Shown here: one piece after another, positions 1 to 64,000 of the stretch
How the letters are laid out: each line of letters starts with the position of its first letter
Position numbering within the stretch: the first letter of the stretch is position 1
DNA from: Boletus sp. NGJ
Lineage: Eukaryota > Basidiomycota > Agaricomycetes > Boletales > Boletaceae
NCBI GenBank assembly: GCA_019096195.1
Contig: JAGTXK010000087.1
Location: forward strand, 1-64,000
Length of the DNA stretch: 64,000 bases
Direction: 5' to 3'
Notes under the pieces: model-generated
What the model was told of the DNA's origin: nothing
The model's input: only the letters and a program-made list of their open reading frames with translations
Databases searched by the model: none
Position numbers and translations under genes: made by a program

Positions 1-140
1 TGACTAAGGGCTCATCTTCAGGGCAAGGATTAGGGCTATCAATGGCCCAGCAAGGGTTAGGGCTAATACCTTTTGGTTCTTTTGCAAATGTCAAGTCTTT
101 GCAAAATAGTCAAACATTGGGACACTTTTTTGAGCCACTG
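1..140. mobile_element. Tc1-type DNA transposon, terminal inverted repeat (cut by window edge)
   Basis: These bases are nearly identical to the ends of the two Tc1 elements at 28,268-30,855 and 34,738-36,337. They finish in CACTG followed by the TA target at 141-142. The rest of the element lies outside the window. It abuts exactly the point where the duplicated Plavaka segment begins, so it probably inserted into that segment at a TA dinucleotide. Confidence 0.85.
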
Positions 141-2598
141 TATTATGGATAGAAATGTGGTTTCTGGTGACAGCTATTAGATAAAAAAAGAATTATATAA
201 ATTGGACCAGCCAATCAGGAGTTATTCTCTTTAAGCTATTCTTCAGCTTTAATGAAGCCAATGCTTAACACTAATGCTCTTTTGGACTTAATAGATCAAT
301 GGCTAAATCAATTCATGAACTTCTTTTTCCATCTAATAGATTTGATAGTAGACTATATTTCATTCACTAGAAGCATCACAGTCCATGAAGAAATGGGCAT
401 GCTGGACAAAAAAGCTGATATTAAAGCTGCAAAAGTCAGAAGCTGAGCTGAGGCAACACTAACATGATGACATGCTCCTAATGTTGGCTTACCATGGGTG
501 TATTTCGACTGGTTGCCAACAAAGAGATAAATTGGCCATAGTGATATGATGCCAAAGTTTGTGAGCTAGGTGGTATTGGACCAAAACATGAGAGGGATGG
601 CAACATGCTCATATGTGTCACCTACCTCTCTTGGAAGGTCATTGACTTCTGCATGAGCTTTTAGCATTTCTGGAGATGTATATACCTCTGAATAGACCCT
701 AAGTTTGCAACTGTCAGTTGAAGTCTAGTGTTCTTCAAATGGAGTGACATAAAATAGCTTCAAGATCTTGTCACTTAAGACCAATTTGATAATATTGACA
801 AGTGAGTGATGAGTGACATTGACTGGGAACATTGGGATTTGGGGATCATTCTCGGAGCTATATTTAACATTCTCCTTGAGCAAGGGAATAGTGACCTTGC
901 TCTGCTTTCAACCATGCTCAGCTCAAAATGGATTACCCTCCTTGTGAAGGTACTTTTGTATCTTTTTCTGTTCCTTCTCATATGAGAATTTTGAGACTGC
1001 AATGGGATTGAAAAGTGGATCTTTGATGAATGTTTAGAGGCATTGTAGTTCAGCAATAGATTTTGTGTTTGAACCAGAATACTGCCAGCATATGAGTAAG
1101 CCAGCAGTGGGATTGCTAAATGCTGAGAATAAATTATCCCACATAATATCAGCAACCGGATGAAGACTGCCAATCCAACTTGCAGCATGGGGAAGATCCC
1201 ACTCTAGTGTTGGTGCTTCAACATGCAAGGCAATTGTATGGTTTTGATTGGGATCAAGTGTTAGTTGTGATGGATATATGTGAAAGAGACCAAAGCCATT
1301 AGGCTTGGTTTGGTGATGAGCTATATTACTAGCTGGTTGTAGAGCATGAGCACTTGAGGGGTGAGGGGCAGGTGATACTGGGGCTTGAAAAGAAGTATCT
1401 ATTGCATCACCTGGCAAGTAGTCATTGTAGCATGTTGACTTCTATGCAGGTAAAAGCAATGGAAATCCTTTTTCAAATGGTAGGTTTTCCCAGACATTTG
1501 CTTTGCCTCCCATGGTTAGAACACTATAAGCTAGGGGAATTTTTACCTCCTAGATAAAACAATCTCTAGGTCTGCTAGGTTTGAGTCAGTTGAATACTTA
1601 GTATAACTAAGTGCACAGATTGTTTGCCAATTTCCAACAAATGCTGAAGAATTGGAATTGAAATGGTTTCAACTATAGTCTGGTTAATAGTGTAAATAAC
1701 TGTAAACAACTGTAAATATGTCTAAAAGTATGCTAGTCAATGCTACTAGATTGCTAGACTTTGATTAGTAGGCTTTTTTAGAAGGTCAAATGAGTTAATT
1801 GCTATAAAAGGCAATGACTTTGTGGCTGGTAATCCACAGATATGCTGGATTGTCAAGATGTTGAGATCTTCCAGGTAAGGCTGGAATAGGTTCACACTAC
1901 ACTTACATCACTCAGATAGGTTATGACAACTCAATCTTATTGTTTGCTAAGGAGAGTGCAATTTAGTGCTTATTTGGCTGTACTGTCACTTATCCTCTTA
2001 GGTGGGCAGTCAGCAGAGTAGCAGGGATGTTTGGGGTCTAGTAGTATTAAACTGTTGGGGATCTATTCCCTTTTATTGCCCTATTTAGGGTTGTCTCTCA
2101 AAAGGTGTTCTATATTTCTTGTGCACTATTGGCTACAGGAATTTACTCCTAACAATCTGACTAGCTGTCTAAACAATGGAGAATGTCCTCCTCAAGGTCC
2201 TCTGTGGGTTGCCTGTGAGTGGTACTCTAAGTAGGGATGAGAATTGTTCTCCTTGAGAGAACTTCTCTGGTTAAGATGCCCTGTATGAGGGGTGATCTGC
2301 TCTCTTTGTGGCCTGAATGGCTCTCCTTTTATAGATAAATACATGGGCTTGGCTAGCCAATCAGAAGGGTTGGCTGCTTACTAATGCCAAGCTTTTGCTG
2401 ACTGAAACATAGAACTTCAAAGAATGCCATAGAACTCCATGGAATACCATGGAAGGTCATGAAGTGTTTAGTCAGGTGACACAAGGCAGTATAGCCCATG
2501 ATCACATGATCATGTTCTCTCACTGGCACTTAGCTATATACATATTATTTACAGTTCTACTAGCTATGTACTTGTAGATAGTAACAGAGCTATATGTT
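141..2598 (-). mobile_element. Plavaka-type DNA transposon relic, copy 1 (N-terminal half, decayed)
   Basis: On the minus strand the translation carries hallmarks of the long N-terminal region of Plavaka-type transposon proteins of Agaricomycetes. There is an FGLF..YPS motif near 1,270, SGSNTKSIAEL near 1,050, and a GNQSKYTHGKPT..CHHV block near 440-540. These pieces are spread over two frames with stops, so the copy is dead. Positions 1,418-2,598 would be its 5' region and show no gene. The whole segment is repeated at 31,861-34,318 at offset 31,720. I counted about five differences, all transitions. CpG is very rare here. The family call rests on remembered motifs, not a search. Confidence 0.6.
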
Positions 2599-4599
2599 GA
2601 AGAAAATCATTAATTTCTCCTTGGTTTCTTGATGGAATATTCTAAGAATTGCAGGGTTGCTAGATCATACTAAGGGTCATAGAGCCCTAGAGTATTGGAA
2701 TATTCTAACCACTGCAAGTGTAGAATTAATTCCATTTGGATCCTAGCTTCTGACTGTGCATGAAATGAGTTTGATGCAGATCAACACCATCTCTAACACT
2801 GGTAAGGTAAAAAGGGGATGGTGATTTGTGACAGCAGTTGGTTAAGTGGTGGCGGTCAAGTAGATCATAGTCCATTCTAGCCTGTAAAAATAGTCAAATC
2901 ATAAAGTAAAATGAACAATGCATACTTACAAGTTCATCACCCTAATATACTGCAGTACATGTTTGGCAGTCTGTGGCATCAAGAGTGCCATTTATAGGAG
3001 CTTTAGAATTGGGATAAGGGCAGGGTGGAGTTGGGGGTAGTGAGTACTGACCTTCATTGTCACCCTTGTCCTCATTACTATGCCCTGTCTGTAGTTCTTC
3101 CTCCTCCTTCTCACAACCACCTTTAAAGTCATTGTTCTCCGAGTTGTCACAATCGCCTGGATGATCCATGTTGCTGTTGTGATTGCTGTGTTCACCATCA
3201 TCCTGATAAATGGCTTGCTCTTCTTTGTTGCTGTTGCACTGCTCATTCCGAACTCAATAGTTATTAGCAATGTCTGTATAAAGCAATTCTGCAGTACAAT
3301 AGCAAGTAGCAGCAAAGAAAAAAAAGATGACCATACCATTGTCATCTGAATTTCTATTGAACACATGCTCCTGGTCACCATTTGAAGAGAGGTCTGACAA
3401 TGAACCATCAAAAATGAGCTTGATGTGGCACTGCAATGTCTGAATGATGCCCTGGGTGAGCAGGGCTTTGAACACTGAGATGAGGAATGGTGGGCAGTGC
3501 TTCGAGGCTTGGGGCAATCCCTGTTATAGCCCTCTGCCACTTGTGTACCAGCATAGATAGCAGTTGATGGTTGGGGTTGAAAACTGAAATGGCCTCTTGA
3601 GCTTGACTGCATGATTGGCTGTTAGGGATTCATGAACAGCTAATTGACTTGCATGGCATCTGAGTCTGCATCTGCATCTGTGTCTGTGTCCTTGAAAGTT
3701 TATATTCAGTGTAATCTCCAAAGAGAATGATCATGAATGTACCTCTTGTATTCTGACTGACTTATTCTTTCAAGTTCAGTGGTGTGGGGTCAGAGCCATC
3801 AAATTCACTGGATCATCCAACACAGCAGCCCTATTTGCAGGAGCCAGTTTCTGTGGTGCCTCGATGGCAAGGGCCACTCTCCTCAGGTGAGAAAGGTGAC
3901 CTCCTTTACCAGTGGTTGAACAGACTGGGCATTGGGAGGTTTCTGGATTAGATGGAATGGGTTTCACCCTGGCCAAATGATTCAGTCTTGCCACTGGCAT
4001 GAGAAAAACTTGGAGGATGAAAGAAGGGTTGAGGGACCTGCCAGTGAGCGAGTTGGAGCCCTGAGAAAATTAGAGCAGGGTCTGTCATTTTTAAATGACT
4101 TAGTGAACTACATCCAGCAGTCTTATTACATACTGTACCTCTTTGTGCTACTACATGGTGTTGGGGAGGACCATAATGTGAGAAATTGATTGCTGTGATG
4201 ATTGTTAAAGTTGAAATTGCATGCTGTGATCACTGATTTGCATGTTTATGTAATCACCATCTGTATCCTGTTGATCATATCTTCTATGACCATCAGCTTG
4301 TAAAGTATCAATGGGTATTAGTACAAGTATTCAGCCACCATGTATGGAGACAATAGATTACTTGTGAGGAGCCCAACTTGAACCATACAAGGTTTCTCTC
4401 CATAGCATTGACAATTATCCCCCAGGCCCAGCCAAGTGGAGTGATCGGCACAGAAACCAATATTTCAAGTTTGTCTTACTAATTATAAATTCTATGAGTA
4501 GCAGATCAAGTGCAATGTTTTGAGTTTGACATCCTGGAACTTGACCCTTTACATCTTGATGAGGGAGGCTCTAAGTCAGTGTTTGCTTGTAGAATCATT
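2599..4599. other. CpG-poor region with no recognisable gene
   Basis: Open frames here are short and low-complexity. A minus-strand stretch at 2,992-3,612 is rich in Arg, Thr and Ser in one frame and Glu, Asp and Asn in another, typical of decayed or repetitive DNA. A CPVC..H..H pattern around 3,900 (minus) could be the remains of a zinc finger, but this is weak. CpG occurs only every few hundred bases. I see no intact gene. Confidence 0.5.
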
Positions 4600-4930
4600 G
4601 CAGTAGAGTGGATGGAGTGCTGGGCAGGGCAGGAGAGAAGTGAGCAGGGAGGGAGAGAAGCAAGTAGGATAAGAGAAGTAAGTAGAGCAGAAGAGAAGCG
4701 AGCAGGGTCCTCACAGGATCGTTGTGATAAAGCAGGTGGGGTGCTGGGCAGGGGAGGAGTGAAGTGAGTAGGTAGTTGATGCATTTTGTATAGAGGAATG
4801 TGGAAAGTAAAGGGAAGACTTCTAGTGCAGGAGGTGGGTCGCTGGGTAGAGGAGGAGAGAAGTGAGCAGGTGGTTGATGCATTTTGTGTAGAGGAATGTG
4901 GAAAGCAAAGGGAAGATTTCTGGTGTGTGG
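4600..4930. repeat. Purine-rich minisatellite, about 98-bp period
   Basis: Two adjacent units read GAAGTGAG.AGG.GGTTGATGC and start near 4,761 and 4,859. They continue with the same motif of GAGGAATGTGGAAAG and AAGGGAAGA. A shorter related GAGAGAAG..AGTAGG pattern precedes them from about 4,600. The run is strongly purine-rich on the plus strand, so the overlapping open frames are not convincing genes. Confidence 0.7.
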
Positions 4931-6180
4931 GGATGCACAAATGCACTACAGGCACAGTTATAGTGGATTCTATGATATCTGGATGAACGATGTTTAATGC
5001 AGGGAGAATAGGGAGACTTATGCAGTGAGTTGCGATCTGGAGAATAATGTTGTGAATGAGGGGAGGAAATCATGTGGCATTTGGTGGCAGCAGGAATGTG
5101 GTGAGAGCAGACTGCAAGCATATGTGTGAACAAGACAAATAAGTTCTATAAATGACACAGTAGTAGTAACAAATAGATGTACAGATTGTCAAATTGGTTG
5201 CATGGAGGACAGGACTGCTAGAGAGGGTGAATGGGGACATATGGCACTGCTTTAGTTTGCATACACTATCTGTGTCATAATGTACAATATTAGTATTGCA
5301 CAGTGAGTTTCGAATGTATCTCATATCATATTCAGCAGCCATCAAGAACTTTGCTGCTTCCTTGGCCTGATGCTTGTATATATTGTAGAGGGCAAGGCTC
5401 TTATTGCTTTTGGCCTTGGCAAGCTCTTGCTCAAGCTGACAGACAGTATGGCATGATCTTGCAACCTGGAGCACCAATCATGCATCTTCCATCTTGAATT
5501 CCAATTGTGCAGAATCTGGAGAATCATCGCTCTTGCAACTTGCCTTTCGAAGTCTAGAATGTTAGTATTTTATAGCATGTAATAGTAAATGAATCTTACA
5601 TTTGCAGTAGTGTCTTTTGATACCACAGAGCTTTATGCCACTAGCAGTGATTTCCTGGTGGATGCTGGTGTCCTGAACTGGGAAAGTGTGGATGACTTCT
5701 GTATCTGTATAGCTCTAATGGTGCTTGGAGTACCAATTTGTATAGTAGTAACCTGAGAAACTTGTGTAGCACAGGAGAGAGGTCGAGAAGAGATGGATGC
5801 AGAGTCCAAGCATGAAAAGGATCATGGAGTGTCTGTGCCAGGCATTGCCAGAATAGTGTTGAGGCTGGCAGAGTCCTCAGGCAAGAGCCTGGAGACACCA
5901 TTCACCAAGGCTCTTTCATTGCCTACAGCTGAAGAGAGGGCATCTGAGCTTTGGTGTGTGTCATTTTGCATGCTGAATGTAGGGCACAAGTGAGACTGAT
6001 TGAAATCAGTGAAAATTATTCAATGATATTGCCAATTATTAGTGAGTAGCTTATCTAACTAGTAGGAAAATGGCCTACTACTAGTAGTATGGCTTGACTT
6101 CCTCATGATCACTGCCGCAACACATTGTATCCACACCCCCTACCTACAAAACTTGGATAAGGTCGAGTGATTAGCCAGGT
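4931..6180. other. Unassigned CpG-poor stretch upstream of the second Plavaka relic
   Basis: A minus-strand frame at 5,070-5,477 encodes a helical segment containing QELAKAKSNKSLALYN and AAEYDMRYIR. It resembles the coiled-coil leaders of repeat-associated fungal hypothetical proteins, but I cannot name it. A plus-strand frame at 5,793-5,993 is unremarkable. No complete gene is visible. Confidence 0.4.
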
Positions 6181-9100
6181 GTGTGCAATCATTCCAAGTA
6201 TCAATGCCTAACTGCCCTAGGTACCTTACAGCATTTCCTACATTGGCGAGGGTCATGCTACATCCTTCAACAGCCTCGCTCTCTCTGCCATGATGACAAT
6301 TGTCAGTACTGGCTGGAAGTCTCTAAGGTCAGCTTACCAGCATGTGAATACAGCCCACCCCTTCCACATTCGCCATCCCCTCTGTTTGTCTCTAATTCAG
6401 TGCAAGACCCCAGTTTAGACAAAGACTTGGATGAATTATGCTTTTGATCTCCAACTCCAGCAGCTCCTGACAATGACACTCATATGGAAGATGTTCCAGA
6501 CTTGCCCTGGGATGTTCAAAATTCACATGGTTGGCTGGTGGAACTCCACTCAAGCACATCTATTTCACAAGGAGCTGGAAAGACATTCCTGACCAAATTC
6601 AATGAGGACAAATATATAGCATATCATATTGGTAATCAGTATTATCCATTTGCAGATTCAAATGACTGGAAGATTGTCAATTTCCTCTTGAAGTCAGGCC
6701 TCAGCATATGCAAGATTGACGAATACCTATTGTTGAGCATTGTACTGTAAGTTGATCAGACATCATACTAATACCTATTGAATGCCTTCTAGGTCAAGAT
6801 GCTATGCCTCTCCTTTTGGATAGCACAAGCATTACATTTGTGCATTGAAATGCTACCATTTGAGTTATGCTAGAAGTACAGGATTGTTCCTACTGCTTAT
6901 CCTATGAAAACACCAGTTCACTTCTACTACTGTGATGCTATCGACTGTGTTAAGTTGCTCTTCAACCATCCTCTGTTTGTGAACGAGATGGAGTATTCCC
7001 TGTACTGCATGTATACATCTGCTGAGCATAACATGAGGATGTACAGTGAATAGATGAGTAGCAATGGGTGCTGGGAAATGCAGGTGAGGGCCTATACTTC
7101 ATCAAACCTGTGTGAACTAACTATGCACTCCAGGATAAAGTCCCTTCTGGCACCACCCTGTGTGACATTATTCTACCATCAGATAAGACACACATCCATC
7201 GTTGATAAGCTTAGCCAACATCAAGATGAAGATTCGGAACAAAGCTTCATCTCATGCCTTCCTGCTTCTAATATTAATGCTGATTCCTGAGTTCCTTTAT
7301 GAAATGCCTAGAATGTGCTCACTTCTTGAAGCCTGCCTTTTCCATCAATGTTTAGACATTGTCCTCAAGCCCCTCAAACAAGCAGCCCAATTTGGATGCA
7401 TGATGTCTGATCTGTTGGAGCAACTACACTATTGTTTCACCACACTGGCATCCTACATCTGTGATACACCAGAGACTTGCTTGATTGCTTGTGTCCAAGG
7501 TCAAACATCTCTGGTCACCATGGCCACAAGCAAAGAGTTTGGGAATCAGAACAGGCACCTACCACATACCACCAAAACGACTTTGTGTCAGCTTCACTCC
7601 ATCAAGCATTTTAAGGCAGACTCTGACATCAAAGCTTATTTTGAAGCATGTGAACCATATCACCTAAGTGGGGTAGCCCTTCCTTTCTGGTGCAACTGGC
7701 CATTTGCACAGCCCTCTCAGTTCCCAACTCCTGAGGGACTTCATGAATGGCACTGGGAGTGCTGGGATCATGATGTCTGTTGCTGGCGGCACAGATGATG
7801 ATGTTGTTACTGTGATCTGTGCTCTCATGGATTTTAGATATTTAGCCCAGACCCCAGCTATCACATCATGGACACAGGATAGAATTCAAGTTGTGCTTGA
7901 TGAATTCCACAATCACAAGCAAGTGATCCTGGATCATGGCCTCCGTCAAGGCCAGCATACTGTCCTTGACCACTTCAATATCCTGAAACTAAAGCTAATG
8001 TAAAATGTCATTCTGAGTATCATGCAGATAGATTCAGTGCTGCAGTGGTCAGCAGATACCATGGAACATACCCATATCAAAGTGATAAAGGACCCTGCTT
8101 TTATGACAAATAACCAGAACTATGATGATCAAATATGCCACCTCCTTGATCATGAGGAGAAGCGGCAAGCTTTTGAGACTGTAATATGTCTTCAGACACA
8201 TTAGATAGCTGGCCAGATCAACATAGAGAATGAAGATGGGGTTTCAGATGTCGAGGCTGATAATAGTGACAATGGCCAAACTGTTTTGCAGGATCTTTGG
8301 TCTACAAAATGCAAAATGATTGATTTCTTTGAGGTTGCTGTGAGGGACTCAGAAGCAATGATTTCCATTGATGCATCCAAGTCACTCTTTCCACCCCATA
8401 CTGACAATATTCACCCATAATCAAGTCCTGAACCATTTCAGTTTTATCACTTCTGATCCTGGAAGTACTATTCCGAAATCACATCCCAGAACCTCCAGTT
8501 CCAAGGGTTGCTTCTGAGATTTTTCCACACCCTTCCACAGGTTCCGAGATGGTCATCTCAGAACTGCTCCAGAACTGTTTCCAGAACTTTCCCATGCTCA
8601 TTCTGAACTTGGATTGAGCTTTTATTACAGTTAGACTTCCTATCATTTCTTAGCCGATATTTACACATATTATGCTTCTTTTGGGCCTGTTCACATAATA
8701 TCACATATAACATAATATGAGCATACCTCTGCCCATAGTATATATAGTTTCCACTCACTGACACACACCTCAGTCATTTTCGCCCTCTTAGGCAGTGGCT
8801 GAGTCTTGTGCATTTCTGCCCTTTCTTAGATTCTGTCACATACCATTGCTTCTAGCATGACAGCCATCCACCTTAACATCAAGCCTACTCACTGCCACAA
8901 GTCTATTGAAGAAGTTGCACAATCATTTGACATTCCAGATCTATATGCAGCCCTCAGTCATTATGTGAGATATGAGGCCAGGGGAATAGCACATTCTCAC
9001 ATCCGCTTTTATACATTCAGTGGTCAAAGATATTCTCCTTCTGACACTGATCTCTCTTTTACTGAACTTCAGATCTGGTTCAAAGCTCACCTTCAACAAA

Positions 9101-9222
9101 GATTATATTACTATCTAGATGAGAATGCTGTGACATTCACCATTAACACTCATCCACCCAATCAAAAGTGGAAATATGGCCAATATGATGCCACCGTACC
9201 ACAAGTAGATAAATTGTCTTGA
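6181..9222 (+). mobile_element. Plavaka-type DNA transposon relic 2, transposase region (broken)
   Basis: Plus-strand frames in order match the Plavaka transposase layout. At 6,484-6,750 there is a YYPFADSNDW..NFLLKSGLS..DEYL motif. At 7,202-7,798 there is a block with SLANI, NKASSHAFLLL, PLKQAA, MMSD, YCFTTLASYICDTPE and TSLVTMA, then PFWCNWP. At 7,704-8,003 comes ALMDFRYLAQ and EFHNHKQVI. At 8,022-8,204 comes QWSADTMEHTHI..KDPA. At 8,857-9,222 lies the C-terminal FTELQIWFKAHLQ..KWKYGQYD block. Several frame changes and in-frame stops separate the pieces, and 8,205-8,856 holds no recognisable part, so it cannot be active. It lies opposite in strand to relic 1 and covers a different part of the protein. 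No terminal inverted repeats were identified. Confidence 0.72.
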
Positions 9223-12133
9223 TGACCATCCAGCAGATTGCAAGGTCTGCCATTCTCATATACATATAATACCTCACTAATCTGAACCACACACAGGACA
9301 TTCTGTTGTACTGGTTTGCCTAATCATGTGTTCTGCATTCACAAGAAGAATACAAAGCCCTTGAGCAAACTGCACTTTTGTTTATGCAGAATGATTGGAC
9401 ATTGTGGCTCAGTGCAGTCATCCAACTGAGGCCACCACTTGTCTTCATATTCTCAAAAGAGCAAAGCATGCATCCAGCAACAACTTTGGACAGGTTTTTC
9501 CATTGGACCAGCTTAAATCTTATACCAGCAAATTTGTGAATGCAAAGTTCAAATTTTGAGGTGGCACTTAAGGCACTTCTCATCGCTGCTGTGCTTGATC
9601 CACAGGTGATCTTCATTACCTTTTGTTACACCAGGTAACAAGTGACACATTTCCAAGTAATCAACCATCTGGTTGATTATTGGACTAGCTGGACTTGAGA
9701 GGAAAATACCTCCCTAGGCCCGAGTTCCTAGGTATGGGGACCAACAGCTAGCTTTCATGTAGAGCCTCCCTTGGGGTTGGAGCCTTCTCTACAACCAATG
9801 GCAGAGTCTTGGACTTTGACAAGGGTGGCACAGTCTGGTGGAGGCATAGACCTATTGTATATGGTTGCCGATGGTGGAGTCTCGGACTTGAAGATAGTGA
9901 TGTAGTCCTATCTGTGCAGAACCCTGTCTGTGTTGGAGTTGCTGTTGGCTAGGTGCGTGAATGGCTGGTGATAATGCCACACAAGTGCGAAGTGATGAGG
10001 AGCAAGATCATGAGCACTGTGGTGATCACTTCCAGAATGGGAGTGGGTGTCTGAAGTGAAGTGGAACTGAGAGCTTGGTAGATTACACGGGAAGTTGTGT
10101 AGGTCTAGGTTAGAGTTACATGAGGGGTGAATGCCCCTATATATAGGCCTTCCCAATCTAGAGCAGGCTTCATATTGTATATGGTAATAGTAAGTTGCAG
10201 ACTAAATATTACCATAAAAGATCAAGGCATCAGTTAAATGAAGAGTTTGGAATACTGGACTGTGTTACGACTGACTCAGGTAGAGGCGGTTGTAGCTCAA
10301 AGGAGGTCGTTGGCAACTAGTCAATGACATCGAGGTCAAGTGGTCAAAGGAATGCAGGGACTTCCTGCGTTAAGGCAGCAACTAGGTAGTGCCTACTAAG
10401 ATTGAGGGTATGAAGGGAGTGTCCACTTCAAGAGTGGGACAAGGTCTCATAGAGGTCCAGAGATCAAGGTAGTTAATTGGGAGGAACTACTTGGCAGATC
10501 TTGAAGTTACATGGAGGTTTAAATAGTCTAGCCTAGATCTCGAAATGGCAATAGATGGAGATGAAAAGAAGATCAGGAGTGGAGACCCGTTGGAGTGGGA
10601 AACAGAAAGAGAAGGGGTTCCATGTATGTATTGGTACATGAGAAAGGGAACCGAGGAACTGGTAGGTGGTCACATGGGGCTAGGATGGTGTGACAAGAAG
10701 GACGAAGGAAAAAAACACAGTCAGAGGAAGAAAAGAATAGAAAGTCCACATAGGAAACATAACAGGCTGTGTACGAGAGAGCACAGCCGAGGAGGCAATG
10801 TCTGTGATCAGATCGGAGGTGAAATGCATATATCAATGAAATGGAAGGGGCTGTGTCACAGCCAAGATGGGCATCGCCTAGAAGGGGAGTTCCGGATGGG
10901 GCGATGCTTGTGTAGGACATCATGGGGGAATCCCTGGTCATAGGAGTCGAAGAAAAGGTTGTCCCATAGTCTGGGAGGGGGTGAAGAAAGAGAAAAAGAT
11001 GTACCCCCTTCCCTAACTGTAACACCTTTGATATGCACTTGAGTATGCCAAGCACAAGAACACTGCAAGGTACCAGCCCTCCTTGATCAATATTGAGCTT
11101 CCCTGCTCCTCTGAGTATGTAGAAGATTTCCAATTCAGCCTCCTTGATATACATGTCCCATGTGACTAGACAATCATGTCCATTGTGCCAGAGTTGGCAG
11201 ATGTAGAATTGAACTACATCCGCAAAGGCCTTGAGTGCCTTGGACCTGGGTAAGTTCAGGTGATTTCCAGAGTAACCTCAGTCACTCATCCACCCCTATG
11301 GCATGCTTCAAGCCTTTGCTGGCATCAAAGCTGAACCCATCTCCAATGTACTCCCTAAAGACCTCACAGTGGTCATCAATGACCTCTCTTCTGACATACC
11401 ACTACTGTTGTCAGTGCCCTCTGAGTTTTAGTCACTGTGACATGTCTATGTTATCCTACTGCCAATTGTACATACTACTAGTACCAGTTTACTATTGAAG
11501 GGTGAATATACTGTACTATGTTTACATTCTATTAGGAGCAACTCAGAGAGTGTTCTACAGTAGCTACCAAAACACCATGACCAACTCAGAGTGCTGTCAT
11601 GGTGTCCACTCAATGCTTGTGTGCTGGACACACTGTGGACCCATGTATACATACTAGTAGCAACTCTGTGTGGCTATGCTTGTGTGAAGCATGTGATCTG
11701 CTATAAGTCATGACATAACCTGTCACACTGCATGAGTGTGGAGCCAACAACCTGTGAGTCATAGTGTGGCCTGTCTTACTGCACAAATGTGGAGCCAACG
11801 ATCTGTGAGGTAGATGTGCCACCATGTGTTGCCATCATTCCATAAACCTGTCATTGTGTGTGACTGTGAAATGCTGTAGTTGTCATGTAAATTGATGGGT
11901 GGCTGTGAGCTGCTGTTCCTAAATTAGTGATTTGCTGATGTACCCTATGTTCTAGTAGGGTTCCCTCCTATGATAATGACATGTTGTCCTCAACCCACCG
12001 CCGCAACCATCCCTTTCCCTTGCTGTTCCAGTCCCCTTGCCCCCACAATAAAGACAAAGATGACGATGGCAATGTGTCATCGTTCTCATGACCACAACGT
12101 CCATCTCCTCACCATCCCAGTCATCAAATATGA
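9223..12133. other. Long gene-poor stretch with unassigned repeats
   Basis: No gene family is recognisable. A minus-strand frame at 9,320-9,616 and a G/A-rich plus frame at 10,545-10,943 have no features I can name. An LTR-like start TGTTACGACT near 10,263 and a TGTAACACC near 11,019 were considered as a solo LTR but show no target duplication. Around 11,640-11,820 two imperfect copies, about 60 bp apart, of a GTGTGGAGCCAAC motif form a small direct repeat. CpG is sparse for most of the stretch. Confidence 0.4.
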
Positions 12134-13095
12134 GTGCGCAAATATAAAACACACAAGTGCCAGACTAGAACTAATTATAGTTCAAGTGGTCCATCCCAAG
12201 CCTCAGTACTTAGATTGAGTCCAAGTTCCTATCAGAGAACACGCTCCCAGAGTAAAAGATTTGGCTGGGTGTGCACCCACCATTCAAACCACAGTGGATT
12301 CCACTTTGGCTCATGTGATGAACTTGGTTTATGCTTTTTTGATGAGCCAAGGCACACAGGATTCTATCCTGCCTACTTGTTGAGATACTATGAACAACTC
12401 TGGATTGCTTGTTCGCCTCATGAGTATTCACTGTGAAGAGCTCAACTAGGAGTTGAGCCCATCAACAAAGTTATGCATGGTACACACCCCCGTCGCCTCA
12501 TCATCCATGATCCTGAGCCTCAGTTGACATCCTGGTATATCCGCTCTGACCCAAATATCATCAAGCAACAGAGATATCTTGCCGTCTCATACCGATACGA
12601 AGACATCGTCCCTAGGAATATATATAAAAAGGACCAACTCAGTTTGAAGAGGATATTCAATTTGAAGATCGAAGCTGTCATGGAATCTCTCCATGAGTCC
12701 ACCTATTGGACCGACCTGACATTGATAGATGAGACGACCTCACCAGAAGAGGTCAATTAGGATCTGTATCATATGGCCGATATTTTCTGTGGGGTGCAGG
12801 AGCAGACATGGATGACATACAGAGAATGTCTCTGAACGTTCCCGAGGCCCTCTTGAGCTGTGAGCTGCGCTCCAAGTTCAAAGACGTGGCAAGGTCACCC
12901 TTATCAGCTCGCAAACTGTGCCTACCCCCACTTTGCCAAGGAGTCCACCATCATCAATTCATATAGATTGAAAGATCCGCTGGAGAGGTTGGAAAGACTC
13001 TCGTTACTCAAGTCTGCCCTTTGGCAACGTACAAGCAGTAGGATATGACAAGTCAAAGCATGTAAAGACTATGACCCCTTCTGTAGAGCAGAGAG
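12134..13095 (+). pseudogene. Unrecognised host-like coding fragment, interrupted
   Basis: The frame at 12,473-12,760 encodes about 95 residues with a dense, ordinary amino-acid mix (SWYIRSDPNIIKQQRYLAVSYRYED). It continues in other frames through about 13,050 (LYHMADIF, then KLCLPPLC). CpG content rises sharply here relative to the region upstream, as in host genes. The YLAVSYRYED stretch faintly recalls the YLALSYVWG box of HET-domain proteins, but this is too weak to call. The gypsy element inserted just downstream at 13,101. Confidence 0.35.
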
Positions 13096-13100
13096 GGTGT

Positions 13101-13457
13101 TGAAAGGGAAAAGACCTTAATATCCTTAGGGGCGCAAGTGCGCTATCCACAGGAGAGAAAAGGAATTCCAAGACTAAAGAATACAGGTGTTGGTACGTTA
13201 CTTTATATACGTAAGGAAATGTGCACGGACCGGCTTAGGGCCAGTCATAGAAACTACTAGAATGTTCTCTATGACATAGAGTGACGTAGTGGGGTCTAGA
13301 CTGTTCTAGGGGTATCGGGTTGTGATGTAGTCTGACTAATGTATGACGTATGGTCTGGGCATAAGGCCTAGACGCAGGATAACTACGTAATCGTTCGTGG
13401 GAGCGGTAAGTGTTGGCTAACTACAATAATTGAAAAGAAAATGTCTAGGTCGTTTCA
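13101..13457 (-). repeat. 3' LTR of the gypsy fossil
   Basis: This 357-bp direct repeat of 19,745-20,101 starts TGAAAG and ends TTTCA. It is the downstream LTR in the element's own sense (minus strand). The 5-bp target copy GGTGT lies immediately outside at 13,096-13,100. Confidence 0.95.
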
Positions 13458-13471
13458 TCACCCCCTTTTTA
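13458..13471 (-). other. Polypurine tract of the gypsy fossil
   Basis: Directly inside the 3' LTR the minus strand reads a purine run (AAAAAGGGGGTGA), the expected position and composition of the plus-strand primer of an LTR element. Confidence 0.8.
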
Positions 13472-16400
13472 AGCGTCGAACTCCTGGTCGACGATGATGC
13501 CGGTGAGTTGAGGGTCATTGAGAGGGTCGGGGATCTCAAAGAGGTAGTCGGGGAGGTGGTTGAGTGATGCGGTGTACGAACAGAAGGAAGGGTTGTCGAA
13601 TAGGGGTGTGTCGGGGAAGGTGTAGGTTGGGCAATTACATTCACCATCCGCAAGGGTACAAATGGCGGTGGGGTTTTTGCGGTGGAACTTCTCGATTGCC
13701 CGTGGGACATTTGAGACGTTCTTTTTGGGCTCCCACGTGTACTCTTCTCGGGGGTATCCCTTCCATTGTACTAAGTACTCTGTTTTTCCTTGTCGCTTAC
13801 GTGAGTCGGCGACGTGTTTGACTTCGTACTCTTCTTGTTGTTGGACGATAACCGGTGGTGGAGGTTTCAGTTTCATCTGGGAGGGGGAAGTGCCAGGGTG
13901 GTAGGGTGTGAGGAGTGATTTGTGGAAGACGGGGTGGATCCCCTTCCACGTCTTTGGGAGGTCGAGCTCATAAGAGGCTTCGCCCACCTTTCACTTTACC
14001 TGGAATGGCCCGTATCGCTTGTCGTCGAACTTCTTTGTTGGTCGGTCGGTCCTAATGTGTGTTCCTTCGAGTAGGACCTGTTGGTCAACAGTATATTTGA
14101 TGGTGGGTGAGGCACACTTGTCGTGTGAGGCCTTCATCACCTGTGCTGCTTTCTCCAGTGCGTCCTTTGCCAAGTTGTGGTGTGTTTTCATTGTTTTGGC
14201 GAAGGATGCGGCGGATTCGTTTTGTACTTCTACTCGTTTGTGGGGCAGGAGTGGTTGTTGCCCGTAGTTAAGTAGGAAGGGCGAGACGCCAGTGGCACTG
14301 GTGGTTTGGGAATTATGGGCGAATTCGGCTAGTGATAGCCATTCTGCCCAGTCGGTTTGACGGTGGTTTATGTATATGCGCAGGTACTTTTCCACTTCTC
14401 GGTTGATGTGTTCTGTCTGGCCGTCGGTCTGGGGGTGGTAGGCCATAGACGGGTTGGCTTCGATGCCGAGGAGAGAGTAGAGGTTGCGCATGAAGGATGA
14501 CACGAACTGAGTTCCCCTATCTGAGATCACCTTTCATGGGACGCCATGGAGTTTGAATATTTGGTCACGGAAGATCGTCGCGACTCCTTGTGATGTAATG
14601 GTGTCCATTACAGGTGTGAGGTGGATCATCTTGGAGAATCGGTTGACGATGACCAAAATAGCATTCTTGCCATCGGATTGGGGGAGGGGGCTGATCAAAT
14701 CTACAGAGATGATTTCCCATGGGGATGATGGGATTTCGTTTGGGTGAAGCGGGGTGTTGATTGCCGAGGTTTTGGCTTTAACCTTCTGGCAGATGTCACA
14801 GCCTTTCACATATGATTCTACATCTCTACGTAGGGATGGCCAGTAGTATTTGCTCATGATCAAGTCGCGCGTTCGTCGGATACCGGGATGGCCGGCAATC
14901 GGGTGATCATGATTTGCGATTAGGATATCCTCTCGGAGTTTCACATCGTTTGGTACATATATGAGCGATTTCCAATGGACGAGTCCTTCCTTGCGAGTCC
15001 AGTGTGAGCCCTCCTTCTCTAGGCCATCTTTTGCAAACTGCTCGAGCTTATATTGCATTTTGGTGATTCTTGTGAGCATGCTTGTGGGTGTGACAGCTTT
15101 GAGGGAGACCGTGGTGGAGGTTGGTGAGGGGGGAGGTGAAAAAAGGGTGTCGGGGAGTAGTGTCTGTGCCATGTTATCGGATGTCACCCCCTTTTCGAAG
15201 TCTGGCCTCCTGGACAAAGGGTCGGCTGGGTTTGTTTTGCCGGGTCGGTGGCTGATGACTACATGGTATTCCTGTAGCACCTGTTGCCAGCGGGCCTGGC
15301 GGCGTGTGAGATCCTGGGGCTTACGGAAGAACTTGAGGTTCTTGTGATCCGTCCAGATCTCGATTGGGTGTGCAGCCTCGAGGAGGTACTGGCACCATTC
15401 GTTGAGGGCGAACATGATGGCGAGCATTTCCAGGTCGGCTGCGTGATAGTTCCTTTCAGCATCATTGAGGGAACGGGAGATGAAGGCGACGGGATGCCAT
15501 ACACTGTCGTGGCGTTGGGAGAGGATAGCACCGATGCCAATGCCAGAACTGTCAGTTTTGATGTGGTAGGGGTCATTGTCAGTTGGCATGGCTAGTGCTG
15601 GTGTGGAGGAGATGGTGTTTTTGAGGGTTTGGAAGGCTTCTTGGCAAGCCATCGTCCACTCGAAATCTTTCTTCACCGACGTGAGCACATTTAGGGGGCG
15701 TGCGATCATGGTGAAGTTCTTTACAAATCGTCGGTAGAAGTTGAGGAATCCGAGGAATCCTCGTAATGTCTTCTTCAAGGTGGGGACTGGCCAGCTTTTG
15801 ATGGCCTCTACCTTCTTCTCATCCATCTTTACCTTGTCTTGTGCGACGATGAGTCCGAGGAATTCGGTTTCTTGGACTTCGAAGTCGCATTTGTCGTGAT
15901 GCAGGTAGAGGTGGGTGTCCCTCAGGATTTGTAGCACTTCTTGTACTACTTTTCGGTGTTCTTCGAGTGTCTTCATGAATATCATGATATCGTCTATGTA
16001 GACGACCACTACGCCTCAGTTCACCAAATCCTTAAACAGCGCGTTCATCATAGTTTGGAACATTGCTGGAGAGTTGGTGAGTCTGAAGAACATCACGAGC
16101 GGCTCGAATAGACCATAGTTGGTTCGGAAGGCTGCCTTCCATTCATCTCCATCGGCCATCCGTACATTGTTATATCCCCATCTTACGTCGAATTTAGTGT
16201 AGTACTTAGCCAATTTGAGCTTGTCGACCAGTTCGTTGATGAGGGGGAGCGGGTAGCAGTTTCGTTTTGTTACCGCGTTTAGCTTACGGTAGTCTTGTAC
16301 AGGGCAGAGGCGTCCGTCTTTCTTCTTGATGAAGAAGAACGCCAAAGCGAAGGGGGATTTGGAGGGCCGTATTCTCCCTGATTTGAGGTTTTCTTGGAGG

Positions 16401-17347
16401 AAGGCGTCGAGTTCTTTTTGTTCACTGGGGTTGAGAGGGTAGACCTTGCAGTCTACCTCGTAATTTCCCGGGAGGAGTTCGATGGCATGGTCCCAAGGGC
16501 GCCTTGGGGGTAGGGCGTCGAAGCTCTCCTTGTCGAAGATGTCCTTGAACTCATGGACGTACTTTGGGGCGACTTCCTCAAAGGTTCTCTTTTTCTTTTG
16601 GGCATAGTCTTTGATCGCTACTTTCGTTGTGACGTTCCGATTTCTCATGTACTCTACTACATTGAGTTCGAATAAGCAATCGCCCTGTGAGGGCATATAG
16701 TCTACGTCCATTTCGTCCTCCTCTTCATCTACATTATTCGCGACGTGGTCTCCTTTACAGCGGAAGGAGATTCTACCCGTTTTCCAGTTGATGGCTGGGT
16801 TGTGAGTCTTTAGCCAGTCGTGATCTAGGAATATCGTGTTCAGCCCGAGGTTTGTTACTGCGAGGGCCAATTGTTCCTTGTGATCATGCACCTGGAGTTC
16901 GAGTATCACGAACTTTTCTACTTTGCCTCCGGCATTTGGGGTGCCGTCGGCATTGTATACGGTGAGGGGGTGGGGGAGGGAGTGAGTGGGTACCCCCTTT
17001 TTCGCTACAAAGTCCTCGTGTATAGAAGATCCCGTGCAGCCTGAGTTGATCAGCGCTTTGACTTTAGCTGTCTGTCGGTTTGCCAGGGTTACCTTGACGG
17101 GGATTTCTAGTGAGTTCCTCTTCGTTGCTCGAGGGGATGCCTTTCGGAACTTGGGTGCGCGCTGCAGGTCATGAAGGACCCAGTACACTTCCTCGTTTGA
17201 GAGTCTTCGGAGGTCTTGCACGAGGTCCCGAGACACTTCGATCGCTCTTGTGTCGTGGACGAAGGACTTGAGGTGGTGGGTGCTTCGTTCTACATCCGTG
17301 TTTTCCACCTGAGCCTTCATCCAACGTATGGACCAGGGGTCCAACAT
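13469..17347 (-). pseudogene. Pol region of the gypsy fossil (PR-RT-RH-INT-chromodomain)
   Basis: In sense order the region shows a protease-like segment near 17.0 kb, the reverse transcriptase fingers and palm (VQDYRKLNAVT; VVYIDDIMIF near 16.0 kb), and RNase H (HIKTDSSGIGIGAIL; WTDHKNLKFF near 15.3-15.6 kb). Integrase follows, with an HPGIRRT..C..C zinc-binding motif near 14.8 kb and a YHPQTDGQTE motif near 14.4 kb. A chromodomain lies near 13.75 kb. The order INT after RH plus the chromodomain define a Ty3/gypsy chromovirus. It is a fossil, interrupted in several places. Confidence 0.9.
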
Positions 17348-17456
17348 ATTTAACCAAGAGCGAGAGGACGCCTCTTTCTTTCGCGCTCCCTTTGGATGTT
17401 TGCGGGGAATCGATTCTTTGACAATGACTTAGTTAGTACAGTAGAGCGACTGGTGT

Positions 17457-18902
17457 CTACTGTACAGGTTGAAAACCCGAGTCCTCTTGTACATTTGATG
17501 CGTATACTACAGGCTCCTCTTTGGAAGCCTCAGCCGAGTTCATCATTGCACGTATGGTAGCAAACATCTCCGGGGAAACCTCCTGTCCATTTACCGTGAT
17601 GCTTCTCGCCTGTGGGCAAGGGCGTGGGGGGTGGTCAGCGCACGGCCATGGTTTCCTGCATTTTCTGCACAGCCCAGCTGCGTGTGCCTTATCAAGCTCC
17701 ATAGGAGCACCTTGCCTGGGGAATGTTCCAGTTTGTTGGGGGTGCAGACGCGCTGTGGGCATTGAGGGGGGTGGTGTGGTGGGTGGTGTGTAGCGGGGGC
17801 GTGGTACGAATCGAGGGTTATAGATAGGGCCTGTCATGTAGATGGAGGAAGCCTTCTTGCGCTCCACAATGGCGCCAAGTACTTCCTCTGCTCGCACGAG
17901 GGCGGTTTCCCATTCGCGAACGTCTGTACTGTTGATAAGGTCGGGCTTGTACCTTTCGACATACTCCACCAAGTCATTTCGGGCTTGATGGCATATCTGG
18001 TTCACGATTGTTCGACCATTGATTCACACGTCGAATTTTGCCTCTATGGCCAGTTGGTATAACCGAGTAAAATAATCCTCAACAGTCTCCTTCCCCTGCC
18101 AGAGGGAAAAGAGTTTCTGTTCGGCTATCCTGATGAGGCTAGCGGGTTGGAACGTCTTCTTCAACTTGTCTGTGAAGAACTCAAAACTTGCTGCGGCGTA
18201 AGCGTCGCCTTCAGTAAGGAGGTCAGAGAAGCGACCAGCTGCGTTGTCGCCGCGCATGTATGAAAGGGTAATTAAAATTTTTTGGCAGTCAGTGGGAGTG
18301 GTTTCGAAGCCACTGAGGTACAAGGTCATCGTGCGCCACCATTGCATGAATTTTTCTTTATTCCCATCGTAATGCTTGGGCTTAGCTGTGAGGCTCTTCC
18401 CTAGTCTCGGGGACGTAGGGGGAAAACCACGTGCTGCGGGCCTCGGGAGCCCAGGTGAATTCGAGTGGGAGTGGGGTGACGGTGGGGACGGCAGCGGGTG
18501 GGAGGGAGGAGGGACCTGCGGTGGGTAGTGAGGCAGGACCTGGGGTGTTCTCGCGGGCGATGGTATACTGACCCGGATGGCTTGCCTCGGGGAGGTCAGC
18601 ATGGGGCCTGCTGGAGTGGGAGGGTCCATACAAGGGATCTTGATTGGGGGCGGTGGTCCAGCCGCTTCTGGATCTGCCGCAAACGCCTGGCGCCAGATGT
18701 TGTACCAGAGTACTGATTGGTGGAGGTTGTATTGGGCAACCTCCTGCTGCAGGTGCGTCGCGACGGGAAATTGTGGGGCTGGTTGGGCTAGCTGGAGGGT
18801 TGGGAGGCCTTGGGCGGCTGTCCGGTTGGCCAGGTCCCTGAAGCTGTCCGGTGTGGGGGCCGCAGAGGCAGGGCGAGAGTACGGGTTGGGAATGGTGGTC
18901 AT
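17457..18902 (-). pseudogene. Gag region of the gypsy fossil
   Basis: A proline-rich N-terminal part is followed by a capsid-like segment (KPKHYDGNKEKFMQWW; YFTRLYQLA) and a cysteine/histidine knuckle-like motif (CRKCRKPWPCADH). This is the usual gag arrangement of fungal Ty3/gypsy elements. The region is a fossil and broken. Confidence 0.85.
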
Positions 18903-19732
18903 CTCGTCTAAATCCAGCGAGTTCTGCGAGACAGGTGATGGTGCGGAGATGGTGAGTGTGTGTGGAGTAAGTTGTGAGGGTAGTGTGAACGACGAAGCAG
19001 TAGTCTGGGTGCACCCAGATGTATCTTCGACAGAAGACGTTGTAGGGGCGGGGAGTATCCAAAGGCAGCTTTAAAAAGAAGACAGCGGGAAAGACCGCGC
19101 ACCATCAAGAAGTGGGAGAGTCGAAAGAGGGAACCAGAGGATAACTTCCTTACTACAGGAAGGTGCTACACAGGAGGAAGGCGAGATAAACCCCCTTGTC
19201 GTAGCTACGTGATGTTGCGGGTGATCACGCGAACCCGGGTACACTATCGTAGGACCAACGTATGCTCTGGTCAACAACCACCAGAGAAGCGGGGCTAGTG
19301 CACTATGCCCGGTAGCAACGTTATCCTTATTTGTACGCCAGACGAGCGTATAGACGAGCGCTTCGACGAGTGCTCTACTCGAGTGCTTCACATGCACTAG
19401 TGGGTTCCTCTAAACCTGGGGTCCGGTATGGGGTGAGCAGTGGCGAAGAGCCCACGTGCTTGGAAGGTGGATGGAGGAATGAGAAAAGCTACTTCCTAAC
19501 TCCTTATCTTCACTCGCAGTTGTGACAGAACTCCGCGCTTGCAACCTCTGTAATAAGCAGGAATTATGCGTAGCGCTAACGGAGAGTCGCAGTTCCTCTG
19601 GAGCTAAATGCGGGGAGTGTTGGAATTGAAGACGAGAGTGGTACTAGAGAGCAAAAAGTTTGCTCTACTAGGCAAAAGGTGATGTAGATGGGAGAAAATG
19701 TCCAGAGGCGAAGAGCCTGGGGACAAGGTAAG

Positions 19733-19744
19733 AGTCTTGGAATT
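19733..19744 (-). other. Primer-binding site, apparently self-priming type
   Basis: The 12 bases just inside the 5' LTR read, on the sense strand, AATTCCAAGACT. They are the exact reverse complement of 12 bases within the same LTR (19,808-19,819), not an obvious tRNA tail. This is the arrangement used by the Tf1/sushi group, in which the start of the transcript folds back as its own primer. Confidence 0.7.
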
Positions 19745-20101
19745 TGAAAGGGAAAAGACCTTAATATCCTTAGGGGCGCAAGTGCGCTATCCACAGGAGA
19801 GAAAAGGAATTCCAAGACTAGAGAATACAGGTGTTGATACGTTACTTTATATATGTAAGGAAATGTGCACGGACCGGCTTAGGGCCGGTCATAGAAACTA
19901 CTAGAATGTTCTCTATGACGTAGAGTGACGTAGTGGGGTCTAGACTGTTCTAGGGGTATCAGGTTGTGATGTAGTCTGACTAATGTATGATGTATGGTCT
20001 GGGCATAAGGCCTAGACGCGGGATAACTACGTAATCGTTCATGGGAGCGGTAAGTGTTGGCTAACTACAGTAATTGAAAAGAAAATATCTAGGTCGTTTC
20101 A
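19745..20101 (-). repeat. 5' LTR of the gypsy fossil
   Basis: This is a 357-bp direct repeat of 13,101-13,457, about 97% identical. It is the upstream LTR in the element's sense. The second target copy GGTGT lies at 20,102-20,106. Confidence 0.95.
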
Positions 20102-20106
20102 GGTGT

Positions 20107-20923
20107 ACACACTGGGCTTCTGCAAGCATCACATTGATCCCCACTTCTGTTTGATTTGAGGGTACTTAGGTGCCCAATTTACTCTCCCTACACTGCCTGA
20201 TAGGGCTTCTGGGGGTCACCTGGACAATTCCATCATGCCAAAACTGGAATCCACCACTCTGATATCTATCTTTCTGAGAGATTATCTTCCACAGGACAAA
20301 GATGCAAACACCTATGATTGTGTTCCCCTGCCATCCCTCAATCATGTGTGGAAGACTTTCATAAAGCTAACCTCACATCTGCCATTCTTGACTTTTGTCT
20401 GCTGGGTGACTCTCTGCTGAAGGAACTCAAGTTAATTGCATGGTGCCTGACAAGCTTGTTATCTACTACCCTGCTCAGTACCTCGCCTGCTCCACCATGA
20501 TGATCCAACAAGCAAGTGTGTCCTAAGCTCCTGCAATAGTTAGCCAGCAAGCTTGTGATGAGCCAAAGCATCCCATTATTGTCTATTTACACATCTCCTT
20601 GTTGAGTTGCTGGTACATACATGTTATTCTATTTTCAGTGGCGAAATTGTCTACCTAATACTACTTGCTATGAACCCAAGTCCTTTTCCCCTGCTGGAAG
20701 TGCACTTTGTGCCATTATGTGCTTGCTTTTCTTTTTGTACACTATCACTTGTGTTGTACTTGCTGAGTCGGAATGTGCTTGCTCGAAATACATCAAATCC
20801 TCCTTATGTTGTCCTTACTTACCTTGGGCATTTTTTTTGGGAAAGTGGCGATGCTGGCTAAGGCCTAAAAAGGTTTTAAAGCATGACTAAGGTTAGATAA
20901 GTGCAGTGTCATTTTCCTGATGC
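20107..20923 (+). pseudogene. CpG-poor copy of an unknown coding fragment
   Basis: Around 20,310-20,430 the translation (NLTSAILDFCLLGDSLLKE over two frames) is clearly related to ANFTSVILDFCLPGDSLQKK at about 21,620-21,690. This copy has lost CpGs, changes frame and ends in low-complexity sequence. I do not recognise the protein. The segment begins where the gypsy element ends and stops at the fold-back element. Confidence 0.5.
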
Positions 20924-20926
20924 TAC

Positions 20927-21560
20927 CACCTCAGACATGATCAGATAAGTCCGAATAACTTAGTTGATACATATCTGTAAATAGATTGAACCTGGGAAAA
21001 ATAAAATGTTTGCAATAAATATTGTTCACTACATTGAGAAAATGTTTATTACTGTCTGAAAAACTTAGTCATTCAAAAGAGGAAGAATAATGTAGCTAAA
21101 TTTATTCAAAATAATAACTAAGAGTCAATCATATTTACATATTTTATCATATATTTCAAAGAGGATATTCAATTTGTTGCTCTCACAAAGTCTAAAACCC
21201 TATTTTGATTCTGTATACAAGGAATATTTGAGCCTAGCCAATGAGAATTCATGATTACTAATATGTTTATTGTTCAGATGCAGAATATATTTTAGACTTT
21301 GTAAGAGAAACAAAATGAATATCCTCTTTGAAATATATGATAAAATATGTAAATATGATTGACTCTTAGTTATTATTTTGAATAAATTTAGCTACATTAT
21401 TCTTCCTCTTTTGAATGACTAAGTTTTTCAGACAGTAATAAACATTTTCTCAATGTAGTGAACAATATTTATTGCAAACATTTTATTTTTCCCAGGTTCA
21501 ATCTATTTACAGATATGTATCAACTAAGTTATTCGGACTTATCCGATCATGTCTGAGGTG
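20927..21560. mobile_element. Fold-back/MITE-like element, 634 bp
   Basis: The two ends are long inverted repeats of about 270 bp (20,927-21,198 and 21,290-21,560), roughly 97% identical. They separate a loop of about 90 bp. The ends begin CACCTCAGACATGATC. A 3-bp duplication TAC flanks it at 20,924-20,926 and 21,561-21,563. It is very AT-rich and has no coding capacity. A 3-bp target could fit a PIF/Harbinger-type source, but the target is not TWA, so the family is open. Confidence 0.8.
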
Positions 21561-22026
21561 TACCTTCGCTCCTGGCTATGGTTGCATTCCCCCGCCATTT
21601 CTCGATTGGCATGCGCAAGCAAATTTCACGTCTGTCATTCTCGACTTTTGTCTTCCGGGTGACTCTCTGCAGAAGAAACCTGATTTACTCTACGAATATT
21701 GCACGGTGCTCGACAAATGTGTGATCTACCTTCGCTCCTGGCTCGAGCTAAAACTACGCCTTGTCCTTCCGCCGGTTTCCTACCTCGGTCTACACTCTAA
21801 AGCTGTAAAGGGACCGCATTTCCATTACCAGGCATTGGTTTCTGCTCTCGTGACCCTGACGGCACCAAAACTCAGGATCGTTCGGCTACTGCATGCCCGT
21901 GTGGAGGAGGAGTTGCGCGAAAGCGTGACTTCATTTGCTGCAGCGGATCATATCCAGTTTCTCGTTGGAAGATTCCAAAGGTCATGTACTGCTTTCTTGA
22001 AGGAGCACGCCCCTTGTCTGGGATAA
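21561..22026 (+). CDS. Unknown protein fragment, CpG-rich copy
   Basis: An open frame of about 150 residues runs to TAA at 22,024-22,026. It has host-like composition, including SWLELKLRLVLPPVSYLG, LVTLTAPKLRIVRLLHARVEE and a CLG end. The frame opens inside the fold-back element upstream (from 21,472), so the true start was probably displaced. It shares the LDFCLPGDSLQKK block with the decayed copy at 20.3 kb. No domain is recognised, and no promoter or start can be supported, so it may be a truncated gene. Confidence 0.4.
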
Positions 22027-22689
22027 GTTGACTCCGTATGCGCGGGTTGGGGTATTGTCAGGTCTTATCACACTTGCGTTTGTTGTACAGACCAATGGAA
22101 CTGGTGAAGTCTGAGTCGATCACTGGCTACCATGGTTTCAATCGATGTATAGGCGGAAGATGCACCGCATACAGTGTGATATCTATGTACATGTAATGCA
22201 TGCTAACACTTCAATCAATGTGTCCCGTCATGTGTACCTGAGCGACAACACAACAACCACATGGGATATCTGATTGAGAGTGTCCCGTAGCCTGATTCTT
22301 CCTGATGCTGATCTAGTGTGAGTCTAACAATGTAAGTGAGAGGAAAGTAAATCGCACCGTTATACGGATCCCCGCAGGGGAGGGTTGGGATGGAGTGGTG
22401 GCTTGTTGCGTCTGATGGGACATGAGCTGATGTGACGAGGTCCATCATCACCAGAAAGCCTGAGAGACGTACTGGTTCGGCTTCCCTTGCATCCGCAGTA
22501 CCTTGCCCACTACGAGAGGCGTCTTCGTTCGGATGTTTGGGAGTAGTGGTCTTGCCGCGCGATTTAGTCTGTAACATGTGATGAGTCTCTGCATACTACA
22601 AATCTGAGGAACAACGAACCGTTCGCCATTTAATGATTTTGTTCCTCGCCGGCTAAGATATGTTCGACACAGCGCATTCGATTGTCCTT

Positions 22690-24375
22690 GAAGGAAATGC
22701 ACTCACAGCCATCATTGAAGGTCCCTCTTGCCTGTCATCCACTCTCGGTGGGGAGTGGGAAGGAGATTGACGATCGGCAGGCTCGCGTGACTTTCTGGAA
22801 AGTCGATCGGACACCGAAGTCCTTGTTACTCTTCCTGAACCTCGTCTGGAGCCACCTCTTGATCACCATGGTCTTGGACGACTCGACATTTTCCTGTCGA
22901 CGCGCCTCTTCGGGGGAGCCCACTGGCGGGTAAACTGATGACTGCGACTATCACGTTAGATGAGCCAACCGGCGGTATCTCATCCTCCCGGAGATCGGCA
23001 GAGGATGCGGTGGACATAGACTCCAGTAGCGTCAACATGGAAGCAAGAGGAGAATAAAGCATCACCAACCTCGTCGTAGTCAAATGATTGAGGGGCGGGG
23101 GTGCTTGACGGCACCTCAGGCTATGCTATTGTGAGAACTCGCTTCGAGGGGGAAACGAATGAACTCGTACGTCGAGGAGATCACTATCGCCATCAGACTC
23201 GAGATGACTGGGATTCCCAGGATCTTGCTGGTGACGAAGTCAGCGAAACTGTTTGGTGACGGAATGACAAAATCGGACTGGGGTGGAGTCACGTACTTTG
23301 CCATTGTGGCTGCCAGATATCGAAGGCCACCCGTCTTGTTGTGGTTCCTTGCGAGTAGATACCAATGTGAGAGGCAGAATACCAGCTTATTCGACATGCA
23401 AGGGCCAAGAAAGCACAAATACTTACATAAAAGGACCGTATGAGTCTGCGAGCACACTGTTGAGGTGATGAATAACAATTTTCCCGTCGCGTCGCCCAGT
23501 CGCGAGATAGCTACTGTCCTGAGAGATGGCAATTGACAGTATTGCATCTTCCTCGATGACAGGACCAGTCCGAGAGAATGTCGACGTGTCCAGGAAGCGA
23601 ATCGAACGGTTCCAAAGGTGGCAATGAATTTATCATTGGGGGCGAGAGCGAGAGAGTAGACACCACTGGGAATGTGCAATTCGGCGAAGCTGGGACCCAG
23701 TGGACACATCAAAAGACTTGATTTTCTTGTCTTGGATATGGCAAAGATTTGTTGACCGTCGCTTGACCACACAAGCGGAGTGACTGGAGTGACTCGGGTG
23801 TGGTGGTGTCGAGGGTGATGAGCTCGTCGCCGTTGCGACTGTCGAAAACACGAATCGAGTGACCGTGGCATGCAGTGGCGATTGTCTCGCCATTCGGGGA
23901 GAACTTGAGTCCAGTAACATTTCGTCATGCTCGAGTGGGCCAACGAGTCGCTCTCCAGTGTCGATGCTCCAAATGCTCGCTTTTTTGTATGTCCCAGTGG
24001 CAAACCGGGTCGAATCAAACGTCCACTGCCCACACCGCGTTTCCACTCTCCACGTCGACGACCTTTTCACGCATCTCTCCGTCCCACACACTTGCCCCAC
24101 CCTAGTCCCACACGCTATCCACTTGCCATCCCTCGACACAGAAATGGCGACACCTCATTCCTTTTGCTTTGCGACCTGTTGACCGTCTGAGAGTCGCCAC
24201 CGTTGAATCCCATCGCTACCCCCGCCCAAAAGATGCTCTCCGTCAGGGTGGAATGCGACTGCATATACAACGGCAGGGCGACCGGTGTCAAGGACCATTG
24301 TTTGGTCTTACTGGAGTGTCAGCATTGCTCAATCACACCTCGGAGCTGCTACCCACCGGTGTTCGTCGACGACAT
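22690..24375 (-). pseudogene. WD40 repeat gene, copy A (broken)
   Basis: This is a paralogue of the intact gene at 25,848-27,566, with the same start (ATGTCGTCGACGAAC, 24,375 downward), the same 19-nt first exon and the same 50-nt first intron (24,307-24,356). WD-type pieces remain recognisable (SRDGKWIACGT; ASIWSIDTGERLVGPLEHDE; KIKSFDVSTGSQL). They lie in at least three frames, with shifts near 24,110, 24,040 and 23,930 and again near 23,690, so the product would be scrambled. Similarity to the other copies extends downstream to about 22,119. It is closest in sequence to copy C on the opposite strand. Confidence 0.75.
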
Positions 24376-25257
24376 CCTCACCAATGGTACACAATTGTCG
24401 GCTTCGAAGAGTGCAAGAACAAAAGTCTAGGCCTCTTTTTCAACACCGGGTTGCCGACAGTTCTTATCTACAGGCCCAAATGCTCGAGTTCAAACGTTCA
24501 GTCACCTGATCGTTGTTTCACATCCCTCGGCGGTCGTTTCAGGGAGTTGGCAACACCTCTGACAGGGTGTCCACCCGTCGTCTTGTCCACCCCGCTGATC
24601 CGTCTGATCGTACACACGCATTATCAACGCGAGATCTTTGGTCAGTGTTCGGGTCCGACTCCATGCCCTCGCTATGGTCTGTCCTGCTGGATATCTCTCA
24701 CCATGCAAAACCTTCCATCCGTTTCACGTTCCGAGTGTCAAAACACTGTCGCGATGCCACATGTTGCAGCGATGGAGAGCCCTTTTGAGTATCTGACGCT
24801 TCAGCGCTCGACACCCCGGTCGTGTGGGAAGTGCAACACCGTGACGGGAACCTCCACCCTTTATAATATATATGTCCTTTTGGATTGAAACGATTACACG
24901 CATAGTTCGTGACAAGACTTTTTTTTCTGTTCGCAAAATGACGCATCTTCCACACGTGATGTAGGTGAAACATGAAACACTGGTAAATCAAGAGGACGGG
25001 ACCCCCACCCTTAAAACGTCCGTTCGGTAGGAGCGTGGGTTGGCACCGTACCTACAGGCGAATCCTGTTCACATTGTTCAGTTGGTCCATCAGAATTGAT
25101 ACTGTTTGGCCCCAATCCATTCTCACCCGTTTCGCGACTATTCCTGTCAATCCCAGGGAGAATGACTATTACGCCCCATACAACAAACTCCTTAACGGAG
25201 CAGACGATTGTGCGTAAACGGTTCCCTGTAATCCAATTCAAAGTTGTCGCTAGTCAA
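24376..25257. other. Spacer between WD40 copies A and B
   Basis: About 0.9 kb with no convincing gene; open frames are short and antisense. An AT-rich TATA-like run lies near 24,860 (TATAATATATATG). The upstream region of copy A would contain its promoter, but no element can be assigned with confidence. Confidence 0.4.
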
Positions 25258-25847
25258 CGAGAGGGCTGGCTACCACGGTTTCAATTAAGCGGAAGTTGAA
25301 CCTCACCGCACATAATTTCAGAGTGCTTGAAAGAACAGTGTGATATCTACATGTAATGCACTCAAACACTTCAATCAATGTGTCCCGTCATGTGTACCTG
25401 AGCGACAACACAACAACCACATGGGATATCTCAAGCTGCCAGTGATCGAAAACCTGAGGGTCCCATAGCCTGATTCTTCCTGACGCTGATCTATTGTGAG
25501 TCTAACAATGTAGGTGAGAGGAAAGTAACGCGCACCGTTACATGGACCCCCGCGGGTTGGGATGGATTGGTGGCTGGTTGCGTCTGATGGGACGTGAGCT
25601 GACGTGACGAGGTCCATCATCACCGGAAAGAGACGCACCGGGTCGGCTTCCCTTGCATCCGTAGCACCTTGTCCGCTACGAGAAGCGCCTTCGTTCGGCT
25701 GCTTGGGAACAGTCTTGCTGCGTGATTTATCCTGTAACATGTGAGGAACCCTGCATCCAAACTCGAGGCACAACAAACCTTTTGTCTTCTGATCGATCTT
25801 GCAGCTACTCGCTAGAATAATATATTTACACCGCATCCAATCATCTA

Positions 25848-27566
25848 TCAAGGAACAGCACCCACTGGCGTAAGTTGACCTGCAGCCATCCACGAAGGTC
25901 CCTCTTGCCTGTCATCCACTCTCGGTGGGGAGTGGGAAAGAGATCGACGATCGGCAGGCTCGCGTGACTTTCTGGAAAGTTGATCGGACACTGAGCCCTT
26001 GTTACTCTTCCTGAACCTCGTCTGGAGCCACCTCTTGACCTTGACCACCATGGTGCCCTTGGACGACTCAAGATTTTCCTCACATGCCTCTCCGGGGGAG
26101 ACCACTGGCGGGTACACTGATGACTGTGCTATAATATGAGATGAGCCAATCGGCGGTATCTCATCCTCCCGGGGATCGGCAGAGGATGTCGGGGACAGAG
26201 ACTCTGGCAGCGTCAACACAGAAGCAAGAGAAGGATCACCAACCTCGCCATAGTTGAACTCGTCAACAGGCGTGCCCGACCGTACCTCGGCCTATGCCAT
26301 CATGAGAACTTACTTCGAGGGGGAAATGAATGAACTCATACGTCGAGGAGATCTCCATCGCCCTTAGGCTCAAGGTGACTGGGCTTGCCAGGATCCTTCT
26401 GATGACGAAGTCAGCGAAATTATTTAGTGACGGAATGACAAAATCGGACTGGGGTGGAGTCACATACTTTGCTTTTGTGGCTGCCAGATATCGATGGCCT
26501 CTCGTTTTGTTGTTGTTCCTCGCGAGTAGATACCTATGTAGTTTGTCAATGTGAGAGGCAGAATTATCCAATATGCAATGGACAAGAAAGCACAAATAAC
26601 TTACACGGAAAGGACCGTACCGGTCTGCGAGCATACCATTGAGACAACGAATGACAGTTTTCCCGTCAAGTCGCCCAGTCGCGACATAGCTACTGTCCTG
26701 CGAGATGGCGATTGTGTGTATTAGTGCATCATCCTCAATGACAGGGTCAGTCAGAGAGTGTGTCGATGTGTCCAGGAACAAGATCGAACTCATTCCAAAG
26801 GTGACGATGAATTTGCCATTGGGGGCGAGAGCGAGAGAGTAGACACCACTGGGAATGTGCAATTCGGCGAGTTGGGACCCAGTCGACAAGTCAAAAGACT
26901 TTATTTTGCTGTCCTTGGATGTGGCAAAGATTTGTTGACCATCGCTTGACCACGCAAGCGGAGTGATTGCAGTGACTCGGGGTGCAGTGGTGTCGAGGGT
27001 GATGAGCTTGTCGCCATTGCGACTGTCGAAAATGCGGACGGAGCGACCCCAACAAGCAGTGGCGATGTGCTCGCCATTCGGGGAAAACTTGAGCCCATTG
27101 ATATCCTCATGCTGGAGTGGTCCAACGAGTCGCTCTCCAGTGTCGATGCTCCAAATGCTCACTTCTTTGAAAGTACCAGTGGCAAACTGGGTCGAATCCG
27201 GGGAAACGTCCACCACATATACCGTGTTTCCGCCCTCCACGTCGATGACCTTTTCACGCATCTCTCCGTCCCACACGCTTGCCCCGCTAAAAGTCCCACA
27301 CGCTATCCACTTGCCATCCCTCGACACAGAAATGGCGAACACCTCCACTCCTATTTGCTTTGAGACCTGTTGACCGTCTGAAACTCGCCATCGTCGAATC
27401 CCATCGTCATTCCCGCCTAAAAGATGCTCCCCGTCAGGGTGGAACGCAACCGCCCGTACATAGTCAGAGCGACCTGTCTCAAGGACTATTGTTTGGTCTT
27501 AACGGAGTGTCAGCATTGCTCAATCACACCTCGGAGCTGCTACCCACCGGTGTTGGTCGACGACAT
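25848..27566 (-). CDS. WD40 repeat protein, copy B (intact, 492 aa)
   Basis: The exon model on minus is 27,548-27,566, 26,605-27,497, 26,468-26,533, 26,342-26,398 and 25,848-26,291. The sum is 1,479 nt, open to TGA. Introns are 50-71 nt with GTGGGT, GTAAGT, GTATGT and GTATGA donors. The first uses an AAG acceptor behind a CTGAC branch-like motif. Residues about 8-305 form WD40-like blades (VAFHPDGEHLLGG..IRRW; SVSRDGKWIACGT; FSPNGEHIATA; LAWSSDGQQIFATS). The tail of about 180 residues is Ser/Pro/Arg-rich and probably disordered. WD40 proteins are scaffolds for protein complexes; the partner here is unknown. It is the only undamaged member of three local copies. A conserved downstream stretch (25,375-25,840) might be an alternative last exon. 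Confidence 0.75.
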
Positions 27567-27939
27567 CCTCATCAATGGTATGCAGTTGTCAGCTTCAAAG
27601 AGTGGAAGAACAACGTGTTTTGGTTTACTCGTGGTACGCAAATATACTCCATACTACACACGTTTCCTTGTTCTCAATGTGGTCTGTTCGCACACTGCCT
27701 CGTATCTTTCGCGCGTATCCACAGCTTTGTGACCTCATTGTGACCAGGTAAAGAGTCAACATTTGCGAATGCTTGTCACCACTAGAAATCACTTTATGTT
27801 ATCACGCCTTGTATTACCTTATAAGCTCTGCCGTGAGTAAAATCTGAGAGGCCACCCCATAGTTTTAATGCAAGAAAGTAACTGTAATAACAATTGTTAG
27901 TGTTGTGCACAGCTCATTGTAACAAGAGGTCTGCATTAC
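27567..27939. other. Upstream region of WD40 copy B
   Basis: No gene is visible. About 190 bp next to the gene are similar to the region upstream of copy C (36,690-36,837). The next 180 bp are unique and end at the outer edge of the palindrome arm. Confidence 0.5.
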
Positions 27940-28267
27940 TCATGCAAGACACCATGCATGACTTGCGGATCCCCTGTACTTTCTCATGGTACCACTTGTA
28001 GGCCATATTTAGTTTGCTTCACAGCTGAGTATAGAATTGGTGGCAGTAGCTGATAAATCGGCAGTTACCGCATTGCTTTGATGGTAGTGGAGTGTTCGAT
28101 GCTTACATAAGGGCTTTGACTGCCCTGTTGGCAGTCCCAGAACATCCGTGACATGTCCATTTTTGGATTGTGGGATGAACATATGCTTCCTCCACTTTCT
28201 GCTCAACCATTCATTCCCCCAGCTTTAGACAGCACTCCAGTTGATTCCAACAATATTCTATAGTATA

Positions 28268-30855
28268 CAGTGGCTCAAAAAAGTGTCCCAATGTTTGGCT
28301 ATTTTGCAAAAACTTGACATTTGCAAAAGAACCAAAAGGTGTTAGCCCTAACCCTTGCTGGGCCATTGATAGCCCTAATCCTTGCCCTGAAGATAAGCTC
28401 TTAGTCATGTGATTTGGTTGTCATGGCACTGAGATATAGCCATATTAAAGTGGCATGTCATTGGGACACTTTTTTGAGCAACATTTCTATTCTTCAATTT
28501 AGTACTTTGTATGCCCTCCCTTCACTTTTATCACTGCCTCTAGTCTTCTAGGCATACTCTCTATCAATCCTTGACACTCCTCAACCTCTATCTTCCCCCA
28601 CTCCACTTCAATTCTCTCCCAAAGCTCCCATACTCCTTTTGGTGGTTGAAACGATCACTGTTGATATCATCCATTTATTAATGATCCCACCTACACCTTT
28701 GCACTACCCATAGACGATACACTCGCCTACCCTCACCAAACTCCATACTAGCCTAACCCCGCATACGCCTAGAGTAGTTACTTGTTGTATCCTCCCCCAT
28801 GCAATACACCACACAACCACATACACCTACGTACACTTTCACTAGTCGTACCCCCGTCGTACCCATTACACTACGACACCAAGTAGCCTCATGGCTAACC
28901 CCAGCGTCCACCGCCACAAGCACAGGCCTGCACGCCTCTAAACTGCCACACCCTGTGGACATACCTGACGCAGCGCTCGGTATCCACACAAGAAACCGCA
29001 GACCGTACCTGACACAGCGCTCAGTACGCTACACAAGTACTAATCAGGAGTTCACCTCCAGATCCTTGAATCCCCCGCTCAATCCTCGACCCCCAGTTCA
29101 CACTGTAGATCACCCCTCGCACCGCCAAGTACTAATCAAGCCCATGCTAGATTAACCCTTAGACACAGACAAGACCCAATCTATCACTCGATACGATCTC
29201 GTCTCAATACCAGATCCAACGATCACCCTATGTGATGCCTTACGCATCACCCTTTCAATTCCTCTTTTGCTTCTCATCTCCATTTCTATCTATTAGCCCC
29301 CTTTGATATATCACACATAGCCACGCCTAGAGCGCCCCGGACTACATTTCACTTATATGCATGTATCCACATGCATCTCGTTCCATCATTTCTCCTTTTT
29401 GCCATTGGACACTAACATTCCTCGTTCCTGTGATGTCATACCTGGTACCCACGATGTCATAGCATAGCACGGTCCGTGCACCACTATCGGTAGTATATAA
29501 GTAGCCGGTAGAGTACCATGTTTCACTTAGTCTTGAAATTGCCTTTCTCTCTGTCACATATTGCTCCAGTTAGCAATGCTTCAGATATTGGGTTTAGGTT
29601 CTTTCCTTCGTCTATTGCAAGTTCCTTTCAGTGGTATTATATAGCTATTGAGCTTTTTTTTGAGAATTTGCCAGAGATGTTCAATGGGATTAAGGTCTGG
29701 AGATTGTGCTGGCCAGTCAAGAAGCTTGATCTCTTGAGATTCCAGCCACTTCTTGGCTCTTTTAGAGGTGTGCTTGGGGCCATTATCTTGTTGAACGATA
29801 ATGCTCTCCTCAGGAATTTTAGAATTTTCCATGGAAGGAAGCAGATTATCCTTCAAAATGGAGACATACTGCTCAGCATTCATTCTCCCTTCAACCTCTG
29901 CCAGAATCCCCACTCCATTCCAACTTATGCATCCCCAAACCATCAAGGAACCTCCTCCAAACTTTACTGTTCCCTGAACTTCCTTGTCTTGCAAAGACTT
30001 TCCTGCCAATTTCCATACATACTTCCTTCCATCTGACCCAATCCTGTTGATCTTGGTTTCATCTAACCATCTAACCCTAGTCCAGTCCTCCACAGTCTAA
30101 TGTTGGTGCTTGAGAGCAAAGGCTAGCCTATGTTGTCTATGCTTTACAGACAAGAATGGCTTCTTTTTCTTGACTACAGCCTTAAGAGATGCAGACTTGA
30201 GAACATTCCTAACAGTTTGAGCAGAGACAAGAGAAGAGAGAGCAGAATTGATGAGATGGGTAGCCTGGACAGCATTTTCAACTTTGCCAGAGGTAATACT
30301 AGAGACAATTCTCCTTTTATCAGTAGAAGAAAGTTTAGAAGGACATCCTAATTTGATGTTTTCCTTGCCTGTGTGGATCTCTTTGATAACCCTGGCCACA
30401 GTAGACTTCCCCAGACCAGTTTGGAATGATATTTACCTAGTAGAAAGGCCAGATTCAGAGAGAAAAAGAATATTGACTCTACTAGAGAAGGAAATGGATT
30501 TCATGATGAAGTAGGGTTGGCTGAATGGTATCTCTGCTTTTTATACCATTTGGAATTATGTAAGTGACATAATCAGACAGGGTTGAAGCACAGCATCCAT
30601 CAGAATCTTATGTTAGTTACTAAATGATAGTTAATAATATCAGAGTCAAATAAGTGTCCTAATGACATATTATTTTAATATGGCTATATCTCAGTGCCAT
30701 GACAATCAAATCACATGACTAAGAGCTCATCTTCAGGGCAAGGATTAGAGCTATCAATGGCCCAGCAAGGGTTAGGGCTAACACCTTTTGGTTCTTTTGC
30801 AAATGTCAAGTTTTTGCAAAATAGCCAAACATTGGGACACTTTTTTGAGCCACTG
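28268..30855 (-). mobile_element. Tc1-type DNA transposon, left-arm copy (dead, carries a solo LTR)
   Basis: The element starts and ends with inverted repeats (CAGTGGCTCAAAAAAGTGTC) between TA dinucleotides. It is 1,599 bp long once the inserted solo LTR is removed. The transposase reads on minus (about 29,640-30,510) and keeps the DDE signature residues (VRWLDETK, IVQQDNGPKH, DLNPIEHLW). An in-frame TAG replaces the Trp codon found in the right-arm copy (near 30,097), and the 984-bp insertion splits the 3' part, so it cannot make a transposase. It differs from the right-arm Tc1 at roughly 5% of bases, far more than the surrounding arm. Confidence 0.9.
28647..29630 (+). mobile_element. Solo LTR (fossil) inside the left Tc1 element
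   Basis: A 984-bp insertion begins TGAAACG and ends CTTTCA. It is flanked by the 5-bp duplication GTGGT (28,642-28,646 and 29,631-29,635). The right-arm copy shows the empty site. There is no internal coding region, and a TATATAAG box near 29,495 fits an LTR promoter on plus, so it is a solo LTR of an LTR element not otherwise present. It is full of CpG while its host Tc1 has almost none, which points to a late arrival. Confidence 0.8.
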
Positions 30856-31273
30856 TAGGACACAATTTTGTACTGTTTCAAATGTAATATTATAGCTTGT
30901 ATGGCAAGATATGTGAAATAAGCAGAAAATAGAAAAGTGCACAACCACTATTCAAAGTATCAGGGCAAGTATCTCAGGATATAGAATACATATAATACAT
31001 CATAATACCAAGTTTTCAAAAGGCTATATTAAATGTTGAGAGCAGGAGAGCCAAAATAACATATAAAAAGTGAGCTGAAACTTAGAAGACTTGCAAAACA
31101 TATTAGGAACACAACAATTCAGGGCTTAGATGATACTGGGAAATAAGGATGAACTATTTCTATTTTAAGTCATTAGAAATTAGTCTGGATGCTATTCCTG
31201 GCATTCTGTGGTATAAAAATATTTAAAAAGTGAAATTTTTATTAAAGCTCTCAATAATCCACTTGCTCAAAGC

Positions 31274-31860
31274 TGTAAGTTCAGCAGTGAAATGATACTG
31301 TACAACCCTGATATCCCTACATATTTCTCAATCCTTGCTACACTTTGCACTACCTACAGTATAGATGATACTCTCACCTACTTCAACCAAACTGCACCCT
31401 TATCTACACACACATACACCTACATTAAAAACCTTGCAGAAAGTGGACATTGTCTAATTTGACATGCTGTGGGTGCTCTGCCTGAAAAAATCATGATCAT
31501 GTGATCTCAACATGTCAGTGAGGTGAAAACACCCTTGCCATCATTTTTCTATGTTGCTTGAGAGTAGATAATAGTATATTGTAATTTATCATGACTATTC
31601 TGTAGTGCACACATTCTTGTCATGTACTAAACAAACCAATATTGCATTACATTCCCCATATTGTATGCTTGTGAGATCTGCCTGACTGAGAGTGTATAGA
31701 CTAACAATGACTGAATTACAGTGCACTGTACCTCTTCTGTGCCAAAACATCATTGTCCAATTCTTCCCCCTCATTGGCAATCACCTTGTTCAGCTTGTAG
31801 TATTGCTGCAGCTTCAAGCTGAATTTTTTTATCTCATCCATTTCATTATGGACCTCTATA
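31274..31860. other. Spacer segment, with a possible decayed LTR piece
   Basis: This part of the palindrome spacer is not present in the copy at 141-2598. No gene is seen. Around 31,330-31,420 the sequence resembles part of the solo LTR near 28,690-28,740 (CTTTGCACTACC, then CACCTAC..CAACCAAACT) with CpGs changed to TpG or CpA. It may be an old relative. The remainder may continue the Plavaka relic but shows no clear motif. Confidence 0.4.
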
Positions 31861-34318
31861 TATTATGGATAGAAATGTGGTTTCTGGTGACAGCTATTAG
31901 ATAAAAAAAGAATTATATAAATTGGACCAGCCAATCAGGAGTTATTCTCTTTAAGCTATTCTTCAGCTTTAATGAAGCCAATGCTTAACACTAATGCTCT
32001 TTTGGACTTAATAGATCAATGGCTAAATCAATTCATGAACTTCTTTTTCCATCTAATAGATTTGATAGTAGACTATATTTCATTCACTAGAAGCATCACA
32101 GTCCATGAAGAAATGGGCATGCTGGACAAAAAAGCTGATATTAAAGCTGCAAAAGTCAGAAGCTGAGCTGAGGCAACACTAACATGATGACATGCTCCTA
32201 ATGTTGGCTTACCATGGGTGTATTTCGACTGGTTGCCAACAAAGAGATAAATTGGCCATAGTGATATGATGCCAAAGTTTGTGAGCTAGGTGGTATTGGA
32301 CCAAAACATGAGAGGGATGGCAATATGCTCATATGTGTCACCTACCTCTCTTGGAAGGTCATTGACTTCTGCATGAGCTTTTAGCATTTCTGGAGATGTA
32401 TATATCTCTGAATAGACCCTAAGTTTGCAACTGTCAGTTGAAGTCTAGTGTTCTTCAAATGGAGTGATATAAAATAGCTTCAAGATCTTGTCACTTAAGA
32501 CCAATTTGATAATATTGACAAGTGAGTGATGAGTGACATTGACTGGGAACATTGGGATTTGGGGATCATTCTCGGAGCTATATTTAACATTCTCCTTGAG
32601 CAAGGGAATAGTGACCTTGCTCTGCTTTCAACCATGCTCAGCTCAAAATGGATTACCCTCCTTGTGAAGGTACTTTTGTATCTTTTTCTGTTCCTTCTCA
32701 TATGAGAATTTTGAGACTGCAATGGGATTGAAAAGTGGATCTTTGATGAATGTTTAGAGGCATTGTAGTTCAGCAATAGATTTTGTGTTTGAACCAGAAT
32801 ACTGCCAGCATATGAGTAAGCCAGCAGTGGGATTGCTAAATGCTGAGAATAAATTATCCCACATAATATCAGCAACCGGATGAAGACTGCCAATCCAACT
32901 TGCAGCATGGGGAAGATCCCACTCTAGTGTTGGTGCTTCAACATGCAAGGCAATTGTATGGTTTTGATTGGGATCAAGTGTTAGTTGTGATGGATATATG
33001 TGAAAGAGACCAAAGCCATTAGGCTTGGTTTGGTGATGAGCTATATTACTAGCTGGTTGTAGAGCATGAGCACTTGAGGGGTGAGGGGCAGGTGATACTG
33101 GGGCTTGAAAAGAAGTATCTATTGCATCACCTGGCAAGTAGTCATTGTAGCATGTTGACTTCTATGCAGGTAAAAGCAATGGAAATCCTTTTTCAAATGG
33201 TAGGTTTTCCCAGACATTTGCTTTGCCTCCCATGGTTAGAACACTATAAGCTAGGGGAATTTTTACCTCCTAGATAAAACAATCTCTAGATCTGCTAGGT
33301 TTGAGTCAGTTGAATACTTAGTATAACTAAGTGCACAGATTGTTTGCCAATTTCCAACAAATGCTGAAGAATTGGAATTGAAATGGTTTCAACTATAGTC
33401 TGGTTAATAGTGTAAATAACTGTAAACAACTGTAAATATGTCTAAAAGTATGCTAGTCAATGCTACTAGATTGCTAGACTTTGATTAGTAGGCTTTTTTA
33501 GAAGGTCAAATGAGTTAATTGCTATAAAAGGCAATGACTTTGTGGCTGGTAATCCACAGATATGCTGGATTGTCAAGATGTTGAGATCTTCCAGGTAAGG
33601 CTGGAATAGGTTCACACTACACTTACATCACTCAGATAGGTTATGACAACTCAATCTTATTGTTTGCTAAGGAGAGTGCAATTTAGTGCTTATTTGGCTG
33701 TACTGTCACTTATCCTCTTAGGTGGGCAGTCAGCAGAGTAGCAGGGATGTTTGGGGTCTAGTAGTATTAAACTGTTGGGGATCTATTCCCTTTTATTGCC
33801 CTATTTAGGGTTGTCTCTCAAAAGGTGTTCTATATTTCTTGTGCACTATTGGCTACAGGAATTTACTCCTAACAATCTGACTAGCTGTCTAAACAATGGA
33901 GAATGTCCTCCTCAAGGTCCTCTGTGGGTTGCCTGTGAGTGGTACTCTAAGTAGGGATGAGAATTGTTCTCCTTGAGAGAACTTCTCTGGTTAAGATGCC
34001 CTGTATGAGGGGTGATCTGCTCTCTTTGTGGCCTGAATGGCTCTCCTTTTATGGATAAATACATGGGCTTGGCTAGCCAATCAGAAGGGTTGGCTGCTTA
34101 CTAATGCCAAGCTTTTGCTGACTGAAACATAGAACTTCAAAGAATGCCATAGAACTCCATGGAATACCATGGAAGGTCATGAAGTGTTTAGTCAGGTGAC
34201 ACAAGGCAGTATAGCCCATGATCACATGATCATGTTCTCTCACTGGCACTTAGCTATATACATATTATTTACAGTTCTACTAGCTATGTACTTGTAGATA
34301 GTAACAGAGCTATATGTT
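31861..34318 (-). mobile_element. Plavaka-type relic, copy 2 (in the palindrome spacer)
   Basis: A 2,458-bp near-perfect repeat of positions 141-2598 (offset 31,720), with about five differences, all transitions. It carries the same FGLF, SGSNTKS and GNQSKY..CHHV remnants on minus and the same interrupting stops. Unlike copy 1 it has no Tc1 end at its left border, and the sequence runs on into unique DNA there. Its right border at 34,318-34,319 meets the start of the right palindrome arm. Confidence 0.65.
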
Positions 34319-34737
34319 CGCTTTGAGCAAGTGGATTATTGAGAGCTTTAATAAAAATTTCACTTTTTAAATATTTTTATACCACAGAATGCCAGGAATA
34401 GCATCCAGACTAATTTCTAATGACTTAAAATAGAAATAGTTCATCCTTATTTCCCAGTATCATCTAAGCCCTGAATTGTTATGTTCCTAATATGTTTTGC
34501 AAGTCTTCTAAGTTTCAGCTCACTTTTTATATGTTATTTTGGCTCTCCTGCTCTCAACATTTAATATAGCCTTTTGAAAACTTGGTATTATGATGTATTA
34601 TATGTATTCTATATCCTGAGATACTTGCCCTGATACTTTGAATAGTGGTTGTGCACTTTTCTATTTTCTGCTTATTTCACATATCTTGCCATACAAGCTA
34701 TAATATTACATTTGAAACAGTACAAAATTGTGTCCTA

Positions 34738-36337
34738 CAGTGGCTCAAAAAAGTGTCCCAATGTTTGGCTATTTTGCAAAGACTTGACATTTGCAAAAGA
34801 ACCAAAAGGCATTAGCCCTAACCCTTGCTGGGCCATTGATAGCCCTAATCCTTGCCCTGAAGATGTGCCCTTAGTCATGTGAGTTGGTTGTCATGGTACT
34901 GAGTTATAGCCATATTAAAAGGATATGTCATTGGGACACTTATTTGACCCTGATATTATCAACTATCATTTAGTAAATAACATAAGGTTCTGATGGATGC
35001 TGTGCTTCAACCCTGTCTGATTATGTCACTTACATAACTCCAAATGGTATAAAGAGCAGAGATACCATTCAGCCAACCCTACTTCATTATGAAATCCACT
35101 CCCTCCTCTGCTAGAGCCAATATTCTTTTTCTCTCTGAATCTGGCCTTTCTACTAGGCAAATATCATTCCAAACTGGTCTGGGGAAGTCTACTGTGGCCA
35201 GGGTTATCAAGGAGATCCACCCAGGCAAGGAAAACATCAAATTAGGATGTCCTTCCAAACTTTCTCCTACTGATAAAAGGAGAATTGTCTCTAGTATTAC
35301 CTCTGGCAAAGTTGAAAATGCTGTCCAGGCTACCCATCTCATCAATTCTGCTCTCTCTTCTCCTGTCTCCGCTCAAACTGTTAGGAATGTTCTCAAGTCT
35401 GCATCTCTCAAGGCTGTAGTCAAGAAAAAGAAGCCACTCTTGTCTGTGAAGCATAGGCAACATAGGCTAGCCTTTGCTCTCAAGCACCAACATTGGACTG
35501 TGGAGGACTGGACTAGGGTCAGATGGTCAGATGAAACCAAGATCAACAGGATTGGGTCAGATGGAAGGAAGTATGTATGGAAATTGGCAGGAAAGTCTTT
35601 GCAAGACAAGGAAGTTCAGGGAACAGTAAAGTTTGGAGGAGGTTCCTTGATGGTTTGGGGATGCATGAGTTGGAGTGGAGTGGGGATTCTTGCAGAGGTT
35701 GAAGGGAGGATGAATGCTGAGCAGTATGTCTCCATTTTGGAGGATAATCTGCTTCCTTCCATGGAAAATTCTGGAATTCCTGAAGAGAGCATTATCGTTC
35801 AACAAGATAATGGCCCCAAGCACACCTCTAAAAGAGCCAAGGAGTGGCTGGAATCTCAAGGGATCAAGCTTCTTGACTGGCCAGCACAATCTCCAGACCT
35901 TAATCCCATTGAACATCTCTGGCAAATCCTCAAAAAAAAAACTCAATAGCTATACAACACCACCAAAAGGAGTATGGGAGCTTTGGGAGAGAATTGAAGT
36001 GGAGTGGGGGAAGATAGAGGTTGAGGAGTGTCAAGGATTGATAGAGAGTATGCCTAGAAGACTAGAGGCAGTGATAAAAGCAAAGGGAGGGCATACAAAG
36101 TACTAAATTGAAGAATAGAAATGTTGCTCAAAAAAGTGTCCCAATGACATGTCACTTTAATATGGCTATATCTCGGTGCCATGACAACCAACTCACATGA
36201 CTAAGGGCTCATCTTCAGGGCAAGGATTAGGGCTACCAATGGCCCAGCGAGGGTTTGGGCTAATACCTTTTGGTTCTTTTGCAAATGTCAAGTCTTTGCA
36301 AAATAGCCAAACATTGGGACACTTTTTTGAGCCACTG
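34738..36337 (+). mobile_element. Tc1-type DNA transposon, right-arm copy (1,600 bp, nearly intact)
   Basis: It has a TA target duplication at 34,736-34,737 and 36,338-36,339, and inverted terminal repeats starting CAGTGGCTC. Further internal repeats include a second GTGTCCCAATGACATGTC motif near each end. It encodes a single transposase with a small in-frame break near the C-terminus. This is the best-preserved of the Tc1 copies in the window and the natural reference for the family. Confidence 0.93.
35089..35949 (+). pseudogene. Tc1 transposase, DD34E (C-terminal frameshift)
   Basis: The protein starts MKSTPSSARANILFLSE, with a helix-turn-helix DNA-binding half (TRQISFQTGLGKSTVARVI) over about residues 10-110. 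The catalytic core follows: Asp in WSDETKINRIG, Asp in VQQDNGPKHTS, and Glu in PDLNPIEHLWQ, with 34 residues between the last two, the Tc1 spacing. The frame ends early at QILKKKTQ because of an extended A-run near 35,931-35,941. The left-arm copy has a shorter run there. The lost tail (LNSY..PPKGVWELWERI) is still readable in the next frame to about 36,106. Full family proteins are about 340 residues, so only the C-terminal tail is affected. Confidence 0.9.
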
Positions 36338-36837
36338 TATACTATAGAATATTGTTGGAATCAACTGGAGTGCTGTCTAAAGCTGGGGGAATGAATGGTT
36401 GAGCAGAAAGTGGAGGAAGCATATGTTCATCCCACAATCCAAAAATGGACATGTCACAGATGTTCTGGGACTGCCAACAGGGCAGTCAAAGCCCTTATGT
36501 AAGCATCGAACACTGCACTACCATCAAAGCAATGCAGTAACTGCCGATTTATCAGCTACTGCCACCAATTCTATACTCAACTGTGAAGCAAACTAAATAT
36601 GGCCTACAAGTGGTACCATGAGAAAGTACAGGGGATCCGCAAGTCATGCATGGTGTCTTGCATGAGTAGATCCGAATAAGAAATTAAAGAATAAGCGCCA
36701 AAGACACAAGGCAGTGTGCGAACAGACCACATTGAGAAGAAGGAAACGTGTATGCAGTATATTTGCGTACGACGAGTAAACCGAAACACATTGTTCTTCT
36801 ATTCTTCGAAGCCGACAATTGTGTACCATTGGGGAGA

Positions 36838-38530
36838 ATGTCGTCGACGAACACCGGTGGGTAGCAGCTCCGAGGTGTGATTGAGCAATGCTGACACTCC
36901 AGTAAGACCAAACAATAGTCCTTGACGTCGGTCGCCCTGCCGTTGTATATGCAGTTGCGTTCCACCCTGACGGAGAGCATCTTTTAGGCGGGAGTGACGA
37001 TGGGATTCAACGATGGCGACTCTCAGATGGTCAACAGGTCACAAAGCAAACAGGAATGATGGTGTTCGCCATTTCTGTGTCGAGGGATGGCAAATGGATA
37101 GTTTGTGGGACTATGAAGGGGGCAAACGTGTGGGACGGAGAGTTGCGTGAAAAGGTCATCGACGTGGAGGGCAGAAACCCGGTGTATGCGGTGGACACTT
37201 CCCCAGACTCAACCCGGTTTGCCACTGGGGACTTTACCAAGAAGCGAGCATTTGGAGCATCGACACTGGAGAGCGACTCGTTGGCCCACTCGAGCATGAC
37301 GATGATGTTACTGGAGTCCAGTTCTCCCCGAATGGCGAGCAAATCGCCACTGCATGCCACGCTCACTCGATTCGTGTTTTCGACAGTCGCAACGGCGACG
37401 AGCTCATCACCATCGACACCACTATACCCATTTCTTACTCCAGCCATTTTCGCTCTTGTGGTCAAGTGACGGTCAACAAATCTTTGCCATATCCGAGGAC
37501 AACGAAATCAAGTCTTTTCGATGTGTCGACTGGGTCCCAGCTCGCTGAATTGCACATTCCCAGTGGTGTCGCCTCTCTCGCTCTCGCCTCGAATGGCAAA
37601 TTCATTGCCACCTTTGAAAGCCGTTCGATTTCGTTCGTGGACACGTCGACACTCTCACGGACCGGTCCTGTCATCGAGGAAAGTGAACGGATACTGTCAA
37701 CTGCCATCTCTCAGGACAGCAGCTATCTCGCGACTGGGCGAATGGATGGGAAAATTGCCATTCGTCATCTCAACGATATGCTTGCAGACTCATATGGTCC
37801 TTTTAATGTAAGTATTTGTGCATTGCATGTCGGATAAGCTGCTATCCTGCCTCTCACATTGGTATCTACTCGCAAGGAACCACAACAAGACGGGTGGCCT
37901 TCGATATCTGGCGGCCACAATGGCAAAGTACGTGACTCCACCCCAGTCCGATTTTGTCATTCCGTCACCAAACAGTTTCGCTGACTTCGTCACCAGCAAG
38001 ATCCTGGGAATCCCAGTCACCTCGAGTCTGATCTCCTCGACGTACGAGTTCATTCGTTTCCCCTTCGAAGCGAGTTCTCACAATAGCATAGCCTGAGGTG
38101 CCGTCAAGCACCCCCGCCCCTCAATCATTTGACTACGACGAGGTTGGTGATTGCTTTATTCTCCTCTTACTTCTGTGTTGACGCTACTGGAGTCTATGTC
38201 CACCGCATCCTCTGCCGATCTCCGGGAGGATGAGATACCGCCGGTTGGCTCATCTAACGTGATAGTGCAGTCATCAGTTTACCCACCAGTGGGCTCCCCC
38301 GAAGAGGCGCGTCGACAGGAAAATGTCGAGTCATCCAAGACCACGGTGATCAAGAGGTGGCTCCAGACGAGGTTCAGGAAGAGCAACAAGGACTCAGTGT
38401 CCGATCGACTTTCCAGAAAGTCACGCGAGCCTGCCGATCGTCAATCTCCTTCCCACTCCCCACCGAGAGTGGATGACAGGCGAGAGGGACCTTCAATGAT
38501 GGCTGTGAGTGCATTTCCTTCAAGGACAAT
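36838..38530 (+). pseudogene. WD40 repeat gene, copy C (broken)
   Basis: This is the inverted paralogue of copies A and B. ATG lies at 36,838, with the same 19-nt exon 1 (36,838-36,856) and 50-nt intron (36,857-36,906). WD40 pieces follow (VSRDGKWIVCGT; STRFATGDFT; TGSQLAELHIPSGVASLALASNGKFIAT; SSYLATGRMDGKIAIRHL). A frameshift near 37,240-37,260 and a disrupted stretch near 37,420-37,470 break the blade region. The disordered tail (SSADLREDEIPPVGSS; KRWLQTRFRKSNKDS) is well kept at 38,200-38,490. Similarity to copy A continues to about 39,075. An exon after 38,640 (TKSRGKTTTPKHPNED) may belong to it. Confidence 0.7.
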
Positions 38531-39075
38531 TGAATGCGCTGTGTCGAACATATCTTAGCCGGCGAGGAACAAAATCATTAAATGGCGAACGGTTCGTTGT
38601 TCCTCGGATTTGTAGTATACAAAGACTCATCACATGTCACAGACTAAATCGCGCGGCAAGACCACTACCCCAAAACATCCGAACGAAGACGCCTCTCGTA
38701 GTGGGCAGGGTACTGCGGATGCAAGGGAAGTGGACCAGGTGCATTTCTTCCTGGTGATGATGGACCTCGTCACATCAGCTCATGTCCCATCAGACGCAAC
38801 AAGCCACCAATCCATCCCAACCCTCGCCCGCGGGGGTCCATGTAACGGTGCGCGTTACTTTCCTCTCACCTACATTTTAGACTTACAATAAATCAGCATC
38901 AGGAAGAATCAGGCTATGGGACCCTCAGGTTTTCGATCACTGGCAGCTTGAGATATCCCATGTGGTTGTTGTGTTGTCGCTCAGGTACACATGACGGGAC
39001 ACATTGATTGAAGTGTTAGCATGCAATACATGTACGTAGATATCACACTGTTTGAAAATATATGCGGTGCATATC

Positions 39076-40606
39076 CCGGATCGCAGGCGACGTTCGGGGG
39101 ACGAGCGACGCGGGTCACTCGTTATCCGACGTGATCTGTCTGACCCAGTCTTAATCTACACAAGGGCAAGGAAAAAGCCGGGTGTGTCTCATGGGAAAGC
39201 AAACCCTGGTTTCTTTTCCGTTGGACACCGCACATGCCTCGGCAAGATCCGAGAATGACAGTGGCGAATGTTGCCCCCTGAGGCTGTCGGAAAAATAAAC
39301 ACGAACAATATGGGTGTACCTGCCAGGTCAGCGGAGAGGTCAAAACACCAATTTGAGCTGACAGGAGTTTGGGTCTTATCGCCTCATGTTTTGAAATGTC
39401 GGAATTGCGCGACTTGACGATCAACTTGACGACCGTAGGATCAGGCCGGAATGGGCACAGCCAGTAGTGATACAGCCATAAAAATAACTAGGGCAGGTCG
39501 CAATTTGCTCCTTTCTCTCCATCCACAACCCCCCCGTTCATTATAGGTGGTAGCCTTTTTTTTGTCCTCTATTGGCATTGACTCCAGCTCACCTAGCCAT
39601 CTACTTACAAGCTTTACACCGCTGTGAATGCGCGCCCTTGCCATGCACAGTAGAGTGATCTCTACTGTCCATTGCAGGCGTGTGCACACATAATCTTGGG
39701 GCACTCAAATTCAACAGGTCACCGTTCTGCGGCCTGTCTCATATGACTTCATATCTTCGCACAAGATTCAGAAGCAGCTGTCCTTGATAGGCCATCGCCT
39801 CCAACTCTGGACGCGCTTTACCTTGAAGAGAGCGTAGCCGAGTGGATTTGGTTCGGTGATTGCCGCTGTCGCCACTCCTTCGCCAGCCAAGTTCGCCGCG
39901 CAAGATAGTGCCATCACTTTATGAGTCCAGTCTGCTTCTCTGCGGGCACCGGCTTGGCGACGAGCATGGTAATCTGCTTCTCGGTTGAGGACAACGCTCC
40001 GCAATGTAAGTTTGCGATTAACATGCTCTTGGCTTCGCATGTGAAAGCTGCTGCCGACCCGTTCATTTACGAAACTCTCCATTTCGTTCCGACCCAGCCA
40101 AGGGTACCTGATGAGTCCATGATGAGATACGTGCTGGACGGGTTGGCATGGTAGCTCTTTATCTCGGCTGCGGAACATATAAGGCACTGGCAGTGTTGTG
40201 CAACGGATGCGTGGTCTCCAGTATAGCACAGACCGAACCCTCGCTGACGGCGACGGGAGGGTCGATCAATCATCTCACTTGTCGTTACAAAGGACGGCGG
40301 GCAAAGTCGGACATTAATGGTCTTACAGTATCTTGTGCAGGGGTGCCCTGTCAACGAGGATGTACCTGAGCGGACTGAGTCACTTAACAAGGTGAGTTGT
40401 GGGGCTCTCTTAGTGGCGCGGCTCGGATGAGATGAAGTCGTGGAGGAATGGCAAAATCAGCGCAGTGAGGTCAAGCTCAATGGCAAAATCAGCTCATTCA
40501 GCCCCCAATTGATTTACCTGGTCGAATCTCGGCCACGAGAGGAGATAGGCAAGATAAAAAGCTCATATTGAGCTTCGACGTATCCGCTGGCTCGTTTGCA
40601 GCTACC
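39076..40606. promoter_or_regulatory. Long intergenic region upstream of the first ATPase gene
   Basis: About 1.5 kb with no supported gene; the frames on both strands overlap one another without introns or motifs. It presumably holds the promoter of the ATPase gene. An A/T run GATAAAAAG at about 40,552-40,560 sits roughly 50 bases before the start codon and could be a TATA-like element. Nothing more specific can be assigned. Confidence 0.35.
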
Positions 40607-43600
40607 ATGGAAAAGTCTACTGCTGAATCCAGCTCGCAGATTCAGAAGTCAGCGGATGGCCAGGGACGTCATGGGATACAGATAGGGTGCCTTTCTTTCA
40701 TTGCCACTCATCAAATTTTTTTTTTCGTTGACCTTTCAACGCCAACAGGTATCGCACTCTTTCAATTCGTGTCGATGAAAAAGTCGGACAAAAAGTCAAG
40801 AAGTCTGCAGACCCTGCAGACGCCATTGTTGCCATCGATGTCCACCTCATCCCGACCGACCAGGTCTTCGTTCGCTACTCGTCCAGTCCCACCGTCGGTC
40901 TCGAGTCTGCTGCGGTCGAACGCAGATTAAAGGATGGGAAAAACGTTATTAGCCCTCCTCCTACCAAGTACTGGTTGAAAGCGCTCAACTACATCTTCGG
41001 AGGTTTCAACTTCCTCATGTGGATTGCGTTCGTCGTCACGGTTGTAGGTCCCCCCCCCCCCATCTACATCCCCCTTCTTCACGTCCATAATGACAGACTT
41101 TCTAGCTCTCCTATAAGCCCTTGGGGCAGCCCCCGCTTATTTTCAACCTCGGTGTCGCTGTTCTCCTCGTAAGCGCCACCTCTACTCCCCCGCCTTTCTT
41201 TAACTTCTCAGCATAGATGCTCGTCATCATCATCTCCGCTACGTTCTATGCTTTGGTAGACTTTCACGCAAACCGCATCATGAAGTCCATCAAGTCTCTC
41301 ATCGCTGAGGAGGCTGCGGTCATCCGGGGCGGCAACCAACAACTCATCTCTGCAAATGACATTGTCGTCGGGGACATTGTCGTGCTCTCTACTGGTGATC
41401 GTGTACCTGCCGATCTCAGGATTGTTGAAATGTCATCTGATTTGCGCTTCGATCGCTCTCTCCTTACCGGCGAAAGGTCGGTTCAACTGATCCTATCGAA
41501 ATGATGTCATCATTGATCCGTACGCTAGTGATATGATCCCCGGCTCCCTCGATGCTACTGCTCAAAACGCCCTCGAGACACGCAACTTGGCACTCAACTC
41601 GACCTTCGTCACGCAGGGAAACTGTCTTGGCGTAGTATTCGCCACCGGTGATCGCACCGTCATGGGGCGGCTGGTCCGCATGTCGGGCGAGTCAAAGTTC
41701 AAATTGACGACCATCCAAAGAGAAATTTGGTTCTTTACCAAGGTCATTTCCACCGTCGCACTTTCCCTCTTCTGTTTTTCGCTCCTTTTGTTCGGTGTTT
41801 GGCTTCGCAAGAGTTATCCGGGATACCTCACCATCAGTGGAGCCATTTCCAACTCTATCGGGTGTCTGACTGCATTCGTGCCCCAGGTGAGTCCTTTTGT
41901 CTAAAGCGGTGTACCAAAACACTCAATCTCCGCATACTCAGGGTCTCCCTATCTGTGTTGCCCTTTCCTTGACTGTCATTGCACGTCGCATGGCCAAGAG
42001 AAGCGTCCTCGTCAAAAACTTGGCGACCATCGAGACACTCGGTTGTATTTCTGTTTTGTGCTCTGACAAAACGGGTACCCTAACCGCGGGAAAGATGGTA
42101 AGCCATACTGTTGCCCTTACCCGACTGGTGCGCCAACTATCCCTTTAGGCTGTCGCGTCTATCGCGTTCCTTAATGGTTCCATGAAAGCCGACGAGCTTG
42201 AGGGGCAAGTAGCGAATATGGCTGATCCTCGGGTATACGCTGGCCTTGATGCCACGCACAAGGTCACAAGACTCTGCAACGGCGCCAAGTTTGATGCTGG
42301 TACCGCCGACCGCCCAATCGCAGAGCGTGTCATCAAAGGAGACCCCACCGACACTGCTCTTCTCCGCTTCTCCGAGGCGCTATCCGTCCCCAGTCTGAGC
42401 ATCAATACGTCTTCGCTCTTGGAAAATTCGAAGCGCTTATTCGAAATTCCGTTCAACTCCAAGAACAAGTGGATGCTTTCGGTCATCGAGGTCAACGATG
42501 TAGTCGATGGCGATATCAGCGAAAAGAACAGCAAGACGTGGATGTTTGCCAAGGGTGCTCCAGACATCTTGTTCCGCTCTTGCAGTACGGCCATGAAATC
42601 GGACGGCTCTGTTGTGCCGTTTGATGACTCGGCAAAGGAAGAATTCGGCGCTATCCAGAGCACATGGTCGAGTGAGGGCCAGCGTGTCCTTGCATTGTAC
42701 GTATTCCATTGTCTCCCATGGCCCAGGGCGTGTTCGCTCAAGAATAGTTACAGATGCCGCAAGCCGCTCGAGGTATTCAAGGGGCATCTGCCCCCGAGTG
42801 ATCTAGAAGCGGTCATGTATGGTGAAATGCAAGACCTGACATTGGTCGGACTGGTCGGTATCCGTGACCCTCCCCGGCCCGATGTTCCCGCGGCTATTGA
42901 TGTCATCCGGAGAGCCGGCGTCCGGGTATTCATGGTCACCGGAGATTTCAAATTGACCGCCGTGGCAATCGCTCATCAGGTAGGGCGCCGCAAGTTGCAT
43001 ATGCTATCCGTGTCCTTGCTAATGTCAATGTGCTCGTCCAGGTTGGAATTATTACCCAAGAACGCGTCGATACCATTGACGACGTTCGTGCGGCGGTCGA
43101 CAAATATCCCGAGGGTATTCCCCCACCACTGATCAAGCCGTCCGACGACGATCCTATTCGCGCCGTCGTTCTAACTGGTGAAGATGTGGCCACCCTTAGT
43201 CCCCTCGACTGGAACGTCGTTGTCGGATCTTACACCGAAATTGTATTTGCGCGCACGACCCCTGACCAGAAAATGTCAATCGTAGAAAATATCAAAGCTC
43301 GGGGGGACAATACCGTCGCAGTCACCGGTGACGGTGTCAACGATGCTCCGGCGCTCAAAGTATCTGACATAGGCGTCGCCATGGGAAGCGGAAGTGATGT
43401 TGCAAAGGAAGCCGGTGAGTGCTGTCCAGACCTTTCCATCGTTGTCCCCCAGTTGACCCAAACACAGCTGCACTCATCTTGCTCAACAATGACTTTTCAT
43501 CCATCCCCGTGGCTATTGAGATGGGTCGTTTGGTATTTGACAACCTGAAGAAAGTGACGCTCTATCTTATGCCAGTAAGTCATCCTCGAATCCCACCTGA

Positions 43601-44485
43601 CATGTCAAACCTGTATCCCCCAAGGTCGGTTCATACACCGAATTCATGGCAGTCCTCGCCAACGTCTTGATGGGGATGCAAATTCCATTGAGTTCGTACC
43701 TGCAGGTCTGCTTCTCGATCACAAACGACGTTGTCATGTCCATTTCCTTGATGTACGAGAAAGCGGAAGCTGACCTCATGCTGCGAAAACCGAGGAATGC
43801 CAGGACGGACCGGCTCACGGACTGGCGGCTGTTCGTCCAAATATATCTGGTCAGTTACTGCACAGGTTCCAAGAGCACGGACTTACTGTGAACCAGTTCC
43901 TCGGGCTCATGGCCTGGCCCTGCTGTATGGCCATGTGGTTCGTATACATGGACCAGAATGGCCTCAGTTTCTATGACGTTATCCTGACTTACAACCAGTG
44001 GGGAGCTGGTTGGCAGAATAAGACGAGCGATGAACTCACAACTCTCGTCAACACCGGGCAGTGTATCTAGTAGGTGCTTCGTTCCTCCGCGGCTACTCGA
44101 GCGTTGACCCGGAATAGCTACGTGACCATGGTGTTCATTCAATACGGTGTCCTTCTTGCTATTCGCAACAGGAGAGTCTCGCTTTTGCAGTCGAATCCGC
44201 TTTGGGGACCAAGGCAGAACCTGATCGTACTCGTTGGGATGCTCGGTACGGCTCTGATCGCCGTTACCAATCTGTATGGGCCAGGACTTCAGGCCGTCTT
44301 CAACACCACGCCAATCCCGGCTATGTTCTGGGGCATACCTTTTGGCTTCGCGCTTGCGATATTGATCGTAGACGAACTACGTAAACTGATCGTCAGGACC
44401 TATCCCAAAGTAAGTCAAATCATATGTGCAACAATGCCATCTAACGGCATTGGACTAGTCGATCATTGCCAAGATGGCGTGGTAA
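40607..44485 (+). CDS. Na+,K+-ATPase-like P-type ATPase (type IIC), first copy, 1060 aa
   Basis: There are fourteen exons: 40,607-40,686; 40,749-41,043; 41,106-41,168; 41,217-41,476; 41,529-41,886; 41,942-42,097; 42,149-42,696; 42,754-42,979; 43,042-43,414; 43,468-43,574; 43,625-43,849; 43,897-44,069; 44,118-44,409; 44,459-44,485. The sum is 3,183 nt, in frame. The start sits in ACCATGG. Motifs: actuator TGES (residues 230-233, split by an intron), phosphorylated Asp in CSDKTGTLT (about 394), KGAPDILF in the nucleotide domain, [21 protein letters not shown] (about 757-763), ten expected membrane helices, C-terminus KMAW. The class is shown by [22 protein letters not shown] and VATIETLG-like blocks of animal Na+,K+-ATPases. 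It pumps cations across a membrane at the cost of ATP. In the M4 site PEGL is PQGL, and the M6 Asp804 position is Ser, so the ion is uncertain. Fungal ACU/NK-type pumps are the nearest known group. Confidence 0.93.
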
Positions 44486-45337
44486 CATACCGTAGTCCAT
44501 CAGCGAGGCTGTGGACACCTGTAACCATACACTATGCATATATTGTGACATGTTTAGAATCCTGGAGAAATCAGTTGGAATTGATGTTCGTACCCATTTC
44601 CCTGTGAGCAGATATGCCGAAGTGCATCCGTTCATGTTACATCAAGATCGAGGACCTCGGCCGATCCATGTCACCGACACTGTAGTCCGCGGCTCACCAA
44701 AGCAAGAGGAGGGAGGGGGGGGGAGGGTTCCACGCATCGACCAGCGGAACACGAGGCTGTGTGCTGCCAAGCAGGGGGAGTCTAGATGGGTTCCGAAAGA
44801 ATTAATAGCACCTGGGGAAGGTCATTTTATACATCGACCCCCACCGCTGACGCTGATTGTGGGGGCAATGGCGGCTTTTTCGCGAGTGGGGTGATCGTAA
44901 CGGACTGCACTGCTCAACAATGCGCTTGGCAAGGCTATCTCGCGTGGTAAACGACTCGCTTCAAGGCACGCCGTTTTTTTTTACGAGCGGCGAATGCCAC
45001 GCAGGTCAGAAAGGTGGCTCCCGTGGGTCAACGTGAGAGGGAGACGGAGAGGCGGCCGTACCGCGCTGTGCAGAACGCAGTAGAGTCACAGGAATACAAG
45101 TTATCCATCTCCGGTCAACTTACGTCAATTTAGGTAAATGAACTCGTCCCGAGCTTCCGAGCTCTCTAATTCTGGTAGCAATCAGTATCACTGTCAATGC
45201 TTTATTGTCTACGAGGTAAAACTGATGCAATTCGCACCACCTGTGCTGCCAGGGCTTGAATGGCGAAAACAGCGCGAATCACACTGTGGTAGATAAAGCA
45301 ATCTCCAGAGCTCCACAATGCCCACAACTTTGATACT
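44486..45337. promoter_or_regulatory. Intergenic region between the two ATPase genes
   Basis: About 850 bp, CpG-rich, with no supported gene. A poly-G run near 44,715 and a poly-T run near 44,975 stand out. It must hold the 3' end of the first gene and the promoter of the second. I found no clear TATA box. An ATG at 45,318, out of frame with the main start, opens a frame overlapping the gene start. Confidence 0.4.
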
Positions 45338-49264
<3,927 letters not shown>

Positions 49265-49744
49265 TTTCGTTTCAACGGAGGGTGTTACGTATGCATATCA
49301 TGTCGCTAGTAGCTGTATTAGATAAAGTATACCGCTGTCGCTGAGTAGCCAGCGTCGATCAATAGTATTGTGCTTTCAACGATACGCACAGAATATCATA
49401 GGCATTGTCGACTTGAAGCGATCGTCTGTCGTTCAACTTGAATTGACTTGACAAGCGACATCCAATGTACACGAATGTCAAATAGGCTCGGGCTGGTTTC
49501 CACGTGAGAGAGTTGCAGCACCATATGATGCACATTAGCTCCAAGGATCACGTATACTTGGAAGCTTCGCTCCATGATCGCTTGATCCCTGGTAACATTC
49601 AATATGTTCCAGCCGCCGTGCGCACCCACACGGTCCGGGTTCTGTCAAGGTTCGGTGCCGTTTGCGATCTTCACTTGCCCATATAACCTGACTACTAACC
49701 GTATAACAGACCGGTGACTCACTAGTCCGTACATCCAACCCAAG
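49265..49744. promoter_or_regulatory. Intergenic region between ATPase 2 and the sugar transporter
   Basis: About 480 bp with only short antisense frames. It should hold the 3' end of the ATPase gene and the transporter promoter. No specific motif can be assigned. Confidence 0.35.
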
Positions 49745-52162
49745 ATGTGGACGGTACCGTTCAAGGGTCAAAACTTGGTGTGGGCGATCACAGGTATGCA
49801 GCCAGACCTTTGAGAGTCGTCGTCGATGATGTAGCAGTTGCCCTCTCAGCATGTTGCTCCACGGGATTCCTTCTTCAAGGATATGATCAAGGTGTCATGT
49901 CCGGTATCGTAGGTCGTTTCGTGGCGAAAAATCCCCAAGTCGTTTCATCCATGCTTGTCGTAGATTGGCGCGAACAACCAGTTTGGAAGAGACTTTGGTG
50001 ACCCGGACCCGACGACCCAAGGGCTTATCGTGAGTCTGCTTTTCGACAGCGCATTGCATCCCCGAGGGTCTCATTGCCAAAAAGGTAGCTATTTATGCAA
50101 GTGTTTTTTTGGCGATGCTCGTGACGTGACTTTGACGCGTCTTTGAAAACCCAAAAGGATATCGGGTGCGCAACGGGGAGTTTGATCGTCTTCTTTTTCG
50201 GCGAGTCTATGGGACGAAAGCGCATGATCATGTCTGGCGCGTGTACGATGCTCGTTGGCACTGTAATGCGACTTTGCCCGGAGTCATTGGTTATGGCTGT
50301 ACTAAATATGTATCCCTCAGGCGATCTTGACGAGCTCGGCGACCCGGGCTCAGTTGTATGTAGGGCGTATCGTCACCGGCATTGTGAGTATTGGATGCAG
50401 TGCCATCGGGTTGAAGTGATTCTGAAATGTGACTAGGGTAACGGATTTTACTCCTCATCCATTCCTGTTTACCAGTCGGAGACGTGCGACGGTCTAGTGC
50501 GGGGGACGCTTGTCTGCCTGAATTCTGCGATTACGATCGTTGGTTTGGTGATTGTACGTTTTTCGATTTCTGTCCATGTCTGTCGTTGATTGAGCTTGTT
50601 CTGGGGGGCATGCGCAAAAGGCTTACTGGCTAGATTACGGACTGTCGTTCGTGAACGGACCCGTGCAATGGCGCCTGCCGGTCGGTTGAGTGCAACCACT
50701 GCATCGTCAAGTCGTTGAAGATTGACTGTGAATTCCAGGTTTTCAGGCGGTCTTTGCTTTTCTACTGTTGCTACAAGTCGCCGTGCTTCCCGATTCCCCG
50801 CGCTGGCTCGTCGCGCACGGTCGAAACGAAGAAGGCGCTCGTATACTCGCCCAACTCGAGGGTCACGATTCCATGGACCACCCGGACGTGGTTGAGAAGC
50901 TAAAGGAGATAGAAGTGTCGCTCGAGCAAGAAAGCGCAGGAGGTAAGCGCGTCTCGAGATAAGACCCCGAGCCCTCTTCAGGACGCCGGCGTACTGAGAA
51001 CGGTCTTCCCAGGACCCTTCCGGTACGCAGAACTCATCCAAGGTGGTCCGTTGGGAAACTTGCGTAGAATGTGCCTATGTGCAGGTGTGAACATCATGCA
51101 GCAGTTCACCGGGTGCGTGTTCCCCGATCTAATCGCACACCGCCGGGCTTGCTCAACTCGGTTCGGACGAAGTGCGAACATGATCAAGTACGTCTTGCGC
51201 TATATGGCTTTTTGGTTATGCATCTCATTTTCGGTTTTGATATGTAATAGCTATTTGGCTCCTGTCGTTTATCAAAACACGATGGGCCTTTCACGAAATC
51301 TTTCCTTGATTCTTGGGGGCTGTACAGCCGTTACGTTCATGTTTGCTTCCTTCATTCCGCTGTGGGTGAGCGCTGATGCGATCATGGTGGAAGCAAATTG
51401 GTACTTTGACCTGTTTCTGTAGACCATCGATCGATATGGCAGGCGTGTCTTGTTGATGATATCTTCGGCTGGTCTTTCGGTTTGCTTCATATTGACTGCG
51501 GTATTGCTCTCGACTGGCAGCAAGTCCGCTGCATACGGGGCCACGGCGATGGTCTTCCTCTTCCAAATCTTTCTCGGTGTAGGGTTCTTGCCTATAGTGG
51601 GTTCTCAGCTTCTTGTCCCAGACTCCTACGTCTTATTATGCTTGATATGGTCTAGCCGTGGCTGTACCCTGCGGAGGTGCGTTTCGCAATGCGCACATGG
51701 GTCACTGTTTTTCATTCAACTGTTTCACGTGGCCACAATAGATATCGACTACCCGCATCAGAGCGAGGGGTTCCTCCATATCGTCGTTGTCTAATTGGAT
51801 CAGCACGTTTATCGTCGGTACGTCCTTTTCGCATGTGAACTGTCTCCGTTGTAACGCCGCCTCGAAAAATGCAAACGAACTTTATTGATTGCACAGTACA
51901 AATCACGCCTCCTGCAATCGCCAACATTGGATGGCGCGTGTTCGTCATCTTTGCCATCTTCAACGCGCTCTGGATACCGATCGTGTATGTGTTTTTCCCG
52001 GAGACAAAGGGATTAGAGCTCGAAGACGTAGATCATATCTTTGAGAAGGGGGGGATCACGGGCGGTGTGTGGGGTAGCAAGGGTGGTCGGACGGTGGAGA
52101 GACGGCGGATTGTGTGGGACGTGGTTGCGCGGGAAGATGAGATGAAACAATCGGGCCCCTAA
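49745..52162 (+). CDS. Sugar transporter, major facilitator superfamily, 495 aa
   Basis: There are sixteen exons: 49,745-49,793; 49,850-49,908; 49,982-50,029; 50,085-50,096; 50,158-50,262; 50,321-50,383; 50,437-50,553; 50,621-50,684; 50,739-50,942; 51,013-51,112; 51,173-51,187; 51,251-51,365; 51,423-51,596; 51,656-51,676; 51,742-51,817; 51,897-52,162. The sum is 1,488 nt, in frame to TAA. Sugar-porter motifs appear in order: GYDQGVMSG in helix 1, GESMGRKR, VGRIVTGIGNG, PVYQSE, LPDSPRWL after helix 6, NIMQQFTG in helix 7, DRYGRR, PWLYPAE, and PETKGLELE after helix 12. It likely imports hexoses or related sugars across the plasma membrane. The N-terminus is short for the family. Exons of 12, 15 and 21 nt are needed to complete conserved motifs. 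The intron after the 12-nt exon starts with GC (GCAAGT). The substrate cannot be predicted. Confidence 0.9.
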
Positions 52163-52796
52163 TGAAAATTGTCGGGTTCATTGAGTTTTATCCGTTGTGC
52201 TGTTGCATGGTTTTCATCAAGTTCGTGTCGATGACACTTCTTTACTTCTGTCGCTACGCCACCATGGGCCCACCCATAGTCCGCATGTCAACCAACGTAG
52301 TGGGAGTCGCCGTTAACGTTCACCCTGCACCGAGGATCAACGTGAAAGTTTCATATACGGATATTACCTTGAAGAAGCGCTTTGGAGCTCTTTTCCTCGT
52401 AGTCACTCTTCCTCGATGCCTGCGGCGGAGCTAGTGTCCAATCAGGCTTTTCTGTAATGCAACGGTGCAAGTACGCCCGAACCTGGCAGGCTCCCCTTCT
52501 TGCCTCTTCTTCTCCACGGACGTACGTGCGCATGCTGGTTTCCTCGTGTCCTGCCCTGATTATGGTGGTTTCAGATTCCTGCACCTGTCGTTCGACGGCT
52601 TACTCGGATGCGAACCCAAACTCGGCCGTTGGCTCAATTCATAAGGAAGTGAGTCGAGATCAACGCTCAGTTCTGCTCCACGGGTCTCGCCTACTCGCAA
52701 ATTCGCATCCAAGTTGCAGTTGAGTGGACGTCACACTTGGCTTTGTTTCAGAATCGCTCACACGACTGACACTTGCTGGTTTCGTTCAGCTCTAAA
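52163..52796. other. Intergenic region between the transporter and the F-box gene
   Basis: About 630 bp. Open frames at 52,162-52,434 and 52,457-52,723 lack any motif or splice pattern, and I do not call them genes. Confidence 0.4.
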
Positions 52797-54534
52797 ATGA
52801 CAGGCAGCGCCTCCCAGACGGCTCCGACCGAATGTCAATCGATAGAGATTCCCGTGCGTAGTGCTCATGCATGTCAACGCTCCCCACGTAACACGTTCTG
52901 TTCAGCACGCCTATTCGTGCCTGTTTCGTTCCAACTCTTGTCCTTCCCCTGAAGCGTCTATCAGTATCAAGTCCCTCATCGGGGAACATGAATGCCACCT
53001 CGTCACCATCCAAGATCAAGTCGAGCATCTCAAGACACGTCTCGCCGACTTGGAACACCGTCAAGTTCAAACCAGGGGCGCGCTCGTCAAGCTCTACGCG
53101 ACGCTCGCCCCGATCAAGCGTCTGCCGCCTGAGATACTGTCCGAGATATTCGAGCGGTGCCTCGACGTGAGGAGTTCGGCTGTGCTGTTCTCGTGGACAG
53201 CGCGGAACAAGGAGGCGCCACTGTTGCTCGGACGCGTGTGTCGTTCCTGGCGTGCCATCGCGCATGCGACGCCTCGGCTGTGGCGAGATATCTTTCTGAA
53301 CGTCTGTGATGGGCGATACTCGGACGAGCTTCGCAGGGATGCGTTGCCTGTGTTGAAGACGTGGCTAGCGCACTCGGGTAGTCTCCCACTCAGCCTCGTC
53401 GTCCTGTGCAAGACAGAGCGCGTTTTACCCGGTCTGATGGACCTCTTTAAGACCATCGCAGCCCACGCTGCGAGGTGGGAGACGGTCCAGGTCCGTCTGC
53501 AGAACTCGCCGGTGATATACAGGCTCGTCTGCCGCGCCTTCAGCGAGTGTACCGCGTTGTCGACGTTGGACGTGACCGACGGCGGTCAATGCATGTCATT
53601 TTTCGCCAATCGACAGCCAGTAGAGGTGGAAGACGTGCAGCCCGTCCGCTTCGATCTGGCCCTCGCACCGCTTCATCAACTTTCGCTGTCGCTCGCTGGT
53701 CTCACCATTCAGGACGTGCATGCGCCTTGGACCACGCTCACGCGCTTGTCCTTTATGCAAGACGCGCGTTCGAGCGCGACCTCTATCACGGACTACGTGA
53801 CTATGCTCCAGCAATGCACATCGCTCAAGGAGTGCTGTATCACCATCGACAGCGGCATCCGGGACGCGCCGCTTGAACCGTTTACGCTCCCCAGCCTCGA
53901 GTGTCTTGAGTTGCAGGTGCTTCGAGAGGCAAGTCACACGACGCAGATGGGCGACTTTCTGAGCGTCCTCGATGCCCCGCGGCTCTGTACACTCGCGATC
54001 GAGGACTTTTGTCCACGGAGAGAAATGGTGTTGTACCACAGCCAACTGAAGACGTTCCTTCAAACGCGCGCGCAGTCGCTTCGGCATCTCAGGTACTCGA
54101 CCACCTCAAAGTTCTTTACGTCGGAAGACTTGATTGCGTTGATCGCCGAAGCGCCGCTGTTGACGGGATTGGAGTATCATCCGGACGAGGAGTCGTCCCC
54201 CAAGGCGCTGTTGGAGGCGTTGACGCCGCGGGTGCAAGGGGACGTGCTGGAATGTCTACTTCCATGTTTGGAACGGTTCTTTGTATACTGGGATACGACG
54301 GAGACGGTGTCCAAGGTGGGGGATATGATTGAGAGGCGGTATGCGCTGGTCGAGCGAGGGATCGCGCGGTTGACGCATCTCTCATGCAAGCCTGCGAAGA
54401 TGGGTATCGTGTATGACTGTATGCCGCCGCATATGCTCGTGGAGAACTTGGCTGCTCGGTTGGAACCGCTTTGTCGGTGTGGGTTGCAGGTCGATTGGGA
54501 GGCGTATAGATATGAGCTCGAGTTTTCGTATTGA
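52797..54534 (+). CDS. F-box protein with leucine-rich C-terminal part, 561 aa
   Basis: There are two exons, 52,797-52,853 and 52,906-54,534, joined across a 52-nt intron (GTGCGT to TTCAG). The start ATGACAGGC follows an A-run. Without the intron a frame could begin at 52,861, but the spliced start gives a normal leader. Residues about 55-78 form a short coiled coil. An F-box begins near residue 92 (LPPEILSEIFERCL), followed by the usual VCRSWRAIAHATPRLW segment. The remaining 400 residues are Leu-rich and irregular (LSLSLAGLTI; LPSLECLELQVL; LTGLEYHPDEES), consistent with divergent leucine-rich repeats. F-box proteins bring substrates to SCF ubiquitin ligases through Skp1. Such genes are abundant and fast-changing in Agaricomycetes, so the target cannot be guessed. 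Confidence 0.88.
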
Positions 54535-54708
54535 TGAACTACTACTACAACGAGGATATGAATAGACGTCAATGTTGCACAGTTCACAGGTTCGTTTAAA
54601 GCGAACAGTGTTAGATGGTGGTGTGCAAGAATGCCCCGACGAAGCAGAGGAAGTCGTCACTGACTCGTCAGTGTGCGCATGGTATGAATCTTGAGCCAGA
54701 GCTCGAGT

Positions 54709-55052
54709 TCATCCTTTGAATTCCGTCGGACCATGAACGAGTCGTTTGATGCACTGGGCGATCTGTTCCGCATGATGAACGTGAGTGCGGGGGGAAGGGG
54801 CATCCGACACGAAAGACTAGCAGGTTTGACGTACGGGCGGCGCAAATGCAAAATGCGCGAGGGCAAGGCAGGTAGCATACTTGTACAAGACGCGCGCCGA
54901 GCCGAGGGTCTCTTTCCAGGCGACGTATCCACCCCAGGTGGGCAAGAGCGGAGGGTCGATCTGGTATTCGGTGATTGCGAGGGTGAGGGAGGCGGTGGAG
55001 GAGAGGACGGGGACAAGACATTCGAGTCCATTGACACGTTTGATGAGTCTTA
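54709..55052 (-). CDS. Possible small gene fragment on the minus strand
   Basis: A frame open from about 55,052 to 54,835 (LVPVLSSTASLTLAITEY; LPTWGGYVAWKETLG) reaches a GTACGT donor. After a 72-nt gap with a CAG acceptor it continues 54,762-54,709 (IAQCIKRLVHGPTEFKG, stop). The splice sites are good and the composition protein-like. There is no start codon, and any upstream exon would run into the histone chaperone gene. It may be a remnant, or part of the promoter region of that gene. Confidence 0.25.
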
Positions 55053-55123
55053 TTTATCTCGAGTTTGTACTGAGTGCTGAGTGCTCGTGGCGTGTCGTGC
55101 AGTCGTTGACGCAGACACCCACC

Positions 55124-56671
55124 ATGGGCTCCTCGACTCCCCTCCTCGACGTCCTGGCCACACATCTTCCAGTTGCCATCTCCTCAGCAGAGCTTTTGGC
55201 TCTATCCTCGCAGTCCCGATCCATCGTCGAAACCCTGCTCTCCTTTGCTCTCGGAGGCGACTGTCCAACCCCTCTCCCCGGCGCCAGCCAAGAATGGTCC
55301 CGCACACAGCCCGCCGCCCTCAAGGCCCTGCACGACTGTCTCGCAACCAAAGGCGGCAAACGCACCCGCGACAGTCAAGACACCGACGACACCAACGAGT
55401 CAAAGCGACAAAAAACCGTGCAAGACGACATCGAGGATCCACCGCTCTTCACGCTCCCTGCCATATCCACCACTTCGCCCGTCCGCAAAAAGGTCGACGT
55501 CACCGTCCATGCACGATCCATCCGGTTCACCAACCCCACTACCCGTGTCCTCGAGTCCTCCATCCCCCTCGCGAGCATCACCCGCACGTTCTTGTTACCA
55601 ACGCGCGGTAAGACCAAGGGTCACTGGACCGTCGTTTTACTCCCCGCAGATGTCCCCGATAGGTCCAAGGCGTCCCCTTCCTCCGTACAGCAGGTCATCT
55701 TTGGTCTCGACGCGCTGAGCGCGGCCAAATTCGAAACTACATCCTATTCCTCCGGCACATCCACTCCCAATTCGACCACCACCGTCGCCAAAGGCGAGGA
55801 AACCGCGACCTCCGTCCGCAAATTCCTATCCCACATTCCCGTCCCACTGCTCGAGCCCTCTGCGATCGTCTTTCGCAGTGCGTGCGCGACCGCAAAGTCG
55901 GGCGAAGGCGCAGCGGGCATCGATGCATATCTCTCCGCGAAATCAGGCACGCTCTGGTTCTTTGACACGGGTATCCTATGGGGCGAGAGCAAGCCCTGTG
56001 AATTCTGGGCCATCTCCGATTTGCCCGCCAAGGACGGCGTCCGGCTCATCAGTGCCACCGGGCGAACGTGTACCGTCATTCTCAGTCGGAAGAGCGGCGA
56101 GTCCGGCGGTGTAGGCGTCGTGGATGACGATGGAGACGCCGAGGTTGTCGAAACCGAGTTTTCCATGGTCGACGGTCGGGAACAAGATCCGGTCCATGCG
56201 TGGGCTCGGAATCGAAAACATCGCTTTGGAAAAAGCCTCGCCGTGTCCTCTCCCTCTGTGCTTACTTCCTCGAGCCCAACAATAAGCGGCAGCAAGGAAG
56301 AGCGCCGATATCATCTCTCAAAAAATGTGTCCGTCAATGGTCTAGCATGGTGTGATTCGGACTCGGACGACGAGTTTGAGGTCGCTTCGTCCGAGGATCT
56401 CGAACACAGCACTACAGACTCGGACTCGGACGGGTGCGAGGGTGGCGCGGGGACTGGGGACGAGAACGCTAGTCAGAGCGAGGGCGGTCGGGAGAGCGGG
56501 GACGAGTCGTCGGAAGAGGAAGAGGAAGAGCTCCAGGAAGCCCACCATCCATTGCTCCGACCAGGTGCCATGCCGCGCATGTCGAAGGCGGCGATCGATA
56601 TGGTGGTGGACATGGTCCATGGCGATCTTGCAGACGATGCTGGTGACGAAGAGGATGAGTTGGAGGAGTGA
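55124..56671 (+). CDS. Rtt106/POB3-like histone chaperone, 515 aa
   Basis: A single uninterrupted frame starts at ATG 55,124 in ACCATGG context. An in-frame extension to 54,881 is less likely because it lacks a good start and covers the upstream region. Residues about 125-330 resemble the Rttp106-like double PH region: basic linker KRQKTV, VDVTVHARSIRFTNP, SIPLASITRTFLLPT, GHWTVVLLP, VQQVIFGLD. The C-terminal 130 residues are extremely acidic with Ser/Asp/Glu runs, as in Rtt106 and POB3/SSRP1 histone chaperones. Such proteins bind H3-H4 and help deposit nucleosomes during replication and transcription in the nucleus. The N-terminal 80 residues are helical (LLDVLATHLPVAISSAELL). A related SSRP1-like origin cannot be ruled out. 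Confidence 0.8.
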   Translation: MGSSTPLLDVLATHLPVAISSAELLALSSQSRSIVETLLSFALGGDCPTPLPGASQEWSRTQPAALKALHDCLATKGGKRTRDSQDTDDTNESKRQKTVQDDIEDPPLFTLPAISTTSPVRKKVDVTVHARSIRFTNPTTRVLESSIPLASITRTFLLPTRGKTKGHWTVVLLPADVPDRSKASPSSVQQVIFGLDALSAAKFETTSYSSGTSTPNSTTTVAKGEETATSVRKFLSHIPVPLLEPSAIVFRSACATAKSGEGAAGIDAYLSAKSGTLWFFDTGILWGESKPCEFWAISDLPAKDGVRLISATGRTCTVILSRKSGESGGVGVVDDDGDAEVVETEFSMVDGREQDPVHAWARNRKHRFGKSLAVSSPSVLTSSSPTISGSKEERRYHLSKNVSVNGLAWCDSDSDDEFEVASSEDLEHSTTDSDSDGCEGGAGTGDENASQSEGGRESGDESSEEEEEELQEAHHPLLRPGAMPRMSKAAIDMVVDMVHGDLADDAGDEEDELEE

Positions 56672-56951
56672 CGATCTAGAGGTACTAGCACGGTGGCCTG
56701 TTCGTGGGCATAACTTATTGCTCTCCCCGATTGACAGAAGATCATTATGATTTATGATCAACCAAAAATGGAACAGCGACTGCAATTCTATGACAATGAA
56801 AACAAGAATATGTGTATCAGAAACAAGATGGAAAAATATCAGGTATCATTTGCATGCTGATTGCAGTACAATTTCGAGTTCTATGTCAGTTATGCATGCA
56901 TGAATATTAGACTGCTTACAGAATAAGAATGGATGAAAAGCTCACCTCTCT
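56672..56951. other. Intergenic region at the edge of a CpG-free tract
   Basis: About 280 bp. Base composition switches from CpG-rich to AT-rich without CpG at about 56,730. No gene or site is recognised. Confidence 0.4.
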
Positions 56952-59215
56952 TCATTCCAGGAATGTCTCCCTCTCAGCTTCATCAGATTGAAACCCTCCA
57001 ATATTGCCAAGACACACTTTGAACATTCCTACCCTTCTCAGGTCATCCAGTGAGGGGTCATTGAGATCTACCATGTTTTCACACAGAGTCTGAGAATTTG
57101 CTGCAACCCAGAGTATCTCCAGGACACTCAGTCCAGTGATGGATCTGCCATGCTGTGGCAATCTTGAGGGGATTCTGATCAAGCATAATACCAATATGAC
57201 AAGGATCAGTGATGCTGTTGAAGCAAATGCAATCTAAGGAAAATAAAAATAAGGTCTTTGTGAGTTGAGATATAGATACAACTCAAACTGGAACTGTATT
57301 GATCTGCCAAGCATTCTATATCAGCAAAGAACACATCATTGCATTTGTTCCACTCACATTCAATCTCCATTTAGTAATCACTTGTGTGACTTGACTTTCA
57401 CCTGTTGTACGATCAAATCCTCCTTGATTTGATCCCAGTTGACCAGCTAGAAGGATGTCAGATAAATGGTAATGAGATAGATTAAATGTACCAACACTTA
57501 CCTGTCCAAATTATTGCTGCTACTGAGTCTTCAATAGCCTGCTGCAACTGGTTTGGAGTAAGTGAATAAAGGGAACTGTTTGCTGCTGAGAGTGATGCAC
57601 TGCTCACAGCAGTCAGTTGGATAATATAAGAGCTAATCATATTGAATCATACTTGTTCTTCAGTGAGCATGCTGTATATCCATTTTGTGGGCAGACACCA
57701 AATGCAGAACTGGATAATATTGTATTGGCCTAATCATCTAGATCAGAAAGCTATCTTTACATGAGACAAAACTCATCTTACAAGATAAGAAAGCTCTGGA
57801 TACTCTTCTATTCCTGGAGCCCATAACTTCCAAGGTTGTGAACTTGCTTGAGCTGGACTTGGGATAAGAGTGCCAGCCTGGAGGTTTAGGGTGGCATTAG
57901 TGGATTGTGTTGACAGAGTGCATGCAGCAAGATATGCCATGATTGGATCATTATCATCTGTAGACAAGTAAGTGAAATGCTCACAAAGAGTTTGGCATTT
58001 AGCAGATACATACCTGTTGCAATGTTAACACTGAGATTTATTACACTTTCAGGAATCGATCCATTCCATTCAACATTGGTTGTAATGAGAAAAAACAGGT
58101 GAGTGGAATTCTAGAAAGAAGTAAGTTTCCTTTCAAAAAGATATTATAGACAGAAAAATACCAAGCTTGGATCAGGATGAATTGAAAGAAGGACAATTTG
58201 GTTTCTTGTAACCTGAGTGGGTACTGATGGACCAAAGCCTTCTAAAATATAAAGAGCCATCAATGATCCACAAGTTGTGATCCTTAATATAAAAAACCAA
58301 CCAATATCACTAATGTTCAGTACAAAGTATCCAGGACCAATGCCACCATCAGAAAAGTTGAGATATTGTGGACCCAAGTTAGAGAAGGTGAGATTTGACA
58401 ATAGCCCACAGTTGGATTGAAGGGAAGTTGCATTTACAGTGGCATTTGTAAAGCTGGGATCAGTGGTGGTTAAAATATCATAAAGTGTGTTATTAAGCAG
58501 ACCAATGGTCTGAATATTAGAAAGTAAACCACTTGGTGGTAGACCTTCATAAAATGTATTTCCCCAGGGTACATTTGCAAGAGTAGTTGCATTTGGCCAG
58601 GCCACTGCTGACTGGACAAGGATGGTGGAATAGCTGTTGAAGGCTGTGAACTGCATGATGGTAGTGGAGGCTGTCTGAAGAGTAGAGACACATGCCAGGT
58701 AGGATACCACACCAAGCAGGGTCCAAGTGGATGATGCTACTTTGATTTGTTGCCAAAGAGCATAAATAGCAGCTCCAATGCCAGTCCATGCCTGAGAAAT
58801 GTCATGGACTTCTGTTAAACAATGCCTTTGTGCAATAATAGCTGATGTGGCTAGCTGCTGTGTGATGAACACCAGGCCAGCAGTATATAGCTGAATTAAT
58901 GACAAGGTCAGTTCTTTAAGGTGGATAAAGTATAGTGAAGGATCTACCACATAGAAAGCTTGAAGAAATATAGTCAAAGCTGTTGTCACCCAAGGATTAT
59001 CAGATGCCATTGTGACATTATGTTCTGGATGCTTCATGAGAAGGAGAACTAAAACCACATGGAATGCAAGCAGAATTGCATGAAGACCATAGCATAGCCA
59101 ATGCATGAAGAATTGTCCTGCAAGAAAATTTCAATTTGTGTTGATTTATTATCAATTTGGTAGTGAGATGAACCTTCTAACACTTGCCCACTAGGAGCAT
59201 GGACCTTTGCATCCA
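56952..59215 (-). CDS. Uncharacterised fungal multi-pass membrane protein, module B
   Basis: It probably begins at ATG 59,215 (MDAKVHAPSGQVLEG), then a 56-nt intron ending TTTTCTTGCAG, then a long exon from about 59,117. Signature segments: CYGLHAILLAFHVVLVLLLMK (helix 1), HPEHN, VHDISQAWTGIGAAIYALWQQ, CVSTLQTASTTIMQF, an outer domain with many N-x-S/T sites (NATVNATSL, CGLLSNLTFSNL), then YLAACTLSTQ near 57,930. The C-terminal part carries GLSVLEILWVA and DPSLDDLRRVGMFKVCLG (57,170-57,000). This matches a widespread but uncharacterised Agaricomycete membrane family. Exon edges in the middle are not all resolved. It has no stop codons in the parts read, yet it lies in DNA almost free of CpG. 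Confidence 0.6.
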
Positions 59216-61640
59216 TCTGAAGATAACTTGTACTTCCAAGAACTCTGATTGGTTCAGATTTCATATCAGCAAGACAAACTTCAGCTTTCATTCCTTTTAG
59301 CCTCAATTGGTCTGGTAGAGAATTGCCACTCTTCATGAAAGCCTGCAAGCCAATGGAGTGGGCAGAAATCCAGATCAACCCCAGTATATTAGGGCTGGAT
59401 GCTGATGTCTTGGAATGTGTTGGTTGTGAGTGATGAAACATCCAAACCACAGTAGCCAAAAGCATGCATGAAGCAATCAAGCCAACAACAACCTTCAAGT
59501 GGTTATCACATGCTCTGTACATGCCATTGGAACTTACAGGTGTAATGTTCACCTGTGGAAAGGTTAAGGAATCAGCTTTCAAAGAAACAAAATACATACA
59601 TACATTCAATCTGAACACAAGAACATCATAGCTTATTGATCTTTCCCCTTGATCTTGCAGGAAACCTCCATAATCAACTCCAACTGCTCCTGCTGTTGAT
59701 TATGCAATCATGATCAATGTAATTGATAGGAATATCAAAAGTTGGTTGATCACATACCCAACCACACAAATGCTGCTGCAGTTTGTGCAATTGCATTTTG
59801 CATGTTATTTTTCTCCAGAGTTATTGGTGATGCTGGTGTTGTTGTAATTGTCTGCCCTATAGGAACCCATGGAATACCCAACATAGAATTTATGTATCTG
59901 TTTGGAAACACCATTTTTCAGAAACTTGAGAGAAGGTATATCAAATGGGATGCTTACCTATCAGGATGAGACATAGAGGCACATTCCACTGCTCCTGCAG
60001 GGAATTGTAGGCCCTGACATGCAATTACTGATGTTGTGGCCTCAGCATTGTTAAACTAATCATACCATTTAGCCAATAGACAATACAAGCAGAATACATC
60101 TACATGCCATTTGAGTCAACTCTTGAGTCAACTCTGTGGTATCACCTGATGACCAGACAGCCCAAGGTTCAGCTTCTTTAGAGTTGTTAGGCAGTGATTC
60201 AGTATTGGTAATCTTTCCATCCTGCATGGAAAGGTAAAGAGAAGTTGTTGTTGCATTTAGGGTACATGCAACAAAATGTGATGTGGTTGAAACATTCAAA
60301 GGTTCACCAGTTACTAATGAAAGATGAGTTAAATCTAGTCTGAGGTTCACCCAGAAACTCACATGAAAGTGTTGGGCCCTCAACATCAAGTTGAAAGACT
60401 TCACCAGTCTGATTGCCCAGTCCTATTGGAGTAGTGACCTGATAGATAGCATTGTTGTTACACATTGAACAAGACTAGATCACATTCATAAACATTTATA
60501 CAAGGCAATCTAAGAACCACTCACAGAAGTCCCAGGTGATGAAATAGTAAAGTCCATGAACCATACCATGTTCACATCCACTGTTTTTATGTTTAGTGAG
60601 AGGATAAGACTTATGGAGTCCTATATACCTTGCACTGGAAAACCAACCTCACCAAGCCCACTGATATTGACATAATAGCGACCATCAGTTGAGTTCAATG
60701 CACTGACTGAAAGATTCGAAAGTAGACCACACTCAGCACTGATGGTGGTTGCATCCACAACAGCCCCAGTGTAAGCATAATCAGATAATGGCACATCAAA
60801 TAGAGTGCTTTCAGACAGGCCCTTGGCAGTTGGTAGTAGTGTCGACATTGCCATCAGTGGTCCGACGGCATTCCAATTAAGTGTGGAGAGATTGACGGAT
60901 GAGGAAGTCCATGCTAATGACGATGGAACAACACTCGTGACGGTATTGTTGAAGGCTTCGAATTGGATGACGGAGGATGAGATGATATGCAAGCCCGAGA
61001 CGCAGCTCAAGTATATGAAGACCAAGACTAATGCTGATGGCGAGGAGGTGACCTTGGTTTGTTGCCATAGAGCACTGATTCCAGCCCCGATTCCGTTCCA
61101 TGCACCAGATATATCGTGTACGGCCGTGAGCTTTTGCCGCTGCGCCATGAGGGCGGATAACGCAAGTCGTTGTGTCAGGAGCACCAGAACTGCGGTGTAT
61201 ATCTTTCCGGTACAGCCGTCACACCATCATCCACCAAGAAAGGTCATGGAAACGTACCAAGTAAAATGCATGGAGAAATACCCTCAAGGCAATAGTCGCA
61301 CCCGTGTTGTTGATTGAGACCAAGAATGAACGCTCCGGGTGGGTGAATAACATTCCAACGAGCACAATGTGGACGACGACGAGGAAAGTATGGAGACCAT
61401 AGCACCAATAGCGAAGAATACGATCACCCCCAGTTAGGGAGTGATCCTGAGTATCGTTGTGAAGAAGCGCTGTGAAAAATACATGATTAGGCCATCACTT
61501 TAACGGGGTGTAGTATGTCGAGATGGTTCACTTTGGCTGGATGGGTTTGGTTCCCACACCGTGACAGACGGTATATTTGATGACAACACTGATCTGCGAT
61601 CATCGCTACTGTGACGACCTGAAGGATAGAGGTCAGTCAT
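59216..61640 (-). CDS. Uncharacterised fungal multi-pass membrane protein, module A
   Basis: The start is uncertain: ATG 61,638-61,640 (MTDLYPSG) or another upstream exon. Firm parts are YWCYGLHTFLVVVHIVLVGML (near 61,390), an intron between about 61,250 and 61,185, then TAVLVLLTQRLALSALMAQR, VHDISGAWNGIGAGISALWQQ, CGLLSNLSVSALNST (61,184-60,625). After further GT-AG introns come LTGEPLNVSTTSHFVACTLN (60,310-60,110) and the C-terminal LKVVVGLIASCMLLATVVWMF..LRLKGMKAEVCLAD (59,500-59,270). It has the same family layout as module B: signal-like helix, glycosylated outer domain, membrane segment, cytosolic tail. CpG is normal in the first exons and vanishes from about 60,840 onward. The frame runs on into the first exon of module B without a stop. 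Confidence 0.55.
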
Positions 61641-61890
61641 GTTGGGGTAAAGATATAACCCTGTCGAAAGTAAAGTGAAGTGCGACGTCTTACGGCTCAA
61701 CGATTTGGTCTCCAAGAAAGCACTGGTCATCGCAAGGGTGTGATGCATCAATGTTCTTCGGCATTTGCCAGACACTGCCGCTGAGCCTATCAACTTGAAG
61801 GTACACCAGTTAAAGGGCTCCAACACCATATATTTCGCGTCGCGCTTGGTTCGCAGCAGAAATGTCACTCTTCAAACGGTCCAGTGAGTT

Positions 61891-63110
61891 GTGTCTATTT
61901 CCGCCATTGACCCGCCGTTTTTCCAGCTCCAGAACGACGCAGAGTGGACCAAATCTTGCCCATCATTCCAAACGAAAATATTCGAATTCGCTGCCCCATA
62001 CACTGGACGTCTAACAATTAAAGAATTCGCAACATTCTCCCGTCGTTTCCGTGCTTGCAGATTCTTTGCCAATTTCTGCCTTCCCCGCCTACTTAAATTC
62101 CTGGAGTTTTGTGACCATATTTCCCTGGGCCACTCCGCCTAATGATGCATCGCGCGTATCCACTGTCACATTGTGCAAACAAATCGCCGCGAAGCAACCT
62201 TTCGCACTCTCCCTTGCCAAGAGAGCCGGAAATTGCCATTTCACGAACAGTGGAAAGTACGAGGATGGCCCGATTGCTATTAAGTGCCTCGCTGGGATCT
62301 TACACATGAAAAATATTTGCGAGCTCAGGTTTTCTGACAACAACTTCGTGCGTGCAGAACACTGGAGTGCGATCGCAACTCTAGAATCGCTCGAGGTTCT
62401 ATCTTTCGAATCGTGCATCTTTAAGCAGAGCCCTGCGGATATTGATCCCGAGGAGAGGATCAAGGTCAAGGTGTCTCGCTTTCGAGTGACTGATTGCGAC
62501 GGACATCCACCCGTCACGGCCATACACCCTCAGCACCTACGCGTTCTTGCCGTGGATATCTCGTTCTTCGATCATGTTGATTGGCTCCCCCAGACCGGTC
62601 TCATAGAACTCCACCTCTACATCAACTGGCCCTGTCGGTTCCAGGGGCAGATACAAACCTTCCTCACGCAAGCACCTCAGTCTCTCGAGACATTGGCGCT
62701 TTCCGTAGATGTTGGTGTTTACACTGTGGTAGAACGAGACATTGTCCGAAGCATATTTGCTGATCCTGCATGGAAGAAGTTGTCTGTCCTTCGTTCGCTT
62801 ACACTGGCACTCGACTGTGGTCGAGATAGACCTGGAAATATAAGTTGACTATCTTCATTATGCGTCTCACACGGTTGTTTAATTGAGCCGTCTCCTAGCT
62901 CTCCTTCGTCTTGGACTGTATTTCTCCCCTCACAAATCTACACTGAATGACAACGTATGGAACATACTAAAGATCTCATCCACAGACGCTCGACGTATCC
63001 TTCATAACAAACTCGGCCCTTCGGCTAGCCTCACGTATGTAGATATTTGCGGGAAGGTTTTCTGTTTGGTGGATTGGGAGTGGTCAGATGCATCTTGTAG
63101 TACGATGTAA
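61891..63110 (+). pseudogene. F-box/LRR-like gene, decayed or incompletely modelled
   Basis: An N-terminal piece at 61,891-62,100 (RLTIKEFATFSRRFRACRFFANFCLPRLLKFL) has the spacing of a divergent F-box. A long frame at 62,100-62,848 is Leu-rich in a repeat-like way (LAGILHMKNICELRFSDN; LESLEVLSFESC; QHLRVLAVDISFF; TGLIELHLYI). A third piece at 62,883-63,110 (LLALLRLGLYFSPHKSTL; SLTYVDICGKVF) looks like its end. No start codon is seen and the frame changes near 62,090, so it is probably truncated and shifted, although undetected introns could explain part of this. Confidence 0.5.
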
Positions 63111-64000
63111 CGAAGTGCAATTTCATGGACAAGCTTTTTTCGACTGGGCTACTTCGTATTCAGGACACCCACACCAACGGGTCACCTGCTTGCACGCTCC
63201 CACCTTCCCGAATCCCCTTTCCCAATACCTTCACCACTGTTCCGATGTTCTCCTCCCCAGGATGATTGTTGATTTCCCGTTTTCATGTCCTCGAGAATGA
63301 TCATCATCCGTCGATTCGACTGTTTGTCCGACCTGGCATTTGATCTTCCAAACAGAGACGAAGGGGCAAATGCACAACCCCAGGTCTCGTCGGGTTCGCT
63401 CGACTCTACAATTCCGATCAACACACAGCATTTTTATGACGCGATTTCGAACAACTCACCTGTATTACTGCCTGATGCTTCGAGTTCCTTCTGGGCCAAC
63501 CATTCGCGAAGGAGCACATTTTCCCTGCACAGAGATACTTGAATGATGTGCCAGCAGCTTGAATGGCGGTGATTCTCACCTTGCTCCTTCAACACGAGCG
63601 ATGGCCTGTGCTCGTTTGTCTATGGACTCGGCTGTTTCGTTGGCGGTGGTCTCCGCGAGACCCGTGTAGGTCGCCGTTGAACACCGCCAGTTCAATCTGG
63701 TGATCCGTCAGATCGAATCAAGGTCGTATCTCAGAGTGAACTCGGTACCTCGAACTTGTATTGTCCAGTATTGAACTCTTGCTCGATCTGGGTTAACGAG
63801 AACCTCGAACTAGTAGACATCCACTAAGAGCACTTTAGCGGAGGTCATACTCAATTGATCGAACGGCCTAAGCAACCACGGACAATCTGGGCTGAAATCA
63901 GCCCCGTTCGCCAGGCTAGCAGAGTCCTCCTGGAAAATGAGTGCTCCCTATGGCCGACAAGTGTTGACAGCACAGCAACTGCACAGCGGAGTGCTCCCGA
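63111..64000. other. Window end, nothing recognised
   Basis: The short frames have no motif. GAGTGCTCCC occurs twice near the very end (about 63,938 and 63,989), possibly the start of a repeat cut by the window edge. Confidence 0.4.

Follow-up and report, generated by a model that had tools for sequence, protein, structure and literature searches.

At the breakpoints of inversions 2h and 2q in Drosophila mojavensis, inverted duplications have been described that accompany staggered breaks, with inverted copies of a segment surrounding an intervening stretch, and 4 of 14 breakpoints in that account lie between duplicated genes (PMC3355041). The Mu killer locus of maize is described as an inverted duplication of a transposon that silences that same transposon, with a hairpin RNA proposed (PMC3440606). 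Here we analyse a palindrome in a 64,000-nucleotide stretch of Boletus sp. NGJ (contig JAGTXK010000087.1, positions 1 to 64,000 of the forward strand; hereafter the window), which resembles the D. mojavensis breakpoints in both of these respects and resembles Mu killer in holding two inverted transposon copies in one locus. Unlike the breakpoints as that account presents them, the duplicated DNA is 0.74 kb of transposon nest placed around 3 kb, and it is seen in this one, inverted arrangement; unlike Mu killer as described, the locus has a 3-kb spacer and is known from DNA sequence alone.

The arm elements share transposase domains, their spacing, TA targets and inverted termini with the Sleeping Beauty type of Tc1/mariner element (DD34E), and the spacer contains a domain match above cutoff to the Plavaka transposons described from Agaricomycotina (CMCT clade; PMC12730594), although the element here is decayed. 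Inverted duplication of this sort is an ordinary scar in transposon-rich DNA. The odd detail, unlike typical Tc1/mariner elements, is that two dissimilar copies occupy one site in mirrored arms. Our reading, to which we give a probability of about one half, is that a recent inverted duplication took place in a transposon nest and that the Tc1 copies of the arms became unlike through conversion of one of them by a dispersed Tc1.

Anatomy of the palindrome

Self-BLAST and a repeat search of the window, a self-alignment that the preliminary description had called for, recovered the inverted arms as a match of 34,320-35,971 to 31,273-29,623 (96.5% over 1,652 columns) and a match of 35,959-36,668 to 28,646-27,937 (97.7% over 710 bp). 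The longest ungapped inverted pair spans 1,620 nt at 97%, so a chance origin is not in question; the arms are inverted copies, and the palindrome is real at the sequence level. Alignment places the outer boundaries at 27,937/36,668 and the inner boundaries at 31,273/34,320, within 3 bp of the positions first proposed, with TA at both ends of the arm homology. The length of about 2.35 kb originally given for the arms holds for the right arm (34,320-36,668; 2,349 bp) and fails for the left (27,937-31,273; 3,337 bp), which is longer because a solo LTR of 984 bp lies inside its Tc1.

Each Tc1 sits between an outer and an inner flank. The left outer flank (27,937-28,267, plus strand, with the TA at which the left Tc1 inserted) has its inverted copy at 36,338-36,668 (minus), and the left inner flank (30,858-31,273, plus, 31% GC) has its inverted copy at 34,320-34,735 (minus). 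Compared segment by segment, the outer flanks differ at 4 of 327 positions (against 36,342-36,668) and the inner flanks at 1 of 416, and the resulting 99.3% identity (5 mismatches in 743 aligned bases) agrees with the earlier figure of about 99% outside the Tc1 elements. The flanks have no further copy in the window, and two of six frames of the left outer flank with its adjoining DNA (27,719-28,267), run against Pfam, gave no match.

The solo LTR (28,647-29,630, plus strand) is absent from the right arm. It begins TGAAA and ends TTTCA, and is bordered by a 5-bp target duplication, GTGGT, at 28,642-28,646 and 29,631-29,635; TG..CA termini with a short target duplication identify it as the product of an LTR retrotransposon. 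A fragment at 31,309-31,427 (plus), in the spacer, resembles the 5' part of this LTR, with a local score of 35, where 100 shuffles reached at most 17, and a blastn match at 31,338-31,422 (71%, E = 6e-5); extrapolated, this LTR-like sequence would begin near 31,288.

The spacer itself (31,274-34,319, unstranded) measures 3,046 bp, in line with the 3 kb reported before, and it is transposon-bearing as claimed. When one of its six frames was searched against Pfam, a decayed Plavaka transposase was found (PF18759, E = 3.6e-7, 30.1 bits against a cutoff of 26.3) over 135 residues (576-710 of the frame, with stops read as X). The stretch 31,861-34,318 is a direct copy of 141-2,598 (5 mismatches in 2,458, or 99.8% identity), and as a whole is probably a decayed Plavaka-derived DNA transposon on the minus strand, the Pfam match covering only about 32,190-32,594 and the remainder being assigned by extension. 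The segment 1-2,598 (plus) joins this second copy to a terminal piece of a third Tc1 (1-140), which sits at a TA left unoccupied in the spacer copy. PlavakaA elements are described with TGT..ACA termini and a 2-bp duplication, and PlavakaB elements with CATCA..TGATG (PMC12730594). The spacer starts with TGT at 31,274 and has GC at both sides; its 3' end is not ACA. A subterminal motif is common to 31,492 and 34,220, and a test for terminal repeats at the spacer ends scored 16, the highest of 100 shuffles being 15, a result that rests on one shared motif.

The 71 aligned differences between the arms, together with the solo LTR and its intact target duplication in one arm, make a simple fold-back assembly artefact appear unlikely. 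That an assembler fused two real paralogous or allelic loci through shared transposon sequence is also improbable in our judgement: the inner junctions do lie in repeats, and most of the spacer is copied elsewhere at 99.8%, but the arm differences and the clean LTR insertion are unexpected from a fold-back chimera. We regard as very improbable a transposon of the fold-back type, with inverted ends of about 0.74 kb, inserted at TA and with Plavaka and Tc1 elements nested inside. Such an element would predict, by TA duplication, the TA found at both ends of the homology, and another palindromic element, clean at its termini, does occur at 20,927-21,560; however, a TA edge has a chance of about 1 in 16, the flanks are without another copy in the window, and we know of no named terminus that matches the arm ends.

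The Tc1 copies are more divergent than their flanks

The right Tc1 (34,738-36,337, plus strand) carries a transposase frame open from 35,089 and ending at 35,949, just past a run of ten A, with the Pfam domains DDE_3 (PF13358, E = 3.7e-19) and HTH_Tnp_Tc3_2 (PF01498, E = 1.3e-12), a match to Sleeping Beauty (5cr4, E = 2.2e-46) and 34 residues from the second D to the E (DD34E). Compared with the right copy, the left Tc1 (28,268-30,855, transposase on the minus strand) has two stops in frame, and the solo LTR interrupts it; its terminal repeats, TA included, reach from 28,266 at one end to 30,857 at the other. Both copies have inverted termini bordered by TA, and in the mirrored arms they share one TA position and one orientation. 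The third Tc1, TA-flanked at its end at 1-140 and with its other end beyond the window, brings the copies in the window to three, one of them truncated by the window edge. The protein of the right Tc1 gave one pattern match among viral contigs, with none confirmed, while two exact-pattern searches of the viral contigs, a search of the Tc1 terminus against genome contigs, and a search of the right arm against plasmids gave no match; these collections, of viruses, prokaryotes and plasmids, have little bearing on a fungus.

Left and right Tc1 differ at 66 of 1,603 positions (95.9% identity), against 5 of 743 in the flanks (Fisher p = 8e-7). The longest run free of mismatches, 299 bp, lies across the inner Tc1 boundary, and a run of this length was reached in 66 of 20,000 random placements. 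On this pattern, plain descent of both copies from a single Tc1 duplicated along with the arms does not seem to hold. Palindromes of this kind would in general be expected to promote hairpins, breakage and conversion from arm to arm. Conversion between the arms as the explanation of the identical flanks is disfavoured, since it would have to stop near both Tc1 boundaries and spare both Tc1s, and the divergence pattern argues against such conversion having run through the Tc1s.

Origin of the unlike copies

The events that we propose are as follows. A segment of about 743 bp would have been duplicated in inverted form between two diverged copies from an older family of WD40 genes, through either template-switch repair or staggered breaks in which the spacer underwent a small inversion, neither of which the sequence favours, and the copies now flank the Plavaka-derived spacer. 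One arm's Tc1 would then have been overwritten by another, dispersed Tc1, through ectopic gene conversion or gap repair, the conversion halting at the transposon ends because homology halts there. A retrotransposon would have entered the left Tc1, later to be reduced to a solo LTR. What the sequence shows is the anatomy, the relative divergences and the excess in the Tc1s; the duplication mechanism, the conversion step and the order of events are what we infer from it. Ectopic conversion between Tc1 copies is in our view the most likely source of the unlike arm elements, although its exact tract is not placeable, the mismatches closest to the Tc1 ends being 43 bp inside each of them and at least 120 bp outside.

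The main rival, which we consider unlikely, is that two Tc1 elements inserted independently into arms that were already inverted and Tc1-free and hit the same TA in matching orientation, the left one having decayed beforehand and been mobilised in trans. The terminal repeats bear on both accounts: variants at repeat positions 44, 74, 132 and 146 are common to both left repeats and occur in none of the right repeats, and the third Tc1 lacks them at the three positions that it covers. We count these variants in favour of conversion; independent insertion would account for them too, and for the shift in divergence where the Tc1s end, and with three copies in the window the family is a common one here. 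However, a Tc1-free arm (747 bp as built) contains 66 TA sites, and barring a hotspot the same site and orientation would be hit about 1 time in 132.

Alternatively, the Tc1 may have been present before the duplication and the left copy may have mutated faster, for example by C-to-T change linked to silencing, a possibility that we rate as quite doubtful. Consistent with it, 48 of the 56 transitions between the copies pair A/T in the left copy with G/C in the right, and the coding differences appear neutral: they comprise 11 synonymous changes, 16 non-synonymous changes and 2 stops, against 116:235:32 for every C-to-T or G-to-A change that could occur (p = 0.69), and fall 9, 10 and 12 at the three codon positions. 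We count both patterns for the conversion account as well, against which it weighs that the neutral one fits decay in place too. Yet the flanks in the same arm are unaffected, four of their five differences being C in the left flank against T in the right, the fifth a transversion, and the listed sequence contexts, judged by eye, show none that stands out. Moreover, two of the four shared left-repeat variants (which include A-to-G and G-to-T) are neither C-to-T nor G-to-A, and faster mutation would need additional conversion between the repeats to place all four in both. We also considered a burst of RIP-like change in the left arm and reject it, as the flanks, likewise duplicated, were spared.

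Further observations count against the conversion account. At terminal-repeat positions 141-210, left-outer and right-outer repeats differ at 3 positions, against 7-8 otherwise; such pairing of outer with outer is what co-descent, and hence faster left mutation, would predict, yet the inner repeats are unpaired (7 differences between left-inner and right-inner), which leaves this evidence mixed. The right Tc1, in addition, is not pristine: its own terminal repeats differ from each other at 12 of 210 positions, more than the left pair (9 of 210).

At this locus, the identity of copies and their neighbourhood are uncoupled, in that the flanks speak for recent arms and the Tc1s say otherwise. Dating insertions or duplications here by the transposon alone would thus mislead. 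If the swap was ectopic conversion, such loci could gauge conversion among dispersed fungal transposons. In principle, the spacer could change orientation by recombination between the arms. By analogy with Mu killer, transcription through the palindrome might yield long double-stranded RNA of two slightly different Tc1 copies and silence the Tc1 family in trans, but we think it highly improbable that the locus is such a fungal counterpart.

The WD40 copies outside the arms

Copy B (25,334-27,718, minus strand; a 411-aa open frame with WD40 matches) adjoins the left arm, and copy C (36,691-39,054, plus), inverted relative to the other two, adjoins the right; two overlapping frames of C match WD40 and none covers the whole copy, as introns or frame breaks would explain. 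Copy A (22,168-24,422, minus) owes its name to the resemblance of its DNA to B and C; the single frame searched against Pfam (23,633-24,154) gave no match. The preliminary description saw the mirror symmetry as continuing weakly into these genes. An inverted match does exist between C (36,691-39,052) and B (27,718-25,334), at 82.2%, but to call the symmetry continuing is misleading, as C is nearer to A (90.6%). The WD40 divergence is far above that of the arms and the closest relative of C is A rather than B, and the arms and the genes thus probably have histories of their own; on these divergences, a single event for both was rejected. Compared with the DNA beyond A, the 218 bp adjoining the left arm scored 10, and compared with the DNA adjoining the right arm (to 36,790) they scored 8, under shuffle maxima of 16 and 15, respectively. 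Among the WD40 copies themselves, clustered shared sites suggest exchange.

Anatomy of the palindrome

Comparison of the window with itself showed two inverted arms, at 27,937-31,273 and 34,320-36,668, enclosing a 3,046-bp spacer, and the palindrome placed at 27,940-36,667 by the preliminary description was thus borne out to within 3 bp. Reading outwards from the spacer, the right arm (2,349 bp) consists of an inner flank (416 bp), a Tc1 element of 1.6 kb (34,738-36,337) and an outer flank (about 330 bp). These parts recur in the left arm, whose Tc1 (28,268-30,855) is additionally interrupted by a 984-bp solo LTR with TGAAA...TTTCA termini and a GTGGT duplication on either side. The TA site is the same for both Tc1 elements, as is their mirrored orientation. 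There are no Ns in the window. A fold-back read does not look to be the palindrome's origin, given the 71 bases that differ between the arms and the clean LTR insertion in one of them; an assembly misjoin through repeats is possible.

The right part of the spacer (2,458 bp, 31,861-34,318) matches window positions 141-2,598 at 99.8%, the homology ending one base short of the right arm. In the window-start copy, a third Tc1 (its end at 1-140) is inserted precisely at the start of homology, a site that is unoccupied in the spacer. In a minus frame, at about 32,190-32,594, the spacer matches the Plavaka transposase in decayed form over 135 residues (PF18759, E = 3.6e-7), and we infer that the entire 2.46 kb is part of that element. 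Plavaka families have been reconstructed from Agaricomycotina (PMC12730594). The spacer may be one complete element: an inverted 15-base motif is found towards either end, and the left end begins TGT, as in the PlavakaA of that paper, but the right end lacks ACA. In the left part of the spacer, a fragment resembles the beginning of the solo LTR, scoring 35 where 100 shuffles reached 17 at most. Elsewhere in the window, at 7,187-9,222, PF18759 matched again (E = 5e-45), marking a second fragment of a Plavaka transposase, with a DUF6830 match (E = 3.5e-33) after it.

The Tc1 elements are more diverged than their flanks

Sharing a TA and a mirrored orientation, the two Tc1 elements would at first sight be expected to be as alike as the flanks. 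However, the arms differ at only 1 of 416 inner-flank and 4 of 327 outer-flank positions, and the Tc1 elements at 66 of 1,603 (Fisher p = 8e-7). This discrepancy is the one detail of the locus that would merit a brief look by specialists. The longest mismatch-free run between the arms (299 bp) spans the inner Tc1 boundary, and a run of such length arose in 66 of 20,000 random placements.

On their sequences, the left and right Tc1 look like different copies. Variants at positions 44, 74, 132 and 146 occur in both terminal repeats of the left element and in neither of the right; the third Tc1 end covers three of these positions and matches the right copy there. Within the first 140 bases, 2 positions differ between the two left repeats and 5 between the two right ones, against 6-7 between left and right; the third end is 5 differences away from each left repeat and 3 and 4 away from the right ones. 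Positions 141-210 give mixed evidence: the outer repeats of the two elements form the best pair (3 differences), as expected under co-descent, but the inner repeats do not pair (7 differences, against 7-8 for other pairs).

We read the left Tc1 as an inert, decayed copy. In 48 of the 56 transitions, the left carries A or T. Of the 29 codons that differ in the transposase frame, 11 are synonymous, 16 non-synonymous and 2 are stops, both on the left, which is no departure (p = 0.69) from the 116:235:32 given by all possible C-to-T and G-to-A changes, an expectation limited to those types where part of the observed changes are of others. The right Tc1 has an open frame at 35,089-35,949, ending directly past a run of ten A, and is not pristine either, since its repeats differ at 12 of 210 bases (9 for the left pair).

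Probable exchange among the WD40 genes

Two tandem WD40 gene copies, A (22,168-24,422) and B (25,334-27,718), precede the left arm, and an inverted copy, C (36,691-39,054), adjoins the right. C is 90.6% identical to A and 82.2% to B. Three-way alignment gave 271 A-C, 127 B-C and 106 A-B sites, counts that take in the upstream end, where A is non-homologous. Within the core, defined as columns before 2,390, the 263 A-C and 65 B-C sites form 70 runs, and 5,000 permutations never gave fewer than 81; no permutation reached a B-C run as long as the longest observed (8), and 162 did so for the longest A-C run (33). Such clustering into few, long runs suggests that exchange took place among the copies. 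C, though nearer A over most of its length, resembles B at 38,810-39,000 (98% in one 150-column block), and this block and the clustered sites are likely a trace of exchange among inverted copies. At 24,422, A's homology to B and C breaks off abruptly, about 100 bp before the B-C homology ends, as though other sequence had taken the place of its upstream side. The divergence of the WD40 copies suggests that their duplication and inversion predate the arms, although exchange can blur such ages.

Proposed course of events

We regard the locus as a real-looking, recent and ordinary rearrangement within a transposon nest. An older WD40 cluster, one of whose members was inverted, would have acquired transposons, after which a 743-bp segment would have been duplicated and inverted around the Plavaka remnant, via template switching or staggered breaks. 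The latter reportedly leave inverted duplications, and 4 of the 14 Drosophila breakpoints of one study sit between duplicated genes (PMC3355041). The Tc1 of one arm would have been replaced by another Tc1 copy, or one arm separately filled with one; an LTR retrotransposon would also have inserted into the left Tc1. A second Tc1 independently hitting the same TA in the same orientation has a chance of about 1 in 132, counting TA sites (66 in 747 bp). We therefore prefer replacement by ectopic conversion, which, between dispersed Tc1 copies, also stops at the Tc1 ends without extra assumptions. A hairpin-silencing role like that of Mu killer (PMC3440606) is possible but unsupported.

Other features of the window

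The window's Plavaka, Tc1 and Gypsy-like elements, its F-box gene and its WD40 family would together suit a mushroom-forming fungus as host. The viral, prokaryote and plasmid collections searched yielded nothing. The retrotransposon at 13,101-20,101 is Ty3/Gypsy-like, with matches to reverse transcriptase, RNase H and the integrase zinc finger, and its frames are divided among several ORFs; its LTRs, about 357 bp long and 97% alike, have TGAAA...TTTCA termini, with GGTGT on either side. A near-perfect palindromic element of 634 bp at 20,927-21,560 (271-bp arms 99% alike, CAC...GTG ends, TAC either side) is consistent with a miniature CACTA/EnSpm-type element that duplicated a 3-bp target. The gene present in two tandem copies at 41,213-48,483 resembles a P-type ATPase (PF00122 match in the one frame tested); the copies match over two stretches, at 70-73%. 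There is also a short imperfect tandem repeat at 4,613-4,925 (unit of about 97-98 bp, 88%, third copy partial).
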